64,000 nucleotides of DNA from Denitromonas iodatirespirans (GTDB lineage: Bacteria; Pseudomonadota; Gammaproteobacteria; Burkholderiales; Rhodocyclaceae): contig NZ_JAEKFT010000002.1 in assembly GCF_018524365.1 (NCBI RefSeq), positions 209,349 through 273,348 of the forward strand, read 5' to 3'. The translations under genes and the position numbers were made by a program. Position 1 is the stretch's first letter, and each line of letters opens with the position of its first letter. Shown one piece after another: positions 1 through 64,000 of the stretch. The notes below the pieces were generated by a model, which saw only the letters and a program-made list of their open reading frames with translations, searched no databases and was not told the origin of the DNA.

Positions 1-485
1 AGGCGCAGCTGACCGAGCGCAAGCAGAAGTTCGATCCGCGTGTCGAGGTCGGCGGCATGGTCGAGGTGCCGGCGGCGGCGCTGGCGCTGGGCATGTTCGT
101 GCGCCGGCTGCAGTTCCTGTCGATCGGCACCAATGACCTGATCCAGTACACCCTGGCCATCGACCGCACCGACGAGGCGGTGGCGCACCTCTATGACCCG
201 CTCCATCCGGCGGTGCTCAAGCTGATCGCCGGCACCATCCAGACCGGCGTGCGCTACGGCCTGCCGGTGTCGGTGTGCGGCGAGATGGCCGGCGACACGG
301 CCTACACCCGGCTGCTGCTGGGCATGGGGCTGCGCCAGTTCTCGATGCAGTCGACCCAGATGCTCAGCGTCAAGCAGGAAATCCTGCGCGCCGACCTGGT
401 GGATCTGGCCCCCAAGGTGCAGCGCATCCTCAAGATGGACGAGCAGGAGCGGGTGCACGAAGCGGTCGAGCGTCTGTACGGCTGA
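1..485 (+). CDS. ptsI: Phosphoenolpyruvate-protein phosphotransferase (PTS enzyme I), 3' end only
   Basis: This is the C-terminal part of enzyme I, which takes phosphate from phosphoenolpyruvate and passes it to HPr in the cytoplasm. The reading frame is open from base 3. It carries the PEP-binding TIM-barrel signatures GGMVEVPAAAL, SIGTNDLIQYTLA and SVCGEMAGD, the last holding the active-site cysteine of the family. The ending (MLSVKQEILRADL...) is typical of EI rather than of PEP synthase, which shares the fold. The N-terminal half, with the phospho-histidine domain, lies outside the window. In betaproteobacteria EI usually serves a short regulatory PTS with HPr and an EIIA; that part is general knowledge and cannot be checked here. 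Confidence 0.9.
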   Translation, partial: AQLTERKQKFDPRVEVGGMVEVPAAALALGMFVRRLQFLSIGTNDLIQYTLAIDRTDEAVAHLYDPLHPAVLKLIAGTIQTGVRYGLPVSVCGEMAGDTAYTRLLLGMGLRQFSMQSTQMLSVKQEILRADLVDLAPKVQRILKMDEQERVHEAVERLYG

Positions 486-499
486 CATGACCCGATGGT

Positions 500-528
500 T
501 TGACTTTTGCCGGACGGGACGCTAACTT
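500..528 (+). promoter_or_regulatory. Sigma-70-type promoter of the metXW leader
   Basis: TTGACT at 500-505 and TAACTT at 523-528 are separated by 17 bases. Transcription would start near 535, so the RNA leader would begin almost exactly at the first stem of the riboswitch. The spacing is ideal and only the -10 box is weak. Confidence 0.6.
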
Positions 529-537
529 TCGGGCTCA

Positions 538-593
538 TAGCGCCGATTTGACAATCAGCTTGCGGGCGCTCAATAAGTTCGGCTAAAGCGAGG
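538..593 (+). promoter_or_regulatory. SAM-II (SAM-alpha) riboswitch aptamer upstream of metX
   Basis: The segment matches the SAM-II pseudoknot in order. P1 is AGCGCC (539-544) pairing with GGCGCT (565-570). Its loop contains GATTTGAC and TTGC. The 3' strand runs CAATAAG...GGCTAAAG (571-588), corresponding to the conserved ATAAA and GCTAAA segments that invade the loop. It lies directly before metX, the classic target of this class, where S-adenosylmethionine would repress methionine synthesis. SAM-II is best known from alphaproteobacteria. The call comes from alignment by eye to the known consensus. Confidence 0.8.
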
Positions 594-595
594 GC

Positions 596-631
596 AACCC
601 GGTTTGCGCCTCACGGCCGACCGGGTTTTTT
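596..631 (+). terminator. Rho-independent terminator between the SAM-II aptamer and metX
   Basis: AACCCGGT (596-603) pairs perfectly with ACCGGGTT (620-627), followed by a run of six T. It begins three bases after the aptamer and ends 16 bases before the metX start. This suggests the riboswitch works at least partly by transcription attenuation. Confidence 0.75.
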
Positions 632-646
632 GCTTTCGGGATCACC

Positions 647-1786
647 ATGACGCAGCCTCAATCCGTCGGTGTCGTCACACCGCGCACCCAGCGCTTCACC
701 GAGCCGCTGCCGCTCAAGAGCGGCGGTTGTCTCGACGAATACGAACTGGTCTATGAAACCTATGGCACGCTCAATGCCGACCGCTCCAACGCGGTGCTGG
801 TGTGCCATGCCCTGTCCGGCTCCCATCATGTGGCCGGCTACTATGCCGATGCGCCGGAGCGGGCCGGCTGGTGGGACAACCTGGTCGGCCCCGGCAAGCC
901 GCTCGACACGCGCAAGTTCTTCGTCATCGGCGTCAACAACCTGGGTGGCTGCTACGGCAGCACCGGCCCGACTTCGATCAACCCGGCCACCGGCCAGCCC
1001 TGGGGCGCGGCTTTTCCCTTCGTGACGGTGGAAGACTGGGTCACCTCGCAGGCGCGCCTCGCCGATGCGCTGGGCATCAAACGCTTCGCCGCGGTGGTCG
1101 GCGGCTCGCTCGGTGGCATGCAGGCGCTGTCGTGGACGCTGCAGTACCCGGACCGCGTGGCGCATGCCGCGGTGATCGCCGCCGCGCCGCGACTGTCGGC
1201 CGAGAACATCGCCTTCAACGAGGTGGCGCGCCAGGCGATTCTCACCGATCCGGAATTTCATGGCGGCGACTACATCGCCCATGGCGTGGTGCCCGAGCGC
1301 GGCCTGCGTCTGGCGCGCATGGTCGGACACATCACCTATCTGTCGGACGACGCCATGGCCGAGAAATTCGGCCGCAGCCTGCGCCACGGCAAGCAGGTGT
1401 TCAGCTACGACGCCGAGTTCGAGATCGAGTCCTACCTGCGCTACCAGGGCAAGAAGTTCGCCGGCTACTTCGACGCCAACACCTATCTGCTGACCACCAA
1501 GGCGCTCGACTACTTCGACCCCGCCTTCGAGCATGGCGGCAACCTGCCCGCGGCGCTGTCGCGGGCGCAGGCAAATTTCCTGGTGGTGTCTTTCTCCACC
1601 GACTGGCGCTTCCCGCCCGAGCGCAGCCACGAGATCGTCGAGGCGCTGCTGCACAACCGGCGCAACGTCAGCTATGCCGAGATCGACTCGGCTGCCGGCC
1701 ACGACTCCTTCCTGCTCAGCGACGCCATCTACCACGGCGTGCTGTCGGCCTATTTCGACCGCATCGAGGTGAGCGGCCATGACTGA
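647..1786 (+). CDS. metX: Homoserine O-acyltransferase (MetX, probably the succinyl-transferring type)
   Basis: MetX acylates the hydroxyl of homoserine, the first committed step of methionine synthesis, in the cytoplasm. The 379-residue protein has the alpha/beta-hydrolase fold of the family. The nucleophile serine lies in GGSLGGMQ (about residue 153), the aspartate near DWRFPP (about 318) and the histidine in AGHDSF (about 352). The opening [14 protein letters not shown] and [10 protein letters not shown] is characteristic. Many proteobacterial MetX proteins use succinyl-CoA rather than acetyl-CoA, and this one resembles that group, but the donor cannot be settled by eye. It overlaps metW by 8 bases and is preceded by the SAM-II element and terminator. 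Confidence 0.93.
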
Positions 1787-2369
1787 ACTGCGCTACGACT
1801 TCCAGGCCATCGCCGAATGGATCGGCGAGGGCGAGACGGTGCTCGACCTGGGCTGCGGCGACGGCAGCCTGCTGCGCCATCTGCAGGACACCCGCGGCGT
1901 GCTGGGCTATGGCGTGGAGGCCGATCCGGAGAATGTGCGCGCCTGCATCCGCAACGGCATCAACGTGCTGCAGATCGACCTCGAACGCGGCCTGGCCGGC
2001 TTCGAAGACGGCTTCTTCGACCATGTGGTGATGAGCTTCTCGCTGCAGGCCATCCACAACACCGTCGGCATCCTCACCGAGATGCTGCGGGTCGGCCACG
2101 AGGCGGTGGTGAGCTTCCCCAACTTCGCCTACTGGCGCCACCGCCAGGCGATTCTCAACGGCCACATGCCGGTCTCCGAGAACCTGCCCTACCAGTGGTA
2201 CAACACGCCCAACGTGCGCTTCTTCACCATCGCCGATTTCGAGAGCCTGTGCGAGATGAACGGCATCGTGATCCGCGATGCGATCGGTTTCGACGAGGGC
2301 GAGCGGGTCAAGGAAGAGCCCAACTTCCTGGCCAGCGTCGGGCTGTTCCGGCTCGGTCGCGACCACTGA
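1779..2369 (+). CDS. metW: Methionine biosynthesis protein MetW (SAM-dependent methyltransferase fold)
   Basis: A 196-residue methyltransferase-fold protein with the SAM-binding motif [10 protein letters not shown] near residue 24 and the MetW-specific stretches [11 protein letters not shown] and [12 protein letters not shown]. It starts inside the metX stop region (8-base overlap), so the two are translationally coupled. In proteobacteria MetW is found beside MetX and is thought to activate it; its own chemistry is not settled. The length is normal for the family. Confidence 0.93.
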
Positions 2370-2371
2370 GC

Positions 2372-2526
2372 GCCTGAGCGTCTTTCGTTCATGCCCGCTC
2401 GTCCCCCCAGAGACGCCCTGCTCGTCGTTGCAAATGCTCGCCATCGCCCGAGCTATGGCTGTGCTTTGCGCCTGGATCAGGCCGTCTCTGGGGCGCCGCT
2501 CGGGCTCGCCCGTAAAACGCTCAGGC
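2372..2526. repeat. Long imperfect palindrome (about 155 bp), MITE-like intergenic element
   Basis: The ends GCCTGAGCGT (2372-) and ACGCTCAGGC (-2526) are exact inverse complements, and similarity continues inward through CCCCAGAGACG / CGTCTCTGGGG almost to the centre. The whole element could fold into one hairpin. The open frames crossing it look like shadows. It sits after metW and before the shared terminator. No transposase is present. Confidence 0.7.
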
Positions 2527-2550
2527 TCTGAGGCCGGCGACGGCCACAAT

Positions 2551-2582
2551 AAAAAGGCCCGCGCATCGCGCGGGCCTTTTGC
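2551..2582. terminator. Bidirectional terminator between metW and the convergent small gene
   Basis: AAAAGGCCCGCGC pairs with GCGCGGGCCTTTT around a short loop. A-runs on the left and T-runs on the right make it usable from both strands. Confidence 0.8.
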
Positions 2583-2597
2583 TTCTGGCGGACGGGT

Positions 2598-2915
2598 TCA
2601 GCCGACGGCGAAGGCCTTGACGTCCACCTTCATCACCGGGCGGCCCAGCGCCACGGCGGTGGCCGCGGCAAACCGCTTGGCCCAGTCGCCGCCTTGTTTG
2701 AAGCGGGCCTCGCCGCCGTACTTGGCCACGTTGAGGATCATGTCCAGCACCAGCACCTTGCCCATCGGGTTGCTCGGCGTGCACTCCAGGTCTTCGAACT
2801 CCTGCGCGAACCAGGCGCGCGCGGCGCTCTTGTCCATCCCCTCCAGATCGGAGTCATGGACGACGAATTCGTACTCCTGCGACGGGCCGAACGAGACGAG
2901 CACTTGCTGTGACAT
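2598..2915 (-). CDS. Conserved small protein of unknown function
   Basis: A 105-residue soluble protein beginning MSQQVLVSFGPSQEYEF. The start at 2915 is chosen because AGAGGAGAAC lies just upstream as a strong ribosome binding site; the longer frame reading back to 3038 has no such signal. There is no signal peptide, membrane segment or recognised motif. The protein is acidic in its first half and ends VKAFAVG. It lies opposite to metXW and divergent from thrH. I do not recognise the family and assign no function. Confidence 0.7.
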   Translation of the reverse strand: MSQQVLVSFGPSQEYEFVVHDSDLEGMDKSAARAWFAQEFEDLECTPSNPMGKVLVLDMILNVAKYGGEARFKQGGDWAKRFAAATAVALGRPVMKVDVKAFAVG

Positions 2916-3100
2916 GGCGGTTCTCCTCTGAGTGTTTTGTTCTAGGTTGTCTGCATTGTGGCCGCTCGCCCCGGCCGGATCAAGCGACCGTACGATGCCG
3001 TATGCCGACGACCCGGTCGGGGCGGGGAAAAACACCACACTTGGCGCAGGGTCGGCCTGCTAAAATGCGCCGGTTCCCGACCAACGACAAGGGTTTGACC

Positions 3101-3715
3101 GTGCAGATCGTCTGTCTTGACCTCGAAGGTGTGCTGATTCCCGAAATCTGGGTCGAGTTCGCCGCCCGTACCGGTATCGATGCCCTGCGTCGCACCACTC
3201 GCGACGAGCCGGACTACGACGTGTTGATGCGCTACCGGCTCGATATCCTGCGCGAGCACAAGCTCGGGTTGCCCGACATCCAGGCGGTGATCGCCGACAT
3301 GGGGCCGCTGCCCGGCGCCGAGGCCTTCCTCGACGCGCTGCGCGACCGCTTCCAGGTGGTGATCCTGTCCGATACCTTCTACGAATTCGCCAAGCCGATG
3401 ATGGACCAGCTCGGCCGGCCGACGTTGTTCTGCCATCGGCTCGAAGCCGACGTCAGCGGCTTCCTGGTGAACTACCACCTGCGCATGCCCAACCAGAAGC
3501 AGGAGGCGGTGCGCCGCTTCAAGGAACTGAACTTCAAGACCATCGCCGCCGGTGACTCGTACAACGACACCACCATGCTCGGCGAGGCCGACGCCGGCAT
3601 CCTGTTCTGCCCGCCGGACAACGTGATCCGCGAGTTCCCGCAGTACCCGGTGGTGCGTGACTATGATGCGCTGATGCGCGAGATCCTCGACGCCAGCGCG
3701 CGCATCGGCAGCTGA
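3101..3715 (+). CDS. thrH: Bifunctional phosphoserine phosphatase / homoserine phosphotransferase ThrH
   Basis: A haloacid-dehalogenase-family enzyme. It opens with CLDLEGVLIPEIW (nucleophile aspartate in DLEGV), continues with ILSDTFYEF and closes with AAGDSYNDTTML, the three HAD motifs. The sequence closely follows ThrH of Pseudomonas aeruginosa as I know it, including VIREFPQ near the end. ThrH hydrolyses phosphoserine and can transfer the phosphate to homoserine, linking serine and threonine metabolism. With the GTG start at 3101 the protein has 204 residues, the family length; an in-frame ATG at 3065 would add 12 residues. It is followed after 8 bases by purU. Confidence 0.92.
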   Translation: MQIVCLDLEGVLIPEIWVEFAARTGIDALRRTTRDEPDYDVLMRYRLDILREHKLGLPDIQAVIADMGPLPGAEAFLDALRDRFQVVILSDTFYEFAKPMMDQLGRPTLFCHRLEADVSGFLVNYHLRMPNQKQEAVRRFKELNFKTIAAGDSYNDTTMLGEADAGILFCPPDNVIREFPQYPVVRDYDALMREILDASARIGS

Positions 3716-3723
3716 TCCGCCGT

Positions 3724-4599
3724 ATGCACCGAGAACGCTTCTACACCCTCTCCGCCTCCTGCCCCGACCGTGTCGGCATCGTCGCTCGCGTGTCGAGCTT
3801 CATTGCCGAGCACCAGGGCTGGATCCTCGAAACCGCGCTGCATGCCGAGCCACCACGCGCCGGCGAGGCCGTGGGGCGCTACTTCATGCGCATCGAGATC
3901 CGCGCCGACTCGCTGCCCTTCATGCTCAGCGAGTTCCGCGAGCGCTTCGCGCCGCTCGCCGACGAGCTGGAGATGAACTGGAAGATCACCGACTCGGCGG
4001 TCAAGAAGCGCCTGGTGCTGCTGGTGTCGCGCCAGGAGCATTGCCTCTACGACCTGCTGGCGCGCTGGCAGAGCCAGGAGCTGGATGTCGAGATCCCCTG
4101 CGTCATCTCCAACCACGACCACCTGCGCGGCTTCGTCGAGTGGCACGGCATCCGCTTCCACCATGTGCCGGTCACGCCCGACAACAAGGCCGCGGCCTAT
4201 GCCGAGGTGCAGCGCCTGTTCGAGGAGGTGCATGGCGACACCATGGTGCTGGCGCGCTACATGCAGGTCCTCTCGCCCGAGCTGTGTGCCGCCTACCCGG
4301 GGCGGATCATCAACATCCACCACAGCTTCCTGCCCAGCTTCGTCGGCGCCAAGCCCTATCACCAGGCCTACGACAAAGGCGTCAAGCTGATCGGCGCCAC
4401 CTGCCACTACGTGACCGCTGATCTCGACCAGGGCCCGATCATCGAGCAGGACGTGATCCGCATCGATCACTCCGACGCGGTCGAGGACATGGTCCGCTAC
4501 GGTCGGGACATCGAGAAGACCGTGCTGGCGCGCGGCCTGCGCTACCACCTCGAAGACCGGGTGCTGATGCACGGCCACAAGACGGTGGTGTTCCGCTAA
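3724..4599 (+). CDS. purU: Formyltetrahydrofolate deformylase
   Basis: The enzyme hydrolyses 10-formyltetrahydrofolate to formate and tetrahydrofolate, balancing one-carbon pools. The 291-residue protein has an N-terminal ACT domain (SCPDRVGIVARVSSFI, residues about 10-85). A C-terminal formyltransferase-like domain follows, with ISNHDHLR, NIHHSFLPSFVGAKPY and the catalytic-type aspartate in TADLDQGPII. Length is normal. It follows thrH closely and is probably cotranscribed; a strong terminator follows. Confidence 0.94.
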   Translation: MHRERFYTLSASCPDRVGIVARVSSFIAEHQGWILETALHAEPPRAGEAVGRYFMRIEIRADSLPFMLSEFRERFAPLADELEMNWKITDSAVKKRLVLLVSRQEHCLYDLLARWQSQELDVEIPCVISNHDHLRGFVEWHGIRFHHVPVTPDNKAAAYAEVQRLFEEVHGDTMVLARYMQVLSPELCAAYPGRIINIHHSFLPSFVGAKPYHQAYDKGVKLIGATCHYVTADLDQGPIIEQDVIRIDHSDAVEDMVRYGRDIEKTVLARGLRYHLEDRVLMHGHKTVVFR

Positions 4600-4621
4600 A
4601 CGCTGCGGCGGCGCCCAAAAG

Positions 4622-4656
4622 AAAACCGGCAGACCCCGAAGGGCTGCCGGTTTTTT
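4622..4656 (+). terminator. Terminator of the thrH-purU unit
   Basis: AAAACCGGCAG pairs with CTGCCGGTTTTTT over a 9-bp stem. A-rich and T-rich flanks let it also serve the convergent amtB operon. Confidence 0.8.
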
Positions 4657-4694
4657 GTTGCCCGGCGCCGCGGTGGCGCCGGTCGTTCAGACGA

Positions 4695-6002
4695 TCAGAA
4701 CTTGTAGGCCGATTCGCCGTGGGCGGCGATGTCGAGACCTTCGCGCTCTTCTTCTTCCGGCACCCGCAGACCGACCAGCACATCGACGATCTTGAAGGCG
4801 ACCAGCGACACCACACCGGACCAGCCGATGGTGATCAGCACGCTGTAGGTCTGGATCCAGGTCTGGCTGGCGATCGAGAAGTCCTCGGCACCCGTGCCGC
4901 CCAGCGACGGCGCGGTGAACACGCCGGTCAGGATGGCACCCAGGATGCCGCCCACGCCATGCACGCCGAACACGTCGAGCGAGTCGTCGGCGCCGAGCAT
5001 GCGCTTGAGGCCATTGACGCCCCACAGGCAGATCACGCCAGCCAGCAGGCCGATGACGATGGCGCCCATCGGGCCGACCGAACCGCAAGCCGGGGTGATC
5101 GCCACCAGGCCGGCGACGGCACCGGAAGCAGCACCGAGCATCGAGGGCTTGCCCTTGAACACGGCTTCGCCGGCGATCCAGGACAGGGTGGCGGCAGCGG
5201 TGGCGGCCAGCGTGTTGATGAAGGCCAGGGCCGCGCCCGAGGTGGCTTCCAGGTTGGAACCGGCGTTGAAGCCGAACCAGCCCACCCACAACATCGAGGC
5301 GCCGATCATGGTCATCGCCAGCGAATGCGGAGCCATGGCTTCACGGCCGTAGCCGATGCGCTTGCCCACCAGGTAGGCACCCACCAGACCGGCCACACCG
5401 GCGTTGATGTGCACCACGGTGCCGCCGGCGAAGTCCAGCGCGCCGTCGCCCAGCAGGTAGCCGCCCGGGCCCCACACCATGTGGCAGATCGGCAGGTAGC
5501 TGAAGGTGAACCAGATCACCGTGAACAGCAGCACGGCGGAGAACTTGATGCGCTCGGCGAAGGAGCCCACCACCAGCGCGCAGGTGATGCCGGCGAAGGT
5601 GGCCTGGAAGGCGACGAACACCAGCTCCGGCAGCTTGACGGTTTCGGTGAAGGTGTCGGCCAGCGAGTCGACCGTCACGCCCGACAGGAAGACCTTGCTG
5701 AAACCGCCGACGAAGGGGCTGGCTTCGGTGAAGGCCATGCTGTAGCCGTAGAGGGCCCACAGCACGATGCCGAGGCAGAACACCACCATCACCTGCATCA
5801 ACACGGAGAGCATGTTCTTGGCGCGCACCATGCCGCCGTAGAACAAGGCCAGGCCGGGCACGGCCATGAAGGTCACCAGCAGGGTGGCGGTCATCAGCCA
5901 GGCGACGTCGCCCTTTTCAACGACCACGGCGGCGTCCTGAGCGTGGGCGGGGGCTGCCAGGCCGACCAGGGCGGCCAGCATGAGCGATAGGATGGCTTTC
6001 AT
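4695..6002 (-). CDS. amtB: Ammonium transporter
   Basis: A 435-residue inner-membrane channel for ammonium. A cleavable signal peptide (to about residue 21, ending AHAQ) precedes the eleven-helix Amt core. Family motifs visible are VPGLALFYGGMVRAKN, DFAGGTVVHINAG and GASMLWVGWFGFNAGS; the histidine of the VHIN motif lines the pore, and a second conserved histidine lies in DVFGVHGVGG. The C-terminal tail, which contacts GlnK, is present. It lies 12 bases after glnK in the same operon, so PII-mediated block of transport is expected. Confidence 0.95.
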   Translation of the reverse strand: MKAILSLMLAALVGLAAPAHAQDAAVVVEKGDVAWLMTATLLVTFMAVPGLALFYGGMVRAKNMLSVLMQVMVVFCLGIVLWALYGYSMAFTEASPFVGGFSKVFLSGVTVDSLADTFTETVKLPELVFVAFQATFAGITCALVVGSFAERIKFSAVLLFTVIWFTFSYLPICHMVWGPGGYLLGDGALDFAGGTVVHINAGVAGLVGAYLVGKRIGYGREAMAPHSLAMTMIGASMLWVGWFGFNAGSNLEATSGAALAFINTLAATAAATLSWIAGEAVFKGKPSMLGAASGAVAGLVAITPACGSVGPMGAIVIGLLAGVICLWGVNGLKRMLGADDSLDVFGVHGVGGILGAILTGVFTAPSLGGTGAEDFSIASQTWIQTYSVLITIGWSGVVSLVAFKIVDVLVGLRVPEEEEREGLDIAAHGESAYKF

Positions 6003-6014
6003 GTGCGAGTCTCC

Positions 6015-6410
<396 letters not shown>

Positions 6411-7085
6411 TTAGAAGGACTTGGAGACCGACACGATCACGCGGGCATCTGCGTTGTCGTCGTTGTCCACATCGGTGTCGACATAGTCCAGACCGAAGGT
6501 GAAGCCGGCGTAGTCTTTGCTTACGCCGACTTTCCAGTCGTTGTAGCTGGTGCCGCCGACGATTTTCTGGCGACCCACATGGGCGCCAAGGGTGAAGCCG
6601 CCACCGACCTCGTGGCTGGCAGACAGGTCGTAGTACTCGCTGCCGTCCGAATCCGCGGCGCCGAACAGATCGGTGAAGGCATAGGAGTACTTGAACGACA
6701 GGAACTTCCAGCTCACACCGACATAGGCTTCGGTGGTGTCGGCGCTTTCGCCACCGATCTCGCCACCCGGATAGAAGTACTGCAGCACGCCGACGTCGTA
6801 GCCGAAATCGCCGATGGTGTTCGCGAAGCCACCATAGACGTCGACCTCCAGGCCGCCCTTGTCGAGCCAGTCGATGCTCGAGCCCCACACGCCGACATAG
6901 AAGCCGCTGTCGTGCGCATAGTCGAAGCCGCCCTGCAGCGCCATGTTCTCGCTCGTCTGGGAGTAGCCGCGGTACTGGTAGTCGGAGACGAACCCGACGT
7001 TGGCTGAGATCGGGCTGTCTTCGGCGAAGGCAGCGCCGGACAAACACGCCACAACAGTGGCAGCACACAAAGTACGTTTAAGCAT
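6411..7085 (-). CDS. TorF-family putative outer-membrane porin
   Basis: A 224-residue beta-barrel protein with a signal peptide ending AAFA. Alternating aromatic strands (VGFVSDYQYRGYSQ, VGVWGSS, VDVYGGF) run to a terminal phenylalanine (VSVSKSF), typical of outer-membrane barrels. The opening DYQYRGYSQT is the hallmark of the TorF putative porins often found ahead of glnK-amtB in betaproteobacteria. The start at 7085 is preferred because the longer frame lacks a signal peptide at its N-terminus. It is the first gene of the nitrogen-regulated operon and may admit ammonium or other small nitrogen sources; that role is inferred from context. Confidence 0.85.
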   Translation of the reverse strand: MLKRTLCAATVVACLSGAAFAEDSPISANVGFVSDYQYRGYSQTSENMALQGGFDYAHDSGFYVGVWGSSIDWLDKGGLEVDVYGGFANTIGDFGYDVGVLQYFYPGGEIGGESADTTEAYVGVSWKFLSFKYSYAFTDLFGAADSDGSEYYDLSASHEVGGGFTLGAHVGRQKIVGGTSYNDWKVGVSKDYAGFTFGLDYVDTDVDNDDNADARVIVSVSKSF

Positions 7086-7121
7086 GGTCGGGGACTCCGG
7101 TCGGTTGAGTGGAGTCCCACT

Positions 7122-7137
7122 GGCAGGAACTGTGCCA
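7122..7137 (-). promoter_or_regulatory. Sigma-54 (RpoN) promoter of the porin-glnK-amtB operon
   Basis: Read on the minus strand the sequence is TGGCACAGTTCCTGCC. It has GG and GC separated by exactly ten bases, close to the TGGCAC-N5-TTGC consensus. It lies 37 bases upstream of the porin start. Confidence 0.8.
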
Positions 7138-7216
7138 GTTTTTTTGTAACGAATAATCAGTCTGTTATCGGCGCCGGCGGGAAAATGCTGCGGTGCAGCG
7201 CACCGATAAAATCCGA

Positions 7217-7246
7217 TGCACCAATTTGATGCACCAACATGGTGCG
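7217..7246. promoter_or_regulatory. NtrC binding sites upstream of the sigma-54 promoter
   Basis: TGCACCAACATGGTGCG (7230-7246) fits the NtrC dyad GCACC-N5-GGTGC exactly. TGCACCAATTTGATGCA (7217-7233) is an overlapping weaker half-match. They lie roughly 80-125 bases upstream of the -24/-12 promoter, the usual enhancer distance. Confidence 0.75.
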
Positions 7247-7357
7247 CGCAGCCCCGTCCGGTGCGTGCTGCGCACGAAGCACCGCGACCGGTAGGCATCG
7301 TGGCGGGATTCGCGCGACAATAGGCCCTGTTTTCGCCTTTGACACCAGGATGCCACC

Positions 7358-7621
7358 ATGAACCCTCCCCAGCTGCTCGACCAACTCGCCGGCAAGTTTG
7401 CCGAGGCCGCCGCGAACTCCCCGGTCAAGGACATCGAGAAGAACGTCCGCGCCCTGGCCGCCAGTGCCTTTGCCCGCCTGGACCTGGTGACGCGCGAGGA
7501 GTTCGACGTGCAGTGCGCCTTGCTCGAACGCACCGCGGCCCAGCTGGCCGTGCTCGAAGCGCGGGTCGCGGCGCTCGAAGCGGAGCTGGCGGCCCGCAAG
7601 GCGGGCCCCACGGCCGGCTGA
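7358..7621 (+). CDS. ubiK: Ubiquinone biosynthesis accessory factor UbiK (YqiC/BMFP family)
   Basis: An 87-residue protein with an amphipathic N-terminal helix. A C-terminal coiled coil is rich in alternating Leu/Ala/Glu (LERTAAQLAVLEARVAALEA). The middle LVTREEFDVQ is the recognisable family core. Members form trimers and, with UbiJ, assist ubiquinone synthesis. It is divergent from the porin operon and followed by a strong terminator. Confidence 0.82.
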   Translation: MNPPQLLDQLAGKFAEAAANSPVKDIEKNVRALAASAFARLDLVTREEFDVQCALLERTAAQLAVLEARVAALEAELAARKAGPTAG

Positions 7622-7633
7622 ACACACGCCGCA

Positions 7634-7674
7634 CCAAAACAGAACGGCCCGCATTGCGGGCCGTTCTGTTTTGG
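7634..7674. terminator. Strong bidirectional terminator after ubiK
   Basis: CCAAAACAGAACGGCCCGC pairs perfectly with GCGGGCCGTTCTGTTTTGG around a three-base loop. It separates ubiK from the convergent yceI. Confidence 0.85.
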
Positions 7675-7689
7675 TCGCGCTCGGCAGCC

Positions 7690-8259
7690 TTACATCTGGA
7701 TGGCTTCGATGGCGATGTCGAGGGTCACCTCGTCACCCACGTTCGGGGCGTACTTGCCGGCGTTGAAGTCGCTGCGCTTGATGACGGTGGTGGCGTTGGC
7801 GCCGAGGGCCGGCTTCTTGACCATCGGATGCGGCATGGCCTTGAACGAGGTGACCGTCAGGGTCACCGGGCGGGTGATGCCCTTGAGCGTCAGGTTGCCC
7901 TCGATGGTGGCCGGCATGTCACCGTTGAAGGTCACCTTGGTGGACTTGAAGGTGGCGGTCGGGTGATTGGCGGTGTCCAGGAAGTCGGCGCCCTGGATGT
8001 GGCCGTCGAACAGCTCGGAGCCGGTATCGACCGAGGTGGTGTCGATGGTCACGTCCACCTCGCCGGTGCGGTTGGCGGCATCCAGGGTCACGGTGCCGGT
8101 GGTCTTGTTGAAACGCGACAGCTGCGTCGAGAAACCGAAGTGGCTGTATGAGAAACGCGGGAAGGTGTGCTTGTCGTCCACCGTGTAGACCGCCGGCGCG
8201 GCGAAGGCGGGGGCGGCGACGACAGCGGCCAGCAGGGCGGTGAGGAAGGTTTTTTTCAT
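7690..8259 (-). CDS. YceI-family periplasmic lipid-binding protein (first copy)
   Basis: A 189-residue secreted protein with a signal peptide ending AAPAFA. The YceI lipocalin-like barrel is visible as YTVDDKHTFPRFSYSHFG, VTIDTTSVDTGSELFDGHI and LTLKGITRPVTLTV. YceI proteins bind isoprenoid-type lipids in the periplasm. It is the last gene of a set with a second YceI and cytochrome b561, the usual grouping, and may be linked to a periplasmic quinone or redox function. Confidence 0.9.
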   Translation of the reverse strand: MKKTFLTALLAAVVAAPAFAAPAVYTVDDKHTFPRFSYSHFGFSTQLSRFNKTTGTVTLDAANRTGEVDVTIDTTSVDTGSELFDGHIQGADFLDTANHPTATFKSTKVTFNGDMPATIEGNLTLKGITRPVTLTVTSFKAMPHPMVKKPALGANATTVIKRSDFNAGKYAPNVGDEVTLDIAIEAIQM

Positions 8260-8301
8260 GGAAAGCTCCTTGGGAATGTTGCGAGGGGTTGGGGGAACGG
8301 A

Positions 8302-8880
8302 TCAGGGCGCCAAGGGTTTGGCGACGAGGTGGAACACGACTTCGACCTTGTGCGCGACGATTTCGGCACTCGACCATTCGCCTTCGCCGATGCCGAAATC
8401 GGTACGGTTGAGCGTCAGCGAGCCATCGAAGCTGGCTGCCGACGGGCCCGGCGTGTAGGTCACCGGGAAGCTCACGGCGCGGCGATTGCCTTTGATCGTC
8501 AGTTCGCCGGCGACTTCGTAGCGGTTGGCGCCGAGCGGCTTCACACCGCTGGAGACGAAGCGGGCCACCGGATGCGCGGCGGTGTCGAACCAGGTCTTGG
8601 CCTTGGCTTCGTCATTGCCCTCGGCCGTGCCGGTGTCGATGCCGGAGAGCGGGACTTCGACGGTGGTCGAGGCCGCCTCCGGTTTGGCCGGGTCGAAGCG
8701 CAGCTGGCCCGAGAAGCGCTTGAACTGGCCGTCCAGCGTGACGCCCATCTGGCTGAAGCGGAAGCCGACGGTGCTGGCCGCACTGTCCAGCGTGCCGTAT
8801 TCGACGGCCCAGGCGCCGCCGGCGGTGCCGAAAGCCAGCGCACCGGCGAGGGCCAGGCGGGTGAGGGGGGGACGATGCAT
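8302..8880 (-). CDS. YceI-family periplasmic protein (second copy)
   Basis: A 192-residue secreted protein starting MHRPPLTRLALAG with a signal peptide ending GGAWA. The YceI core is visible as TVGFRFSQMGVTLDGQFKRF, STTVEVPLSGIDTGTAE and LTIKGNRRAVSFPV. The frame extends upstream to 9306, but that extension runs antisense across the cytochrome b gene and is not credible. It is only moderately similar to its downstream paralogue, so the pair is probably an old duplication. Confidence 0.88.
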   Translation of the reverse strand: MHRPPLTRLALAGALAFGTAGGAWAVEYGTLDSAASTVGFRFSQMGVTLDGQFKRFSGQLRFDPAKPEAASTTVEVPLSGIDTGTAEGNDEAKAKTWFDTAAHPVARFVSSGVKPLGANRYEVAGELTIKGNRRAVSFPVTYTPGPSAASFDGSLTLNRTDFGIGEGEWSSAEIVAHKVEVVFHLVAKPLAP

Positions 8881-8906
8881 TGACAGACTCCTTCGGGGAT
8901 ACCGGA

Positions 8907-9446
8907 TCAGGACTTCTGGAACCGCGGCAACATGCGGCTGAGCACGGTGTCGCGGTCGATGAAATGATGTTTGAGTGCTGCGGCCGTGTGCAGAACGACC
9001 AGCGCGAGCAGGGTGTAGTTCAAAAATTCGTGGACTTCCTTGAGCTGATCGCCCAGCGCGGCGTCCTTGGCCAGCAGGTCGGGCAGCGGCAGCACGCCGA
9101 ACCACACGGTCTGGAAGCCCTTGGCCGAACTCATCAGCCAGCCGGACAGCGGAATCGCCAGCATCAGCGCATACAGCAGCCAGTGCGACACGTTGGCCGC
9201 CAGGCGCAGGAGGGTCGGCATGCTGTCGGGCAGGGCCGGGGCGGGGTGGGTCAGGCGCCAGCCGAGGCGCACGAGAATCAACACGAACAGGCTCACACCG
9301 GCCCATTTGTGCCAGGAATACAGCTTGAGCTTGGTCGGCGAGAGGTTCAGTTCGGTCATGTACAGCCCGAGGCTGAAGGCGGCCAGGATGCCCAGGGCGA
9401 TGAGCCAGTGCAGGGCGATGGCGGTCGAGGTGTAGCGTGGATTCAT
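8907..9446 (-). CDS. Cytochrome b561-family protein
   Basis: A 179-residue four-helix membrane protein with haem-ligand histidines in ALHWLIALG, YSWHKWAGV, NVSHWLLY and LVVLHTAAALKHHF. This is the bacterial b561 (CybB/YceJ) pattern, moving electrons between quinol and periplasmic acceptors. It stands upstream of the two YceI genes with short gaps, which suggests one transcript. Confidence 0.9.
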   Translation of the reverse strand: MNPRYTSTAIALHWLIALGILAAFSLGLYMTELNLSPTKLKLYSWHKWAGVSLFVLILVRLGWRLTHPAPALPDSMPTLLRLAANVSHWLLYALMLAIPLSGWLMSSAKGFQTVWFGVLPLPDLLAKDAALGDQLKEVHEFLNYTLLALVVLHTAAALKHHFIDRDTVLSRMLPRFQKS

Positions 9447-9462
9447 GATGGCTCCGCGAAAG

Positions 9463-10266
9463 TCAGGCCGCCTGCGCGCGCTCGGCGGCGGGGTCGGCGA
9501 AGAGGAAGCTGTCCATGCTCAATGCGCCGTCGGTGATGCCGCCGTCGAGCCGGCGCACCCTGAACCAGTCGCAGCCGGCTGCGCCGAGGGCAAAGAACAA
9601 GGGCAGGAAGTGTTCGTCGGTCGGGTGCGCGCGCACCGCTTCCGGGGCCTGGCGACGGTAGTCGAGCAGGGCGTCGAGGTCGCCCGCCTGGAGGCGATCC
9701 CACACCCAGTCGGCGAACGCGACGACATAGGGCGCGACCTGGCTGTCTCTGCCCCGGTCGCCCAGATTGTGGGTGAGGCTGCCCGAGCCGATCAGCAGCA
9801 CACCGGTCTCGCGCAGCGGTGCCAGCGCCTGGCCCAGTTCCAGCAAGGCCAGGGGCGAGGGGGCCGAGGGCTGCGAGACCTGGATCACCGGCACGTCGGC
9901 GGCCGGATAGAGATGCATCAACGGCACCCAGGCGCCATGGTCGCGGGCGCGGGCCTCGTTCACCTGCGCGCTCAAGCCGTGCCGGGCCAGCTCGGTGACC
10001 ACCGTCTCGGCCACGGCGGGGGCGCCCGGTGCCGGGTAGTCGAGCGCATACAGGACGCGCGGAAAGCCACCGAAGTCGTGCATCGTCTCGCCACTGGCGG
10101 CCGTCGACACTTCCAGCGTCGGGCGCATCCAGTGTGGCGACACCACCACCACCGCCCGCGGCCGCGGGAGCGTCTGGCCGAGCCTGGCCAGCGCCGGGCC
10201 GAGCCGGCCGGGTCGCAGCGCGAAAAACGGCGAGCCGTGCGAGATGAACAGGGTGGGCAGGGACAT
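9463..10266 (-). CDS. DODA-type class III extradiol ring-cleavage dioxygenase family protein
   Basis: A 267-residue protein of the YgiD/DODA group. It begins LFISHGSPFFAL and holds conserved histidines in VVVSPHWMRP, RARDHGAWVPLMHLYP and SGSLTHNLGD, the pattern for one non-haem metal site. Relatives act on catechol-type rings such as DOPA; the native bacterial substrate is unknown. It is divergent from a LysR regulator with a palindromic intergenic region, a typical regulator-target arrangement. Confidence 0.87.
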   Translation of the reverse strand: MSLPTLFISHGSPFFALRPGRLGPALARLGQTLPRPRAVVVVSPHWMRPTLEVSTAASGETMHDFGGFPRVLYALDYPAPGAPAVAETVVTELARHGLSAQVNEARARDHGAWVPLMHLYPAADVPVIQVSQPSAPSPLALLELGQALAPLRETGVLLIGSGSLTHNLGDRGRDSQVAPYVVAFADWVWDRLQAGDLDALLDYRRQAPEAVRAHPTDEHFLPLFFALGAAGCDWFRVRRLDGGITDGALSMDSFLFADPAAERAQAA

Positions 10267-10317
10267 ACAACACTCCAGAGGCGCCGTGCTTGGGACGACG
10301 GTGATGGGTTCATAGTA

Positions 10318-10340
10318 TTTATCTTGTTGGTTCAGATAAA
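10318..10340. promoter_or_regulatory. Palindromic operator between the dioxygenase and the LysR gene
   Basis: TTTATCT and AGATAAA are exact inverse complements separated by nine bases. A second dyad, ATTGTC-N11-GACAAT, lies at 10359-10381. Both sit in the 121-base divergent intergenic region and are candidates for the LysR protein's site. Confidence 0.55.
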
Positions 10341-10387
10341 CCGCGCTTCGCTTGATTGATTGTCAATGACTGAAAGACAATGTGCCC

Positions 10388-11320
10388 ATGGATCGATTCC
10401 GTGAAATGAGTTGCTTCGTCGCCGTGGTCGAAGCCGGCAGCTTTGTCGCTGCGGCTGAACAGTTGCGCCTGTCGAAAGCCGCGGTGTCGCGCAGCGTGAT
10501 CGACCTCGAAGCCCGCCTCGGCGCGCGCCTGCTCCAGCGCACCACGCGCCGCCTGTCGATCACCGAGGCCGGTCGCGCCTATTACGGGCGCTGCAAGCAG
10601 ATCCTCGACGAGCTCGAAGAGGCCGAGAGCGCGGTGGGCGAAGTCACCGGCCACCCGGTCGGTGCGCTGCGCATCAATGCGCCGCTGTCCTTCGGCGTGC
10701 TGCACCTGGCGCCGCTGTGGGGGCCGTTCATGGCGCGCTATCCGGATGTGTCGCTGGAGGTGGATCTGGCCGACCGCCTCATCGACGTGGTCGAGGAGGG
10801 CTACGACGCGGTGATCCGCATCAGCCGCATGCAGGATTCCACCTTGGTGTACCGGCGCCTGGCGGCGACGCGTGTCATCGCCACCGCCACCCCCGAGTAT
10901 CTGGTGAGGCACGGCACGCCGCGGCAGGTGGCCGAATTGGCCGAGCATTCGGTGATCGCCTATAGCTACTCGTCGGTCGGCGACACCTGGCGCTTCGAGA
11001 CCCCCGACGGCCCGCAGGAGGTGCAGACCCGGCCGCGCATGCGCACCAACAACGGCGACACCTGTCGGGCGGTGGCGCTGGCGCACCAGGGCATCGTGCT
11101 GCAGCCCGACTTCCTGGTCGGCGACGACCTGGCCGCGGGGCGTCTGGTCGAGGTGCTGCCCGACTGCCGCCTGCCCGAGATCGGCGTCTATGTGGTCTAT
11201 CCCTCGCGCCGCCACTTGTCGGTCAAAGTGCGGGTGCTGGTCGATTTCCTGGTCGAGGCCTTCGCCGAGCCGCCCTGGCACCGACCGACCGGAGGCGGCG
11301 TGCCGGCGCAGGGCCGGTGA
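10388..11320 (+). CDS. LysR-family transcriptional regulator
   Basis: A 310-residue regulator with an N-terminal winged HTH (FVAVVEAGSFVAAAEQLRLSKAAVSRS, residues about 8-35; LQRTTRRLSITEAG). The effector domain is of the type 2 periplasmic-binding fold. The ATG at 10388 is preferred over the GTG two codons earlier. It most resembles the large CrgA/DsdC-like branch in which LysR proteins control neighbouring oxidoreductases; the divergent dioxygenase is the probable target. Confidence 0.9.
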   Translation: MDRFREMSCFVAVVEAGSFVAAAEQLRLSKAAVSRSVIDLEARLGARLLQRTTRRLSITEAGRAYYGRCKQILDELEEAESAVGEVTGHPVGALRINAPLSFGVLHLAPLWGPFMARYPDVSLEVDLADRLIDVVEEGYDAVIRISRMQDSTLVYRRLAATRVIATATPEYLVRHGTPRQVAELAEHSVIAYSYSSVGDTWRFETPDGPQEVQTRPRMRTNNGDTCRAVALAHQGIVLQPDFLVGDDLAAGRLVEVLPDCRLPEIGVYVVYPSRRHLSVKVRVLVDFLVEAFAEPPWHRPTGGGVPAQGR

Positions 11321-11352
11321 TAGAATTGGCGCCCCGCACCGCCGCCCCGTCC

Positions 11353-12360
11353 ATGTCCGTGTCGTCGTCACCCGCCGCCCTGCCTCCGCGCCGTCTGGCC
11401 GTCGCGCCCATGCTCGACTGGACCGATCGCTTCTACCGCTATTTCGCGCGGCAGATCTCGCGCCACACCTGGCTGTACACCGAGATGGTGACCACCGGCG
11501 CGCTGATCCATGGCGACGCGGCCCGCTTCCTGCGCTTCGACGACTGCGAACACCCGCTGGCCCTGCAACTGGGCGGCAGCGATCCGGCCGACCTGGCGCG
11601 CTGCGCGCGGCTGGCCACCGAGTGGGGCTACGACGAGATCAACCTGAATGTCGGCTGCCCCTCCGAGCGGGTGCAGTCCGGCGCCTTCGGCGCCTGCCTG
11701 ATGGCCGAGCCGCAACTGGTGGCCGATTGCCTCAAGGCCATGCAGGACGTCACCGACCGCGCCGTTACGGTCAAGCATCGCATCGGCATCGACAGCATCG
11801 CGGACTACGCCTACCTGCGCGACTTCGTCGGCCAGGTGCACGCCGCCAGCGGCTGCACGGTGTTCATCGTGCATGCCCGCAATGCCATTCTCAAAGGCCT
11901 CTCGCCCAAGGAAAACCGCGAGATCCCGCCGCTCAAGTACGACTATGTGCACCAGCTCAAGCGCGATTTCCCGGCGCTGGAGATCCTCATCAACGGCGGT
12001 TTCACCGACTGGGACGCGATTGCCGCGCAGTGGCCGGCGGTGGACGGCGTGATGGTCGGCCGCGAGGCCTATCACAACCCCTGGCTGCTGGCCGAGGCCG
12101 ACGCGCGCGGCTGGGGCGACACCCATGCCCTGCCGACGCGGCGCGAGGTGGTCGAGGCGATGGTCGATTTCGTCGCTGCGCAGATTGCCGAGGGCGTGCC
12201 GCTCAAGACCATGACCCGTCACATTCTCGGCCTCTATCACGGCATGCCCGGCGCGCGTCAGTGGCGGCGCATGCTCTCCGACCCGGCGCTGCTGCGCGCC
12301 AACGACCCGCGCCTGCTGATCGATGCGGCCAAGGCCGTGGAGCTGCGCCGCGCCGCCTGA
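11353..12360 (+). CDS. dusA: tRNA-dihydrouridine(20/20a) synthase DusA
   Basis: A flavoenzyme that reduces uridine 20/20a in the tRNA D-loop. The 335-residue protein opens RLAVAPMLDWTDRFYRYFAR and holds the catalytic cysteine in LNVGCPSERV (about residue 102). The FMN-binding stretches INGGFTD and GVMVGREAYHNPWLL are present. The ATG at 11353 gives the usual length; a GTG 36 bases earlier overlaps the LysR stop. Confidence 0.93.
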   Translation: MSVSSSPAALPPRRLAVAPMLDWTDRFYRYFARQISRHTWLYTEMVTTGALIHGDAARFLRFDDCEHPLALQLGGSDPADLARCARLATEWGYDEINLNVGCPSERVQSGAFGACLMAEPQLVADCLKAMQDVTDRAVTVKHRIGIDSIADYAYLRDFVGQVHAASGCTVFIVHARNAILKGLSPKENREIPPLKYDYVHQLKRDFPALEILINGGFTDWDAIAAQWPAVDGVMVGREAYHNPWLLAEADARGWGDTHALPTRREVVEAMVDFVAAQIAEGVPLKTMTRHILGLYHGMPGARQWRRMLSDPALLRANDPRLLIDAAKAVELRRAA

Positions 12361-12416
12361 ACGGCAGCGCTGCGGCATATTCCAATCGCATCGTTGGCCC
12401 GCTACACTCGGGCCCC

Positions 12417-13922
12417 ATGTCACTCGCCCTCGTTCATACCCGTGCCCTCGATGGCATGGACGCCCCGCCGGTCGTCGTCGAAGTCCATCTCGCCAACGGT
12501 CTGCCGGCCTTCAACCTGGTCGGCCTGCCCGACACCGAAGTGCGCGAAGCGCGCGAGCGGGTACGCGCCGCGCTGCAGACCGGCAACTTCGAATTTCCGC
12601 AGCGGCGCATCACCGTCAACCTCGCCCCGGCCGACCTGCCCAAGGAAGGCGGTCGTTTCGACCTGCCGATCGCCGTCGGCATCCTCGCCGCCTCGGGCCA
12701 ACTCAAGGCCGAGGTGCTGGCCGGCTATGAGTTTGCCGGCGAGCTGTCGCTGTCCGGCGAACTGCGGCCGATCCGCGGGGCGCTGGCCATGGCGCTGCAG
12801 ACCCGCGCCGCCGGCCGCTGCCTGATCCTGCCGGCCGCCAATGCCCAGGAGGCGGCCCGCGTGCGCGATGCGCAGATCCGGCCGGCCGACAGCCTGCTCG
12901 CCGTCTGCGCCCACCTCAACGGCCAGGCCTTGCTGCCCGACACGGTGGCCGCCCCGACCCCGACCGAGCGGGCACCGCTGCCCGATCTGGCCGACGTCAA
13001 AGGCCAGCACGAGGCGCGCCGCGCCCTGGAAGTGGCCGCCGCCGGCAACCACTCGCTGCTGATGTTCGGCCCGCCGGGCACCGGCAAATCGATGCTGGCC
13101 CAGCGTCTGGCCGGCATCCTGCCGCCACTCGAGGAAGCGGCCGCGCTCGAGGCCGCCGCGGTGCAGTCGCTGGCCGGTTGCTTCAACCCGGCCGACTGGG
13201 GGCGCCGCGCCTTCCGCGCGCCGCACCACTCCGCCTCGGCCCCGGCCATCGTCGGTGGCGGAGCGATCCCCGGACCGGGTGAAATCAGCCTGGCCCACCA
13301 CGGCGTGTTGTTCCTCGACGAGCTGCCCGAATTCGACCGCCGCGTGCTCGAAGCGCTGCGCGAGCCGCTCGAAAGCGGTCATGTCGACGTGGCCCGGGCC
13401 CGCCGCCGCGCCCGCTTCCCGGCGCGCTTCCAGCTCGTCGCGGCGATGAATCCGTGCCCCTGCGGCTATCTGGGCGATGCCCGCGGCCGCTGCCGCTGTA
13501 CGCCCGACCAGGTGTCGCGCTACCGCGGCAAGCTCTCCGGCCCCTTGCTCGATCGTATCGACCTAACCCTCGAAGTGGCCGCCCTGAGCGCCGACGCGCT
13601 GCAGACCACCACGCCGGGCGAGGACAGCGCCGCGGTGCGCGGCCGGGTGCAGGCGGCCCGGCAGCGTCAACAGAGCCGACAGGGGCGCGACAATGCTGCC
13701 CTCGATGCGGCCGGGGTGGTGCGCCATTGCCAGCCCGATGCGCGCGGCCGGCAGATGCTGGCGCGCGCGATCGAATCGCTCGGCCTGTCGGCGCGCAGCC
13801 ATGACCGCATCCTGCGCGTGGCGCGCACCGTCGCCGATCTGGCCGGGGCCGAGGGCGTGGCCGCCGCGCATGTGGCCGAGGCCATTCAATACCGCCGCGG
13901 GCTCGGCGGCGCCGCGCGATAA
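12417..13922 (+). CDS. comM: ComM/YifB-family Mg-chelatase-like AAA+ ATPase
   Basis: A 501-residue AAA+ protein: an N-terminal Lon-protease-like fold (ALDGMDAPPVVVEVHLANG), Walker A GPPGTGKS (residues 218-225), Walker B LFLDELPEF, and a C-terminal Mg-chelatase domain with CPCGY. ComM is a hexameric helicase that promotes branch migration during natural transformation. The frame is open far upstream, but the ATG at 12417 gives the family's N-terminus (MSLALVHTRALDG). Confidence 0.93.
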   Translation: MSLALVHTRALDGMDAPPVVVEVHLANGLPAFNLVGLPDTEVREARERVRAALQTGNFEFPQRRITVNLAPADLPKEGGRFDLPIAVGILAASGQLKAEVLAGYEFAGELSLSGELRPIRGALAMALQTRAAGRCLILPAANAQEAARVRDAQIRPADSLLAVCAHLNGQALLPDTVAAPTPTERAPLPDLADVKGQHEARRALEVAAAGNHSLLMFGPPGTGKSMLAQRLAGILPPLEEAAALEAAAVQSLAGCFNPADWGRRAFRAPHHSASAPAIVGGGAIPGPGEISLAHHGVLFLDELPEFDRRVLEALREPLESGHVDVARARRRARFPARFQLVAAMNPCPCGYLGDARGRCRCTPDQVSRYRGKLSGPLLDRIDLTLEVAALSADALQTTTPGEDSAAVRGRVQAARQRQQSRQGRDNAALDAAGVVRHCQPDARGRQMLARAIESLGLSARSHDRILRVARTVADLAGAEGVAAAHVAEAIQYRRGLGGAAR

Positions 13923-13988
13923 CCAGTACACTGGGGCGTTCGCGACCGCGCCGCAGGTGCCGGTCGCCCACTTTTTCAGCGACCCCGC

Positions 13989-15176
13989 ATGCATCCTACG
14001 TACACCCGCCTGGCCATCATCCTGGCATCGCTGGCGGCGATCGGCCCGTTTTCGATCGACACCTACCTGCCGGCCTTCCACGCCATGGAGGCCGATCTGG
14101 GCACCTCGCGCTACGCCGTCCAGCAATCGCTGACGGTGTACATGCTGACCTTCGCCGTGATGGTGCTGTGGCATGGCGCGCTGTCCGACGGCTTTGGCCG
14201 GCGCCGGGTGCTGGTGGTGGCGATGGGTTTGTTCACCCTGGCCTCGGTGGTGTGTGCGCTGGCGCCGAGCATCGAGTGGGTGTGGATCGGGCGGGCCTTG
14301 CAGGGGGTGAGCGGGGGGGCGGGCATGGTGATCGGCCGCGCCATCGTGCGCGACGTGCTCGACGGCCCCGATGCTCAGCGCATGATGTCCCAAGTGGTGA
14401 TGATGTTCGCCCTGGCGCCGGCGGTGGCGCCGGTGATCGGCGGCTGGATCCTGCTGTTCGCCGACTGGCGCGCCATCTTCGCCTTCCTGGCCCTCTACGG
14501 CGGGGTGGTGACCGTGGTCTGCCGCCAGGTGTTGCCCGAGACGCTGCCGCCGGAAAAGCGCCAGCCCCTGCACCCGCTGCCGCTGGCCCGGGCCTACGGC
14601 GCGGTGCTGCGCAAGCCCGCCTTCCTGCTGCTGACCGGTGCGCAAGCGCTCAACTTCAACGGCTTCTTCGTTTATGTGCTGTCGGCGCCCACCTTCCTGG
14701 TCGACCATCTCGGCCGCTCGCCACAAGCCTTTGCCTGGCTGTTCGTGCCGGCCATGGGTGGCTTGCTGGCAGGCTCCTGGCTGTCCGGTCGGGTCGCCGG
14801 GCACTGGTCGCCGCACCGCAGCGTGGCCGTCGGCTATGCGGTGATGGGCGTGGCCGCGCTGGCCAACCTGCTGATCTCGGCCCTCATGGCGCCGGGGCTG
14901 CCGCACTCCGTGGCGCCGCTGGCGCTGTATACCCTGGGCATGTCGCTGACCATGCCGGCCCTGACCCTGATGGCGCTGGAGCTGTTTCCGCTGCGGCGGG
15001 GGCTGGCCTCAAGTTGCCAGAGTTTCATGCAGATGGCGCTCAATGCGGTCACCGCCGCACTGACCGCGCCCTTGCTGTGGGGCAGCGTGCAGACGCTCAG
15101 CCTGGGCATGGCGGCCTATCTCTCGCTGGGCGCCCTGGCCGCCGCCGCCGTGCTGCGGGGGGCGGCGGCGCACTGA
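13989..15176 (+). CDS. Bcr/CflA-family multidrug efflux MFS transporter
   Basis: A 395-residue, twelve-helix drug:proton antiporter. It begins with the family signature GPFSIDTYLPAFHAM. HGALSDGFGRRRVLVV is the MFS loop 2-3 motif, and GRALQGVSGGAGMVIGRAIVRD is the Bcr/CflA helix 4-5 signature. The substrate cannot be read from sequence. It stands alone between comM and an Lrp-type regulator. Confidence 0.9.
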   Translation: MHPTYTRLAIILASLAAIGPFSIDTYLPAFHAMEADLGTSRYAVQQSLTVYMLTFAVMVLWHGALSDGFGRRRVLVVAMGLFTLASVVCALAPSIEWVWIGRALQGVSGGAGMVIGRAIVRDVLDGPDAQRMMSQVVMMFALAPAVAPVIGGWILLFADWRAIFAFLALYGGVVTVVCRQVLPETLPPEKRQPLHPLPLARAYGAVLRKPAFLLLTGAQALNFNGFFVYVLSAPTFLVDHLGRSPQAFAWLFVPAMGGLLAGSWLSGRVAGHWSPHRSVAVGYAVMGVAALANLLISALMAPGLPHSVAPLALYTLGMSLTMPALTLMALELFPLRRGLASSCQSFMQMALNAVTAALTAPLLWGSVQTLSLGMAAYLSLGALAAAAVLRGAAAH

Positions 15177-15313
15177 GCCCGGCCCGGCGGAGACAGCGAT
15201 GCACCGCATTCCCTTGTGGCCGCGCTTCGCCTAGAATCGGGAAAAATTTTCTCGCACAGCCTGTGTGAAGAAATGTCTTTCCAATTTTATGGCCAAGCCA
15301 CACCGATGCTCGC

Positions 15314-15772
15314 ATGAAGATCGATCGTATCCAGCGCCAGATTCTTGCCGAACTGCAGAAGAACTCCCGCATCAGCAACCAGGAGCTGGCTGACCGGGTC
15401 GGCCTGTCCGTGTCGCCGTGCTGGCGCCGGGTGCGCGAGCTGGAAGAGGGCGGCCTGATTCGCTCGTATGTCGCCCTGCTCGATCGCAAGAAGCTCGGCC
15501 TCGACGCCTGCCTGTGGTGCCAGGTGCGGCTCAAGAAACACAGCGCGGCGATCGCCGAGCAGTTCGAGGCCATGGTGTCCGGTCGGCCGGAGGTGGTCGA
15601 GTGCTACGAGCTGACCGGCGAGAGCGACTACCTGATGAAGGTCTATCTGCCCGACATGGACGCCTACACCGCCTTCATGCACAGCTTTCTGCTCAAGATG
15701 CAGGATGTCGACGTGGTGCGCACCAGCGTCACGCTGCGCGAAATCAAGAACGAGACCGCGCTGCCGCTGTGA
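15314..15772 (+). CDS. Lrp/AsnC-family transcriptional regulator
   Basis: A 152-residue regulator: an N-terminal HTH (KIDRIQRQILAELQKNSRISNQELADRVGLSVSPCW, residues 2-40) and a C-terminal RAM ligand-binding domain (GESDYLMKVYLPDMDAYTAFM). The family responds to amino acids. The 5' region 15240-15300 is AT-rich with TTTTC/GAAAA stretches suited to autoregulation. The target is unknown. Confidence 0.92.
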   Translation: MKIDRIQRQILAELQKNSRISNQELADRVGLSVSPCWRRVRELEEGGLIRSYVALLDRKKLGLDACLWCQVRLKKHSAAIAEQFEAMVSGRPEVVECYELTGESDYLMKVYLPDMDAYTAFMHSFLLKMQDVDVVRTSVTLREIKNETALPL

Positions 15773-15795
15773 GCGCGGCCGCGCCGGACGAAAAA

Positions 15796-15822
15796 AACGC
15801 CCCGTCGTGACGGGGCGTTCTT
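15796..15822. terminator. Bidirectional terminator between the Lrp gene and cytochrome c
   Basis: AACGCCCCG pairs with CGGGGCGTT around a short loop. There is a run of A on the left for the minus-strand gene and a short T-rich tract on the right. Confidence 0.75.
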
Positions 15823-15836
15823 GCGACAGACCGGGC

Positions 15837-16265
15837 TTACTGGCCGTCGACCGGCGGTTCGGTGAAGCTGGCGCCGGCCTGGTTGGCCAGGTAGGCCACC
15901 GAACGGGCCAGTTCCTTGTCGGTCAGATCGCTGGCGCCGCCCTTGGCCGGCATGTTGCCGATGCCATTGGCGGCAGATGTCACCAGCGCGTCGAAGCCCT
16001 TGGCGATACGCGGTGCCCAGGCGGCGTTGTCGCCGGTCTTGGGCGCTTCGAGCACGCCGGAGCTGTGGCAGGCGGCACAGACGCTGGTGTAGATCTGCTC
16101 GCCGGTGCGGCTGCCCGGCGCCACCTTGGCCACTTCGAGCTCGACGCGGGCGACGGGCTGGGTCAGCGTGGCGGACAACTCGCCGTCGATGCTTTTCTGA
16201 TCACCACAGCCGGCCAGCGGCAGGGCAAGGACGGCAAGAAGGCTCAGGAGGCGCGTTTGGGTCAT
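15837..16265 (-). CDS. Cytochrome c5-like lipoprotein
   Basis: A 142-residue exported protein with a lipobox (LPLAGC, cysteine near residue 20) and one haem site CAACH (about residue 65). GNMPAKGGASDLTDKELARSVAYL holds the likely axial methionine. This is the cytochrome c5/class I monohaem type and would be anchored to the periplasmic face of a membrane as an electron carrier. Its partner oxidase is not in the window. Confidence 0.9.
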   Translation of the reverse strand: MTQTRLLSLLAVLALPLAGCGDQKSIDGELSATLTQPVARVELEVAKVAPGSRTGEQIYTSVCAACHSSGVLEAPKTGDNAAWAPRIAKGFDALVTSAANGIGNMPAKGGASDLTDKELARSVAYLANQAGASFTEPPVDGQ

Positions 16266-16386
16266 GCTCTTTTCCTCTGTGCGGGTGCAACAATCATAAA
16301 GCCGCGATTATAGCGGCGGCGGGCGCCGTTTGGAAAACACAGCCGTGGACGCGCCCGGTAAAAACCGCTATTCTCACGCCCTCTGC

Positions 16387-16462
16387 GCGCCTGTAGCTCA
16401 GTGGATAGAGTACTGGCCTCCGAAGCCAGGGGCCGCTGGTTCGATTCCAGCCAGGCGCGCCA
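16387..16462 (+). tRNA. tRNA-Arg (anticodon CCG)
   Basis: A 76-nt cloverleaf. The acceptor stem GCGCCTG pairs with CAGGCGC, and the D-arm reads GCTCAGTGGATAGAGT. The anticodon stem CTGGC/GCCAG encloses CTCCGAA, giving CCG. The T-arm is GCTGG-TTCGATT-CCAGC. A genomic CCA is encoded at 16460-16462. Confidence 0.95.
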
Positions 16463-16505
16463 CGCCCCATCGATCGGTTTCAGGGGTCATGCAAGTCAGG
16501 TGACC

Positions 16506-17147
16506 ATGCTCGATTACCGCATCATCCCCGTCACACCGTTTGCCCAGAACTGTTCCCTGCTGTGGTGTTCCGACACCCGCCAGGCGGCCGTGGTCGACCC
16601 CGGCGGCGACATTCCGCGCATCCAGGCAGCCATTGCCGAGGCCGATGTGGCAGTGGACAAGATCCTGCTGACCCATGGCCATATCGATCATGCCGGCGCC
16701 ACCGCCGAGCTTGCGCGCCTGCTCGGCGTGCCGGTCATCGGCCCGCAGCGCGAAGAGCGTTTCTGGCTCGACGCGCTGACGCAGCAGAGCAAGATGTTCG
16801 GCTTCCCGCCGGTCGAAGCCTTCGAGCCGGACCGCTGGCTCGAAGAGGGCGACACGGTCGAGGTCGGGCTGAGCCGGCTGCAGGTCATTCACACGCCGGG
16901 GCATACGCCGGGCCATGTGGTGTTCTTCGATCCCGAGTCGCGCCTGGCCGTGGTCGGCGACGTGCTGTTCGCCGGCTCGATCGGCCGCACCGATTTTCCG
17001 CGCGGCGACCATGCCACGCTGGTCGGCGCCATCCGCAACAAGCTGTGGCCGCTCGGCGACGATGTCACCTTCATCCCCGGCCATGGCCCGCAATCCACCT
17101 TTGGCGTCGAGCGCGCGACCAACCCTTATGTGGGTGACGGTTGCTGA
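16506..17147 (+). CDS. Glyoxalase-II-like metallo-beta-lactamase-fold hydrolase (YcbL type)
   Basis: A 213-residue enzyme with the metal motif THGHIDHAG (about residue 58). Further ligands are histidines in HTPGHTPGH, the aspartate in VVGDVLF and the histidine in IPGHGPQS. The short length and FAGSIGRTDFPRGDH match the YcbL type II glyoxalase group, which cleaves thioesters such as S-lactoylglutathione. It lies 43 bases after tRNA-Arg. Confidence 0.88.
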   Translation: MLDYRIIPVTPFAQNCSLLWCSDTRQAAVVDPGGDIPRIQAAIAEADVAVDKILLTHGHIDHAGATAELARLLGVPVIGPQREERFWLDALTQQSKMFGFPPVEAFEPDRWLEEGDTVEVGLSRLQVIHTPGHTPGHVVFFDPESRLAVVGDVLFAGSIGRTDFPRGDHATLVGAIRNKLWPLGDDVTFIPGHGPQSTFGVERATNPYVGDGC

Positions 17148-17228
17148 ATGCGTCACCGGCGGCCGGGAGAATTTGCGGTAGCATGTCCGGCCACTACTGA
17201 TCGAGCGTGATTGAGCGAGGATACTGTC

Positions 17229-17936
17229 GTGCGATTGGCCATTCTTGAAGACGATACGCTGCAGAGCGAAAAGCTGGCCGAGTGGCTGGGCCATGCCGGG
17301 CACGACGTGCATGCGTTTTCCCAGCCGCGCGACTTCATCCGGGTGGCCGGGCGAGAGAGCTTCGATCTGTGCCTGATCGACTGGATGCTGCCCGAGATGA
17401 CCGGCACCGAGGTGCTGCACTGGTTGCGCGAAGACCGCGCCAACGACACGCCGGTGATCTTCATCACCGCCCGCGATGCCGAAGAAGACATCGTTACCGC
17501 GCTGGGCGCCGGTGCCGACGACTATCTGGTCAAACCGCTGCGCCGCTTCGAGTTGCTGTCGCGCATCGATGCGGTGCTGCGTCGCGCCCGCCCGCTGGCC
17601 GGCGACAACATCGTCGACGTGCCGCCCTACCGCTTCGACACGCAGGGCAAGCGCGCCACCATCGACGGTGAGCCGGTCGAGCTGACCGACAAGGAATTCG
17701 ACCTCGCCGTCTTCCTGTTCAAGAACCTCGGCCGCCTGCTCTCGCGCGGCCACATGCTCGAAGCAGTGTGGGGGCGCAACCCCAACCTCGCCACGCGCAC
17801 GGTCGACACCCACATCAGCCGGGTGCGCAGCAAGCTTGGCCTGCGCCCCGAAAGCGGCTTCCGCCTGACGCCGACCTACAACTACGGCTACCGCCTCGAG
17901 CAGATCGAGGCGGTCGAGGACGGCGTCGCCGACTGA
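17229..17936 (+). CDS. OmpR-family two-component response regulator
   Basis: A 235-residue regulator. The receiver domain (residues 1-115) has the acidic pair in LEDD, the phospho-acceptor aspartate in CLIDWMLPEM and the lysine in YLVKPL. The C-terminal winged helix has RTVDTHISRVRSKLGL. The GTG at 17229 follows GAGCGAGG and is preferred over a TTG at 17211. No kinase is adjacent; the nearest is the CHASE2 kinase 2.3 kb downstream beyond mscL and the FecR gene, which makes that kinase the likely partner (inference). Confidence 0.9.
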   Translation: MRLAILEDDTLQSEKLAEWLGHAGHDVHAFSQPRDFIRVAGRESFDLCLIDWMLPEMTGTEVLHWLREDRANDTPVIFITARDAEEDIVTALGAGADDYLVKPLRRFELLSRIDAVLRRARPLAGDNIVDVPPYRFDTQGKRATIDGEPVELTDKEFDLAVFLFKNLGRLLSRGHMLEAVWGRNPNLATRTVDTHISRVRSKLGLRPESGFRLTPTYNYGYRLEQIEAVEDGVAD

Positions 17937-17957
17937 GCGGCGCCCGTCCGGCCCCGC

Positions 17958-18380
17958 TCAGGGGCGCTTGAGCGAATCGCGGATCTCGCGCAGCAGCACG
18001 ATCTCTTCCGGGTCGGCCTTGGGCGCTTCGGGCTCGGGCGGCGCCTCGCGCTTGAGCTTGTTGATCGCCTTGATGGCCATGAAGATGGCGAAGGCGACGA
18101 TCACGAAATCCAGCGCCGTATTGATGAACAACCCGTACTTGATCAGCGGCGCGCCGGCCTTTTCGGCCTCGGCCAGCGAGGCGAAGCTGCCTTCGCCCAG
18201 GTTGATGTAGAGGTTGGAGAAATCCACCCCGCCCACCAGTCGCCCGACCACCGGCATGACGATGTCGTTCACCGCCGAATTGACGATCTTGCCGAAGGCG
18301 GCACCGATGATCACGCCGACGGCCATGTCCATCACGTTGCCCTTGACGGCGAATTCCTTGAACTCTGAAATGAAGCTCAT
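17958..18380 (-). CDS. mscL: Large-conductance mechanosensitive channel
   Basis: A 140-residue, two-helix channel of the inner membrane that opens under hypo-osmotic tension. It opens [25 protein letters not shown], with TM1 carrying the gate residues. Then come the NDIVMPVVG segment, TM2 ([18 protein letters not shown]) and the charged C-terminal bundle ending [12 protein letters not shown]. It is transcribed against its neighbours. Confidence 0.96.
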
Positions 18381-18534
18381 CTGACGATCTCCTGGGTTGG
18401 CTGCCTGAAAAACGTGGGTGGGCGAGCGTCCATGCGCGCGGCCTATGCCGCCCAACTGGCAAGATAGACGAATCCGTTCGCCGTGCGAATAATTATCAAG
18501 GTTTATCACGGTCGGGACGAGGGCGGCACGTATC

Positions 18535-20184
18535 ATGAAACGCATGCTAACCAAGAGACAAGCCATGCCACGAAACCTCACAGTCGGGCGCCTGCTGGCG
18601 TGGGCCCTGGTCGCCTGCGCGCTGTTCGTCGCCAGCGCCGGCCGTGCCGCCGAAGAGACGGTCAACTATGTGGTGCAGCCGGGCGACACCCTCATCGGTC
18701 TCGGCGAAACCCTGCTCGAAGATCCTGACCGCTGGCCGGTGTTGCAACGGCTCAACGCCGTGGCCGACCCCTACCGCATTCCCATCGGCCGCCAGCTGCG
18801 CATCCCCGTGCGCCTGCTGCGCAAGGTGCCGCGCGAGGCGCGCGTGGTGCATGTGAGCGGCGGCGCCAGCGCCGACGGCCAGCCGCTGCGGGCCGACCAG
18901 ACCGTGAGCGAGGGCGCGCGCTTGCTGACCCCGGCCAATGGTTTCATGACGCTCGAGCTGCCCGACGGCTCGCGTCTCACGCTGCAGCCGCAGACCGATG
19001 TGCGCATCGACGCGCTGCACGGTCTCAAGGGCGCCGACGACATCCAGCGCGCCACCTTCGAGGTGCAGCAGGGGCGTATCGAGACCGATGTCGAGCCGCA
19101 GGCCGGGCCGGCTGCGCGCTACCGCATCCACACCCCGACCGCCATCATCGGCGTGCGCGGCACCAGCTTCCGGGTCGCCGCCGACAGCGCCGAAACCCGC
19201 ACCGAAATGCGCCAGGGCACGGTCGGCGTGTCGGGCGCCGGCGTGCGGCGCGAAGTCGCGCTGCGCGAAGGCTTCGGGCTGGTGGCGCGAGCCGACCAGC
19301 CGGCGAGTGCGCCGGTGCCGCTGCTGGCCGCACCCGACCTGAGCGCGGTCGCCACCTTGTACGAGCGCCCGGTGATGCGCGTGCAGCTGGCGCCGGTGGC
19401 CGGCGCCATCGGCTATCGCGGCCAGGTGGCGCGCGACGCCGGCTTCACCCAGATCGTCGCCGAGAGCCGGGCCACGGTGCCCGATCTGAAGATCGCCGGG
19501 TTGGCCGATGGCGACTACTTCCTGCGTGTGCGCGGGGTCGATTCGCATGGCCTCGAAGGGCGCGACGCCGACCTCGCGGTGCGCCTCAAGGCGCGCCCCG
19601 AGCCGCCCTTCATCAATGCCCCGCGTCCCGACGGCAAGGCCAAGGCCGGCACCGTCGAATTCGCCTGGGCGCAGGCCGAAGGCGCCGCCAGCTACCGCTT
19701 TGCACTGGCACGCGATGCCGCTTTCGCCGACCTGGTGACGCACCAAGACGCCCTGGCCGCCAACCGCCTCGACCTCCCGCTGGAGGCCGGTGAGTACCAC
19801 TGGCGCCTGGCCAGCACCCGCGCCGACGGCGACCGCGGCCCCTGGGGCGACGCAGTGCGCCTGACCGTGCGCCCGCCCATGGCCGCCGTGCCGCCGCCGA
19901 CCTTCGACGAAAATCACATGCTCATCGCCTGGGGCGGCGAGCCCGGTCAGCGCTTCGACTACCAGCTGGCCGACGACGACCGCTTTACCCGGATGGTGGC
20001 CGAAGGCAGCGTCACCGAGCCCGAGCTGGTGCTGCCCAAACCCCGCGCCGGCGCCTACTACCTGCGGGTGCGCGCGATCGACCCGGACGGCTTCGTCGGC
20101 AGCTACTCCGCGCCTCAGCGCATCGTCGTGCCGGCCGAGTTCCCGGGCTGGATGTTGCTGGCGCCGCTCTTGATCCTGCTGTGA
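18535..20184 (+). CDS. LysM- and FecR-domain periplasmic protein
   Basis: A 549-residue exported protein. After the signal peptide (ending AGRAAEE) comes a LysM domain ([17 protein letters not shown], residues about 43-95) that may bind peptidoglycan. A FecR domain follows ([20 protein letters not shown], about 115-235). Repeated Ig/FnIII-like segments ([26 protein letters not shown]) lead to a hydrophobic C-terminus ([12 protein letters not shown]) that may anchor it. The start could also be the ATG at 18565. It ends 19 bases before the CHASE2 kinase gene; such FecR-CHASE2 pairs suggest the FecR protein feeds a periplasmic signal to the sensor. Confidence 0.87.
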
Positions 20185-20203
20185 GCGCGCACGGGTCCGC
20201 GTC

Positions 20204-22504
20204 GTGACCGAGCGCGTCTCTTTCGAATGGGCGCTGGTGACGCTGCTGTGCGCCGCGCTGGCGATGGCCGCCACCTGGGCCGGCTGGCTGTGGCGCATCG
20301 ACCAGGTGGCCTACGACGCCGCCATGTCGGTGTCGCGCCCGGCGGCCGACCCACAGGTGGTGATCGTCGCCATCGATGACCCCAGCCTGGCCGAGATCGG
20401 CCGCTGGCCGTGGCGCCGCTCGGTGCACGCCGCGCTCATCGAGCGGCTCACCCGTGCCGGTGCGCGCAGCATCGTGATGGACATCATCCTCAGCGAGCCC
20501 AACGATGCCGACCCGGCGGCCGACGCCGCCCTGGCGACGGCCATCGCCGACAGCGGCCGGGTCGTCCTGCCGCTGGTCCAGGCCACGCGAGGTAACGCCA
20601 TCGTCGGCGAAGCGCCGCCGGCCCCGCTCTTTGCCGCGGCGTCGGCCGGCGTCGGCCACATCCATGTCGAGTTCGACCCCGACGGCATCGCCCGCAGCAT
20701 CTACCTGTGGGAGGGCGCCGGCGCGGCACGCCATCCGCAGCTCGGTCTGGCTGCCCTGCAACAGGCCGAGCCGGCGCGCGCCACCGCCTATCCCGCGCCC
20801 GAGCCGGGCGCCGGTGCCGGCTGGCATCGCGCCGAGTGGCTGCGCATCCCCTTTGCCGGTCCGCCGGGCAGCTTCCGCTATGTGTCCTACGCCGACGTGC
20901 TGCGCGGCGATGTGGACGACGCCGTGTTGCGCGACAAGGTGGTCTTCGTCGGCGCCACCGCCGCCGGCATGGCCGACAGCGTGCCCACGCCCACCTCGGG
21001 CTTCAACCGGCCGATGCCCGGTGTCGAGGTCAACGCCAACGTCTATGCCGCCCTCAAGCGCGGCGAGGCGGTGCACCTCATGCCGCCGCCGATCGCCGCC
21101 GCGCTGGCCGGTGCCATCGTCGTGTTGCTGATGGGCCTCATGCTGCGCGCCGCGCCGCGCAACGCGCTGCTGATCGCCTTTGCCGGCTCGGCCGCCACGC
21201 TGGGGCTCGGCTGGGCGGTGCTGCAGGATGCCCTGTGGTGGTTTCCGCCGGCCGGCGCGGTGCTCGGCTGCACCCTGTGCTACCCGCTGTGGAGCTGGCG
21301 CCGGCTCGAAGCGGCGCAGCGCCATCTCGACGACCAGCTCGAAGTGCTCGACCGCGACGCCGCCGCACTCTTCCCCGCCATGCAGATCCACCTGCCGCGC
21401 ATCAAGGGCGTCGACCCCTTGCAGGCGCGCATCCGTCGGGTGGACCAGGCCGTGCAGCGCCAGCGCGACCTCCACCGCTTCGTGGTCGACACCCTCGACC
21501 ACCTGCCGGTCGGCGCGGTGGTCACCAACCCCGCGCACCAGGTGATGCTGTGCAACCAGGAGGCCACGCGCCTGCTCGGCGCCGCCGCACCGCAGGCCGT
21601 GGCACAGGCCATCGCCTCGCTCGAATGGCCGCCCGGCATGCCCATCGAAGACGGCATGCCGGTGCACGGCGGCGACACCGTGCGCACCGTCGAGCTCGAT
21701 ACGGCCAACGGCGCGCGCCTGCTGGTGTCGGTGGCCGGGCTGGCGGATTCGGCCGGCCGGCCCATCGGCTCGGTGTTCGGCCTGGCCGACATCACCCGCA
21801 TCCACGACGCCCAGCGCAGCCGCGAAGAGACCATGCACTACCTGTCGCACGACATGCGCTCGCCGATCGCCTCCATCCTCACCCTGATCGAGACCGAGCA
21901 ACTGCTCGACGACAGCGACGCGCGCGACCCGGCCCTGCTCGGCCAGCTCGCCCGCTACGCGCGCTCGGCACTCAATCTGGCCGACGACCTATTCCGCCTG
22001 GTGCGCGCCGACGCCATCGACGCCAGCCAGTTCAAGGAAATCAGTCTGGCCGCCGTGATGCAGGACGCCGCCGACGAAATCTGGGCGCTGGCCAAGGCCC
22101 GCGGCACCACCGTGGCGCTGGAGATCGACGCCCACGGGCATGACGAAGGCTATGTGCGCGGCGACCGCGACCTGCTGCGCCGGGCGCTGGTCAACCTGCT
22201 CGGCAATGCCGTCAAATACGGCGCCGCCGACAGCACCATCGAGTTGGCGCTGCGCCGCGATGCCGCCTTCTGGGTGGTGTCGGTGCGCGACCATGGCGAG
22301 GGCATCCGGCAAGACCTGCTGCCGCGCCTGTTTCACCGCTTCGGCCGCCTGCCCACCGCCGCCAGCCGGCGCGAAGCCGGCATCGGCCTCGGGCTGATGA
22401 TCGTCAAGACGGTGGCCGAACGCCACGGCGGGCGCGCCTCGGTGCACAGCCAGCCCGGCCAGGGCACCACTTTCAGCCTGCACCTGCCGGTGCTGGCGGC
22501 ATGA
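20204..22504 (+). CDS. CHASE2-domain sensor histidine kinase
   Basis: A 766-residue membrane kinase starting at GTG. A first TM helix (residues about 10-30) is followed by the periplasmic CHASE2 domain (VIVAIDDPSLAEIGRWPWRR, residues about 45-280). Two to three TM helices (about 285-360) precede a PAS-like segment (about 430-535) and the HisKA domain with the phospho-histidine in YLSHDMRSPI (about 548). The ATPase has an N-box (LVNLLGNAVKYG) and G-boxes (DHGEGI, GIGLGLMIVK). The signal is unknown; the FecR protein upstream probably takes part. The likely partner is the response regulator at 17.2-17.9 kb. Confidence 0.9.
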   Translation: MTERVSFEWALVTLLCAALAMAATWAGWLWRIDQVAYDAAMSVSRPAADPQVVIVAIDDPSLAEIGRWPWRRSVHAALIERLTRAGARSIVMDIILSEPNDADPAADAALATAIADSGRVVLPLVQATRGNAIVGEAPPAPLFAAASAGVGHIHVEFDPDGIARSIYLWEGAGAARHPQLGLAALQQAEPARATAYPAPEPGAGAGWHRAEWLRIPFAGPPGSFRYVSYADVLRGDVDDAVLRDKVVFVGATAAGMADSVPTPTSGFNRPMPGVEVNANVYAALKRGEAVHLMPPPIAAALAGAIVVLLMGLMLRAAPRNALLIAFAGSAATLGLGWAVLQDALWWFPPAGAVLGCTLCYPLWSWRRLEAAQRHLDDQLEVLDRDAAALFPAMQIHLPRIKGVDPLQARIRRVDQAVQRQRDLHRFVVDTLDHLPVGAVVTNPAHQVMLCNQEATRLLGAAAPQAVAQAIASLEWPPGMPIEDGMPVHGGDTVRTVELDTANGARLLVSVAGLADSAGRPIGSVFGLADITRIHDAQRSREETMHYLSHDMRSPIASILTLIETEQLLDDSDARDPALLGQLARYARSALNLADDLFRLVRADAIDASQFKEISLAAVMQDAADEIWALAKARGTTVALEIDAHGHDEGYVRGDRDLLRRALVNLLGNAVKYGAADSTIELALRRDAAFWVVSVRDHGEGIRQDLLPRLFHRFGRLPTAASRREAGIGLGLMIVKTVAERHGGRASVHSQPGQGTTFSLHLPVLAA

Positions 22505-22512
22505 GGGCTCCC

Positions 22513-22540
22513 AGCGTAGGGCGGGTTTCAACCCGCCACC
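22513..22540. repeat. Short dispersed palindrome, GTAGGGCGGGTTTCAACCCGCC type
   Basis: GGCGGGTT-TC-AACCCGCC forms a compact hairpin between the kinase and AsmA genes. A degenerate copy follows the AsmA stop (24018-24040) and an inverted copy lies at 28776-28800. They look like REP-type intergenic repeats. Confidence 0.6.
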
Positions 22541-22589
22541 CCATGCCCGCGCCGAATGGTCGTCCCATCGCGCTGCCACGGTTGTCGCC

Positions 22590-24020
22590 ATGACCGTACC
22601 CAAGCGTCCCCGCCGTCGCAGTCTGCGCATCCTGCTGCTGGTGGCGGGCGTGCTGCTAGTCTGTGTCGTGACGCTCTGGCAATTCGCTGATCGTTGGCTG
22701 GCCCAGACGCTGGCCGTACAGGTCAACGCCCATGTCGCCGGTCATCTGCGCATCGACGGGCCGGTGTCGCTGCAAGTCTTCCCGCCGCGGCTGGCCCTCG
22801 CCGACGTCTCCTGGCGGGGGCCGGGCGAGACCCCCAGCCGGCTGCAGATCGACCATCTCGCCATGGCCAGCGACTGGACCGGCAAGGACGGCACCCGGCC
22901 GCTCTCCGTGGACCTCGACGGCGTGCGCGGCCAGTTGCGCCAGCAGGCCGACGGCCGGTGGCAGGTGCCGGCGCCCGCCGGCGAAACGGCCGGCTCCGGC
23001 ATGCCGCTGCGCCTCGCCCGCCTCGACCTGTCGGACATGCGCATGGCGCTGCTCGGCCACGGCACGCCGCCTGCGACGCTGCGTGTCGAGCGCGCCCAAG
23101 TCACCGAATCCCCTGGCAGCTGGCAAGCCACGGTCGACGGCGGCGCCGCGCAGGCCGACACCCAGCTCGACGGCCGCCTGACCGCCACCCTGCAAACGAC
23201 GCCCACCGGCCCGCAATTGGCCGATGTCACCGCCCACCTCGCCGGCGCAGTCGGCGCCACCCGCATCGACCGGCTCACTCTCACGCTCGCCAGCGCGCGG
23301 CAAACGCCGGACGGCGCCTTCCGCGCCGATGGCCTCGCTGCCGAGTTGCAGGCCCAGCAAGGCACGCAGCAGCTGCGCCTCAGCACCCGCGCCGCCACCG
23401 CAGCCCATGCCGACGCGCGTAGCGAACTCCTCGGCACCCACATCCAGGCCACGCTGACCCCCGCCGGCCCGGCCGAGTCGGCCACCGCCACGCTCGACGG
23501 CGCCGACCTGCAACTCGCCGCCGGCCACCTCACCGCCACCGGCACCCTGCAGTTGGCCACCACGCTGCCCGCCGGCCCGGTCGACCTCGCGGCCGACGCC
23601 ATGCAATTGACCGCCGATCTGGCCGCCCGCCGCGTCGAGGCCCGGTCGCCGAGCCTGCACGTCCACCTGCCCGACCCCGCCAAGCCGGGCGCCCAGCTCA
23701 GGCTCGATGCCGAGATGGCCGGCCATTGGGACATGGACGCACGGCGCGGCGCCGGCACAGTGAGCGCGCAGGTCGAGCGCAGCCGCCTCGACGGTCAATG
23801 GCATGTGGATCTGGACAATGCGCGCTGGCTGGCCGTGCAGGCCCGGGTGGACCGGCTCAACCTGGATCGCTGGCGGCCGCCAAGCCGCCCGTCGAGCGAG
23901 CCGCTGCCGCTCGACGCTTGGCGCGACTGGCCGGTGCAACTCGACCTGCAGGTCGGCCGCCTGCGCATGGAAGGCATCGACGCGCGCGACACCCGCCTGC
24001 GGATCAACACCTCGCCGTAG
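22590..24020 (+). CDS. AsmA-family protein (short form)
   Basis: A 476-residue protein with one N-terminal membrane helix (LRILLLVAGVLLVCVVTLWQF) and a long periplasmic part. It begins HLRIDGPVSLQVFPPRLALADVSW, the AsmA N-terminal signature. The rest is repetitive beta-rich sequence typical of the bridge-like lipid transport proteins AsmA/TamB. AsmA proteins are usually longer, and this one stops at LRINTSP soon after a segment resembling the conserved C-terminal strands, so it may be truncated at its 3' end. Confidence 0.78.
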   Translation: MTVPKRPRRRSLRILLLVAGVLLVCVVTLWQFADRWLAQTLAVQVNAHVAGHLRIDGPVSLQVFPPRLALADVSWRGPGETPSRLQIDHLAMASDWTGKDGTRPLSVDLDGVRGQLRQQADGRWQVPAPAGETAGSGMPLRLARLDLSDMRMALLGHGTPPATLRVERAQVTESPGSWQATVDGGAAQADTQLDGRLTATLQTTPTGPQLADVTAHLAGAVGATRIDRLTLTLASARQTPDGAFRADGLAAELQAQQGTQQLRLSTRAATAAHADARSELLGTHIQATLTPAGPAESATATLDGADLQLAAGHLTATGTLQLATTLPAGPVDLAADAMQLTADLAARRVEARSPSLHVHLPDPAKPGAQLRLDAEMAGHWDMDARRGAGTVSAQVERSRLDGQWHVDLDNARWLAVQARVDRLNLDRWRPPSRPSSEPLPLDAWRDWPVQLDLQVGRLRMEGIDARDTRLRINTSP

Positions 24021-24047
24021 GGCCAATTTCAACCGGCCAAAAAACCG

Positions 24048-24668
24048 CTAGCGCCGCACCGAATAGATCGGCAGATGCCACTTGAAGCGGATCGACAACA
24101 GCCGGATCGTGCAGATCACCCCGCCGGCCGCCAGTGCCGCCACATCATGACCCACCCCCGCCTCGGGCAGCGCGATCAGCACCAGCGCCCCCAGCCACGC
24201 CGCACTGCCATACAAGGTGCCGCCAAACACCACCGGCGCCTCGTTGCACAACACATCGCGCAGGATCCCGCCGAACACCCCGGTCACCACCCCCATCAGG
24301 CTCGCCACCAGCCACGGCGCCCCATGCGCCAGCGCCACCGACGTGCCCACCACGGTAAACAGCGACAGTCCGATCGCATCCGGCAGCAAAAACAACTGCG
24401 CCGGCAAGCGCACCCGCCGCGCCAGCAGGAAGGTGACCACCCCCGCCACCAGCGCCGTGATCAGGTAGGCCTGATCGGCAATCCAGAACACCGTGCGGTC
24501 GAGCAGCATGTCGCGCAACGACCCGCCGCCCAGCGCCGCCGCCAGCGCGACGACCACCATGCCGAACAGATCGAAGGGTTTGCGCCCCGCCTCCAGCACG
24601 CCCGAGGCCGCATTGACCGCCGCCCCGGCGAGACCGAGGCCATAGATGAGAGGTTCGATGCCTTGCAT
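24048..24668 (-). CDS. TRIC-type (UPF0126) membrane protein
   Basis: A 206-residue protein with about seven hydrophobic helices and the duplicated UPF0126 signature: GMVVVALAAALGGGSLRDMLL in the first half and GVVTGVFGGILRDVLCNE in the second. Prokaryotic relatives are trimeric cation channels. The start MQGIEP at 24668 follows TATCCTCCGCCCC on the coding strand; an upstream in-frame ATG at 24725 adds an unlikely proline-rich stretch. It is convergent with the AsmA gene. Confidence 0.85.
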   Translation of the reverse strand: MQGIEPLIYGLGLAGAAVNAASGVLEAGRKPFDLFGMVVVALAAALGGGSLRDMLLDRTVFWIADQAYLITALVAGVVTFLLARRVRLPAQLFLLPDAIGLSLFTVVGTSVALAHGAPWLVASLMGVVTGVFGGILRDVLCNEAPVVFGGTLYGSAAWLGALVLIALPEAGVGHDVAALAAGGVICTIRLLSIRFKWHLPIYSVRR

Positions 24669-24725
24669 GGGGCGGAGGATAGCAGGGGGTGGCGGGGTGC
24701 GGTTTGCGTGTTTGAGCTGAACCAT

Positions 24726-25209
24726 GGCCGAAGCGCGCCGGGTCCGCTGATGCGCGATGCGTTCGTCGTAGGATGGGCAACTCGTTCCCCATCATCGTGT
24801 CGCGCGACCGTTGATCGAAACTGGAACGGCGACCGTCCGGGAGCTGATGGCCTTTTATGTAGGGCGGATCAGCGAAGCGTCATCCGCCGAATTCCACCAC
24901 TTCAATCACCGCATGTGGCGGAAGGCGCTCCGCTTTTTCTTCGTACACGGGGCGCCGCGTCTTCCGATGCCCCGTGTACGACTTTACCCACAAGAGGTAT
25001 TCTCACAACGCGAGAGGGTGGTCCCGATAGCAAGCTTGTTTGACGGATAATCCGACAGGCATCGCGAATGGACATTCGAAGATTCTGACTCTCGCTTGCT
25101 GCCCGAGATATCAGTGGATATCCGCACTCCGGTGTCTGGGTAAATGCTGTTGGGCGGCACAGAACTCGCATCCGAGCAAACCCGCCCACGCCAATCTACT
25201 TCCGTCGTC
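24726..25209. other. Intergenic region with two hairpins and a REP-like repeat, no gene seen
   Basis: GGCGGAT (24862-24868) and ATCCGCC (24881-24887) flank CAGCGAAGCGTC, a REP-type element common in proteobacteria. TCGTACACGGGGC (24941-24953) pairs perfectly with GCCCCGTGTACGA (24969-24981). Reading frames across it are short, unlike known proteins and include the repeats. A promoter for the tautomerase probably lies at its right end, but I cannot place it firmly. Confidence 0.55.
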
Positions 25210-25605
25210 ATGCCCAGCACTCTCATCGAAGTTCGCCGCAGCTACACGTTGGAGCAAGAAGCCCGCATCATCGAAGCCGTTCATTCGGCGTTGATCGAGG
25301 GCTTCAAGATTCCTCAGGGCGACCGGTGCATTCGGCTCGTCACACATGAGCCACATCGCTTCGTTGTGCCTGAGGACAAGCGCCAGCCCGAGTTGTACAC
25401 ACTTGTCACGATCAGTGCCTTCTCTGGACGTTCGCTTGAGGCGAAACGCCGTCTTTACCAGTCGCTGATTCGTCATCTGGCAGGGGTAGGAATTCCGGCG
25501 GACCACATCAAGATCATGCTCAATGAAATCCCCGGCGAAAACTGGGGTCTAGCCGGCGGAAAGCCCGGTTCGGAAATTGACCTTGGCTATAACGTCGAGA
25601 TCTGA
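25210..25605 (+). CDS. Tautomerase-superfamily protein
   Basis: A 131-residue protein whose ATG is followed by proline (MPSTLIEVRRSY), the catalytic amino-terminal proline of the tautomerase superfamily. The body (EQEARIIEAVHSALIEGFKIPQGDR..., IKIMLNEIPGENWGLAGGKPGSEI) matches the longer single-chain 4-oxalocrotonate-tautomerase-like group. The reaction would be a keto-enol isomerisation or a dehalogenase-like step; the substrate is unknown. Base composition is less G+C-rich than its neighbours and repeats flank it, which hints at separate acquisition. Confidence 0.8.
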   Translation: MPSTLIEVRRSYTLEQEARIIEAVHSALIEGFKIPQGDRCIRLVTHEPHRFVVPEDKRQPELYTLVTISAFSGRSLEAKRRLYQSLIRHLAGVGIPADHIKIMLNEIPGENWGLAGGKPGSEIDLGYNVEI

Positions 25606-25857
25606 GAGCCACCGGCCTCCATGATCGAGCGGATACGCCGTCGGGGGGCCGGCTGCTTCGAGCGTTGACGTTGTAGCAAGCGTAGCCCGGACAAGGCCCG
25701 AAGGGCCGCCTCCGGGATCGGTCGGCGGATCGGGCTCTGATCTCGGATTGCGCCTCGCTTCATCCGGCCGACGACTCATCGGAGCACATCAGGTTTCCGG
25801 CACACCGAAAACGGCCGACAATCCGCCTGTCACCGTTCGCTGCCGAAGGAGCCCGCC
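25606..25857. other. Intergenic region with a REP-like hairpin
   Basis: GTAGCCCGGACAAGGCCCGAAGGGCCGCCTCCGGG at 25682-25716 folds into nested stems of the type seen in dispersed intergenic repeats. No gene is seen. GAAGGAGCC at 25843-25851 is the ribosome binding site of the next gene. Confidence 0.5.
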
Positions 25858-26805
25858 ATGTCTCTCCCCGCCGCTTTCCAATCCACGCTCCGCCTGCCGG
25901 CCATTGCCGCGCCGATGTTCCTGGTCTCCGGCCCCGAGCTGGTGATCGCGGCCTGCCGGGCCGGGGTGGCTGGGTCCTTCCCGGCGCTGAATGCGCGTAC
26001 CAGCGAGTTGCTGGACGAATGGCTGGGCGAGATCAACGCGGCGCTGGCGGTGACGCCGTGTGCGCCCTACGGGGTGAATCTGATCCTGCATGCCAGTAAC
26101 CCGCGGGTGCGGCCGGATCTGGATTTGCTGGTCAAGCACAAGGTGCCCTTCGTCATCACCAGCCTGGGGCATCCGGGCGAGGTGGTGGAGGCGGTGAAGA
26201 GTTACGGTGGGGTGGTGTTTTCGGATGTGATCCATGCCTACCATGCGCGCAAGGCGATGGGGGCGGGGGTGGATGGCATCATCGCGGTGGCGGCGGGGGC
26301 CGGCGGGCATGCGGGGTCGCAAAGCCCGTTCAGCCTGGTGCGCGAGATCCGCGAGTTCTGGCATGGCACGCTGGTGCTGGCCGGCGCGATGTCGGACGGC
26401 GCAGGGGTGCGCGCGGCGGAGGTGATGGGGGCGGACCTCGCTTACCTGGGCACGCGCTTCATCGCCACGCAGGAGGCGATGGCGCAGGTGGCGTACAAGC
26501 AGATGCTGGTCGACTGCGGGGCGGACGACATCGTCTATACCGATGCGGTGTCGGGCACCAATGCCAACTTCCTGTGGCCGAGCCTGGCGGCGGCGGGCTT
26601 CTCGCGCGAGCAGCTCACGCTCAGCCTGGGCAAGGGCAAGATCAAGGACATGCAGGACGAGGCCAAGGCCTGGCGCGATGTGTGGAGCGCCGGCCACGGG
26701 GTGGCGACGATCCACGACATCCCGACCGTGGCCGAATTGGTGGCGCGCCTCGGTGCGGAATACGACGCCGCCTGCGCGCTGGGCCGGAGCGCTGCCTGCC
26801 GGTGA
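25858..26805 (+). CDS. Nitronate monooxygenase-family flavoprotein
   Basis: A 315-residue FMN protein of the 2-nitropropane dioxygenase/NMO family. The TIM barrel opens LRLPAIAAPMFLVSGPELVIAACRAG. The FMN-phosphate-binding stretches are AVAAGAGGHAG and MGADLAYLGTRFIATQEA. Such enzymes oxidise toxic nitronates such as propionate-3-nitronate, though some paralogues are enoyl reductases. The start is supported by GAAGGAGCCCGCC. It is followed after 49 bases by the Liv-type permeases. Confidence 0.87.
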   Translation: MSLPAAFQSTLRLPAIAAPMFLVSGPELVIAACRAGVAGSFPALNARTSELLDEWLGEINAALAVTPCAPYGVNLILHASNPRVRPDLDLLVKHKVPFVITSLGHPGEVVEAVKSYGGVVFSDVIHAYHARKAMGAGVDGIIAVAAGAGGHAGSQSPFSLVREIREFWHGTLVLAGAMSDGAGVRAAEVMGADLAYLGTRFIATQEAMAQVAYKQMLVDCGADDIVYTDAVSGTNANFLWPSLAAAGFSREQLTLSLGKGKIKDMQDEAKAWRDVWSAGHGVATIHDIPTVAELVARLGAEYDAACALGRSAACR

Positions 26806-26854
26806 GGCGGCGACCGGGCCGGCGCCGCGGCCCGGAGCGGGTATCCTGCGCCCC

Positions 26855-27718
26855 ATGATCGGGCAGATTCTTCTCAGCGGACTGGCCACCGGCTGCATCT
26901 ACGGGCTGGTGGCGCTGTCCTTCGTGCTGGTTTACAAGGCCACCGAGGCGGTCAGTTTCATGCAGGGCGAGCTGCTGATGGTCGGCGCCTTTGCCGCGGT
27001 GCTGCTGTCGGCCGCCGCCGGCTGGCCGGCCTGGGTGGCGGTGCTGGCCAGCGTGCTGCTGCTGGCGCTGGCCGGGGCGCTGATCGAGCGGCTGGCGCTG
27101 CGCCGGGCGATGGGCCAGCCGCATCTGACCGCGGTGCTGCTCACCTTCGGCCTGGGGCTGGTGCTGCGCGGTGCGGTCACCACCGTGCCCGAGGCCACGC
27201 ACCGCGCCCATCTGCTGAGCCTGCCGGGGCTGGGCGGGCAGGTGGCCTGGGGTGACATGGTGGCGAGCGGCGCCCAGCTCGGGGTGATCGCCGCCACGCT
27301 GCTGAGCTGTGCGGCGTTGGCGGCCTTTTTTCGCTACACCCGGGTCGGCCTCGCCTTGCGCGCCTGTTCGGAGAACCCGCGTATCGCATCGATGATGGGG
27401 GTCTCGGTGCCGGCCATGCACACCCTGGCCTGGGCGCTCGGTGCGGCGTTGGCGGCGCTGGCCGGCAGCCTGATGGCGCCGGTCACCTTCGTGCATCCGG
27501 GCATGGGGGTGGTGGCGCTCAAGGCGTTTCCGGCGGCGGTGATCGGCGGCATGCACAGCCTGCCCGGCGCGCTGGCCGGCGGGGTGTTCATCGGCGTGCT
27601 CGAAGCGCTGGCCGGGCGCTACCTGCCCGAGGGCGTCAATCATGTGGCGGCCTATGCGCTGATGCTGGTCGCGCTGCTGTGTTTTCCGCGCGGGCTGTTC
27701 GGCGGGCGGGCCGCATGA
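26855..27718 (+). CDS. Branched-chain amino-acid-type ABC transporter permease (LivH-like)
   Basis: A 287-residue inner-membrane permease with about eight helices. It begins QILLSGLATGCIYGLVALSF and carries the LivH signature FMQGELLMVGAFAAVLL and the cytoplasmic coupling loop RACSENPRIASMMGV. Start chosen at the first ATG after the NMO gene; the upstream frame only shadows that gene. It overlaps the next permease by four bases (ATGA). No livG or livF lies nearby. Confidence 0.9.
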   Translation: MIGQILLSGLATGCIYGLVALSFVLVYKATEAVSFMQGELLMVGAFAAVLLSAAAGWPAWVAVLASVLLLALAGALIERLALRRAMGQPHLTAVLLTFGLGLVLRGAVTTVPEATHRAHLLSLPGLGGQVAWGDMVASGAQLGVIAATLLSCAALAAFFRYTRVGLALRACSENPRIASMMGVSVPAMHTLAWALGAALAALAGSLMAPVTFVHPGMGVVALKAFPAAVIGGMHSLPGALAGGVFIGVLEALAGRYLPEGVNHVAAYALMLVALLCFPRGLFGGRAA

Positions 27719-28632
27719 GGCCGGCGCTCGCGCTGCTGGCCCTGGCCGCCGTGGCGTTGGCCGTGCTCGGGGTGGACTACGGCCTGAGCCAGCTGGCCTT
27801 TGTCGCCACCTGGGCGGTGGCCGGGTTGGGGCTGGTGATCATCCTCGGCCAGAGCGGGCAGATCTCGCTCGGCCACGGGGCCTTTCTGGCGGTGGGCGCC
27901 TATGTGCAGGCGGGCTGGGTGGCGCTGGGCGCGCCGCCGCTGCTGGGGCTGGGCCTGGCGCTGGCGGCCGGCGCTCTGCTGGGCGGGCTGGCCAGCTTGC
28001 CGGGGCGGCGTCTTGGCGGCCTGGCCTTCGGCATGAGTACGCTGGCGGTGGCCTTGATCGTGGAGGAGGCGTTGGTACGCTTCGACGGCCTCACCGGCGG
28101 CGCGTCGGGCCTGAGCGTGCCGCCGCTGGTGGTGGCGGGCTGGACGGCGAGCGATCCGCTGGCGCAGTGCGCGGTGAGCGCGGCGGTGCTGGCATTGGCG
28201 CTGCTGGCCTGCCGACGGCTGCGGGATTCGCGCCTCGGGCGGGCGTGGCGTGCGGTGCGCGACGATGAAGTCGCGGCGGCGGCCAGCGGCATCGACACCG
28301 GCGCGGTCAAGCTGCGCGCATTCGCGGTGGGCGGGGCGCTGGGGGCCCTGGCCGGCGCTTTGTATGCGCACTGGCTGGGCTATCTGAGCCCCGAGCAGTT
28401 CGGCCTGCCGCTGTCTTTCGAGTTGCTGATGCTGGCCTTCGTCGGCGGTGCGAGCCGGCTGATGGGCGCGGTGTGGGGGGCGGTGGTGATCGTCGCGCTG
28501 CCGCAGGCGATTGCCCTGGTGCGCGAGGCGCTGCCGGCCGGCGTGGCCAATCTGGCGGGGCTGGAACTGCTCGGCTTCGGACTGGTGCTGGTGGCGGTGG
28601 TGCTGTGGCGCCCGGCCGGGCTGGCACGCTGA
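27715..28632 (+). CDS. Branched-chain amino-acid-type ABC transporter permease (LivM-like)
   Basis: A 305-residue permease with LivM features: VIILGQSGQISLGHGAFLAVGAY, FGMSTLAVALIVEE and the coupling loop RAVRDDEVAAAASGID, then KLRAFAVGGALGALAGALYAH. It is coupled to the LivH-like gene by an ATGA overlap. The system needs two ATPases that are not encoded here, so it must borrow them from another locus. The substrate-binding protein at 30.4 kb is the likely partner. Confidence 0.9.
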   Translation: MRPALALLALAAVALAVLGVDYGLSQLAFVATWAVAGLGLVIILGQSGQISLGHGAFLAVGAYVQAGWVALGAPPLLGLGLALAAGALLGGLASLPGRRLGGLAFGMSTLAVALIVEEALVRFDGLTGGASGLSVPPLVVAGWTASDPLAQCAVSAAVLALALLACRRLRDSRLGRAWRAVRDDEVAAAASGIDTGAVKLRAFAVGGALGALAGALYAHWLGYLSPEQFGLPLSFELLMLAFVGGASRLMGAVWGAVVIVALPQAIALVREALPAGVANLAGLELLGFGLVLVAVVLWRPAGLAR

Positions 28633-28733
28633 GGCCACGGAGAAGCGCCGCTGACGGCGTTGCGCGCCCTTGCCGTGCTATTCGCACTGTCTGCGGGCGC
28701 GCGCCTTGTCAGCGGCGCTTCTGCGCCGTGGCC
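28633..28733. repeat. About 100-bp palindromic element after the permease gene
   Basis: GGCCACGG-AGAAGCGCCGCTGAC (28633-28655) is answered by GTCAGCGGCGCTTCT-GCG-CCGTGGCC (28708-28733). An inner pair, GCGCGCCC and GGGCGCGC, extends it. It could form a single long hairpin and resembles a MITE or terminator-like repeat. A short REP-type copy (GGCGGGGTGAAACCCGCC) follows at 28779-28796. Confidence 0.65.
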
Positions 28734-28804
28734 GGGGCGGGCTTGAAACGGTTTCCTGCGGTGTTCAAAGTGACGTTGGCGGGGTGAAACCCGCCCCACG
28801 GGGT

Positions 28805-28834
28805 GGCGGGCCGGGCGTGTTGCGCCGGCCCGCC
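28805..28834. terminator. Hairpin downstream of the DUF945 gene
   Basis: GGCGGGCCGG and CCGGCCCGCC form a perfect ten-bp stem around GCGTGTTGCG, just after the minus-strand stop at 28842. No clear T-run follows on that strand. Confidence 0.45.
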
Positions 28835-28841
28835 AGTCGGC

Positions 28842-30284
28842 TTATTGCATGGCCATCGGGTTGAAGGGCTGGCCGTTGACGGTGAGCTGGCCGGCCTTGA
28901 AGGCGACGGTGGATTTCACCACGCCGCCGTCGCGGGTGATGTAGCCCTGGCCGCTCAGTTGCTGGAGCTTGTCTTCGAGTTGGGCGACGACCATCTGCAG
29001 GTCGTCGTCGGAGACCGTGCCGGTCTCGCTCATGGCGCTCATCTGGGCATGGGCGCGATCCTTGACCATGCCGAGCAGCATGGCTTCGGGCAAGGCGATG
29101 TTGCCGCCGGCATCGAGCACGGCCATGATCAGACCGGGGTTGGCCATGGCCTCGGGGGTGATACCGGGGACGCTGGCGCGCAGGTCGAGGTGCGCATCGC
29201 CATGCGGGGTGGTGAAGCTCAGGCGGTCGAGCGAGAAGCTGGGGTTGTGGCCGAGCAGCTCCATGGCCGGCTCGGCGAGCGGGGCCAGTGCCAGCTGCGG
29301 ATCGGCGTCGGGGCCGACCATGCGGGGGTTGGAATAGGCCTGGAGCAGCGTGCGGTACAGCTTGGCAACGGTGCGCGCATGCAGGTGCTTGAACGACAGG
29401 TCGTAGTGCGCCGGGCCGTAGTTGGTGCCGCCGATGTCGACCACTTGGGCGCCCATCTTGGCGACCATGTCGACGAAGTCGCCCTCGGCGGGCATGTCGA
29501 CATCGTAGGTGATCTGCTTGAGGGCGATCGGGGCGGCCTCGTCGCCGGCAACGCGCATCTGAATGTCGTCGATGCTGAAGCGTTGGCTGCCGGCGAGCAG
29601 CAGCGGCTCGTCGTCGAAAATGCGTTGCTGCTCACCGGTGAAGCGCATGCCGGTCATCACCATGTGGGTGCCGGTGGCGTCCTTGACTTCGAGCTTGGGT
29701 GCTTCGCCGCGCATGGTGTAGCGGGTCATGTTGGGGGCGAAGTCCACCTCGGCGCTGATGCCTTGCCAGGCGACGTCGACCGGTTCGCCGGTCTCCGGGT
29801 TGGGGATCTGCGCGTTGACGGCGGGGCTCAGCACCTTGGAGGTGCCGCTGCCGTCGAGCTTGAACACGGTGTGGCCGGTGAGCGGCTTGTTGTCGCCGAA
29901 CAGCTTGGCGACCTCGGCCTGGGTGTCGGCGTCGAACACCAGTTCGCTGTCGACCACCGCGGCCGCCAGTGCGCCGCCGGCGAAGGGGCCGTGCTGGATC
30001 TGCGACTGGAAGCGGATGCGCAGCGGCTGCGCGGGGGTGTCCGGCGCATCGGCGGAGGCTTGCAGGGCGCGCATCATGTCGCCGAACAGCTCGATGGTGA
30101 CCGACTCGCTGGCGCTGAACACACCGCGTTCGTAGGTGCGCTCGACGATCTTGGCGTAGGGCAGGGTCTCGGCCTGCTTGTATTGGGCGTCGAGGGTGGA
30201 TTCGACACGTGCGCCGAGATACCAGGCGGCCGCCGGGTAGGCGATGACGGGGGCGGCAATCAGGGCGAGCCAGGATTTCTTCAT
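28842..30284 (-). CDS. DUF945 (YdgA-family) protein
   Basis: A 480-residue protein with an N-terminal signal or anchor (MKKSWLALIAAPVIAYPAAAWYLG) followed by ARVESTLDAQYKQAETLPYAKIVERTYERGVFSASE, the DUF945 signature. The rest is predicted periplasmic beta-rich sequence. YdgA-type proteins are envelope proteins of unclear function. The open frame runs on to 31664, but the true start is the ATG at 30284 with its signal peptide. It is divergent from the binding-protein gene. Confidence 0.83.
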   Translation of the reverse strand: MKKSWLALIAAPVIAYPAAAWYLGARVESTLDAQYKQAETLPYAKIVERTYERGVFSASESVTIELFGDMMRALQASADAPDTPAQPLRIRFQSQIQHGPFAGGALAAAVVDSELVFDADTQAEVAKLFGDNKPLTGHTVFKLDGSGTSKVLSPAVNAQIPNPETGEPVDVAWQGISAEVDFAPNMTRYTMRGEAPKLEVKDATGTHMVMTGMRFTGEQQRIFDDEPLLLAGSQRFSIDDIQMRVAGDEAAPIALKQITYDVDMPAEGDFVDMVAKMGAQVVDIGGTNYGPAHYDLSFKHLHARTVAKLYRTLLQAYSNPRMVGPDADPQLALAPLAEPAMELLGHNPSFSLDRLSFTTPHGDAHLDLRASVPGITPEAMANPGLIMAVLDAGGNIALPEAMLLGMVKDRAHAQMSAMSETGTVSDDDLQMVVAQLEDKLQQLSGQGYITRDGGVVKSTVAFKAGQLTVNGQPFNPMAMQ

Positions 30285-30446
30285 TGCGGGGGATCCTATG
30301 ATGAGAGTGTTCGGGCACGGCGGGCGTGCCGCAGGCGGCAAGTATAACGACATCATAAGCGCGCCGTGAGCGGTTCCGCCCGCTTGAATGCCGGTTGCGG
30401 TTTGGCGTGATAATGGCCGTTCGGACAACACGCACGGAGGGGCAGC

Positions 30447-31604
30447 ATGCTGCGACGATTCTTGATGGCATGGCTGGTGGGCGTGCTGACCTGCGGCGGG
30501 GCGCAGGCCGAGCCGGGGGTGACGCCGGAGCGCGTCCGCGTGGGGACGGTGCAGGATCTGTCCGGCCCCATCGCCATGCTCGGCGCGCCGATCCGCGACG
30601 GCATGCGGATGCGCTTCGAGGAGGCCAACGCACGCGGCGGCGTGCATGGCCGGCAGCTGGTGCTGGCGGTCGAGGACAGCGGCTACGACCCGAAGCGCGC
30701 AGTGCTGGCCACGCGCAAACTGCTGACGCGCGACCCGGTGTTCGCCTTCGTCGGCACGCTGGGCACGCCGGTGGTGATGGCCTCGATGCCGCTGGTGCTC
30801 GAGGCCGGGCGGCCGCACCTGTTCCCCTTCTCGCCGCATCAGGCCACGTATGCGCCGCTGCATCCGCTCAAGTTCCAGCTGTTTGCGCCTTACCAGGACT
30901 ACATGAACGCCGCGGTGCGGGCGATGGTGGCGCGCGGCGGCTACCGTCGCGTGGGCCTGCTGTTCCAGGACGACGACTACGGCCACGAGGTGAAAAAGGG
31001 CGTCGAGGCCGGCCTGGCCGCGCGCGGGTTGGCGCTGGTCGAGTCGGTCGGCTACAAGCGCGGCGCCACCGACTTTGCCAGCCAGGTCGCGCGCTTGCGC
31101 GCGGCCGAGTGCGACCTGGTGGTGCTGGCCACCGTGGTGCGCGAGACGGTGGGCGCCGTCACCGAGGCGCGCAAGACCGGCTGGGCGGTCGACATGCTGG
31201 TCACCGCCTCGGGCTATTCGGCGCAGACCCACGCGTTGGGCGGCGCGGCGATGGAGGGGCTGTATGGCGTGAGCGTGATGCCGCTGCCCTATGCCGAGGG
31301 CGCCAATCGTGCGCTGGCTGACTGGATCGACCGCTATCGCAGCCGCTTCGGCACGGCGCCCAACATCTGGAGCGCCATGGGCTACAACGTGGCCGACGTG
31401 TTCATCCAGGGCCTGGAGGCGACGGGGCGCGATCTGACCGCTGCGCGCTTCGCCCGCGCCATGGAAGGCCTGCACACCACGCGCGATTTCTTCGGCAGCC
31501 CGGAGTATCGCTTTTCGGCCGACGATCACCTGGGCAACCGCCACGGGCGGCTGGCGCGCATCGAGAATGGGCGCTGGGTGCTGATCAGCGATTATCTGCA
31601 GTGA
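30447..31604 (+). CDS. Branched-chain amino-acid-type ABC transporter substrate-binding protein
   Basis: A 385-residue periplasmic binding protein of the type 1 (LivJ-like) fold. The signal peptide ends GGAQAEPG. The mature protein begins VRVGTVQDLSGPIAMLGAPIRDGMRMRFEEAN, and the hinge region shows FVGTLGTPVVMASMPL. A strong ribosome binding site (GGAGGGGC) precedes the start. It probably serves the two Liv-type permeases 2-3 kb upstream. The ligand is unknown; relatives bind amino acids, amides or aromatic acids. Confidence 0.87.
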   Translation: MLRRFLMAWLVGVLTCGGAQAEPGVTPERVRVGTVQDLSGPIAMLGAPIRDGMRMRFEEANARGGVHGRQLVLAVEDSGYDPKRAVLATRKLLTRDPVFAFVGTLGTPVVMASMPLVLEAGRPHLFPFSPHQATYAPLHPLKFQLFAPYQDYMNAAVRAMVARGGYRRVGLLFQDDDYGHEVKKGVEAGLAARGLALVESVGYKRGATDFASQVARLRAAECDLVVLATVVRETVGAVTEARKTGWAVDMLVTASGYSAQTHALGGAAMEGLYGVSVMPLPYAEGANRALADWIDRYRSRFGTAPNIWSAMGYNVADVFIQGLEATGRDLTAARFARAMEGLHTTRDFFGSPEYRFSADDHLGNRHGRLARIENGRWVLISDYLQ

Positions 31605-31614
31605 GGGACGACGC

Positions 31615-32229
31615 ATGACGACATCCAAGACCATCACCGTGGCGCTGACCGGCGCCTCGGGCATGGCCTACGGTCTGCGGCTGATCGAGTGCCTGCTCGG
31701 CGCCGGGCATAAAGTCTGGCTGCTCTACAGCCAGGTGGCGCAGATCGTGGCCAGGCAGGAGATGGACTGGCAGCTGCCCTCGCGACCGGCGGAGGTGGAG
31801 GCCGAGCTGTCGGCCCGTTTCGGGGCGGCGCCGGGGCAGTTGCAGGTGTTCGGCCGCGAGGCCTGGTTCGCCCCGCCGGCCTCGGGCTCCAACCCGCCGG
31901 ATGCCATGGTGGTGTGCCCGTGCACCATGGGCCGGTTGGCATCGATCGCCAACGGCATGAGCCAGGACCTGATCGAACGGGCGGCCGACGTGGTCATCAA
32001 GGAGGGGCGCAAGCTCGTGCTGGTGCCGCGCGAAACACCGTTTTCGGCCATCCATCTCGAGAACATGCTCAAGCTGGCGCGGCTCGGCGTGTGCATCCTT
32101 CCGGCGAATCCGGGCTTTTACACGCGCCCCGCGACGGTGCAGGAACTGATCGACTTCATTGTTGCACGCATCCTTGACCAGCTCGGAATCGCACACGAAT
32201 TGGTCGCTAGATGGGGAGAAAGTGACTGA
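31615..32229 (+). CDS. ubiX: Flavin prenyltransferase UbiX
   Basis: A 204-residue enzyme that makes prenylated FMN for UbiD-type decarboxylases. It opens TVALTGASGMAYGLRLIECLL, with CPCTMGRLASIANGMSQDLIERAADV (FMN binding and the conserved serine) and KLVLVPRETPFSAIHLENML. Ten bases separate it from the binding-protein stop, with GAGGGACG as ribosome site, so it may be cotranscribed. No ubiD is in the window. Confidence 0.93.
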   Translation: MTTSKTITVALTGASGMAYGLRLIECLLGAGHKVWLLYSQVAQIVARQEMDWQLPSRPAEVEAELSARFGAAPGQLQVFGREAWFAPPASGSNPPDAMVVCPCTMGRLASIANGMSQDLIERAADVVIKEGRKLVLVPRETPFSAIHLENMLKLARLGVCILPANPGFYTRPATVQELIDFIVARILDQLGIAHELVARWGESD

Positions 32230-32557
32230 AAATGCAGCGGTTTTGTGTGCTGCAGCATCCCGGTGAGATGGTGGTGCGTATAACTGGCATCAAAAATGCT
32301 CCGGTCTGTTTTGTGCAACGCAGTGCACGGCCAAAAGCATGGAGCACAGCATTGCTGCATATGCACATTTCGTCGCCTTTTCACCGTGAGTGATTGTTCT
32401 ATCAGGGTTTTCCACAGGGTAACTTTCGTTGTACTCGGGCTCATACAGTTGTTTAAATAGGAAGGAGTTCGTGTTTACCCGAAGAATTCGGACAACGCGG
32501 GCCCGGTGCCGATGGGGCACCCAACTCACAAAAAATGATTTCGGAGGAGTAGTTCCC
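32230..32557. promoter_or_regulatory. Leader region of the amino-acid ABC operon with a possible sigma-54 promoter
   Basis: TGGCATCAAAAATGCT at 32285-32300 has GG and GC ten bases apart and resembles a -24/-12 promoter, though it would leave a leader of about 250 bases. No convincing NtrC dyad is seen beside it. The region is AT-richer than its surroundings and ends with the strong site GGAGGAG at 32543-32549. No gene is seen in it. Confidence 0.35.
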
Positions 32558-33583
32558 ATGAAGATTCTACGAATTTCCGTTCTGACCGCCGTGGCTACCG
32601 CCGGCATGGCACTGGTGGGTTCTGCCCATGCCGGGACCACGTTCGATGCCGTCAAGAAAAAGGGTTTCGTCCAGTGCGGCGTCAGTACCGGTCTGCCCGG
32701 ATTCTCGGCCACCGACGACAAGGGCGCCTGGAAGGGCATCGACGTCGATGCCTGCCGTGCGGTGGCGGCGGCCCTGTTCGGCGATGCCAACAAGGTGAAA
32801 TACACCCCGCTCAACGCCAAGGAGCGCTTCACCGCGCTGCAGTCGGGCGAAGTGGACATGCTCCCGCGCAACACCACCTGGACCTACACCCGCGACACCA
32901 GCCTGGGCCTCAACTTCGCCGGTGTGAACTACTACGACGGCCAGGGCTTCATGGTGACCAAGAAGCTGGGCGTGAAGAGCGCCAAGGAATTGTCGGGTGC
33001 CCAGGTGTGCATCCAGGCCGGGACCACCACCGAGCTGAACCTGGCCGACTACTTCCGTGCCAACAAGATGGAATACAAGGCCATCACCTACGACAGCTCG
33101 GATGAAACCGTGAAGGCCTTCGAATCCGGCCGCTGCGACATGCTGACCTCCGACCAGTCCCAGCTCTACGCGCTGCGCATCAAGCTGGCCGACCCGTCCA
33201 GCGCCATCGTGCTGCCCGAGATCATTTCCAAGGAGCCGCTGGGCCCGGTGGTGCGTCAGGGTGACGACGAGTGGTTCAACCTGGTGCGCTGGTCGCTGTT
33301 CGCGCAGCTCAACGCCGAAGAGGCGGGCATCACCATGAAGAACGTCGACGAGATGATGAAGAGCGCCGACCCCAACGTGCGCCGCATCCTGGGCGTCGAG
33401 GGCGTCAAGGGCGAGTTCCTCGGCGTCGATGACAAGTGGGCCTACAACATCATCAAGCAGGTGGGTAACTACGGCGAGATGTTCGAGCGCAACGTCGGTC
33501 AGGGCAGCGCGCTGAAGATCTCCCGCGGCCAGAACGCGCTGTGGAACAAGGGCGGTATCCAGTACGCACCGCCGATTCGCTAA
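32558..33583 (+). CDS. aapJ: General L-amino-acid ABC transporter substrate-binding protein (AapJ/BztA-like)
   Basis: A 341-residue periplasmic binding protein. The signal peptide ends GSAHA and the mature part starts TTFDAVKKKGFVQCGVSTGLPGFS. GIDVDACRAVAAALFGD and SDQSQLYALRI are typical of the AapJ/BztA group. The start at 32558 is fixed by GGAGGAG and the signal peptide. It is the first gene of a complete four-gene operon, and a stable intercistronic stem-loop follows, which usually raises its yield over the permeases. Confidence 0.92.
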   Translation: MKILRISVLTAVATAGMALVGSAHAGTTFDAVKKKGFVQCGVSTGLPGFSATDDKGAWKGIDVDACRAVAAALFGDANKVKYTPLNAKERFTALQSGEVDMLPRNTTWTYTRDTSLGLNFAGVNYYDGQGFMVTKKLGVKSAKELSGAQVCIQAGTTTELNLADYFRANKMEYKAITYDSSDETVKAFESGRCDMLTSDQSQLYALRIKLADPSSAIVLPEIISKEPLGPVVRQGDDEWFNLVRWSLFAQLNAEEAGITMKNVDEMMKSADPNVRRILGVEGVKGEFLGVDDKWAYNIIKQVGNYGEMFERNVGQGSALKISRGQNALWNKGGIQYAPPIR

Positions 33584-33607
33584 GGCGGTTTCCTGCCCGG
33601 CGTGCCC

Positions 33608-33633
33608 GTGAGGGCCGCCGGGCGGCCCTTCAC
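33608..33633 (+). promoter_or_regulatory. Intercistronic stem-loop after the binding-protein gene
   Basis: AGGGCCGCC pairs with GGCGGCCCT, flanked by GTG and CAC that extend the stem by one mismatch. It lacks a T-run, so it is more likely an RNA-stabilising element or weak attenuator than a full terminator. Confidence 0.55.
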
Positions 33634-33655
33634 CTAAAACCGTCCGAGGCTTTCC

Positions 33656-34846
33656 ATGGCTGATGAGACTTCCGAGCGGGACATCCCCGCCAAGCCACGG
33701 CGCCTGACCGATCCCAAGTTCAGGGCGCTGGTCTTTCAGATCCTTGCCAGCATTACCGTTGCTGCATTTCTGTTTTTCATCGTGCGCAATACGCTCCACA
33801 ACATGGAGTTGCGCGGCATCTCGACCGGTTTCGGTTTTCTCGATCGTGTTTCCGGTTTCGGCATCCTGCAGTCGTTGATCGAATACGACGAAAGCTCGAC
33901 CTACGGGCGCACCTTCCTGGTCGGTCTGCTCAACACCCTCCTGGTGTCGGCGCTGGGGGTCTTCTTCGCCACCCTGATCGGTTTCGTCATGGGGGTGCTG
34001 CGACTGTCGTCGAACTGGCTGATCAACAAGCTGGCCACGGTTTACATCGAAACCTTCCGCAACATTCCCTTGTTGCTGCAGATCTTCTTCTGGTATTTCG
34101 CCATCGGCTTCAACCTGCCGAGTCCGCGCCAGAGCATCACGGTGGGTGAATCGCTGTTCCTCAACAACCGGGGGCTCTACCTGCCGGCGCCGGTCTTCGA
34201 GGACGGTTTCATGGCCACCGGGCTGGCGATCGTCGGGTCGATCATTGCGGTCATCTTCCTGGCTCGCTGGGCGCGCAAGCGCTTCGAGGCGACCGGGCAG
34301 CTGTTCCACACCGTCTATGCCTCGCTGGCCATCCTGATCGGTGTGCCGACGCTGGTCTATGTGGCCACCGGCATGCCGATGCACCTGGACTATCCGACGC
34401 TGCAAGGATTCAACTTCAAGGGCGGGCTCACGGTCATCCCCGAGTTGTTCGCCCTGACGCTGGCGCTGTCGATCTACACCGGTGCGTTCATCGCCGAAAC
34501 GGTGCGCAGCGGCATCCAGTCCGTCTCGCACGGGCAGACCGAAGCGGCCAGCGCGTTGGGGCTGCGGCCGAGCTGGACCTTGCGTCTGGTGGTGATTCCG
34601 CAGGCCATGCGGGTGATCATCCCGCCGCTGACCAGCCAGTATCTCAATCTCACCAAGAACTCGTCCCTGGCGGCGGCCATCGGCTACCCCGACCTGGTGG
34701 CGGTGTTCGCCGGCACGACGCTCAACCAGACCGGCCAGGCGGTGGAGGTCATCGCCATCACCATGAGCGTGTACCTCGTCCTCAGCCTGGTGATCTCGGT
34801 CTTCATGAACTGGTACAACGCCAAGATGGCGTTGAGGGAGCGCTGA
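33656..34846 (+). CDS. aapQ: Amino-acid ABC transporter permease (AapQ-like)
   Basis: A 396-residue inner-membrane permease with about eight helices. The AapQ-type insertion lies between TM segments. The HisM-type core has GLLNTLLVSALGVFFATLIGFVMGVLRLSSNWL, and the coupling motif is AETVRSGIQSVSHGQTEAASALGL. It begins 72 bases after aapJ and is followed after one base by the second permease. Confidence 0.92.
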   Translation: MADETSERDIPAKPRRLTDPKFRALVFQILASITVAAFLFFIVRNTLHNMELRGISTGFGFLDRVSGFGILQSLIEYDESSTYGRTFLVGLLNTLLVSALGVFFATLIGFVMGVLRLSSNWLINKLATVYIETFRNIPLLLQIFFWYFAIGFNLPSPRQSITVGESLFLNNRGLYLPAPVFEDGFMATGLAIVGSIIAVIFLARWARKRFEATGQLFHTVYASLAILIGVPTLVYVATGMPMHLDYPTLQGFNFKGGLTVIPELFALTLALSIYTGAFIAETVRSGIQSVSHGQTEAASALGLRPSWTLRLVVIPQAMRVIIPPLTSQYLNLTKNSSLAAAIGYPDLVAVFAGTTLNQTGQAVEVIAITMSVYLVLSLVISVFMNWYNAKMALRER

Positions 34847-34847
34847 G

Positions 34848-35951
34848 ATGAGCCACAACTTTGTTCCGTTGCCCGACCAGCCGCCACCGACGGCCTCCGT
34901 CGGCGCCATCGGCTGGCTGCGCCGCAATCTGTTCTCCAGCATCGGCAACACGCTGCTCACGCTGCTGTCGATCTATGTGCTGGCGGTCAGCCTGCCGCCG
35001 GTGATCAACTGGGCGTTCATCGACGCCGACTGGGTCGGTGTCAGCCGTGACGCCTGCACCTCGGGCGGCGCCTGCTGGGTGTTTGTCAGCGCCCGGTTCG
35101 AGACCTTCATGTACGGCTTCTTCCCGGCCGAGGAAACCTGGCGGATCAACCTGATCTACGGTTCCCTGTTCCTGTGCATGGCGCCGCTGTTCTTCGACAA
35201 GTTCCCCTACAAGGTGCAGCTGGGCGCATTCGTCATCTTCGTCTTCCCGATCTTCGGCTTCATCCTGATGTTCGGTGGTGTGTTCGGCCTGACGCCGGTG
35301 GAAACCAGCCAGTGGGGCGGCATGACGCTGACCCTGTTGCTGGCCTCGGTCGGCTGCGTGGCGGCGCTGCCGCTGGGCATCTTGCTGGCGCTCGGGCGGC
35401 AGGCGACGAACATGCCGGCGGTCAAGTCGATGTGCGTGCTGTTCATCGAGTTCTGGCGCGGCGTGCCGCTGATCACCGTGCTGTTCATGTCCTCGGTGAT
35501 GCTGCCGCTGTTTCTGCCCGAGGGGGTGAGCTTCGACAAGCTGCTGCGGGCGCTGATCGGCATCACGCTGTTCCAGTCGGCCTACATGGCCGAGGTGGTG
35601 CGCGGTGGCCTGCAGGCGATTCCCAAGGGGCAATACGAGGCGGCCGATGCGCTGGGTCTGTCCTACTGGAAGAAGATGGGGCTGATCGTGCTGCCGCAGG
35701 CGATGAAGATCGTCATCCCCGGCATCGTCAACACCTTCATCGCCCTGTTCAAGGACACCACGCTGGTCATCATCGTCGGCCTGCTGGAGATCCTGGGCAT
35801 GGTGCAGAACGCGCTGAACGATCCGAACTGGCTGGGCTACTCCACCGAGGGCTATGTGTTCACCGCCTTCATGTTCTGGATCTTCTGCTTCAGCATGTCG
35901 CGCTACAGCCAGGCGCTGGAACGCAAACTGCACACCGGACACAAGCGCTGA
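34848..35951 (+). CDS. aapM: Amino-acid ABC transporter permease (AapM-like)
   Basis: A 367-residue permease partner of AapQ. It has a long N-terminal region with a periplasmic insert containing CTSGGACW, then the core [29 protein letters not shown] and the coupling motif [24 protein letters not shown]. It is immediately downstream of aapQ with a ribosome site (GAGGGAG) inside the preceding gene. Confidence 0.92.
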
Positions 35952-35995
35952 CCCGAGCGGTCGCGCCCGTTATCGAATCAACACTGGAGATGGCC

Positions 35996-36766
35996 ATGAC
36001 AGCTGCCGTTCCGAATGCCGCCGCGAGTTCCGATGTGATGATCGAACTGCGCGGGGTAAACAAGTGGTATGACAAATTCCATGTCCTGAAGGACATCAAC
36101 CTGCAGGTCGCCAAGGGCGAGCGCATCGTGGTGTGCGGGCCGTCGGGCTCGGGTAAGTCGACCATGATCCGCTGCATCAATCGCCTCGAAGAGCACCAGA
36201 AAGGGCAGATCATCGTCGACGGCACCGAGCTGACCTCCGACCTGCGCCAGGTCGAGACCATCCGCAAGGAAGTCGGCATGGTGTTTCAGCACTTCAACCT
36301 GTTTCCGCATCTGACCGTGCTCGAGAACCTCGCGCTGGCACCGATGTGGGTGCGCAAGACGCCGCGCAAGGAAGCCGAGGCGCTCGGTATGCAATACCTG
36401 GAACGGGTGAAGATCCCCGACCAGGCCAAGAAATACCCCGGCCAGCTCTCCGGCGGCCAGCAGCAGCGCGTGGCGATCGCCCGCAGCCTGTGCATGAACC
36501 CGCGCATCATGCTGTTCGACGAGCCGACCTCCGCGCTCGACCCCGAGATGATCAAGGAAGTGCTGGACGTGATGATCGAGCTGGCCGAGTCCGGCATGAC
36601 CATGATGTGCGTGACGCACGAGATGGGCTTCGCCAAGACGGTGGCCGACAAGGTCATCTTCATGGACCGCGGTCAGATCGTCGAGAGCAACCCGCCCGAG
36701 GAGTTCTTCACCAACCCGCAGAACGAGCGCACCAAGCTCTTCCTCAGCCAGATCCTCAATCACTGA
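35996..36766 (+). CDS. aapP: Amino-acid ABC transporter ATP-binding protein (AapP-like)
   Basis: A 256-residue ATPase with Walker [11 protein letters not shown]-loop [16 protein letters not shown], signature LSGGQQQR, Walker [14 protein letters not shown] and the switch histidine in VTHEMGF. These are standard for polar amino-acid importers. A second ATG two codons upstream (35990) is equally in frame; CTGGAG suits the one chosen. With its three upstream genes it makes a full importer for glutamate and other L-amino acids; the ligand range is inferred from family. Confidence 0.94.
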
Positions 36767-36793
36767 CCGCCCCCAGGGTCGAGTTTCGCCCGG

Positions 36794-36812
36794 CCGGCGC
36801 AGCCTGCGCCGG
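36794..36812 (+). terminator. Possible terminator of the amino-acid ABC operon
   Basis: CCGGCGCA pairs with TGCGCCGG around a three-base loop 28 bases after the aapP stop. It is followed by GCATTGCT rather than a true T-run. Confidence 0.4.
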
Positions 36813-36925
36813 GCATTGCTAGAATGCAGGCATCCCCAGGCGGGCGCCCCGGGCCATCCGAGGCGCCCGCCGTCATTCATGGTCCGGCAGGGACGTTGTC
36901 GGTCCCGACACCGTTGGCTGTTCCC

Positions 36926-37531
36926 ATGAGTCAAATCGCCTTGCTGCCCCTGTTTCCCCTCAACGCCGTGCTGTTTCCCGGTGGCCTCCTGCCGCTGCGA
37001 ATCTTCGAGCCGCGCTACATGGACATGATTGCCGAATGTCTGCGCCTCAAGACCACCTTCGGCGTCTGCCTGATCGTGGCCGGCAGCGAAACCGGCGAGG
37101 CCGCCGTGCCGCACACGGTGGGCACCGAGGCGCGGGTGCTGGCGGCCGATGCCGATTCGATCGACGAGGTGAATATCGTGGTGGTCGGCGAGCGGCGCTT
37201 CCGGCTGCGCGACCACAGCGTCGACGGCCTGCAACTGTTGTCCGGCGAGGTGGACTGGCTGCCGCCGATCGCGCCCAGGCCGGTGCCCGCCGCGCAGGCC
37301 AATCTGATCCCGCTGCTCGAGCGCATCGTTCGCGACCTGGGCGAGCGCATCCCGGCGCCGCACCGCTTCGACGACGCCGAGTGGGTGGGCGCGCGCTATG
37401 CCGAAGTGCTGCCCATCTCGCTGCTGGCGCGCCAGAAGCTGCTGGAGCTGGACGACGTGATCAGCCGCCTGGAAATCATCCAGCAATACCTCGATCAGCG
37501 CGACCTGCTGACGCCGCCCGGCGTGGCATAG
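36926..37531 (+). CDS. LON peptidase N-terminal-domain protein
   Basis: A 201-residue cytoplasmic protein consisting of the Lon substrate-binding domain alone: IALLPLFPLNAVLFPGGLLPLRIFEPRYMDM at the start and ISRLEIIQQYL near the end. There is no ATPase or peptidase domain. Such stand-alone proteins are common in betaproteobacteria and their role is unclear. Its last 37 bases overlap the 3' end of mutY on the other strand. Confidence 0.88.
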   Translation: MSQIALLPLFPLNAVLFPGGLLPLRIFEPRYMDMIAECLRLKTTFGVCLIVAGSETGEAAVPHTVGTEARVLAADADSIDEVNIVVVGERRFRLRDHSVDGLQLLSGEVDWLPPIAPRPVPAAQANLIPLLERIVRDLGERIPAPHRFDDAEWVGARYAEVLPISLLARQKLLELDDVISRLEIIQQYLDQRDLLTPPGVA

Positions 37532-38562
37532 CGCGACAGCAGCGTGCGCACTGGGGCGGGCAGGGCTTGATCGGCCAGGGTGCCGACCGGCACCCACTGC
37601 TGGGCGGCGCCAAGCTGTGCCGCGGTATCGACCGGCAGGTCGACCAACTGCGGATGGATGTCCAGCACGAAGTGGGTGAAGGTATGACGCAGCGGCTCGG
37701 CCGCGATGATGTCGGCACACACCCCGAAACGCGTCATCAACCAGTCGGCGACGCTCTCGCCCTCCACCTCCGGCAGCCCCAGCAAGCCGCCCCAGATGCC
37801 TTTGGGCGGCCGCTGTTCGAGCAGCACATGGGCGCCGCGCCGGATGATCGCCAGCCGCGCCTGGCGCAGTGGCGGGCGTTTGCGCGGGCGCGCAGCGGGC
37901 AGCTCGCGTTCGCGGCCGGTGCGCTGGGCCACGCAGTCGTCGGACAGCGGGCAGGCCGCGCAGCGCGGCGTGCCGCGCACGCACACCGTGGCACCCAGAT
38001 CCATCTGCGCCTGAATGTAGTCGCCGATGCGCGCCGCCGGCAGCAGCGACTCGGCCAATGCCCACAGCTGTTTTTCCACCGGCAGGCTGCCCGGGAAACC
38101 CTCGATACCGAAGACCCGGCACAGCACCCGCTTGACGTTGCCGTCGAGGATCGCTGCGCGCTCGCCCTGCGAGAAGGCGGCGATGGCCGCCGCCGTGGAG
38201 CGGCCGATGCCCGGCAGCGTGGCGATCTCGGCGGCGGTGGCCGGAAAGCGCCCGCCATGCTCCGCCATGATCGTGCGCGCACAGGCGTGCAGGTTGCGCG
38301 CCCGGGCGTAGTAGCCCAGCCCGCTCCACAGCGCCATCACCGCCTCCATCGGCGCCGCGGCGAGCGCCGCCAGGTCGGGAAAGGCGGCCAGGAAGCGCGC
38401 GTAATAGGGAATCACCGTGTCCACCTGGGTCTGCTGCAGCATGATCTCCGACAGCCAGATGCGGTAGGGGTCGCGGGTATTCTGCCAGGGCAGGTCGTGG
38501 CGGCCGCTGTGGCGGTGCCAGTCGAGCAGACGGGGGGCGAAAGTGGCGATCGGATCGGTCAT
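37495..38562 (-). CDS. mutY: A/G-specific adenine glycosylase
   Basis: MutY removes adenine mispaired with 8-oxoguanine. The 355-residue protein has the helix-hairpin-helix region (EIATLPGIGRSTAAAIAAF, residues about 110-130) with the catalytic aspartate in AAILDGNVKRVL. The iron-sulfur cysteines lie in CVRGTPRCAACPLSDDC, and the C-terminal NUDIX-like 8-oxoG-recognition domain has IWGGLLGLPE. The start is the ATG at 38562, in line with MutY lengths; the frame is open further upstream. Confidence 0.94.
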   Translation of the reverse strand: MTDPIATFAPRLLDWHRHSGRHDLPWQNTRDPYRIWLSEIMLQQTQVDTVIPYYARFLAAFPDLAALAAAPMEAVMALWSGLGYYARARNLHACARTIMAEHGGRFPATAAEIATLPGIGRSTAAAIAAFSQGERAAILDGNVKRVLCRVFGIEGFPGSLPVEKQLWALAESLLPAARIGDYIQAQMDLGATVCVRGTPRCAACPLSDDCVAQRTGRERELPAARPRKRPPLRQARLAIIRRGAHVLLEQRPPKGIWGGLLGLPEVEGESVADWLMTRFGVCADIIAAEPLRHTFTHFVLDIHPQLVDLPVDTAAQLGAAQQWVPVGTLADQALPAPVRTLLSRYATPGGVSRSR

Positions 38563-38670
38563 GGTGGGGTTCAAGGTCGACGGCGGCGAACCGGCGGGCG
38601 ATAATCGGCGGCTTCGAACAAGAAAACGGCCGGCATTTTCCGGCAAGCCCCGACCTCTGGTGACCTGAGA

Positions 38671-39162
38671 ATGAGTCAACACAACAACACGCCGGACGCC
38701 CGCGCCCTGCGTGATTCCCTGGCCATGTTCGCCACCGGCATCACGGTGGTGACGGCGCGCGCACCCGATGGTACGCCGATCGGCCTGACCGTCAATTCCT
38801 TCAACTCGGTCTCGCTCGAACCGCCGCTGATTGTCTGGTCGCTGGCCAATCACCTGCCGAGCATCGATGTGTTCGTCGGCTGCGAATACTACGCGATCAA
38901 CGTGCTGGCGCATGATCAGCAGCACCTGTCGCAACGCTTCGCCACGCGCGACATCGACAAGTTCGCCGGCCTCAACTGTCGCGACGGCCTGGGCGGCGCG
39001 CCGCTGCTCGACGGCTGCAGTGCCTGGTTCGAATGCCGCAACACCGTTCGCCATGCCGGCGGCGACCATGTCATCTTCGTGAGCGAAGTGGTGCGCCACG
39101 ATCGCAATCCGCACGAGCCGCTGATCTACTTCGGTGGCCGTTACCGCCATCTCGCGCCGTAG
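38671..39162 (+). CDS. Flavin reductase-family protein
   Basis: A 163-residue FMN-binding split-barrel protein. RDSLAMFATGITVVTARAPDGTPIGLTVNSFNSVSLEPPLIVWSLA is the flavin-reductase signature, followed by YYAINVLAHDQQHLSQRFA and HVIFVSEV. Such proteins supply reduced flavin to two-component monooxygenases or act alone. No oxygenase partner is adjacent. It is divergent from mutY and convergent with the AraC gene. Confidence 0.9.
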   Translation: MSQHNNTPDARALRDSLAMFATGITVVTARAPDGTPIGLTVNSFNSVSLEPPLIVWSLANHLPSIDVFVGCEYYAINVLAHDQQHLSQRFATRDIDKFAGLNCRDGLGGAPLLDGCSAWFECRNTVRHAGGDHVIFVSEVVRHDRNPHEPLIYFGGRYRHLAP

Positions 39163-39191
39163 ACACCGGCCAGCAGGGCGGGCCTCCGGGT

Positions 39192-40127
39192 TCAACGGCC
39201 GACGGCGGGCAGGCGCTGTTCGCGTCGCCGCGCTTCGCCCGGCCCGTAACCCATCACGCGTTTGAACGCCCGTGCAAAGGCGGCCTCCGAGCGGTAGCCG
39301 CAGCGCTCGGCCACTTCCGGCGTGCCGACGTTCTCTTCATTGAGCAGGTGATGGGCGTGCAGCATGCGCCACTCGGTGAGCAGATCGATCGGCCCGCGGC
39401 CGAGCGCCTCGCGAAAGCGCTGGGCAAAGCCGGAGCGTGACAGATGGGCCTTTTGCGCCAGCTCGGCGACCGTCCACGGCCGCTCCGGCTCGGCCAGCAT
39501 GGCGGTCAGCGCCGGATGCAGGCGCGGATGCGAGAGCGCCGCCGACAGGCCGGTGGCCGGTGTCGGGGTGCGCGTCATGCCCTCGCGCAGCACATACAGC
39601 AACAAGGTTTCGGCCAGGCGCAGCAGCAGCGGATCGGTGTCCGGTGTCGGACGCGCGGCCTCCTGGAACAGCAACCGGGTCAGGCAGGCCAGGGGTTCGG
39701 TGTCGGCCGAGACCACCAGCGCCCCCGGCAGCGTTCCGCGCAGCAGCCGACGGGTGGCCGGGTCGACATCCAGATACCCGCAGATCAGCGCCGTGCCGCC
39801 ATCCGCATCGTCCAGCGGCGCGGTCGCGAGCACCTCGGTCTGGCCGAAGCGCGGCCTGATGTCGGCCCGCTCGGCGAGCACATGGGCGCTGTCCCAAGGC
39901 AGGATCAGCACATCGCCCGGATCGAGCCGCCGCGGGGCGGCATCGGGCAGATGCAGCCAGCTGTGGCCCGCGCCGACGATATGAAAGCTCATTCGGCCGC
40001 GGCCCGAGGTGTCGATGTTCCAGCGCCCGCAGACCTGGCTGCGAAAGCTCACCTCGACACGCGGCACCAGGCGGCGCAGCAGGGCGTCGATCGGGGTGTC
40101 GCGCGGCCGGGTCGGCAGTTCGTCCAT
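39192..40127 (-). CDS. AraC-family transcriptional regulator with cupin sensor domain
   Basis: A 311-residue regulator. The N-terminal cupin_6 domain (WNIDTSGRGRMSFHIVGAGHSWLHL, residues about 35-190) joins a C-terminal double HTH (TVAELAQKAHLSRSGFAQRFREALGRGP and VAERCGYRSEAAFARAFKRVMGYGPGE). It starts at the ATG following AGGAGACCCGGT. Cupin AraC proteins usually control a neighbouring oxidoreductase or efflux gene; here the flavin reductase is the nearest candidate (inference). Confidence 0.9.
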   Translation of the reverse strand: MDELPTRPRDTPIDALLRRLVPRVEVSFRSQVCGRWNIDTSGRGRMSFHIVGAGHSWLHLPDAAPRRLDPGDVLILPWDSAHVLAERADIRPRFGQTEVLATAPLDDADGGTALICGYLDVDPATRRLLRGTLPGALVVSADTEPLACLTRLLFQEAARPTPDTDPLLLRLAETLLLYVLREGMTRTPTPATGLSAALSHPRLHPALTAMLAEPERPWTVAELAQKAHLSRSGFAQRFREALGRGPIDLLTEWRMLHAHHLLNEENVGTPEVAERCGYRSEAAFARAFKRVMGYGPGEARRREQRLPAVGR

Positions 40128-40199
40128 ACCGGGTCTCCTTGGTGGCACGCCATCGGCATGACGCACTCACCGCAGCAGACCCGACGAGGCCGCGCAGGC

Positions 40200-41003
40200 T
40201 TACATCGGCGCGCCCCCTTTTCTGCGCCGGCGCATCCAGCCCGCCATGCCGAGACCGCCGGCGAGCAAGGCCAGCGTGGTCGGCTCGGGCACTTCGGTGA
40301 TGGTGATGCGCGCCACCTGATAGCCGTCGGCGGTGAAATCGGCATTGGTGAAGGCGGTGAGGATCGGCCCGCCCGGGATGAAGCCGCCGTGCAGCGCGAC
40401 CACGCCATTTTCCGGCGTGCCGGTATCGGCGACCGTCTGGCCGAGCAGGGCAGTGCTCGAGCTGGCTTCGTCGTTGACCTCCGTGCCGGCGTCCCACACC
40501 TGCGAGCCGAGGATGACGATGCTCTGCCCGATCACGCCGCCGCTGCCGCGTACCTGGTAGGCCAGCGGGTTGCCGTTGCCGATGAAGGCATCGTTGCTGG
40601 GCACCACCATCGAGGCGAAGCTCAGGTACAGATCGGTGGCGCCGACCCCCAGGTCGAGCACGATCTCGCCGCTGCCGCCAGGGCCGAACAAGGGCGGCGA
40701 TCCGGGACCGATGCCAGGGCCGACCACCACACCCTGCACACCGCTGGAAAACAGGCTGCTGAGCGGGCCGGGATTGCCATCCTCGGCCAAGCGTTCCAGC
40801 GCCGCGCTGGCCGGCGCCCCGGCGTCGAACAGATCGAAGCTGCCGTCGTGCACCCCGACCCACATCGGCGTGAGTACCGTGCCGTTGGCCGGCGCGAGAT
40901 TCTCGACGGTGATCTTGATGAGCGCGGCATGGGCCGCCGGTGCGGCGATCAGGGTGCCGCCGGCGAAGGCCGCCAGTGCGGCGAGGCGAAGCGAAGGGGT
41001 CAC
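40200..41003 (-). CDS. Spondin-domain protein with PEP-CTERM sorting signal
   Basis: A 267-residue exported protein. The signal peptide ends APAAHA. The body (LIKITVENLAPANGTVLTPMWVGVHDGSFDLFDAG) has the start typical of bacterial spondin_N-domain proteins. The C-terminus is VPEPTTLALLAGGLGMAGWMRRRRK, the PEP-CTERM signal: VPEP, a hydrophobic helix and an arginine cluster. It should be cut and anchored or released by an exosortase, found with exopolysaccharide loci elsewhere. GTG at 41003 follows AGGAGACACC and gives a clean signal peptide; no ATG start fits. Confidence 0.85.
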   Translation of the reverse strand: MTPSLRLAALAAFAGGTLIAAPAAHAALIKITVENLAPANGTVLTPMWVGVHDGSFDLFDAGAPASAALERLAEDGNPGPLSSLFSSGVQGVVVGPGIGPGSPPLFGPGGSGEIVLDLGVGATDLYLSFASMVVPSNDAFIGNGNPLAYQVRGSGGVIGQSIVILGSQVWDAGTEVNDEASSSTALLGQTVADTGTPENGVVALHGGFIPGGPILTAFTNADFTADGYQVARITITEVPEPTTLALLAGGLGMAGWMRRRRKGGAPM

Positions 41004-41406
41004 GACGGTGTCTCCTGGTTGTCGGAATCGGTATCCGCCGGGCACCTGCCCGAGGGAAGACACTGTCAATCTAGAGAGCCGGGTCGGCCAGCGCCATGCG
41101 CCTGCGTCCACGGTTTATGACCGCAGGTACGCGAAAACCGGTGATGGGCGTCGAAGATGCAGGGGGGCGCGATACGAAGCAATACACTGATCCCAAGCCA
41201 TTGCTTGAAAACGCTTCGTTCGGTCTGTCCAACGAAAGTTATCTACGACGTATCGCCCCCCTTGCTTGAGGAGGATGCCCACCGAATTTCTTGGCGAAAT
41301 CGTCGACTATCTTTGCGGTCGGCATGTCTTGCCGGAATTGCCCGAGAGGCTGGGTTCCCACGCGTTTCTATGTGGGAACCCAGCCTCCTGGCTCACGGCG
41401 TGCCGC
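41004..41406. other. Junction region between core genome and catabolic island; inverted repeats, no gene seen
   Basis: TGCAGGGGGGCGCGATACG (41158-41176) is answered by CGTATCGCCCCCCTTGC (41249-41265) in inverse orientation, about 107 bp in all. Next comes a perfect 15-bp hairpin, AGGCTGGGTTCCCAC / GTGGGAACCCAGCCT (41347-41361 with 41372-41386), without a T-run. Reading frames here are short and unlike known proteins. Confidence 0.5.
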
Positions 41407-43896
41407 TCAAGGGCGTTGTCGGATGTCGACGCAGCCGACTTCACAGTGGGCGGGGCCATCGTCGCCGGCCGGCCATCTCGCCGATGGCCGGTTGATCGTG
41501 TCAGGCCGCACTTGCTTAGCGTTCCCGGCGGTGGGGGGCAGGAAGTAGGCGAGCGCAGGCAGTAACACGAGCGCGCCGAACATGTTCCACAAGAACATGA
41601 AGGCGAGCAGTAAGCCCATGTCGGCCTGGAACTTGATCGGGCTGAATACCCAGGTCGTCACGGCAATGCCGAGCGTCAGTCCGGTCAGGATGACGATCTT
41701 GCCGGTGGACTGCAGGGCGCGGTAGTACGCCTCGGACAAGCTCATGCCTTCGCGCAGGCGTGCCATGACCACGCTCAGGATATACAACGCATAGTCGATG
41801 CCGATGCCTACGCCGAGCGCGATCACCGGCAGCGTTGCGACCTTCACGCCCATCCCGAGCGCCACCATCAGCGCTTCTGCAAGAACGGATGTGAGCAGCA
41901 GCGGAACGATCGCGACCACCACGGCTCGCCAGGAGCGGAAGGCGACGAAGGCCATCAAAACGACTGTTCCGTAAACCAGCCAAAGCATCGTGCGTGAGGC
42001 TTGCCGCACAACGATGTTGGTCGCGGCGTCGATGCCGGCCGAACCTGCGGCCAGCAGGAACTGCCCGTCCTCACTGTCGTTGGCTTTCGCAAAAGCCTCG
42101 ACATGATTGACCACGCTTGCCAGTGTCTCGGCCCGGTGGTCGCTGAGGAACACGTACATCGTCAAAAGGCTGCAGGCGTCGTTGTACAGGCCGCGAGGCG
42201 CATTTGCGGTGATCGTGTTGACCATATCCTGGTTGGGCAGCATCTCGTACCACCTGGGATTGCCCTCGTTCAGGCCTGTGAGCACACGACGGTTCAGGAG
42301 CGCCAGGGTGTTGGTGGATTCGACCCCGGGCAGCTGCCGCAACTGCCATTCAAGCTCGTCGACCTTGAGTACCGTCTCCACATTGGAGCAATACCCAGCC
42401 GGTGTCTTCACCATCACCGCCAGCACATCGCTGGAAGCGCCGTAGGAGGCATTCACGAAGGCCACGTCGCGGTTGTAGCGGCTGTCGGCGCGCAGCTCCG
42501 GTGCGCCAGGATCCAGGTCGCCGACCGCCAAGTGGGTGCTCACGGCGGCACCCGCGATCAACAACCCGGCACCCGCGGCTACGGTGGCCCCGGCCCAGCG
42601 TCGCGTTGTGAACCGGTCGAGCAGGGTCCACACCGGGTGGCGCGCCACGCCACGCGCACTGGCCGCTTCTGCGCGCAGGCTGCGGGCCGCCGCTGCCGGG
42701 CTCACGCCAGTGTATGAGAGCAGGATCGGCAGCAGGATGAGGTTGGTGAAGATCAGCGCCGCCACGCCGATCGACGCTGCGATCGCGAGTTCGCGGATGG
42801 CCTGGATGTCGATGACCAACAGCACGGCGAAGCCCGCCGCGTCTGTGAGCAGGGCGGTGAGGCCCGCGAGAAAGAGGCGCCTGAAGGTATACCGTGCGGC
42901 CACGAGCCGGTGCGTGCCGCGCCCGATGTCCTGCATGATGCCGTTCATCTTCTGCGCGCCGTGGCTCATGCCGATGGCGAACACCAGGAATGGCACGAGA
43001 ATGGAGTACGGGTCGAGCGTGAAGCCCAGCGTCGGCAGTAGCCCGAGCTGCCACACTACGGCGACCATCGAGCTGGCAACCACCAGCAGTGTCGAGCGCA
43101 GGCATCGGGTGAACCAGAACAACATGGCCGCCGTGATGGCCACGGCCAATGCGAAGAACGTCAGGACTTCGAGCACACCATCGATGAGATCGCCCACCAG
43201 CTTGGCGAAGCCGGTGATATGTATGGTGACGCCTTGAGCCTGGTACTTGGTGCGCAGATCTTCCAGCGATTGAGCAAGTGCGCCATAGTCCAGCGGTTGG
43301 CCCTCGGTATCTTTCGACATCAAAGGCACGAACACGACGCTGGATTTCGCATCCAGCGCGACGAGTTGACCAAGTTCTCCGGAACGGGCGACGTTGGTGG
43401 CAAGTCCTTGCAGGCTGGCGGGCGAACCGTCGTAGCCGTCGGGGATCACCGGGCCGCCTTCCAGGCCGTCTTCGGTCACGCCCGTCCAGCGCGTCGACGG
43501 GGTCCAAAGGCTCTTCATCTGGCGGCGAGCGACGCCGGGTAGCTGGAATATCTCGTCGTTGATCTTGCGCAGCGTCTCCATGTATGCCGCGTCGTAGATC
43601 GATCCTTCGGGATTGGCCACGACCACGCGCACCGCATTGCCCAGACCGTGCAATTCGTTCTGGTGCGCCAGGAAGTTGACGATGTACGCGTGCGACGCGG
43701 GAATCGTCTTTTCGTAGCTCGCGGTGACGCGCAGCTTGGTCGCCTGCCATCCGAGTATGAGCGTGACCAGCAGGCACAGCGCAATCACGATGCCCCGGCG
43801 GTTGAAGATGGCACGCTCGACGATGGAGCCTGAGTTGCGGTCGAAGTCAGCCAGATCCCGGACGACCGGGCTTGCGCCAGCGTTCAGATTGCTCAT
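41407..43896 (-). CDS. RND-superfamily (MMPL/HAE3-type) transporter permease
   Basis: An 829-residue inner-membrane permease. One N-terminal helix (GIVIALCLLVTLILGWQA) is followed by a periplasmic domain, five helices containing the motif FALAVAITAAMLFWF and PFLVFAIGMSHGAQKMNG, then a repeat of the same layout (VALGVGIGIDYALYILSV). This is the single-chain RND exporter type found with DUF1329/DUF1302 proteins. It overlaps the upstream YCF48-like gene by four bases, so it ends a tightly coupled export operon. The cargo is unknown; relatives move hydrophobic compounds. Confidence 0.9.
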   Translation of the reverse strand: MSNLNAGASPVVRDLADFDRNSGSIVERAIFNRRGIVIALCLLVTLILGWQATKLRVTASYEKTIPASHAYIVNFLAHQNELHGLGNAVRVVVANPEGSIYDAAYMETLRKINDEIFQLPGVARRQMKSLWTPSTRWTGVTEDGLEGGPVIPDGYDGSPASLQGLATNVARSGELGQLVALDAKSSVVFVPLMSKDTEGQPLDYGALAQSLEDLRTKYQAQGVTIHITGFAKLVGDLIDGVLEVLTFFALAVAITAAMLFWFTRCLRSTLLVVASSMVAVVWQLGLLPTLGFTLDPYSILVPFLVFAIGMSHGAQKMNGIMQDIGRGTHRLVAARYTFRRLFLAGLTALLTDAAGFAVLLVIDIQAIRELAIAASIGVAALIFTNLILLPILLSYTGVSPAAAARSLRAEAASARGVARHPVWTLLDRFTTRRWAGATVAAGAGLLIAGAAVSTHLAVGDLDPGAPELRADSRYNRDVAFVNASYGASSDVLAVMVKTPAGYCSNVETVLKVDELEWQLRQLPGVESTNTLALLNRRVLTGLNEGNPRWYEMLPNQDMVNTITANAPRGLYNDACSLLTMYVFLSDHRAETLASVVNHVEAFAKANDSEDGQFLLAAGSAGIDAATNIVVRQASRTMLWLVYGTVVLMAFVAFRSWRAVVVAIVPLLLTSVLAEALMVALGMGVKVATLPVIALGVGIGIDYALYILSVVMARLREGMSLSEAYYRALQSTGKIVILTGLTLGIAVTTWVFSPIKFQADMGLLLAFMFLWNMFGALVLLPALAYFLPPTAGNAKQVRPDTINRPSARWPAGDDGPAHCEVGCVDIRQRP

Positions 43897-44987
43897 GGCG
43901 TCACTCCGGAGAGGTTGGCTGGCGCGGAGAATCGCTTCGCGCCTGTCATGCCCACAGCCAGCAGAGCGCCCTTCGGCAGCGACACGAGTGCGGAAGTGGG
44001 CGGAAGTGGTGCCGCGTGCAGCACATGCAGCCGCTCATCGTTGCCCACGCTGACCAGTTGCCCTGCCTGGTTGACCAGGACGACACGGTCGCTGCCAACG
44101 ACCGTGGCGCCCACGAACGAGGCCGGCGCAGCGCCTTCGAGTCGGGACCAAGTGGCGCCCTTGTTGCTTGAGCTAAAAGCATGGCCGCGCAAGCCTGCCG
44201 CGATCACTGTGCCGTTGCTCGTGACCGCCAGGGCGAACCAGCTGCCTTCGTACGGGCTTTGCAGGCGGTGGAAGTTTTTTCCCCTGTCGTCGGAGCGCAG
44301 CAGCAAACCTTGTTCGCCCGCGATGTAGATCGCGTCACCGTCGCGCTCGACGGCGTTGAGGTGCAGCCCCTTCGGGTTGTCCAGACGCCCCATGATGCTG
44401 GTCCAGGTGGCACCGCCGTCGGTCGACTCAAATATCAATCCGTACGCACCGACCACCAGTACGTGTTGCGTGTCGAACGCGAGAATGCCCATCAGGGGCT
44501 TGTCAGGCCCGTCATCGACCAACCACTGTGCCGCCTTGATCCGGCGAGCGTCCTGGCTTCGGCTCGCCTCGGCGAGCGAGGCTTGCGCGAGCGAGCGTCC
44601 GTCAGCCTGCCGCGACCAGGTCTCGCCGCCATCCGAAGTACGCAGGATGACGCCGGCGTGCCCGACGGCCCAGCCGGTGTGTTCATCCGCGAAACGCACT
44701 GCGGCCAGGCTCACGCTGGTAGGTACCGCGCGAGCCTGTCGCCAAGTCACCCCTTGATCGTCCGAAAGGATGATCAAACCGCGTTCGCCGACGGCTGCCA
44801 GGCGCCCCCCCGCCTGGCTGGCTGCCAGCAGCACAGCGTGCTCCGGTGCTCTCACTGTGAGGGCCGCGCGTTCGATCGCCGGCGGCACATTCGCCCCCGG
44901 GAAGGCTGGTAGCCCAAGCAATGTGCCTGCTGCGAACAGCACGGCGCGTGCAGTCACGTGTCCCAGCATCTCAACGCACGCCTTCAC
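43893..44987 (-). CDS. YCF48/HCF136-like beta-propeller protein
   Basis: A 364-residue exported protein with a signal peptide (to about residue 30). Repeated BNR/YCF48 blades are visible: ILSDDQGVTWRQA, LRTSDGGETWSRQ, FESTDGGATWTSI, LLRSDDRGKNFHRL and FSSSNKGATWSRL. These make a seven-bladed propeller, probably in the periplasm. Such proteins recur between DUF1329 and RND permease genes and probably help assemble or link the export complex. Its start overlaps the DUF1329 stop by 17 bases. Confidence 0.87.
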   Translation of the reverse strand: MKACVEMLGHVTARAVLFAAGTLLGLPAFPGANVPPAIERAALTVRAPEHAVLLAASQAGGRLAAVGERGLIILSDDQGVTWRQARAVPTSVSLAAVRFADEHTGWAVGHAGVILRTSDGGETWSRQADGRSLAQASLAEASRSQDARRIKAAQWLVDDGPDKPLMGILAFDTQHVLVVGAYGLIFESTDGGATWTSIMGRLDNPKGLHLNAVERDGDAIYIAGEQGLLLRSDDRGKNFHRLQSPYEGSWFALAVTSNGTVIAAGLRGHAFSSSNKGATWSRLEGAAPASFVGATVVGSDRVVLVNQAGQLVSVGNDERLHVLHAAPLPPTSALVSLPKGALLAVGMTGAKRFSAPANLSGVTP

Positions 44988-46344
44988 CAGCCATGGCTTC
45001 TGGCACGAAGTTGGAATCCGGGAGGCGGGGCGACATTTGCTTGCTGTGCACCTTCACTTCGTTCCCGATCCCGTTCACGTAGTAGGCGCCGCTCTGTAGC
45101 TCGTAGGTCCCCCACGTGAAGCCCACGGTGCCAGGCAGATCGGGCATGGCCATGGGCATCATGAAAGGCATGCGCCAGAGTTGCCCGTTCGCGTCCCAGC
45201 GGTCGGTGAGCACGAAGTTCCAGGTGTCTTCGTCCAGGTAGTAGAGGCTCTTTGTCGATGTATGGCGCTGGCCAGGTTTGAGCACGGCTTCCACCACCCA
45301 GACGCGATGCAGTTCCCAGCGCACATGGTCCGGGTTCAGGTGGTTCGCCTGGACCACGTCGGCGTCCTTTGTGGGCACGAGAATGCGGTTCGCGTTGTAG
45401 GGAATGTACATCTCCTTTTTGCCCACCAGCTTGAACTCGAAGCGATCCATCCGGCCGCCGAAGCCTTCGACTTCATCGAAGCTCACAATGCCGGCAGAAA
45501 ACGGCGTGGGCGTGTCGCAGCAGGCGTTCGGGAGTTTGCGCACCCGGCGCTGCCCCGTGAGGTAGACCCACGTTGCGGACTTGCTTTCATCCACGTTCAG
45601 GTGACCCAAAATGGCTTCGCCCGCGCGGATCGGTGGCCCCGCGTTCAGGGCGCGAACCAGCGAGTACGCGCCGCCGAACGTGTCTGCCGTCATGTCCTTG
45701 TAGTAGTACGGCGAATTCTTTTGCACATTACCGCGCTGAACATGGATGACTTGACCGTTGGCTGTGATCTGGTAGCCATTGGCTTCCAGGTAGGTCGACT
45801 CGCCCTGCCAGCGCAGCAGACCGTTCCACATCGCCTCCTCCCCGGTCTTCGGAATCGGGAATGGGATGCCTCCGAGTGCGCCCTTGGGAAGCGGGCCGGC
45901 ACTGCCTACGTCGAGGCTAGCGCGCGTGGCGTTCTGGAACGTGTTGTCGTACACGTACTGCGGCGCGGCAGCGGTTCGGTGCGTCGGATAGACATCGAGC
46001 CGGAAGGTATCCGGGTACTTCTTGAGCAGGAACTTCAGGCCCTCGGAGAGCTTGGCGGCGTGCGCTTCCATGTTCTTGGCCGTGATCTGCAGAATGGGCT
46101 TCTCGTCGGCAAATGGGTCGGGGCGACGGCCGCCGTTCTTGAAGCCCGGCGTCGGCGTGGTGAGCCCGCCGGTCCATGCGGGAATCGTGCCTTCCTTGTT
46201 GCCAGCCTTCTCCCCGCCGAGCGGCATGAGTTCGGATTTGAGCTTGGCGGCCTCGTCAGCGCTGACGCCGGCGTGAACGGAAGAGCCCGAGAAAGCCACG
46301 AGCGTCGCGGCGGCAATTGTTATCAGTCGGAGTGGTTTTTTCAT
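44971..46344 (-). CDS. DUF1329 (LolA-like fold) periplasmic protein
   Basis: A 457-residue exported protein with a signal peptide ending SVHAGVSADEAAKL. The typical DUF1329 opening is LKSELMPLGGEKAGNKEGTIPAWTGG, with RRVRKLPNACCDTP and a basic C-terminus. The DUF1329 fold is related to LolA/LolB lipid carriers, which fits a shuttle for a hydrophobic molecule across the periplasm (inference). The ATG at 46344 gives the signal peptide a proper lysine-rich start; an in-frame ATG at 46359 is also possible. It follows the DUF1302 gene by 18 bases. Confidence 0.88.
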   Translation of the reverse strand: MKKPLRLITIAAATLVAFSGSSVHAGVSADEAAKLKSELMPLGGEKAGNKEGTIPAWTGGLTTPTPGFKNGGRRPDPFADEKPILQITAKNMEAHAAKLSEGLKFLLKKYPDTFRLDVYPTHRTAAAPQYVYDNTFQNATRASLDVGSAGPLPKGALGGIPFPIPKTGEEAMWNGLLRWQGESTYLEANGYQITANGQVIHVQRGNVQKNSPYYYKDMTADTFGGAYSLVRALNAGPPIRAGEAILGHLNVDESKSATWVYLTGQRRVRKLPNACCDTPTPFSAGIVSFDEVEGFGGRMDRFEFKLVGKKEMYIPYNANRILVPTKDADVVQANHLNPDHVRWELHRVWVVEAVLKPGQRHTSTKSLYYLDEDTWNFVLTDRWDANGQLWRMPFMMPMAMPDLPGTVGFTWGTYELQSGAYYVNGIGNEVKVHSKQMSPRLPDSNFVPEAMAGEGVR

Positions 46345-46362
46345 GGCATTCGTCCTCATGGA

Positions 46363-48105
46363 TCAAAACGTGCGGCGCACGGAGAGTGCAACGAAGTTGC
46401 GGTCCTTCATCGCCTGTCGGTAGCTGAAGTTGTTGTTCGCGTCGAGGAAGTTGCCTTCCGGCCCAAAGAAGTGGGTGTAGGTCACGCTGAAACGCCACAC
46501 ATCCAGGTAGCTGCCATTCACTCCGATATTAAAGTCACCGCCCCCGCTCGCCGGCAACGAGCCGGGGCCCAGTGCCATCGAGCGCGAGCCCTTTGGCGTA
46601 TAGCCCAAACCGATCGGCACTCCGATATCCACTCCGGGTATGACTTGACGATAGGTGGGCTCCAGGACGAAACGCATGCTGACTGCGTCGCGTGTCGCGT
46701 TGGGGTCGACCGCTGTGGGGTTCTTGGTGATCTTGAGGACGCGGTTCCACGCGATTTCGCCAGTGAACGCGGCTTCCCGCCACAACGGGGTAGCCGGAAC
46801 CTGCCACAACGTGGACAGATTTAGGTGCGCCGTTCTGCCGACCGCATACGCTGGTCTGTCGCTATTGTTCGTGGCTGCGCCGCCAAGGGCCTGGGTATTA
46901 ACGGAATTGCTGCTGGCCAAGTCCTGGTTGTGCCGCACCGATACTTCAGCGGCCAGGTTCATCGGTCCGAAGGTGCGGCTCGCGCTGAAGCCCAGCGCCA
47001 TGATGCCCTCATGCCAGGCGAGCTGATAGGTCCGTGGTGCAACCAGCCCGCAAGAAGCCGGTCCGGTCGGGAACGAGCCGGGTACCACGCAGCCGCCGGG
47101 ACCGGCGTGGATCACCGAGCGGACGCCAAGGTTGGCAATCTGTTGAAAGTTTTTGCTGTGAAAGCGCACGAGGTAGATGCCGTAGTCGGTCTCGTCGTCG
47201 TTGAACCGCAGTTGCAGGCCGCCCTGCCCACTGTTCTTCGCGCGCTGGTCCGAGGCGCGAAGGATGTTGCCGTCGAGGAAGGGTCCCCCTTGCGAGGCTT
47301 GGGGAAGCAAGATCTGCTCACCGCCTTCCGGGTTCATGTCTACCGTCGAGAAATAGCTGCCAACGGCCGGCAAGCGGTTGCGATCCCAGCGAAACTGGTA
47401 GTAGGCGCTCAGCGTGACTTGAGGCGCCAACTCGATCTGACCGGAGATCTGCGGGACGGGTCGGGTTGCTTCCTTGAAGGAGGTGTTGGGGACGGACAAG
47501 AGCTTCACCCCGTCAACCGGGCTCTGAGCGCCCCCGATGGCATTGGCACCGAAGAAAAGGCTCTCGCCCCACAGAATGCTGTGCTGCCCCAGGCGCATCG
47601 AGGCCCGCCTGCCGGCAAGTTCAAATCGGCCAAACACGAAGGCATCTAGTACTTCGGCATTGCTGCCATGGATGTCGCGGGTTTTGTCAGTGAACTTGTT
47701 GTAGGGCACCGAAAACTGGTTCGGGGCACCGCCGCCTGCGAATCCAGGGTTGTCGTTCGCTTCGTTGTAAACCGAGTCATACCAAGCGGCTGCGCTGATT
47801 CGGCCACCGAAGTTGCCGCGCTGCACATCCAACTCGCTAAACCAGTCCAGCCGATTCGAGACCAGCCCGCGGTTGAAATTGCGGTTGCCGTCGTCCTCGT
47901 TGGAACTGCCTAGCAAGACAGCGCTCTGCTTGCCGGTTCGCGCGGCGGCGCTGTATTTCACCGTGTTGTCCCAACGGACTCTCAGGTCGGGGTCGCTGGT
48001 TTCGATCATGGCGGCATGTGAGGTTGTCGCCAGAAGGGCGATCGCCGCCGCGAGCGGGCTGCGACGGAATGCCTTCCATTGGGAAGGCGGCTTTTGCACG
48101 TGCAT
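46363..48105 (-). CDS. DUF1302 outer-membrane beta-barrel protein
   Basis: A 580-residue exported protein with an extended signal peptide ending TSHA. The DUF1302 hallmark IETSDPDLRVRWDNTVKYSAA comes next, then many amphipathic strands and a terminal phenylalanine (VALSVRRTF). It is the outer-membrane component of the DUF1302-DUF1329-YCF48-RND set. CCAGGAGAGAGAC gives a strong ribosome site and an operator-promoter stands about 100 bases upstream. It is the first gene of the minus-strand operon. Confidence 0.88.
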   Translation of the reverse strand: MHVQKPPSQWKAFRRSPLAAAIALLATTSHAAMIETSDPDLRVRWDNTVKYSAAARTGKQSAVLLGSSNEDDGNRNFNRGLVSNRLDWFSELDVQRGNFGGRISAAAWYDSVYNEANDNPGFAGGGAPNQFSVPYNKFTDKTRDIHGSNAEVLDAFVFGRFELAGRRASMRLGQHSILWGESLFFGANAIGGAQSPVDGVKLLSVPNTSFKEATRPVPQISGQIELAPQVTLSAYYQFRWDRNRLPAVGSYFSTVDMNPEGGEQILLPQASQGGPFLDGNILRASDQRAKNSGQGGLQLRFNDDETDYGIYLVRFHSKNFQQIANLGVRSVIHAGPGGCVVPGSFPTGPASCGLVAPRTYQLAWHEGIMALGFSASRTFGPMNLAAEVSVRHNQDLASSNSVNTQALGGAATNNSDRPAYAVGRTAHLNLSTLWQVPATPLWREAAFTGEIAWNRVLKITKNPTAVDPNATRDAVSMRFVLEPTYRQVIPGVDIGVPIGLGYTPKGSRSMALGPGSLPASGGGDFNIGVNGSYLDVWRFSVTYTHFFGPEGNFLDANNNFSYRQAMKDRNFVALSVRRTF

Positions 48106-48211
48106 GTCTCTCTCCTGGGCCGTATGCGGCTTATAGTTGGTGAATCACTTCTGATGCCGGTGCGCGTGCTTGCCGCAGGGCAGGCCGAAGCAGGCCGTCG
48201 CACTGGGGGAA

Positions 48212-48281
48212 AGAGTACGGACCTGATTCTGCTCGGCAAAATGGTTTGTTTGGATGGCTTTCATTCACCGGACTTATAGTC
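48212..48281 (-). promoter_or_regulatory. Operator-promoter A for the export operon
   Basis: Read on the minus strand: dyad GACTATAAGTC (48281-48271), second dyad TGAATG-AAAGC-CATCCA, then CCATTTTGCC, and after 18 bases a -10 box TACTCT (48217-48212). The order and spacing are the same as in elements B and C. Transcription would start about 100 bases before the DUF1302 ATG. Confidence 0.75.
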
Positions 48282-48519
48282 CTGGCGGGCGTGTGATCGC
48301 TACTCTGCTGACGAGCGCAGCATCGGTGCACGATGCATTGCTGGTGTCCACGCTAGCGAGCCGGCGCTCGAAAAATGCTTCGCACATGTGGTGCGACGCG
48401 ATAGCCACGCCGCCACTACGGAATTCAAAACTGTGATGTGAAGAGGGTGAGCGAGCCTCACAGTGTCACCACTCTTCCATGGTGCTCGTCGCCGAAACCC
48501 CACAGTCGGAGCGTTCCGA

Positions 48520-48589
48520 GACTATAAGTCCGGTGAATGAAAGCCATCCAAACAAACCATTTGGCCTGGCAGAGGCGGGTTCGTATGCT
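48520..48589 (+). promoter_or_regulatory. Operator-promoter B for the alpha/beta hydrolase
   Basis: GACTATAAGTC (48520-48530), TGAATG-AAAGC-CATCCA (48534-48550), weak -35 TTTGGC (48560-48565), 18-base spacer, -10 TATGCT (48584-48589). The first dyad sits about 65-75 bases before the expected start, as for a LysR recognition site. The weak -35 suggests an activated promoter. Confidence 0.75.
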
Positions 48590-48653
48590 GGAAACCCGGT
48601 GAATGGAACTCTTCACCGATCCACGCCCTTCACAACAAGAATCTATCCAAAAC

Positions 48654-49811
48654 ATGTTTCGCTATTTTCCAACCAACTACGTCTGGAATCTGTCCGTTGA
48701 CCTCGCCATTGAAATGGGCGCGCGCATCGGTGAAATCGAGGAGATGTGCGCACCGTTGCAGGAGGCTGCGCGGCAGCCCGACGCGGCTGGTACGCGGGCG
48801 TTCCGCGAAACCTGGTCAAAAATGGCCGACAAGCTGTGCGGTCTGGCGCAGGAAGACGAGGATCGCAACAGGCTGCTCTCGGCCGGCGAGAAGTACCTGC
48901 GCGCCTCCTCGTACCTACTGACATGCGAACGGCTGCAAGGACACGGCGCGCCCGGCCGCATGGCGCTGTACCAGCGGATGCTGGATACGTTTGCCCGCGG
49001 CATCCTCTTGACTAAAGCGAACTGCGAGCGCGTGGAGATCCCTTATGGCGACACGCACATTGCTGGCCTCTACACGCGGGCCGAGGGGGTGCATGGACCC
49101 GCGCCCGTGCTGGTTCAGGTCAACGGCCTGGACTCCATGAAGGAGATGAAGTTTCTGGTTGGGGAGCCGCAGTGGCTGGCACAGCGTGGCGTCTCGTCAC
49201 TGGTGATCGATCAACCCGGCAGCGGCGAAGCCTTGCGCCTGCACGGCATGCCGGCTGTCTATGACAGCGAGCGCTGGGCCAGCAAAGTCGTCGACTGGCT
49301 CGAACAATGCCCCGAGGTGGATCCAAAGCGCATCGGTCTGGAGGGCGTGTCGCTAGGCGGGTATTTTTGTCCGCGCGCGGTGGCGTTCGAGCCGCGCTTC
49401 GCCTGCGGTGTGGTCATGGGGGCCAACCACGACTGGCGCGACGTGCAGAAGCGCCGCCTGGACAAAGAGGGCGACTTTCCGGTGCCGCATTACTGGGAGC
49501 ATGTGCGCTGGGTTTGGGGTGCGAAAGACATGGAGGAATTCATGCAGATCGCCGAGAACGTGCACCTGGACGGGGTTCTCGACCGCATCCGCGTTCCGTT
49601 CCTGGTGACTCACGGGGAGAAGGACTCGCAGATCCCTTTGAAATGGGCACACCGGACCTATGAGCAACTGGTCAGCAGCCCGAAGCGCGAACTGAAGATA
49701 TTCACCGAGCGCGAGGGGGGTGCGCAGCACGCTTGCTTCGACAACAGCATCAACCCCGGCCATTACATTGTGGACTGGGTGGCGGAAGTGCTGGGCGGTC
49801 GCACTTCGTGA
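48654..49811 (+). CDS. Alpha/beta hydrolase, 2,6-dihydroxypseudooxynicotine-hydrolase-like (C-C hydrolase group)
   Basis: A 385-residue hydrolase with an all-helical N-terminal domain and a C-terminal alpha/beta-hydrolase domain. The nucleophile serine lies in GVSLGGYF (about residue 233), the aspartate in THGEKDSQIP (about 323) and the histidine in GAQHACFD (about 359). This architecture is shared with the nicotine-pathway enzyme that cleaves a C-C bond, and with FrsA-like esterases. An ATG at 48603 would add 17 residues, but it lies only a few bases after the expected transcription start, so 48654 is preferred. It is a single-gene unit under promoter B. It may cleave a ring-fission product or an acyl side chain (inference). 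Confidence 0.83.
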   Translation: MFRYFPTNYVWNLSVDLAIEMGARIGEIEEMCAPLQEAARQPDAAGTRAFRETWSKMADKLCGLAQEDEDRNRLLSAGEKYLRASSYLLTCERLQGHGAPGRMALYQRMLDTFARGILLTKANCERVEIPYGDTHIAGLYTRAEGVHGPAPVLVQVNGLDSMKEMKFLVGEPQWLAQRGVSSLVIDQPGSGEALRLHGMPAVYDSERWASKVVDWLEQCPEVDPKRIGLEGVSLGGYFCPRAVAFEPRFACGVVMGANHDWRDVQKRRLDKEGDFPVPHYWEHVRWVWGAKDMEEFMQIAENVHLDGVLDRIRVPFLVTHGEKDSQIPLKWAHRTYEQLVSSPKRELKIFTEREGGAQHACFDNSINPGHYIVDWVAEVLGGRTS

Positions 49812-50225
49812 AGACCCGGCGGCGCTAGCCTGGAAATTCCGTCAGGGCGCGGATGGATGGGCGTGCAGTGGGCGATGCAGTTCGGACAACAGGCCGCATG
49901 CCGCGGCCTGTTGTCCGATCGTGGCGCACCCCGAATCAGCTTGCCGTAACCCGGATGCAGCGCAGCGGAATCCGGGAACAGCGGTTGATTCGCCAGCGCA
50001 CTTCGAGTTCTGAACGCCTTGCTGGCTCAACCGCCAGCCCCGGCCTCCGGCCTTCGGCCTGCATCCGGGCTACCCTGAACAACTCCCGCGATGGCGCACG
50101 CCAGAGTGCGGCATGGGCGGCAAGGTGCACAATCGCGGCGAAAACGGTGCCATGGCGAGGATATTCAGTGCCGCAGACCGCCCGGCGTCAGGAAGCGCGA
50201 CGCGCGAGGACTTGATTGGCGCGCC
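49812..50225. repeat. Intergenic region with REP-like repeats, no gene seen
   Basis: AACCCGGATGCAGCGCAGCGGAATCCGGG (49948-49976) and CCTCCGGCCTTCGGCCTGCATCCGGGCTAC (50042-50071) are REP-type palindromes in opposite orientation. They share CCCGGATGCAG / CTGCATCCGGG and lie between the convergent hydrolase and LysR genes. Confidence 0.6.
49883..49917. terminator. Hairpin after the hydrolase gene
   Basis: CGGACAACAGGCCGC and GCGGCCTGTTGTCCG form a perfect 15-bp stem around ATGCC, about 70 bases after the stop. There is no T-run, so it may also be part of a repeat. Confidence 0.5.
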
Positions 50226-51134
50226 CTATATCTCGGAGGCGACCTCGCGGCACTGCGCGATCACCCAGCGCAGGGCCGGGCTTGCGTCATACACCCGGTT
50301 CCATTGCAGGTGCTCCACCAAACGTGGAATCTCGACCGGGACCGGCCACAAGCGCAGCGGCAGATAACGTGCGGCACGCACGGCCAGGCGGCGATGCACG
50401 GTCGCCACGCGGTCTGTGCCTACGACGAGTTCGGCGGGAGAGAGCAGACTGTTGGCGACCACCTCGACACGGCGCTCGATGCCATGCAGCGCGAGCAACG
50501 CGGTGTCCGCGGCTGGTGCGCGACCGCCGTCGAAGGACGCAGCCACATGTCCGGCCGACTTGAAGACATCCAGGCCGAGCCCGCCCTTGAATCGTGTGCT
50601 GCCGCTCCATGTCACGCACACGTAATCTTCTTCGAACAGCACGACCTGCGGATGCTGGGGCGAAACGAACTGCAACGGCGTAATCAGCAAGTCCATGTCC
50701 CCGCGTTCCAGGTGCGCAACCGTGTTGGGCCATTCCTGCGCAATGAGCTTGAAGCGCAATCCGGGTGACAGGTGCGCGAGCTTTTGCAGCAGTGGCTGGA
50801 CGAGGACCGAAGTGGTGTAGTCAGAGGCCGACAGCGTGAAGGAGTTCTGCGCACTGGCCGGATCGAATTGCGACGGCGCGACCAAGCGCCCGTCAATCTG
50901 CGAAAGGATATCCTGAAGCGGGCCAATCAGCGCCTCGGCACGAGCAGTCAACAACATGTCGCGTCCGGACCGGACGATCAACTCATCACCGAAATAATCG
51001 CGCAGCCGTGCCAGGGCGTTGCTCATCGCAGGTTGCGACACGAAGACGCGTTTAGCCGCGCGGCTGACGTTCCGCTCCGTGAGAAGCGCATCAAGTGCAA
51101 CCAGCAGGTTCAGATCGAGACCATTGAAGCGCAT
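50226..51134 (-). CDS. LysR-family regulator (NahR/NodD-like branch) of the catabolic island
   Basis: A 302-residue regulator. It opens MRFNGLDLNLLVALDALLTERNVSRAAKRVFVSQPAMSNALARLRDYFGDEL, the winged HTH of the NahR/NodD branch, which typically activates aromatic catabolic genes in response to an aromatic inducer. The effector domain follows to LRWVIAQCREVASEI. It is the only regulator in the island. It is divergent from the dioxygenase operon, and its start lies beside a degenerate copy of the island operator (GACTATA at 51142), suggesting autoregulation. It probably controls operators A-C (inference). Confidence 0.9.
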   Translation of the reverse strand: MRFNGLDLNLLVALDALLTERNVSRAAKRVFVSQPAMSNALARLRDYFGDELIVRSGRDMLLTARAEALIGPLQDILSQIDGRLVAPSQFDPASAQNSFTLSASDYTTSVLVQPLLQKLAHLSPGLRFKLIAQEWPNTVAHLERGDMDLLITPLQFVSPQHPQVVLFEEDYVCVTWSGSTRFKGGLGLDVFKSAGHVAASFDGGRAPAADTALLALHGIERRVEVVANSLLSPAELVVGTDRVATVHRRLAVRAARYLPLRLWPVPVEIPRLVEHLQWNRVYDASPALRWVIAQCREVASEI

Positions 51135-51214
51135 AACGGCGACTATACCTCCGGTGACGGCATGTCGATCGAACGATCAACACATCGTTGAAAGTTTTGC
51201 GCACCCATCCCCGC

Positions 51215-51331
51215 GCGTCGGTCGTCGCGGGTTGCGACAGGAGTGCACGTTTGACCGCAGCAGGCCGACCTTGCGCTTCGATGCAGGCACCTCGTGTGCA
51301 GCCAGCAGGTTCAGATCGGGAGAGTTCAAGT
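51215..51331 (-). pseudogene. Duplicated 5' stub of the LysR gene
   Basis: The stretch is a diverged copy of 51027-51134. GTTGCGACA, CGTTT, CCAGCAGGTTCAGATCG and the start-codon neighbourhood GCATA-CCG-GACTATA all recur in the same order. Read on the minus strand it opens MHLNSPDLNLLAAHEVPAS, echoing MRFNGLDLNLLVALDALL, and then loses the reading frame. The duplication carried the operator along, so element C stands where the stub's promoter region would be. Confidence 0.75.
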
Positions 51332-51340
51332 GCATACCGT

Positions 51341-51410
51341 GACTATAAGTCCGATGAATGCACGTCATCCAAAATAACCATTTCCCGGGGAATCGGCGAG
51401 TCCCTAAAGT
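51341..51410 (+). promoter_or_regulatory. Operator-promoter C for the dioxygenase operon
   Basis: GACTATAAGTC (51341-51351), TGAATG-CACGT-CATCCA (51355-51371), TTTCCC (51381-51386), 18-base spacer, -10 TAAAGT (51405-51410). Same layout as elements A and B. The gene starts at 51444 with TCGGAG as ribosome site. Confidence 0.75.
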
Positions 51411-51443
51411 TCAGTGCAGTCGAACTGCTTTCGGAGCATTGCC

Positions 51444-52376
51444 ATGAAAATTCTCGGACCCGACCTCCTGGTTTTCGGAGTCGACCATGTCCCCGCCTGC
51501 TGCGAGTTCCTCATCGAATACGGGCTCACGCCGGTCGGAGTCACCGACCAGGGTGGTCGATTCGAAGCCATGGATGGCACGGGCGTCTTGATCCTTTCGT
51601 CTGACGACCCTTCGCTGCCACCGGCGCTTTCCAGTGGCAACACGATCCGCGAAACCATCTACGGCGTGCAGGACGCCCAGACGCTGGAGGCCGTGGGGCG
51701 GGAACTGTCGAAGGACCGCGAGGTGCGCAGGGCTGCGGACGGATCGCTGCACTGCACGGACGACCTGGGCTTCGCGATCGCCTTCCAGGTAACCGTGCGC
51801 AAGCCGTACGCGGCGGCGGCGACCCTGACCAACGCGCCTGGCAGCCCCCCGCAACGCGGGCCCAACCAGGTGGCGGTGGACCCGGACGCACAGATCCGGC
51901 CACGCACCCTGTCGCATGTGGTCTTCTTCGTTCCAGATGCGGCGCGCATGGAAGCCTTCTACCACCGGCTCGGCTTCCGGGTGACCGACCGCTTCACCGG
52001 CACGGGTGCCTTCATGCGGCCCGAGGGCAATGCGGACCATCACGCGCTGTTCTTCATCCAGACGCCGCCGTTCATGCAGGGCTGTGAGCATTTCGCCTTC
52101 CACCTCGGCGGCCCGTCGGACGTGATACAGGCCGGTTCGCGGTTGGTGGCGAAGGGATACCAGTCGTACTGGGGCCCCGGGCGACATATCTTCGGCTCCA
52201 ACTGGTTCTGGTATTTCAACAGTCCGATGGGCGTGCATGTGGAGTACGACGCCGACATGGACTTGCACGACGACGCGTGGACGCCGCGTGAGGCGACGAT
52301 TGGCGCCGACGCTTCACAGCTGTTTCTGATGCAGCATCGAGAGAAGTGGTCGCCAGGCGGCCCACCCCCGGCATGA
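51444..52376 (+). CDS. Two-domain VOC-fold protein, class I extradiol dioxygenase type
   Basis: A 310-residue protein with two vicinal-oxygen-chelate modules: residues about 5-125, degenerate, and about 150-290, catalytic. The metal ligands of the second module appear as His in LSHVVFF (about 156), His in CEHFAFHLGG (about 215) and Glu in VHVEYDAD (about 267). This is the arrangement of Fe(II) extradiol dioxygenases that open catechol-type rings next to the hydroxyls. The exact diol is unknown. It is the first gene of the plus-strand catabolic operon and overlaps the Rieske gene by four bases. Confidence 0.83.
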   Translation: MKILGPDLLVFGVDHVPACCEFLIEYGLTPVGVTDQGGRFEAMDGTGVLILSSDDPSLPPALSSGNTIRETIYGVQDAQTLEAVGRELSKDREVRRAADGSLHCTDDLGFAIAFQVTVRKPYAAAATLTNAPGSPPQRGPNQVAVDPDAQIRPRTLSHVVFFVPDAARMEAFYHRLGFRVTDRFTGTGAFMRPEGNADHHALFFIQTPPFMQGCEHFAFHLGGPSDVIQAGSRLVAKGYQSYWGPGRHIFGSNWFWYFNSPMGVHVEYDADMDLHDDAWTPREATIGADASQLFLMQHREKWSPGGPPPA

Positions 52377-52708
52377 GCGCCGGGACGGTGCTGTGCCGGT
52401 TCGACGAACTTGTCGATGGCGAGGCAAGGGGCTTCGATCCCCAGAAGGGCGGACAGGACACGCTGTTTGGCGTGCGTCGCGGGTCGAGGTTGTATCTGTA
52501 CCGGGACCTCTGCCCCCACGCGACCAGCCCCATGGCCTGGCGCAAAGATGAATACCTCAACCGCAGGCGCGACCGCATCGTGTGCTTTGCGCACGGCGCG
52601 CAATTCGAAATTGAGACAGGGCGTTGCCTGCTCGGACCTTGCATCGGGCAATCGCTGCAAGCGGTGGCACATGCCATAGACGACCGAGGCAACGTGAGAT
52701 TGGTGTGA
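52373..52708 (+). CDS. Rieske [2Fe-2S] ferredoxin
   Basis: A 111-residue single-domain Rieske protein with the cluster motif CPH (about residue 42) and CFAHG (about 67). Spacing and the small size fit a ferredoxin that passes electrons to a ring-hydroxylating oxygenase. It overlaps the dioxygenase stop (ATGA) and lies 13 bases before the first flavoprotein. It could serve the VanA-like oxygenase 3.5 kb downstream, which has no reductase gene beside it. Confidence 0.86.
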   Translation: MSAGTVLCRFDELVDGEARGFDPQKGGQDTLFGVRRGSRLYLYRDLCPHATSPMAWRKDEYLNRRRDRIVCFAHGAQFEIETGRCLLGPCIGQSLQAVAHAIDDRGNVRLV

Positions 52709-52721
52709 GAAAGGATTCACT

Positions 52722-53849
52722 ATGACAACCGTAAACAAAGTGCTGGTGGTAGGTGGCGGCTTTTCGGGTACGTGCGCGGCCATTCAGATGCGCAAGCTGG
52801 GCATTGAGGTGGATCTGGTCGAAATCGACCGCGACTGGCGAACGTACGGCGCGGGTATTACGCTCAGCGGCGTGACGCTGCGTGCGCTCAACACGGTCGG
52901 CGTGCTGCCGCAGTTCATGGAACGCGGCTACGGCTCCGACGGCGTGGACCTGTTCACGCCGACCGGCATGCTGATGGCAACGCTGCCCACGCCACGCGTC
53001 GCCGGCCCGCAGGTGCCCGGCAATGGCGGCATTTTGCGCTCGGCCCTGTGCCGTATCCTGGCCGATGCCACACGTGCCAGCGGGACGAATGTGCGGCTGG
53101 GCGTGACCTTCACGTCTTTGATGCAGCAGGCCGATGGTGTGAACGTGTCTTTCGACGACGGCAGCACCGGCACTTACGACCTGGTGGTGGGGGCCGACGG
53201 GCTGTTCTCCCAGACGCGGCGTGCGCTGTTTCCGGACGCACCGGCGCCCGTCTTCAGCGGGCAGGGTGTGTGGCGTGCCGTGCTGCCGCGCCCCGCTTCC
53301 GTGAAGCGCCTTGCCATGTACATGGGAGAGCGCACCAAGATCGGATTCAATCCGGTGTCGCAGGAACAGATGTACATGTTCGTGACCGAAGAGCGCTCGG
53401 TGAACGCCCGCGTACCGGAAGAGCAGCTCGTGCCTCAGCTGCAGGCCCTTCTTGAGCCCTTTCCCGCGCCCTTGTTGCGGGATGTGCTTGCCGCACTCGG
53501 TCCCGATTCCAGCGTGGTCTATCGCCCGCTTGAGCTGCTGCTGTTGCCGCAGCCCTGGTCCCGGGGGCGCGTGGTGCTGATCGGCGACGCCGTGCACGCC
53601 ACCACGCCGCACTTGGCATCGGGTGCGGGCATGGGTATCGAGGACGCGATCGTGCTGGCTGAGGAAATCGGCCGCGACGTCGGCGTGGGCGAGGCGCTGG
53701 AGCGCTTCGAAAAACGTCGCTGGGAGCGCTGCCGCATGGTGGTTGAGAACTCGCGGCATCTCGGCGAGATCGAGGCCACCGGCGGCTCGAAGGAAGAACA
53801 TGCGCACATCATGCAGGCGTCGATGGCCGCCCTGGCCATGCCCATCTGA
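52722..53849 (+). CDS. FAD-dependent aromatic monooxygenase (first copy)
   Basis: A 375-residue group A flavoprotein hydroxylase. The dinucleotide fold is VLVVGGGFSGTCAAIQM (residues 6-22), the DG motif lies in VVGADGLFSQTR (about 160) and the GD motif in LIGDAVHATTPHLASGAGMGIEDA (about 287). Relatives such as salicylate or 6-hydroxynicotinate hydroxylases put a hydroxyl on an activated ring using NAD(P)H and oxygen. The substrate is not readable. It is 12 bases before the second, distinct flavoprotein. Confidence 0.88.
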   Translation: MTTVNKVLVVGGGFSGTCAAIQMRKLGIEVDLVEIDRDWRTYGAGITLSGVTLRALNTVGVLPQFMERGYGSDGVDLFTPTGMLMATLPTPRVAGPQVPGNGGILRSALCRILADATRASGTNVRLGVTFTSLMQQADGVNVSFDDGSTGTYDLVVGADGLFSQTRRALFPDAPAPVFSGQGVWRAVLPRPASVKRLAMYMGERTKIGFNPVSQEQMYMFVTEERSVNARVPEEQLVPQLQALLEPFPAPLLRDVLAALGPDSSVVYRPLELLLLPQPWSRGRVVLIGDAVHATTPHLASGAGMGIEDAIVLAEEIGRDVGVGEALERFEKRRWERCRMVVENSRHLGEIEATGGSKEEHAHIMQASMAALAMPI

Positions 53850-53861
53850 ACGGAGGCGCTC

Positions 53862-55073
53862 ATGTCGACTTCTTCAAACAAGCTGACCGCGAAAAAACGC
53901 ATCGCCATTGTGGGTGCAGGGCCGGGCGGACTGTCCGCGCTGATCGCACTCAGCCAGGCCGGCTTCGACGTGCGCCTGTTTGAGCGCCAACCCGAGATCA
54001 AGGCCATGGGCGGTGCCGTGCTGCTGAACCTGCCCGTCATGTGCATCCTGCGCGGCTACGGTGTGGACCTGGAGAACTTTGGAGCCACGGCAAACAGCGA
54101 GTTCCGCACTTCCAAGGGCCGGCTGCGCTTTCGCATTCCCTTCAACGAAGACGCGCAGAAGAAGGCGGGTCTGCCGGGCTGGAACTACGGCATGCTGCGC
54201 TCCACCCTGTATGCGCGCATGCTGCCCTTGGCCCCACCGGGCAGCATCCTGCCCGACCACCGCTTCACGCGCTTCACCGAGGAAGGCGAAACGGTCCGCC
54301 TCCACTTCGACAACGGCAACACCTGGGATGCCGATCTGCTGATCGCCGCCGACGGGAACCGCTCGGCGGTGATGCAGCAGATCCTGGGCGATCTGGGCGT
54401 GTTCCCCCTTGGATTGCAGGTCTGGCTGGGTTGGTGTTACGCCGATTCGCTACCGCGCGACACCAGCATGATCATGCATTCGAGCGACACCCAGTTCGGC
54501 TTCCATCCGATTCTGCACGATGGCCAGCCGGCCTGGGAGTGGTGGATGGTGGAGCGCAGCCGCAAGGGCAACCCTGCGTCAGACAAGGTGGGTGCGTACC
54601 TCCTGCGCCGCCTGAAAGGCTGGGCCGAACCCGTGCCGACGCTGATGGCCGCTACCGACACAAGCAAGATTTTCCGCTGGGAGTTGTTCAATCGGCCGCT
54701 TCTCAAGCAGTGGACGCACGGGCGGGTGACGGCGCTGGGCGACGCCGTGCACCCCACCTCGCCCTACGCCGGCTATGGCGCCGGCATGGCCATCGAGGAT
54801 GGCTATTTCCTCGGCCGCTTCCTGCGCGGCGTGGACCTCTCCGATCGGGCAGCACTCGCTGCCGCGCTCGCCCGTTATGAAGCGCAGCGCGTGGACTACA
54901 CGAACCAAACCGTGATGATGGCGCGGCGACTCGGTCGGCTGTTCCATCAGCTGCCCTGGCCGCTCAGCGCGGTGCGCGACGCGCTGCTGACGCATACGCG
55001 CTTCCCACAGAAATTCATCGTCGAGGATTACTTCAAGAATGCCGAGCAGGAAATGCTCAGCCTTGAGGTCTAA
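53862..55073 (+). CDS. FAD-dependent monooxygenase (second copy)
   Basis: A 403-residue flavoprotein of the same superfamily: IAIVGAGPGGLSALIAL (residues 14-30), the DG motif in LIAADGNRSAV (about 167) and GDAVHPTSPYAGYGAGMAIEDG (about 295). It is not a close duplicate of the preceding one; the sequences diverge outside the motifs, so the two probably act on different intermediates. The C-terminal region is longer and amphipathic. It is part of the dioxygenase operon. Confidence 0.88.
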   Translation: MSTSSNKLTAKKRIAIVGAGPGGLSALIALSQAGFDVRLFERQPEIKAMGGAVLLNLPVMCILRGYGVDLENFGATANSEFRTSKGRLRFRIPFNEDAQKKAGLPGWNYGMLRSTLYARMLPLAPPGSILPDHRFTRFTEEGETVRLHFDNGNTWDADLLIAADGNRSAVMQQILGDLGVFPLGLQVWLGWCYADSLPRDTSMIMHSSDTQFGFHPILHDGQPAWEWWMVERSRKGNPASDKVGAYLLRRLKGWAEPVPTLMAATDTSKIFRWELFNRPLLKQWTHGRVTALGDAVHPTSPYAGYGAGMAIEDGYFLGRFLRGVDLSDRAALAAALARYEAQRVDYTNQTVMMARRLGRLFHQLPWPLSAVRDALLTHTRFPQKFIVEDYFKNAEQEMLSLEV

Positions 55074-55088
55074 CGCTGGGCAAATTCC

Positions 55089-55898
55089 ATGAGCAGAACC
55101 TTCATCGATCTGTCGATCTTTCTGGAGAACGAGATCTTGTCAGACCCTCCGCCACTGGCGCCTAAGATCACCTATGCCAATCACAAGGAAACCCTCCCTG
55201 AGTTCGTGCGCATGATTCCCGGCTGCACCGAGGAGGACTGGCTCGATGGTGAGGCCGCGGCGGCCGAGTGGGTGACGCTGACGACACACAGCGGCACCCA
55301 CCTGGATGCGCCCTACCACTTTCACTCCACCATGGACGCCAAGCTGGGCGGCTCAAAGCCGTCCATCGCGATCGACGAGGTCCCCCTGGAGTGGTGCTTC
55401 CAGCCAGGTGTGAAACTGGATTTCCGGCACTTTCCGGACGGCTACGTGGCGACCGCAGCCGACGTCGAAGCCGAGTTGGCCCGCATCGGCCATGTGCTGC
55501 AGCCGCTGGACATCGTGGTTGTCAATACGCGCGCGGGGTCGCGCTACGGCCATAGTGACTTCGTCAACGCAGGCTGTGGCATGGGCTACGAGGCCACCAT
55601 GTATCTCCTGGAGCGCGGCGTGCGCCTGACCGGCACCGATGCGTGGAGCTGGGACGCACCGTTCTCCTACACCGCCGAGAAGTTTGCGCAGACCGGCGAC
55701 CGCACGCTGATTTGGGAAGGGCACAAGGCGGGACGCGACATTGGCTACTGCCACCTTGAGAAGATGCACAACCTGGAGGCCCTGCCGCCCCACGGGTTCT
55801 ACATCTCTTGCTTCCCCCACAAGATCCGCGCCGCTTCGGCCGGGTGGACGCGCGCGGTGGCGATCATCGACGACGCACTGCTGGCGCTACCTCGCTAG
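55089..55898 (+). CDS. Cyclase-family metal-dependent hydrolase (kynurenine formamidase / isatin hydrolase-like)
   Basis: A 269-residue protein with the metal-binding signature TTHSGTHLDAPYHF (about residue 62) and further conserved histidines in YGHSDFVNAG and WEGHKAGRD. The family includes Mn-dependent isatin hydrolase and bacterial kynurenine formamidase, which open amide or lactone bonds. In this operon it may hydrolyse a lactone, lactam or amide made by the monooxygenases (inference). Confidence 0.85.
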   Translation: MSRTFIDLSIFLENEILSDPPPLAPKITYANHKETLPEFVRMIPGCTEEDWLDGEAAAAEWVTLTTHSGTHLDAPYHFHSTMDAKLGGSKPSIAIDEVPLEWCFQPGVKLDFRHFPDGYVATAADVEAELARIGHVLQPLDIVVVNTRAGSRYGHSDFVNAGCGMGYEATMYLLERGVRLTGTDAWSWDAPFSYTAEKFAQTGDRTLIWEGHKAGRDIGYCHLEKMHNLEALPPHGFYISCFPHKIRAASAGWTRAVAIIDDALLALPR

Positions 55899-55976
55899 GA
55901 GACACGTGAAAGTGAGGTTTCCGCGCAGCGGCGCCCGATCCGAAATCGCCCGTACGGCCCGCATGGTCCCCGTCTT

Positions 55977-56159
55977 TTGCTGATGATCAGCGGTTGTCTG
56001 CCGGTCATGGCCGCAGTGCTGGTTGCGCCCGTGTTGCCACGTATACAGGCGAACTACGCCGGTTTGTCCAACGAGCAGGTGCTGGTGCCTGTGATGTTGA
56101 CTCTCCCGGCGCGGGTGCTGGGTCTGATGGCGCCCTTCGCAAGACCCGCTTCAGCATGA
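55977..56159 (+). pseudogene. N-terminal remnant of an MFS transporter
   Basis: About 55 residues read LMISGCLPVMAAVLVAPVLPRIQ and LVPVMLTLPARVLGLMAPFA, the first helix, loop and second helix of a major-facilitator exporter. The frame then stops. The missing ten helices show a deletion; the next gene begins 28 bases on. No start codon with a good ribosome site is seen. Confidence 0.7.
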
Positions 56160-56187
56160 CCCACTTCTATACGGCAAAGGAACAGAC

Positions 56188-57249
56188 ATGAGCTATTTGC
56201 GCAATACATGGTATGTGGCAGCGATGCACGATGAATTGCCGCCGGGAAGGCTTTTGGCACGGATCTATCTGGATGAGCCTGTCGTTTTGTTCCGCAATGC
56301 CGCTGGCGAGCCTCAAGCCTTGGCTGATCGCTGTCCGCATCGCTTCGCCCCCTTGTCTGCGGGGAAGCTATGCAACGGCGGCGACACGGTCCAGTGCGGC
56401 TACCACGGGCTGCAATTCGACGGCAAGGGCGCATGCACCCACAACCCGCAGGGCGATGGTGGCATTCCAAAAGCTGCCGTTGTTAAGGCCTACGCCGTGC
56501 GTGAACGCCACGGCCTGATCTGGCTGTGGGCCGGCGAGGCGAAGGAGGCCGACGAGAGCCTGATCCCCGACTACAGCGCCGTGACCTCTGCGCACGTCGA
56601 CGGAACGATTCGGGGCTACATGCCGACTGCCTGCAGTGCTGAACTGTTCGTCGACAACATTCTCGATCTCACGCATGTCGATTTCCTTCATCCCACTACG
56701 CTGGGCAGCGGGGCCTTGTCGCGAGCGAAAGCCGTGGTTACCGAACCCAGCGAACGTAGCGTGAAGATCGTCTGGGTGTCCAGCGGAGATGTGGCGCCAT
56801 ATGCTTTTGACATTAATCTGCGCGAACAAGGGCGGCCCACGGACCAATGGACCGAAGTCACGTGGACTGCGCCGTCCACGATGCTGATTCGAGTGGGCGC
56901 GACCTTGCTGGGCGAGCCGCGCGAAGCCGGCGTCGATACACTCAACCTGCATCTGGCGACGCCGGAAAGTGCGGGGAGAACGCACTACTGGTACTGGAGC
57001 ACCAGAAACTTCGGCCTGACGCCGGAAGCGAACGCACAGGCAACGCCCATGGTTGTGAACGTCTTCAAGCTCGAAGACAAGCCGATGCTGGAAGCGCAGC
57101 AGCAGCGCATGGGTACGGCCGATTTCTGGTCGCTCAAGCCCGTGCTGCTGCCGGGCGATGCGGGCGCCGTGCGTGCGCGCCGCAAGCTTAAGGCGCTCAT
57201 CGACGCAGAGGCCTCGGCGGCCACTCCGACTGACGGAGCCGCAGCATGA
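56188..57249 (+). CDS. Rieske non-haem iron oxygenase, vanillate O-demethylase oxygenase (VanA)-like
   Basis: A 353-residue oxygenase with an N-terminal Rieske domain (CPHRFAP near residue 49, CGYHG near 70). The catalytic domain carries the iron ligands in DNILDLTHVDFLH (about residues 156-168). It begins YLRNTWYVAAMHDELPPG, which is the VanA-type opening. Relatives remove O-methyl groups or hydroxylate aromatic acids and need a reductase such as VanB. None is encoded here. Its stop overlaps the start of a 45-residue open frame. Confidence 0.88.
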   Translation: MSYLRNTWYVAAMHDELPPGRLLARIYLDEPVVLFRNAAGEPQALADRCPHRFAPLSAGKLCNGGDTVQCGYHGLQFDGKGACTHNPQGDGGIPKAAVVKAYAVRERHGLIWLWAGEAKEADESLIPDYSAVTSAHVDGTIRGYMPTACSAELFVDNILDLTHVDFLHPTTLGSGALSRAKAVVTEPSERSVKIVWVSSGDVAPYAFDINLREQGRPTDQWTEVTWTAPSTMLIRVGATLLGEPREAGVDTLNLHLATPESAGRTHYWYWSTRNFGLTPEANAQATPMVVNVFKLEDKPMLEAQQQRMGTADFWSLKPVLLPGDAGAVRARRKLKALIDAEASAATPTDGAAA

Positions 57250-57383
57250 AGGTGAAACGGCTTCAACGACCGGACCTGCACGACCTGGGAGACCGCTTGT
57301 GCTGCTCAGCGGTGGTGTGTGCCGTATTCGCAGGCACGGTGCTGCTGGCCAACATGTTCAGCACTTTCTGGAGACCGATGTGA
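57246..57383 (+). CDS. Small putative membrane protein, 45 residues
   Basis: The ATG overlaps the stop of the VanA-like gene (ATGA), the arrangement of translational coupling. The peptide starts with a charged segment (MKVKRLQRPDLHDLGDR), continues with one hydrophobic helix (CAVFAGTVLLANMF) and ends FWRPM. It is followed 58 bases later by the FAH-family gene. I recognise no family. It may be a small accessory of the oxygenase or a transport component, or a chance frame; coupling and helix favour a gene. Confidence 0.5.
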   Translation: MKVKRLQRPDLHDLGDRLCCSAVVCAVFAGTVLLANMFSTFWRPM

Positions 57384-57440
57384 CCCATGCGATATGTCGG
57401 TCTGACCCTACCTCCTCCATCGTGACCAAGGGCACATTCA

Positions 57441-58436
57441 ATGAAACTTGCCACACTTAAGGCCGAGCACAAGGATGGCATCCTTGTCGTCGTGTCGCGC
57501 GACCTGCGCCGCGCAGTCAAAGCCACATCGATTGCGCCCAACTTGTTGGCCGCACTGGAGTGTTGGACGCAGTGTGAGCCTGCCCTGGCCGCTTTGTATG
57601 CCGATCTCAATGCGGGCGAAGCCGTCGGTGCGTTTGATTTCGACCCTGGGCTGGCCGCCGCCCCGCTGCCCCGTGCGCCCCAGTGGTGCGATGGGTCCGC
57701 CTTTCTGAACCACGGTAACCTCATGCAGCAGGCCTTCGGCACGCCGCCCATTCCCGATATGGAAACGATACCGCTGATGTACCAGGGCGCGTCGGACGAC
57801 ATGTTGGGCCCGACGGACGACGTGGTGTTGCCGAGCGAAGCGCATGGCATTGATTTCGAGGGCGAGTTCGGCGTGATCGTGGACGACGTGCCGCTGGGCT
57901 GCCCTGCGGAGCTGGCGTTGCGGCATGTCAAGCTGCTAGTTCAGATCAATGACGTCAGCCTGAGAGCCTTTGGTCCGCGCGAGATGAAAGCCGGGTTTGG
58001 CTTCTTCCAAGCCAAACCGTCGTCCAGCTTCGCGGCGGTGGCAGTGACTCCCGATGAGATCGGCGAGGCCTGGCGTGAAGGGCGTATCCACCTGGACCTG
58101 GCAGTGGAATTGAATGGCGAGTGGTTCGGAAACCCCAACGGCGCCGAAATGAACTTCGGTTTTCACCAACTCATCGCGCACGCCGCCGCCACGCGGCGGC
58201 TGTCGGCAGGAACCATCCTCGGCTCCGGTACCGTGTCCAATGCCGGAGATCAGAGGGGCTCGGCTTGCATCGCCGAACGTCGCGCGATCGAAGTCATCGA
58301 GAAGGGTGCATCTTCGACGTCCTTCATGAAGTTCGGCGATCGCATTCGGATGGAGGCGCGCTGGCAGGATCGGCGGGTCTTTGGTGAGATCAACCAGCGT
58401 ATTGTCCAGGCCTTCCCTCCGGCCATGGTGGGGTGA
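57441..58436 (+). CDS. Fumarylacetoacetate hydrolase (FAH)-family protein
   Basis: A 331-residue enzyme. The N-terminal domain is MKLATLKAEHKDGILVVVSRDL. The FAH core has the metal ligands in IDFEGEFGVIVDD (about residues 136-148) and NDVSLRAF. AGTILGSGTVSN and RIRMEA are typical of the longer bacterial FAH proteins. Family members hydrolyse or hydrate 2,4-diketo or 2-oxo-enoic acids, the late intermediates of ring cleavage. It is the last intact gene of the catabolic operon. Confidence 0.88.
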   Translation: MKLATLKAEHKDGILVVVSRDLRRAVKATSIAPNLLAALECWTQCEPALAALYADLNAGEAVGAFDFDPGLAAAPLPRAPQWCDGSAFLNHGNLMQQAFGTPPIPDMETIPLMYQGASDDMLGPTDDVVLPSEAHGIDFEGEFGVIVDDVPLGCPAELALRHVKLLVQINDVSLRAFGPREMKAGFGFFQAKPSSSFAAVAVTPDEIGEAWREGRIHLDLAVELNGEWFGNPNGAEMNFGFHQLIAHAAATRRLSAGTILGSGTVSNAGDQRGSACIAERRAIEVIEKGASSTSFMKFGDRIRMEARWQDRRVFGEINQRIVQAFPPAMVG

Positions 58437-58461
58437 TCCGTCGTCTGCCACCGGGTTCCGG

Positions 58462-58560
58462 ATGAGCCGCGGCGTGTGCCGCGAGCACGGTGCGCTATTC
58501 GACATCGCCACCGGTTTGTGCGTGCTGGAGCCGCGTCTCCACCCTGCGCATCGTGTGCTT
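58462..58560 (+). pseudogene. C-terminal remnant of a Rieske protein
   Basis: The frame reads MSRGVCREHGALFDIATGLCVLEP, matching the second half of a Rieske domain (C-x-x-HG-A-x-F-x-x-x-TG-x-C). It is similar in pattern to CFAHGAQFEIETGRC in the intact ferredoxin at 52.4 kb. The first cluster half is missing and the frame loses similarity afterwards. The remaining bases up to the tRNA (58560-58857) hold nothing I recognise. Confidence 0.6.
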
Positions 58561-58857
58561 CCTAATCGTCGGCACGCTAGAAGGCTTGGCGGCGATGGTG
58601 TACGGCATGTCGGTGGCCTGCCGACCGTCACGTCTCCAAGCGGGTGTCCAACACCTGAAAGGCGAGTTGAATGCGCCGCTCGTTCTCGAGGCCCGGCGCC
58701 TCCAGCCTCCATGCGGAGCGAACGCCCACCGTATTGGTCACCACTAGCAGTACCGATCGAGACCGGCTGCCTGTGGATTTCGCTGGATCGAGAAAGGGAT
58801 CAAACCCCTCACTGGAAGGACAGCCAACAGCGCCGCTTGAAACTTGGGGGATCGAAG

Positions 58858-58931
58858 TGGAGCGGGTGAAGGGAATCGAACCCTCGTATGCAGCTTGGGA
58901 AGCTGCCGTTCTACCATTGAACTACACCCGC
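58858..58931 (-). tRNA. tRNA-Gly (anticodon CCC)
   Basis: On the minus strand the acceptor is GCGGGTG pairing with CACCCGC, and the D-arm reads GTTCAATGGTAGAAC. The anticodon stem GCAGC/GCTGC encloses TTCCCAA, giving CCC. The T-arm is GAGGG-TTCGATT-CCCTT and the 3' end is TCCA. Its 3' end faces the catabolic island. Confidence 0.93.
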
Positions 58932-59072
58932 TTCGGGGGGATCTGCCGCGAACGCGACAGCGCGGATTGTAGCTCCGGCGCCCGGCTTTGGCAATTTGGC
59001 CCGCGCCGGCCGTGGTCGGGGTGCGTGCTACAATTTGGCCTTCTTTTCGAGTCATCCGCGGCCTTAGCTTCC

Positions 59073-59276
59073 ATGATTTCCGTGCGCATCAATGGCCAGC
59101 CCGAAACGCTGGCGTCGACCCTGTCGGTGGCCGATCTGCTGCAGGCCAAGGGCCTGGCCGGCAAGCGGCTGGCGGTCGAGCGAAATGGCCAGATCGTGCC
59201 GCGCGGCGCCCATGCCGAGACCGTGCTGGCCGATGGCGACTGCCTCGAAATCGTCGTGGCGGTCGGTGGCGGCTGA
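59073..59276 (+). CDS. thiS: Sulfur carrier protein ThiS
   Basis: A 67-residue ubiquitin-like protein beginning [13 protein letters not shown] and ending VVAVGGG. The terminal Gly-Gly is thiocarboxylated to deliver sulfur for the thiamine thiazole ring. It stands 45 bases before thiG. I see no TPP riboswitch in the 140 bases between it and tRNA-Gly. Confidence 0.9.
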
Positions 59277-59321
59277 TCGCCCCGGCGCCTGTTCCTGCCT
59301 CTCCTTTTCGGTAGCCTTTTC

Positions 59322-60107
59322 ATGAACGACTCTCTCGTCATCGCTGGCAAGACCTATGGTTCCCGCCTGCTGGTGGGCACCGGCAAGTACAAGGATTTCG
59401 ACGAAACCCGCGCAGCCATCGAGGCCAGCGGCGCCGAGATCGTCACTGTCGCCATCCGCCGCACCAACATCGGCCAGAACCCCGACGAGCCGAATCTGCT
59501 CGACTTCCTGCCGCCGGAGCGCTTCACCCTGCTGCCCAACACCGCCGGTTGCTATACGGCCGACGACGCGGTGCGCACCCTGCGTCTGGCGCGCGAGCTG
59601 CTCGACGGGCACACGCTGGTCAAGCTCGAAGTGCTGGGCGACCCGGACACCCTGTTCCCCAATATGCCTGAAACGCTCAAGGCCGCCGAGACGCTGGTCA
59701 AGGACGGTTTCGACGTCATGGTGTACTGCTCGGACGATCCGATCCAGGCCAAGATGCTCGAAGAGATCGGCTGCGTGGCGGTGATGCCGCTGGCCAGCCT
59801 GATTGGCTCCGGCATGGGCATTCTCAACCCGTGGAACCTGCAGCTGATCATCGACCAGAGCGCTGTGCCGGTGCTGGTCGACGCCGGCGTGGGCACGGCC
59901 TCCGATGCGGCGATTGCCATGGAGCTGGGCTGCGACGGGGTGCTGATGAACACCGCGATTGCCAAGGCACAGGACCCGATCCTCATGGCGCGCGCCATGA
60001 GGAAGGGTGTCGAGGCCGGCCGTGAGGCCTTTCTTGCCGGGCGCATGCCGCGCAAGACCTACGCCGCCAGCCCCAGCTCGCCCACCACCGGCCTGATCGG
60101 CCGCTGA
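59322..60107 (+). CDS. thiG: Thiazole synthase ThiG
   Basis: A 261-residue TIM-barrel enzyme that joins 1-deoxyxylulose 5-phosphate, dehydroglycine and ThiS-borne sulfur into the thiazole of thiamine. Visible signatures are [26 protein letters not shown] and [16 protein letters not shown]. The Schiff-base lysine is expected at the KLEV stretch. It is cotranscribed with thiS and normal in length. Confidence 0.95.
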
Positions 60108-60152
60108 CCATCCCCGCCCGGCGCTGCGGCGCCGGGCCTGCCTGCCCCTGCC

Positions 60153-60869
60153 ATGACCGATACCCACGACTCCCCGGACACCCCCGAGGCCGACGGCCGC
60201 CTGTCGCACCGCGCCATCCGCAGCTTCGTGCTGCGCCAGGGGCGCATGTCCGACGCCCAGATGCGCTATCTGGCCGAGAAGATGCCGCAGGTCGGCATCG
60301 CCTACCGCAACGCCCGCATCGATCTGGCCGAGGTGTTCGGCCGCGTGGCGCCGAAGGTGGTCGAGATCGGTTTCGGCATGGGCGATGCGACCGCGCAGAT
60401 CGCCCGCGCCCTGCCGGACACCGACTTTGTCGGCATCGAGGTGCACAGCCCCGGCGTGGGCAACCTGTGCAAGCTCATCGACGCCGACGCCATCCCCAAC
60501 CTGCGCATCATCCAGCATGACGCGGTGGAGGTGCTCCAGGCCATGATCGCGCCCGACAGCCTCGATGGCGTGCATGTGTTCTTCCCCGATCCGTGGCCGA
60601 AGAAGCGCCATCACAAGCGCCGCCTGATCCAGCCCGACTTCGTCGGCCTGCTGGCCAGCCGGCTCAAGCCCGGCGGGTACTTGCACTGCGCCACCGACTG
60701 GGAAGAGTATGCTATCCAGATGCTCGAGGTGCTGTCGACCGAGCCGCAGTTGGTCAACACCGCCGACGGCTACGCGCCGCGCCCCGACTACCGGCCGCTG
60801 ACCAAGTTCGAACAACGCGGCCTGCGGCTGGGCCATGGCGTCTGGGATCTGGTATTCCGGCGTCGCTGA
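60153..60869 (+). CDS. trmB: tRNA (guanosine(46)-N7)-methyltransferase
   Basis: A 238-residue SAM-dependent enzyme. The SAM site is [16 protein letters not shown] (residues about 69-84), followed by the TrmB signature [22 protein letters not shown]. The C-terminal [20 protein letters not shown] is also diagnostic. The disordered N-terminal extension (about 30 residues) is common in betaproteobacteria. Confidence 0.95.
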
Positions 60870-60897
60870 TAACGACTGAAACCAAGGATACGACTGC

Positions 60898-62709
60898 ATG
60901 TGGCGATTCCTGACCGCTCCGTTTCGTGCCATCTGGTGGCTGATCGACGGTTTGCGCCGTGTGCTGGCCAACCTGCTCCTGCTCTTGGTGGTGCTGCTCA
61001 TCGCCATGGCCTGGTGGTTGAGCCGGGCGCCGGACATTGCCGACGGCAGCGTGCTGTTCCTGGCGCCCGAAGGCCGGCTGGTCGAGGCGGCCACGCCACC
61101 GGCGCCGGCCGATCTGCTGCAGGGCGGGCGCGGCGTCGGCGAGGTGGTGCTTGACGACGTGCTCACCGCCATCCGCCGCGCCGCCACCGACAGCCGCATC
61201 CGTGCGCTGGTGATCGAAACCGATCGTCTCGGCCCGGCGCCGGTCACCAAGCTGGCCGCCATCCGCGATGCCATCGCCGCCTTCAAGACCAGCGGCAAGC
61301 CGGTGATCGCCCGCGCCCGGCGCTTCAACCAGGCGCAGTACTACCTGGCCACGGCCGCCGACGAGGTGGTGATGGCGCCGGACGGCTACGTGTTGCTGCA
61401 GGGGCTGGCCCGTTACGACACCTACTACAAGCGTGCGCTCGACCATCTCGGCGTGCGGGTGCAGGTGTTTCGCGCCGGCAAGTACAAATCCTTCGTCGAG
61501 CCCTACACGCGTAGCGACATGTCCCCCGAAGACCGGGCCGTGACGCGCGAGCTGCTCGACGCCGTGTGGGGCCAGCTGCGCGCCGATGTTGCCGCCGCGC
61601 GCAAGATTACCCCGGCGGCGGTGGACGATTTCGTCATCGACTATCGCGGCCTGCTCGCCGCAGCCGGTGGCGACACGGCGCAGATGGCCAAGCGCCAGGG
61701 GCTGGTCGACACGCTGATGGACGACAACGCCTGGGCCGCCTACCTGCAAAGCCGCTTCGCCCTGGCGCCGGCGCTCGTCAGCCCGAACCGTGTCGATGTC
61801 GGCCCCTACCTCGCCGCCACCGACGACTGGCTGCCGCAGGACGGCGGTACCGTCGCAGTGCTCACCGCGCAAGGCGCCATCGTCGATGGTGACGGCCCGC
61901 CGGGGACAGTCGGCGGCGACGCCATCGTCACCCTGCTCCAGGCTTTGCGTGACGATGCGCGGGTGCGGGCCGTGGTGGTGCGCATCGACAGCCCGGGCGG
62001 CAGCGCCTTCGCCTCCGAGCAGATCCGCCTGGCGCTGCAGGCGCTGCGCGACGCGGGCAAGCCGGTGGTCGCCTCGATGAGCTCGGTGGCCGCCTCGGGG
62101 GGCTACTGGATCGCTACCGGCGCCGACGAGATCTGGGCCGCGCCGCTGACGCTGACCGGATCGATCGGCGTGTTCGGCCTGTTTCCCGATATCTCCGAGC
62201 CGATGCAGCGCCTCGGGCTGGATGTGGACGGCGTGGCGACCGCGCCGCTCGCCGGTGCGCTGGACCCACGCCGGCCGTTGTCCGACGACGCCATCGCCGC
62301 ACTGCAGATGGGTGTCGACCACACCTATGCCAGCTTCCTCAAACGCGTGGCCGAGTCGCGCAACATGAGCCTGGAGGCGGCCGACGCCGTCGCCCAGGGC
62401 CGTGTCTGGACCGGCAGCGAAGCCAAGGCCCGCGGCCTGGTCGACCAGCTCGGCGGGCTCGATCAGGCCGTGGCCGCCGCGGCCCGTCTGGCCGGCCTCA
62501 CCACCTACCATCGCGTCGATGCCGAAATGCCACTGCCGTTGCGCCTGCAGCTGCTGCAGCATGTGATGCCCGAGTTGTCCGGCGGCGCGAGTGGCGGGCT
62601 GGCCGGCCAGTGGCTGTCGCAGATCCGTCAGGATGCGCTGGAGCTCTTGAGCTGGAACGATCCGGACCAGCGCTACGCCCACTGCCAATGCGTGCCGCTC
62701 GCGCCCTGA
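60898..62709 (+). CDS. sppA: Signal peptide peptidase SppA (long, 67K type)
   Basis: A 603-residue membrane serine protease that degrades cleaved signal peptides. One N-terminal anchor helix (RVLANLLLLLVVLLIAMAWWL) precedes two tandem peptidase-like domains. The catalytic lysine of the first lies in FRAGKYKSFVEPYTR (about residue 195) and the catalytic serine of the second in SSVAASGGYWIA (about 400). This is the E. coli-type layout. Confidence 0.93.
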   Translation: MWRFLTAPFRAIWWLIDGLRRVLANLLLLLVVLLIAMAWWLSRAPDIADGSVLFLAPEGRLVEAATPPAPADLLQGGRGVGEVVLDDVLTAIRRAATDSRIRALVIETDRLGPAPVTKLAAIRDAIAAFKTSGKPVIARARRFNQAQYYLATAADEVVMAPDGYVLLQGLARYDTYYKRALDHLGVRVQVFRAGKYKSFVEPYTRSDMSPEDRAVTRELLDAVWGQLRADVAAARKITPAAVDDFVIDYRGLLAAAGGDTAQMAKRQGLVDTLMDDNAWAAYLQSRFALAPALVSPNRVDVGPYLAATDDWLPQDGGTVAVLTAQGAIVDGDGPPGTVGGDAIVTLLQALRDDARVRAVVVRIDSPGGSAFASEQIRLALQALRDAGKPVVASMSSVAASGGYWIATGADEIWAAPLTLTGSIGVFGLFPDISEPMQRLGLDVDGVATAPLAGALDPRRPLSDDAIAALQMGVDHTYASFLKRVAESRNMSLEAADAVAQGRVWTGSEAKARGLVDQLGGLDQAVAAAARLAGLTTYHRVDAEMPLPLRLQLLQHVMPELSGGASGGLAGQWLSQIRQDALELLSWNDPDQRYAHCQCVPLAP

Positions 62710-62783
62710 AGCGTTTTGTTGCAGTTTGGTCGTCGCCAAGCGGTTACCCTGTGGGCCGCTATGACATGAGAAAGGGGCGTGAG

Positions 62784-63170
62784 ATGTTCGGCAAGTGGAT
62801 CGCGGTGGTGAGTGTTTCCTTGGGCCTGGCCGCCTGTAGTTCGACCCCGACGGTGTCGGTGGTCGAGGCGCCGCCTGCCGATCCGGTGACCGGCGCCCCT
62901 GTCCAGATGGACTTCGTCCTGAGCAGCGGCCGCTACCATTGCGATGCCGGACAATATGTCGACGTGTTTCGCGATGTCGACGATCACAACCGCATCAACG
63001 TCGGCTGGCAGGGCGAACTGGTCGCCCTGGCGCGCAACCCGTCGGCCTCGGGCCTGCCGCGCTACGAAAGCGCGACCAGCGCGCTGGTGTGGATCGACCT
63101 GCCGTGGAAGAGCGTGCTGCTCGACGATCGCCGCGGCAAGCCGCTGGCCAGCGACTGCAAGCCGGTCTGA
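62784..63170 (+). CDS. MliC-like lysozyme-inhibitor lipoprotein
   Basis: A 128-residue lipoprotein (lipobox LGLAACSS, cysteine near residue 17). The mature part has FVLSSGRYHCDAG, a stretch NPSASGLPRYES and a terminal cysteine (ASDCKPV). The YxCxxG start, the SASG-x-x-Y motif and the second cysteine match the MliC/PliC fold, which plugs the lysozyme active site from the periplasm. Start chosen at 62784 after AAAGGGGCG; an upstream ATG at 62766 is possible. The similarity is short, so the function is moderately sure. Confidence 0.68.
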   Translation: MFGKWIAVVSVSLGLAACSSTPTVSVVEAPPADPVTGAPVQMDFVLSSGRYHCDAGQYVDVFRDVDDHNRINVGWQGELVALARNPSASGLPRYESATSALVWIDLPWKSVLLDDRRGKPLASDCKPV

Positions 63171-63303
63171 CACGCCACACCGGGGCACCCCGCGTGTGGC
63201 CCCGATCCGATTGCCGCGTCGCAGTGCGCATGCCCGTTGTATAGTGCCGCGGGTGTGCCGCATTTGACGAACTAGGACGACGGCATGCTTGTTGGTGACG
63301 AAC

Positions 63304-63320
63304 GAATGACACTATCATTC
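63304..63320. promoter_or_regulatory. Palindrome upstream of vgrG
   Basis: GAATGA-CACTA-TCATTC is a perfect 17-bp dyad 35 bases before the vgrG start. It lies in the 184-base gap that otherwise holds no gene. It could be an operator. Confidence 0.35.
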
Positions 63321-63354
63321 GCTCTCGTTCCTCCCAACTCGCCGACGTCGTCCC

Positions 63355-64000
63355 ATGAACTCACCCCTCTTTCTCTCCGCCGGCTGGGCCCAGCACCAGC
63401 GGCTGATGTGTCTGACGACGAGCGCGGGCGAGGACGTCCTGCTGGCCGAAACGGCCACCATCACAGAGGCCATCGGGCCGCTCACCGAGCACAGTGGTAT
63501 GCGCATCGTGCTCGACGCGCTTTCGGAAAACGCCCACCTGCCGCTCGGCAGCCTGCTCGGCCAAGCCGTCCGGCTCGATCTGCAAACCGGGCTGTCGCGC
63601 ATCGAGCGCCGCCCCTTCCACGGCCATATCACCGCCATCAGCCACCTCGGCGCCAATGGCGGCTTTGCCCGCTACCGGCTCATCGTCGAGCCCTGGCTCG
63701 CCTTTCTCGGGCATAACCGCGACAGCTTCATCTTCCAGCAGCGCAGCGTCATCGAGATCATCGACGCGGTGTTCGAGCGCTGGGTCGGGCAGGGCGCGCT
63801 GGCCCCCGCCTGGCGCTGGGATCTGGCCGACCCCGCGCGCTACCCCAAGCGCGGCACCACCACCCAATACCAAGAGAGCGACCTGGCCTTCGTGCGCCGC
63901 CTGCTGGCCGAAGAAGGCCTCTTCTGCTGGTTCGAACACGCCGCCGACGACAGCGAGGGGACGACAACGAGCTTCGGCCGCCACACCCTCGTGCTGGCCG
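63355..64000 (+). CDS. vgrG: Type VI secretion tip protein VgrG, 5' part (runs off the window)
   Basis: The first 215 residues of a VgrG spike protein. The opening MCLTTSAGEDVLLAETATITEAIG is followed by the gp27-like domain: LGQAVRLDLQ, RPFHGHITAISHLGANGGFARYRLIVEPWLAFL and QESDLAFVRRLLAEEGLFCWFEH. These are standard VgrG/Rhs-element signatures. The frame is open to the last base. VgrG forms the trimeric tip loaded with effectors; any effector gene lies beyond the window. Confidence 0.92.
   Translation, partial: MNSPLFLSAGWAQHQRLMCLTTSAGEDVLLAETATITEAIGPLTEHSGMRIVLDALSENAHLPLGSLLGQAVRLDLQTGLSRIERRPFHGHITAISHLGANGGFARYRLIVEPWLAFLGHNRDSFIFQQRSVIEIIDAVFERWVGQGALAPAWRWDLADPARYPKRGTTTQYQESDLAFVRRLLAEEGLFCWFEHAADDSEGTTTSFGRHTLVLA

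Follow-up and report, generated by a model that had tools for sequence, protein, structure and literature searches.

Three predicted nod-box-class operator-promoters in a flavonoid-degradation-type gene cluster of Denitromonas iodatirespirans

Introduction

Three copies of one LysR-type operator-promoter-like element stand at a single locus of Denitromonas iodatirespirans, each facing a different group of genes, which raises the question of what class of operator they belong to, which regulator would read them and what the genes behind them have in common. We addressed this in a 64,000-nt stretch of DNA (hereafter the window) and in the genome that holds it (5,176,345 bases, 201 contigs). The copies are named sites A, B and C (Table 1), and positions within them are counted from 1 to 70 along each 70-base element.

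Results

Three copies of one 70-base element

Exact-motif scans of the window agreed with the coordinates and strands given to the three copies by the initial annotation: GACTATAAGTC occurs exactly three times (48271-48281 on the minus strand, 48520-48530 and 51341-51351 on the plus strand), and TGAATG-N5-CATCCA, at zero mismatches, is found at sites A, B and C only. Sites A and B are identical over a 43-base core (43/43), and each matches C at 37/43 positions; over the full 70 bases the identities are 61 (A-B), 49 (A-C) and 51 (B-C). A and B lie in inverted orientation to each other, and their similarity stops inside the -10 region. A genome scan for further members returned no others, as the 20-mer GACTATAAGTCCGNTGAATG, at up to three mismatches, has three matches in the whole genome, namely sites A, B and C (reversed control: 0 matches). 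The sequence thus supports one LysR-type operator-promoter-like site before each of three gene groups.

Table 1. Features of the locus (window coordinates).
Feature	Coordinates	Strand	Remarks
MMPL/RND-family transporter	41407..43896	-	
YCF48/BNR-repeat protein	43893..44987	-	
DUF1329 protein	44971..46359	-	
DUF1302 protein	46363..48105	-	First gene behind site A
Site A	48212..48281	-	Predicted operator-promoter of DUF1302-DUF1329-YCF48-MMPL group; nod-box register 48231-48278; -10 TACTCT 48212-48217
Site B	48520..48589	+	Predicted operator-promoter of alpha/beta hydrolase gene; nod-box register 48523-48570; -10 TATGCT 48584-48589
Alpha/beta hydrolase	48654..49811	+	Behind site B; start codon uncertain; longer ORF 48603-49811
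LysR-type regulator, NodD-like	50226..51134	-	302 aa
Remnant D	51141..51157	+	17-base beginning of a fourth box; lies upstream of the intact LysR gene; score -25.5
Decayed LysR duplicate	51161..51335	-	LysR codons 1 to ~60, frameshifts; ATG 51333-51335, 8 bases from box C
Site C	51341..51410	+	Predicted operator-promoter of VOC dioxygenase group; nod-box register 51344-51391; -10 TAAAGT 51405-51410
VOC-family, extradiol-dioxygenase-like protein	51444..52376	+	First gene behind site C
Rieske ferredoxin-like protein	52346..52708	+	Start codon uncertain
FAD-dependent monooxygenase 1	52722..53849	+	
FAD-dependent monooxygenase 2	53862..55073	+	
Cyclase-family protein	55089..55898	+	80-83% to clusters L036-L039
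VanA-type Rieske oxygenase	56188..57249	+	No box of its own; putative co-transcription with preceding genes
Fumarylacetoacetate hydrolase-family protein	57441..58436	+	No box of its own

The elements resemble rhizobial nod boxes

A matrix built from eight rhizobial boxes alone ranked the three sites at the top of the window (A 38.7, B 29.2, C 22.5), with the next window site at 10.3 and the best of 30 simulated windows at 12.0; by this matrix, the 48-position match of A, B and C to the rhizobial boxes is above chance. A sequence profile of the same eight boxes (R1) recovered A (E 6.5e-4) and B (E 0.008) from the whole genome, did not recover C from window or genome, nor any box from six related plasmid clusters or locus L004, and picked up the box of locus L054 weakly (E 0.032); the boxes of site C, the six plasmid clusters and L004 are matrix-based calls. 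A third genome-wide R1 match (G000:C2:247455, E 0.0085) was rejected, as it lies in long open frames and three relatives, with 78-85% identity in the DNA around it, give a match at the same stretch too. A blind blastn search with site B matched 10 of 72,556 plasmids; in three rhizobial plasmids the match covers the box part, and in both of the two inspected it lies upstream of nodD2 (by about 20 and 590 bases).

PMC5596368 defines the nod box by exact palindromic ATC-N9-GAT motifs. Here the first motif reads ATA-N9-AAT and the second ATC-N9-CAT, and by eye both motifs are exact in only three of the eight rhizobial boxes; since the motifs are inexact, we speak of a nod-box class and not of a canonical nod box. 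Like the rhizobial nod box and the NodD regulon, the sites have two half-sites of AT-N10-GAT type with a 22-base period, A and B carry the ATCCAAACAA core, and box C lies near a divergent NodD-type gene, here the LysR relic. They differ in the third half-site letter (A or C, against G in the nod box motif and A or G in the eight rhizobial boxes), in the -10 hexamer offset (62, against 63 for TAGAA(A/G) in 4/8 rhizobial boxes) and in the genes behind them, which are catabolic and transport genes instead of nodABC. The sequence supports the LysR-type label that the initial annotation gave to the sites, but it missed the nod-box class, the NodD-like regulator and the flavonoid-degradation gene kinds.

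Promoter geometry

The best -10-like hexamer occupies site positions 65-70 in A, B and C (TACTCT, TATGCT and TAAAGT), that of A being a 3/6 match tied with two other hexamers. The identical spacing described earlier holds for this placement, but CCATTT, at positions 38-43, lies 21 bases from the hexamer, and the 18-base spacer is valid only if the -35 box is set at positions 41-46 (TTTTGC/TTTGGC/TTTCCC). The fixed box-to-hexamer spacing is credible because the offset is conserved elsewhere: TANNNT occurs at the same offset after the box in 10/13 relatives, and no other offset between 49 and 110 has it in more than one. A scan of 48000-51600 (at least 9/12 matches, spacer 16-18) returned no sigma-70 promoter, in agreement with the poor -35 boxes noted before.

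Each box contains two AT-N11-AT half-sites at a distance of 22 bases; T-N11-A boxes number six or seven per site. LysR activators usually have half-sites near -65 and -45 and a poor -35 box. If transcription is assumed to start seven bases past the hexamer, the half-site centres would lie at -65 and -43, which would fit this geometry.

A NodD-like regulator and a decayed duplicate

The LysR-type protein encoded between the boxes is 39% identical to NodD1 over 291 aa (36/60 in the HTH). In a careful phylogenetic tree, which held only loci from a list of 39, it falls in the same 29-row clade as NodD, and the six NodD rows form a group of their own (100/100) without it. The NodA family had 0/1 matches in the own genome, while 2/2 rhizobial control records were positive, and the best NodC match was partial (27% over 129 residues). 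With no NodA match in the genome, control of nodABC, a mark of NodD, does not apply to this protein, which is NodD-like by sequence and falls outside the NodD group in the tree. A quick tree, from which eleven loci were left out by name and others by length, had suggested that NodD is nested among catabolic regulators. This result was set aside, as in the careful tree the nesting had weak support and a single group of catabolic rows, labelled as such from neighbours or kinship and not from function, was compatible with the data (AU p 0.501); NodD may therefore be nested.

At the start of the LysR gene, a degenerate fourth copy had been proposed. Only its first 17 bases align (remnant D, by eye 15/17 identical to A and B), and a decayed LysR coding remnant follows: the alignment of LysR with relic DNA over 51161-51357 scores 160, against 36 for the largest of 300 shuffles. 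A fourth copy acting as autoregulatory operator was rejected, given the in-register score of -25.5 and the LysR relic from 51161 on.

Boxes in related loci

A box no more than 250 bases upstream of the LysR gene and unequalled in 100 simulated regions was found in 11/24 close non-nod relatives and 0/24 distant ones, the split at 205 bits having been chosen after the table was seen, and locus L069 having been left out as a duplicate of L054. The other 13/24 close relatives had no such box upstream of LysR, and 6/24 distant loci fell short by only 1 or 2 of the 100 simulated regions. A 67-base matrix built on sites of 13 relatives, and on none of the window's own, again placed the three sites at the top (A 32.4, C 27.6, B 27.5; next 13.6), while 20 simulated windows reached at most 4.2; at a cut-off of 20 it also matched 6/21 negative loci, namely four from Legionella (39-40% GC) and two from MAGs (63-64% GC).

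A single box was scored in 14/20 related loci, in 12 of the 14 within the gap beside the LysR gene, whereas the genes of the present locus form three groups, each with a similar box. Matrix and upstream-region searches found no box in Acidocella loci with the same enzyme kinds. The 20-mer, at up to two mismatches, matched once among 100 relatives, in G003 only, and this match was discarded as a box because the rest of the box does not follow.

Gene content and comparison with flavonoid-degradation systems

The genes behind site A had been labelled an export operon; the DUF1302, DUF1329, YCF48 and MMPL proteins form a predicted envelope transport set, for import or export. Six plasmid clusters share genes with the locus (clear homologues 44-83% identical), the transport set being present in 3/6. 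On the longer ORF of the hydrolase, the alignment begins at residue 16-18 for 11/20 of the plasmid homologues listed and at residue 8-10 for 9/20. An AraC-type (AraC/cupin) regulator (39192-40166), beside a flavin reductase, also flanks the cluster.

By family and gene kind, and not by fde sequences, the gene content is of FdeR/fde type, with a NodD-like LysR beside an FAD monooxygenase, a glyoxalase-type dioxygenase and an alpha/beta hydrolase. In PMC10799723, FdeR of Herbaspirillum seropedicae is a LysR activator called NodD-like, next to the naringenin-degradation fde operon, with a reported footprint of 60 bp and several T-N11-A boxes. The locus resembles fde in that a NodD-like LysR stands beside flavonoid-degradation-type genes; unlike the one fdeR-fdeA promoter region described there, it has three boxes. 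The same enzyme kinds are found in the ifc cluster for isoflavone catabolism in Variovorax sp. V35, which is daidzein-induced and, according to PMC11069340, encodes an FAD monooxygenase, a glyoxalase-type dioxygenase and an alpha/beta hydrolase related to 2,6-dihydroxypseudooxynicotine hydrolase; unlike here, no operator is described for ifc, the words LysR and promoter being absent from the main text of that paper. The substrate is assigned by analogy. In the part of the literature searched, we found no non-rhizobial flavonoid-degradation cluster reported to carry a nod box, although one may have been described.

Discussion

The likeness to nod boxes could be due to convergence on AT-rich LysR half-sites, in which case A-C would be LysR operators of the usual kind, read by a NahR/LinR-like catabolic regulator. 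In the PDB, the LysR protein is matched best by full-length LysR-type regulators, named only "regulatory proteins" in the match table, which we take to be DntR/NahR-like. T-N11-A, present six or seven times in each site, is moreover common to LysR operators, according to PMC5002191. Convergence nevertheless seems unlikely to us, as the match, which spans 48 positions, scores above every one of the 30 simulated windows, the blind search with site B finds boxes upstream of nodD2, and none of the 24 more distant LysR genes has a qualifying upstream box.

It is also conceivable that another regulator reads the repeat and that the LysR gene is merely nearby, the AraC/cupin protein beside the flavin reductase being at hand for this role on the flank of the cluster. 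We regard this as very improbable, given that 11/24 close relatives have the box in the gap next to LysR and that box C stands 8 bases from the relic LysR start, close to the 4-7 bases between box and nodD in three rhizobia, whereas most non-rhizobial relatives have 50-92 bases between box and LysR. Hardly any weight is left for a mobile or recombinational repeat without regulatory role: the presence of three similar copies at a single locus, two of them (A and B) in inverted orientation, would suit it, but the A-B similarity ends inside the -10 region, every copy points at a gene start, and 10/13 other loci have homologous boxes with an identical -10 offset.

We thus consider it probable, from the sequence, that sites A-C are nod-box-class operator-promoters, predicted targets through which the LysR protein would switch on a flavonoid-degradation-type cluster upon a plant flavonoid or related aromatic. 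The NodD-like LysR encoded between the boxes would likely bind all three, and, by analogy, the inducer may be a plant flavonoid or related aromatic compound. The groups switched on would be the predicted envelope transport set (A), a C-C hydrolase (B) and a ring-opening dioxygenase with hydroxylases (C). A split of the gene order may have been accompanied by copying of the operator-promoter, which would have preserved co-regulation. A duplicated LysR 5' end would have decayed beside box C, leaving only the beginning of a box at the intact LysR gene, which would thus lack a full box for autoregulation.

Since nod-box-like switches precede flavonoid-breakdown-like genes, the regulator likely drives flavonoid use and not nodulation. 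A more tentative proposal, which we hold to be possible but rather less than even, is that the nod box is the standard promoter of widespread flavonoid-eating operons instead of an invention of symbiosis, that rhizobia recruited regulator and box together from a catabolic switch, and that the same switch was copied here to three gene groups at operon breakup. The 67-base signature (two half-sites and a -10 hexamer) may help to detect regulons of this kind in GC-rich genomes; the sites are candidate promoter parts for flavonoid sensors. The locus points to a likely route from one operon to three groups still under one regulator, and would connect the switch that starts legume nodulation with the use of flavonoids by bacteria that lack nod genes.

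Three copies of a predicted nod-box-class operator-promoter

The initial annotation had described three copies of a 70-base operator-promoter element, each before a different gene group, and all three were recovered as sites A, B and C, which precede predicted transport, hydrolase and dioxygenase groups, respectively. Sites A and B show no difference in a 43-base core and agree at 61/70 over the full element, while C matches each of them at 37/43 (49/70 with A and 51/70 with B). The spacing is constant, as had been proposed, since a -10-like hexamer falls at the same site positions in every copy; the distance from CCATTT to this hexamer is 21 bases, not the 18 first given. In line with the poor -35 boxes, a sigma-70 scan of the region yielded no promoter pair. 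A genome scan for further members with a 20-mer (≤3 mismatches) gave a total of three matches in 5,176,345 bases, and the reversed control gave none. At ≤2 mismatches, among 101 genomes (its own and 100 relatives), the 20-mer matched only its own genome and one congener, whose single two-mismatch match was rejected, the rest of the box being absent after it.

Features of the predicted regulon and the cluster edge in the window
Feature	Position (strand)	Best -10-like hexamer (site positions 65-70)	Score, 48-base matrix	Score, 67-base matrix	Genes behind the site
Site A	48281-48212 (-)	TACTCT	38.7	32.4	DUF1302, DUF1329, YCF48/BNR, MMPL
Site B	48520-48589 (+)	TATGCT	29.2	27.5	alpha/beta hydrolase
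Site C	51341-51410 (+)	TAAAGT	22.5	27.6	VOC dioxygenase, Rieske ferredoxin, two FAD monooxygenases, cyclase
NodD-like LysR gene	50226-51134 (-)
Box remnant at the LysR start	51141-51157
Relic of the LysR 5' end	51357 down to 51161
Flavin-reductase gene	38671-39162 (+)
AraC-family regulator with cupin domain	39192-40166 (-)
PEP-CTERM protein, weak spondin-N match	40200-41111 (-)

Aligned with rhizobial nod boxes, the three sites have in common with them an ATCCAAA core, an ATTT tract, paired AT-N11-AT half-sites and a 22-base period. A 48-base matrix was derived from eight boxes, all from rhizobial plasmids (five just upstream of nodA or nodB, three elsewhere or unannotated). It ranked A, B and C as the top three in the window; the next site scored 10.3 and the maximum over 30 simulated windows was 12.0. 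Searched against the whole genome, a sequence profile of the same boxes recovered A (E 6.5e-4) and B (E 0.008) and did not recover C; one extra match was discarded, as it sits in a conserved open frame. This profile recovered no box in six plasmid clusters or in the Massilia phosphatilytica locus L004, and that of locus L054 weakly. A blind search of 72,556 plasmids with site B (E limit 10) matched 10 records: box positions in three rhizobial plasmids (R. jaguaris, S. mexicanum and S. chiapasense), shorter stretches in another R. jaguaris record and three R. phaseoli records, and matches in two Borrelia and one Martelella that look like chance. In the two rhizobial plasmids examined, nodD2 lies ~590 and ~20 bases downstream of the match.

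The predicted regulator and boxes in its relatives

The LysR-type regulator encoded between sites B and C shares 39% identity with NodD1 across 291 residues (36/60 in the HTH). Its nearest relatives in a search of 5.8 billion proteins are 84% and 76% identical, and several further ones bear the source name "nod box-dependent transcriptional activator". Boxes were sought in the 250 bases upstream of LysR genes, requiring a score equalled by none of 100 simulated regions. Such a box was found in 11/24 close non-nod relatives (bit score ≥205, a line drawn after the table was seen) vs 0/24 more distant ones, six of which had just one or two simulated regions as high. Its own genome encodes two other LysR proteins at E ≤1e-30 (33 and 31% identical), with no such box upstream of either gene. 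Weak box-like sites also lie upstream of three more distant LysR genes from MAGs (1/100 simulated regions as high), and the box class may be wider. The AraC-family gene, which adjoins the flavin-reductase gene at the cluster edge, is a possible second regulator.

We examined the bases downstream of 13 non-rhizobial boxes (the 11, the M. phosphatilytica hydrolase-gene box and the Paraburkholderia hospita box), which the 48-base matrix does not take into account. TANNNT occurs at offset 62 in 10/13 (8/11 before the P. hospita and Burkholderia anthina boxes were added), and no other offset in the range 49-110 has it in more than one box; several of the 13 are sister pairs in the tree and hence not independent cases. 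Sites A, B and C likewise have TANNNT at offset 62, whereas none of the eight rhizobial boxes does and four of these have TAGAA(A/G) at 63. A 67-base matrix built from the 13 boxes, with no window site included, again placed A, B and C on top (next site 13.6; maximum over 20 simulated windows 4.2); with the cut-off set at 20, 6/21 negative loci were matched as well, four from Legionella (39-40% GC) and two from MAGs (63-64%), and the matrix is thus nonspecific in AT-rich DNA. Matches to the 3' half of the nod box near position 1501 of loci L064 and L067 (E 0.047 and 0.18), elsewhere in genomes G407 and G236, are possible further regulon members.

In the mechanism that we propose, a LysR tetramer would occupy both half-sites, whose centres would lie at -65 and -43 if transcription starts 7 bases after the -10, as assumed here. 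Such a placement would be the usual geometry of a LysR activator. A flavonoid ligand would then alter the LysR-DNA complex, such that RNA polymerase could use a promoter devoid of a -35.

Gene content and likely substrate

The group behind site C may further include a VanA-type oxygenase and an FAH-family protein. Much of the gene set recurs on plasmids of B. anthina, Azospirillum, Diaphorobacter, P. hospita, Massilia putida and Pseudomonas. The hydrolase (59-80% identity) and VOC protein (59-66%) are present in all six plasmid clusters, the cyclase in five (59-83%), and the transport genes in three; one cluster encodes a protein closely related to the second FAD monooxygenase (48%). A PEP-CTERM protein flanks the window cluster.

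Variovorax V35 is reported to carry the FAD monooxygenase IfcA, which yields 8-hydroxydaidzein, in a cluster with an alpha/beta hydrolase and a glyoxalase 65.8% identical to FdeC (PMC11069340). A second paper describes Herbaspirillum FdeR as the activator of the fde operon, with a 60-bp footprint and with naringenin, chrysin and daidzein as ligands (PMC10799723). Since FAD monooxygenase, glyoxalase/VOC and alpha/beta hydrolase kinds occur both in the window and in the V35 cluster, the substrate is likely a flavonoid or isoflavonoid, by analogy in gene kind with V35 and the FdeR/fde system. Symbiosis is an unlikely target of the regulon, because the genome gave no NodA match (found in 2/2 control records) and only a 27% partial match to NodC.

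Proposed origin of the three predicted operators

In a quick tree, a single clade of 28 rows (SH-aLRT 86) contains all 18 rows that bear a box, among them the window and six from NodD. NodD may have arisen inside the catabolic group, although a tree with the catabolic rows as one group was not rejected (AU p 0.501). Such a LysR (E ≤1e-70) occurs in 4/395 family genomes and 4/399 genomes of an order sample, its own included in both, and in none of nine congeners. The distribution of the cluster is patchy, and the cluster may have moved horizontally. In 2-kb steps over window positions 42000-60000, its G+C is 0.61-0.65, vs 0.68-0.70 from 60000 and at 38000; G+C is also 0.60-0.63 at 32000-36000, and therefore composition by itself marks no island.

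The initial annotation had also placed a degenerate fourth copy at the start of the LysR gene. Just 17 box bases remain there (score -25.5). Beyond them lies a relic that aligns, with frameshifts, to the start of the LysR gene and the sequence upstream of it (score 160, against a maximum of 36 in 300 shuffles), so that the intact gene would have no full box of its own. The relic start codon lies 8 bases from box C, compared with 4-7 bases between nodD starts and their boxes in three rhizobia; in Cupriavidus and two Bradyrhizobium the LysR start is 11-16 bases from the box, and in most other relatives 50-92. Given this proximity and the 17 bases retained by the intact gene, box C may mark the ancestral LysR-promoter position.

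Twenty related loci, some containing part of a cluster only, were scored at a cut-off of 20 with the own box of each left out of the matrix: 14 have one site, two have two and four have none, and the window has three. In 12/14 the single box occupies the gap next to LysR; in M. phosphatilytica and Roseomonas (L075) it precedes a hydrolase gene, like site B. The two-site loci are L100 of genome G407, with a second box-like site at 3296 (-) before YCF48-MMPL (score 26.2), and L040 of M. putida. With the 67-base matrix, the latter shows two sites that resemble each other but differ in their core (AACGGTTTT) from the rest, at 7483 and 15777 (-), scoring 23.4 and 15.0 and preceding DUF1302 and FAD oxidoreductase genes; it may be a further example of operator multiplication, serving a different LysR.

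By eye, the three window boxes have TATAAGTCCG(G/A)TGAATG in common, which is in none of the relatives' boxes, and they are therefore most simply copies of one. In Diaphorobacter, a single LysR-gap box is followed by DUF1302-DUF1329-hypothetical-MMPL-hydrolase-VOC-Rieske-FAD-MFS-cyclase-cupin-FAH. We infer that in D. iodatirespirans the operon was split and the promoter copied to each part.
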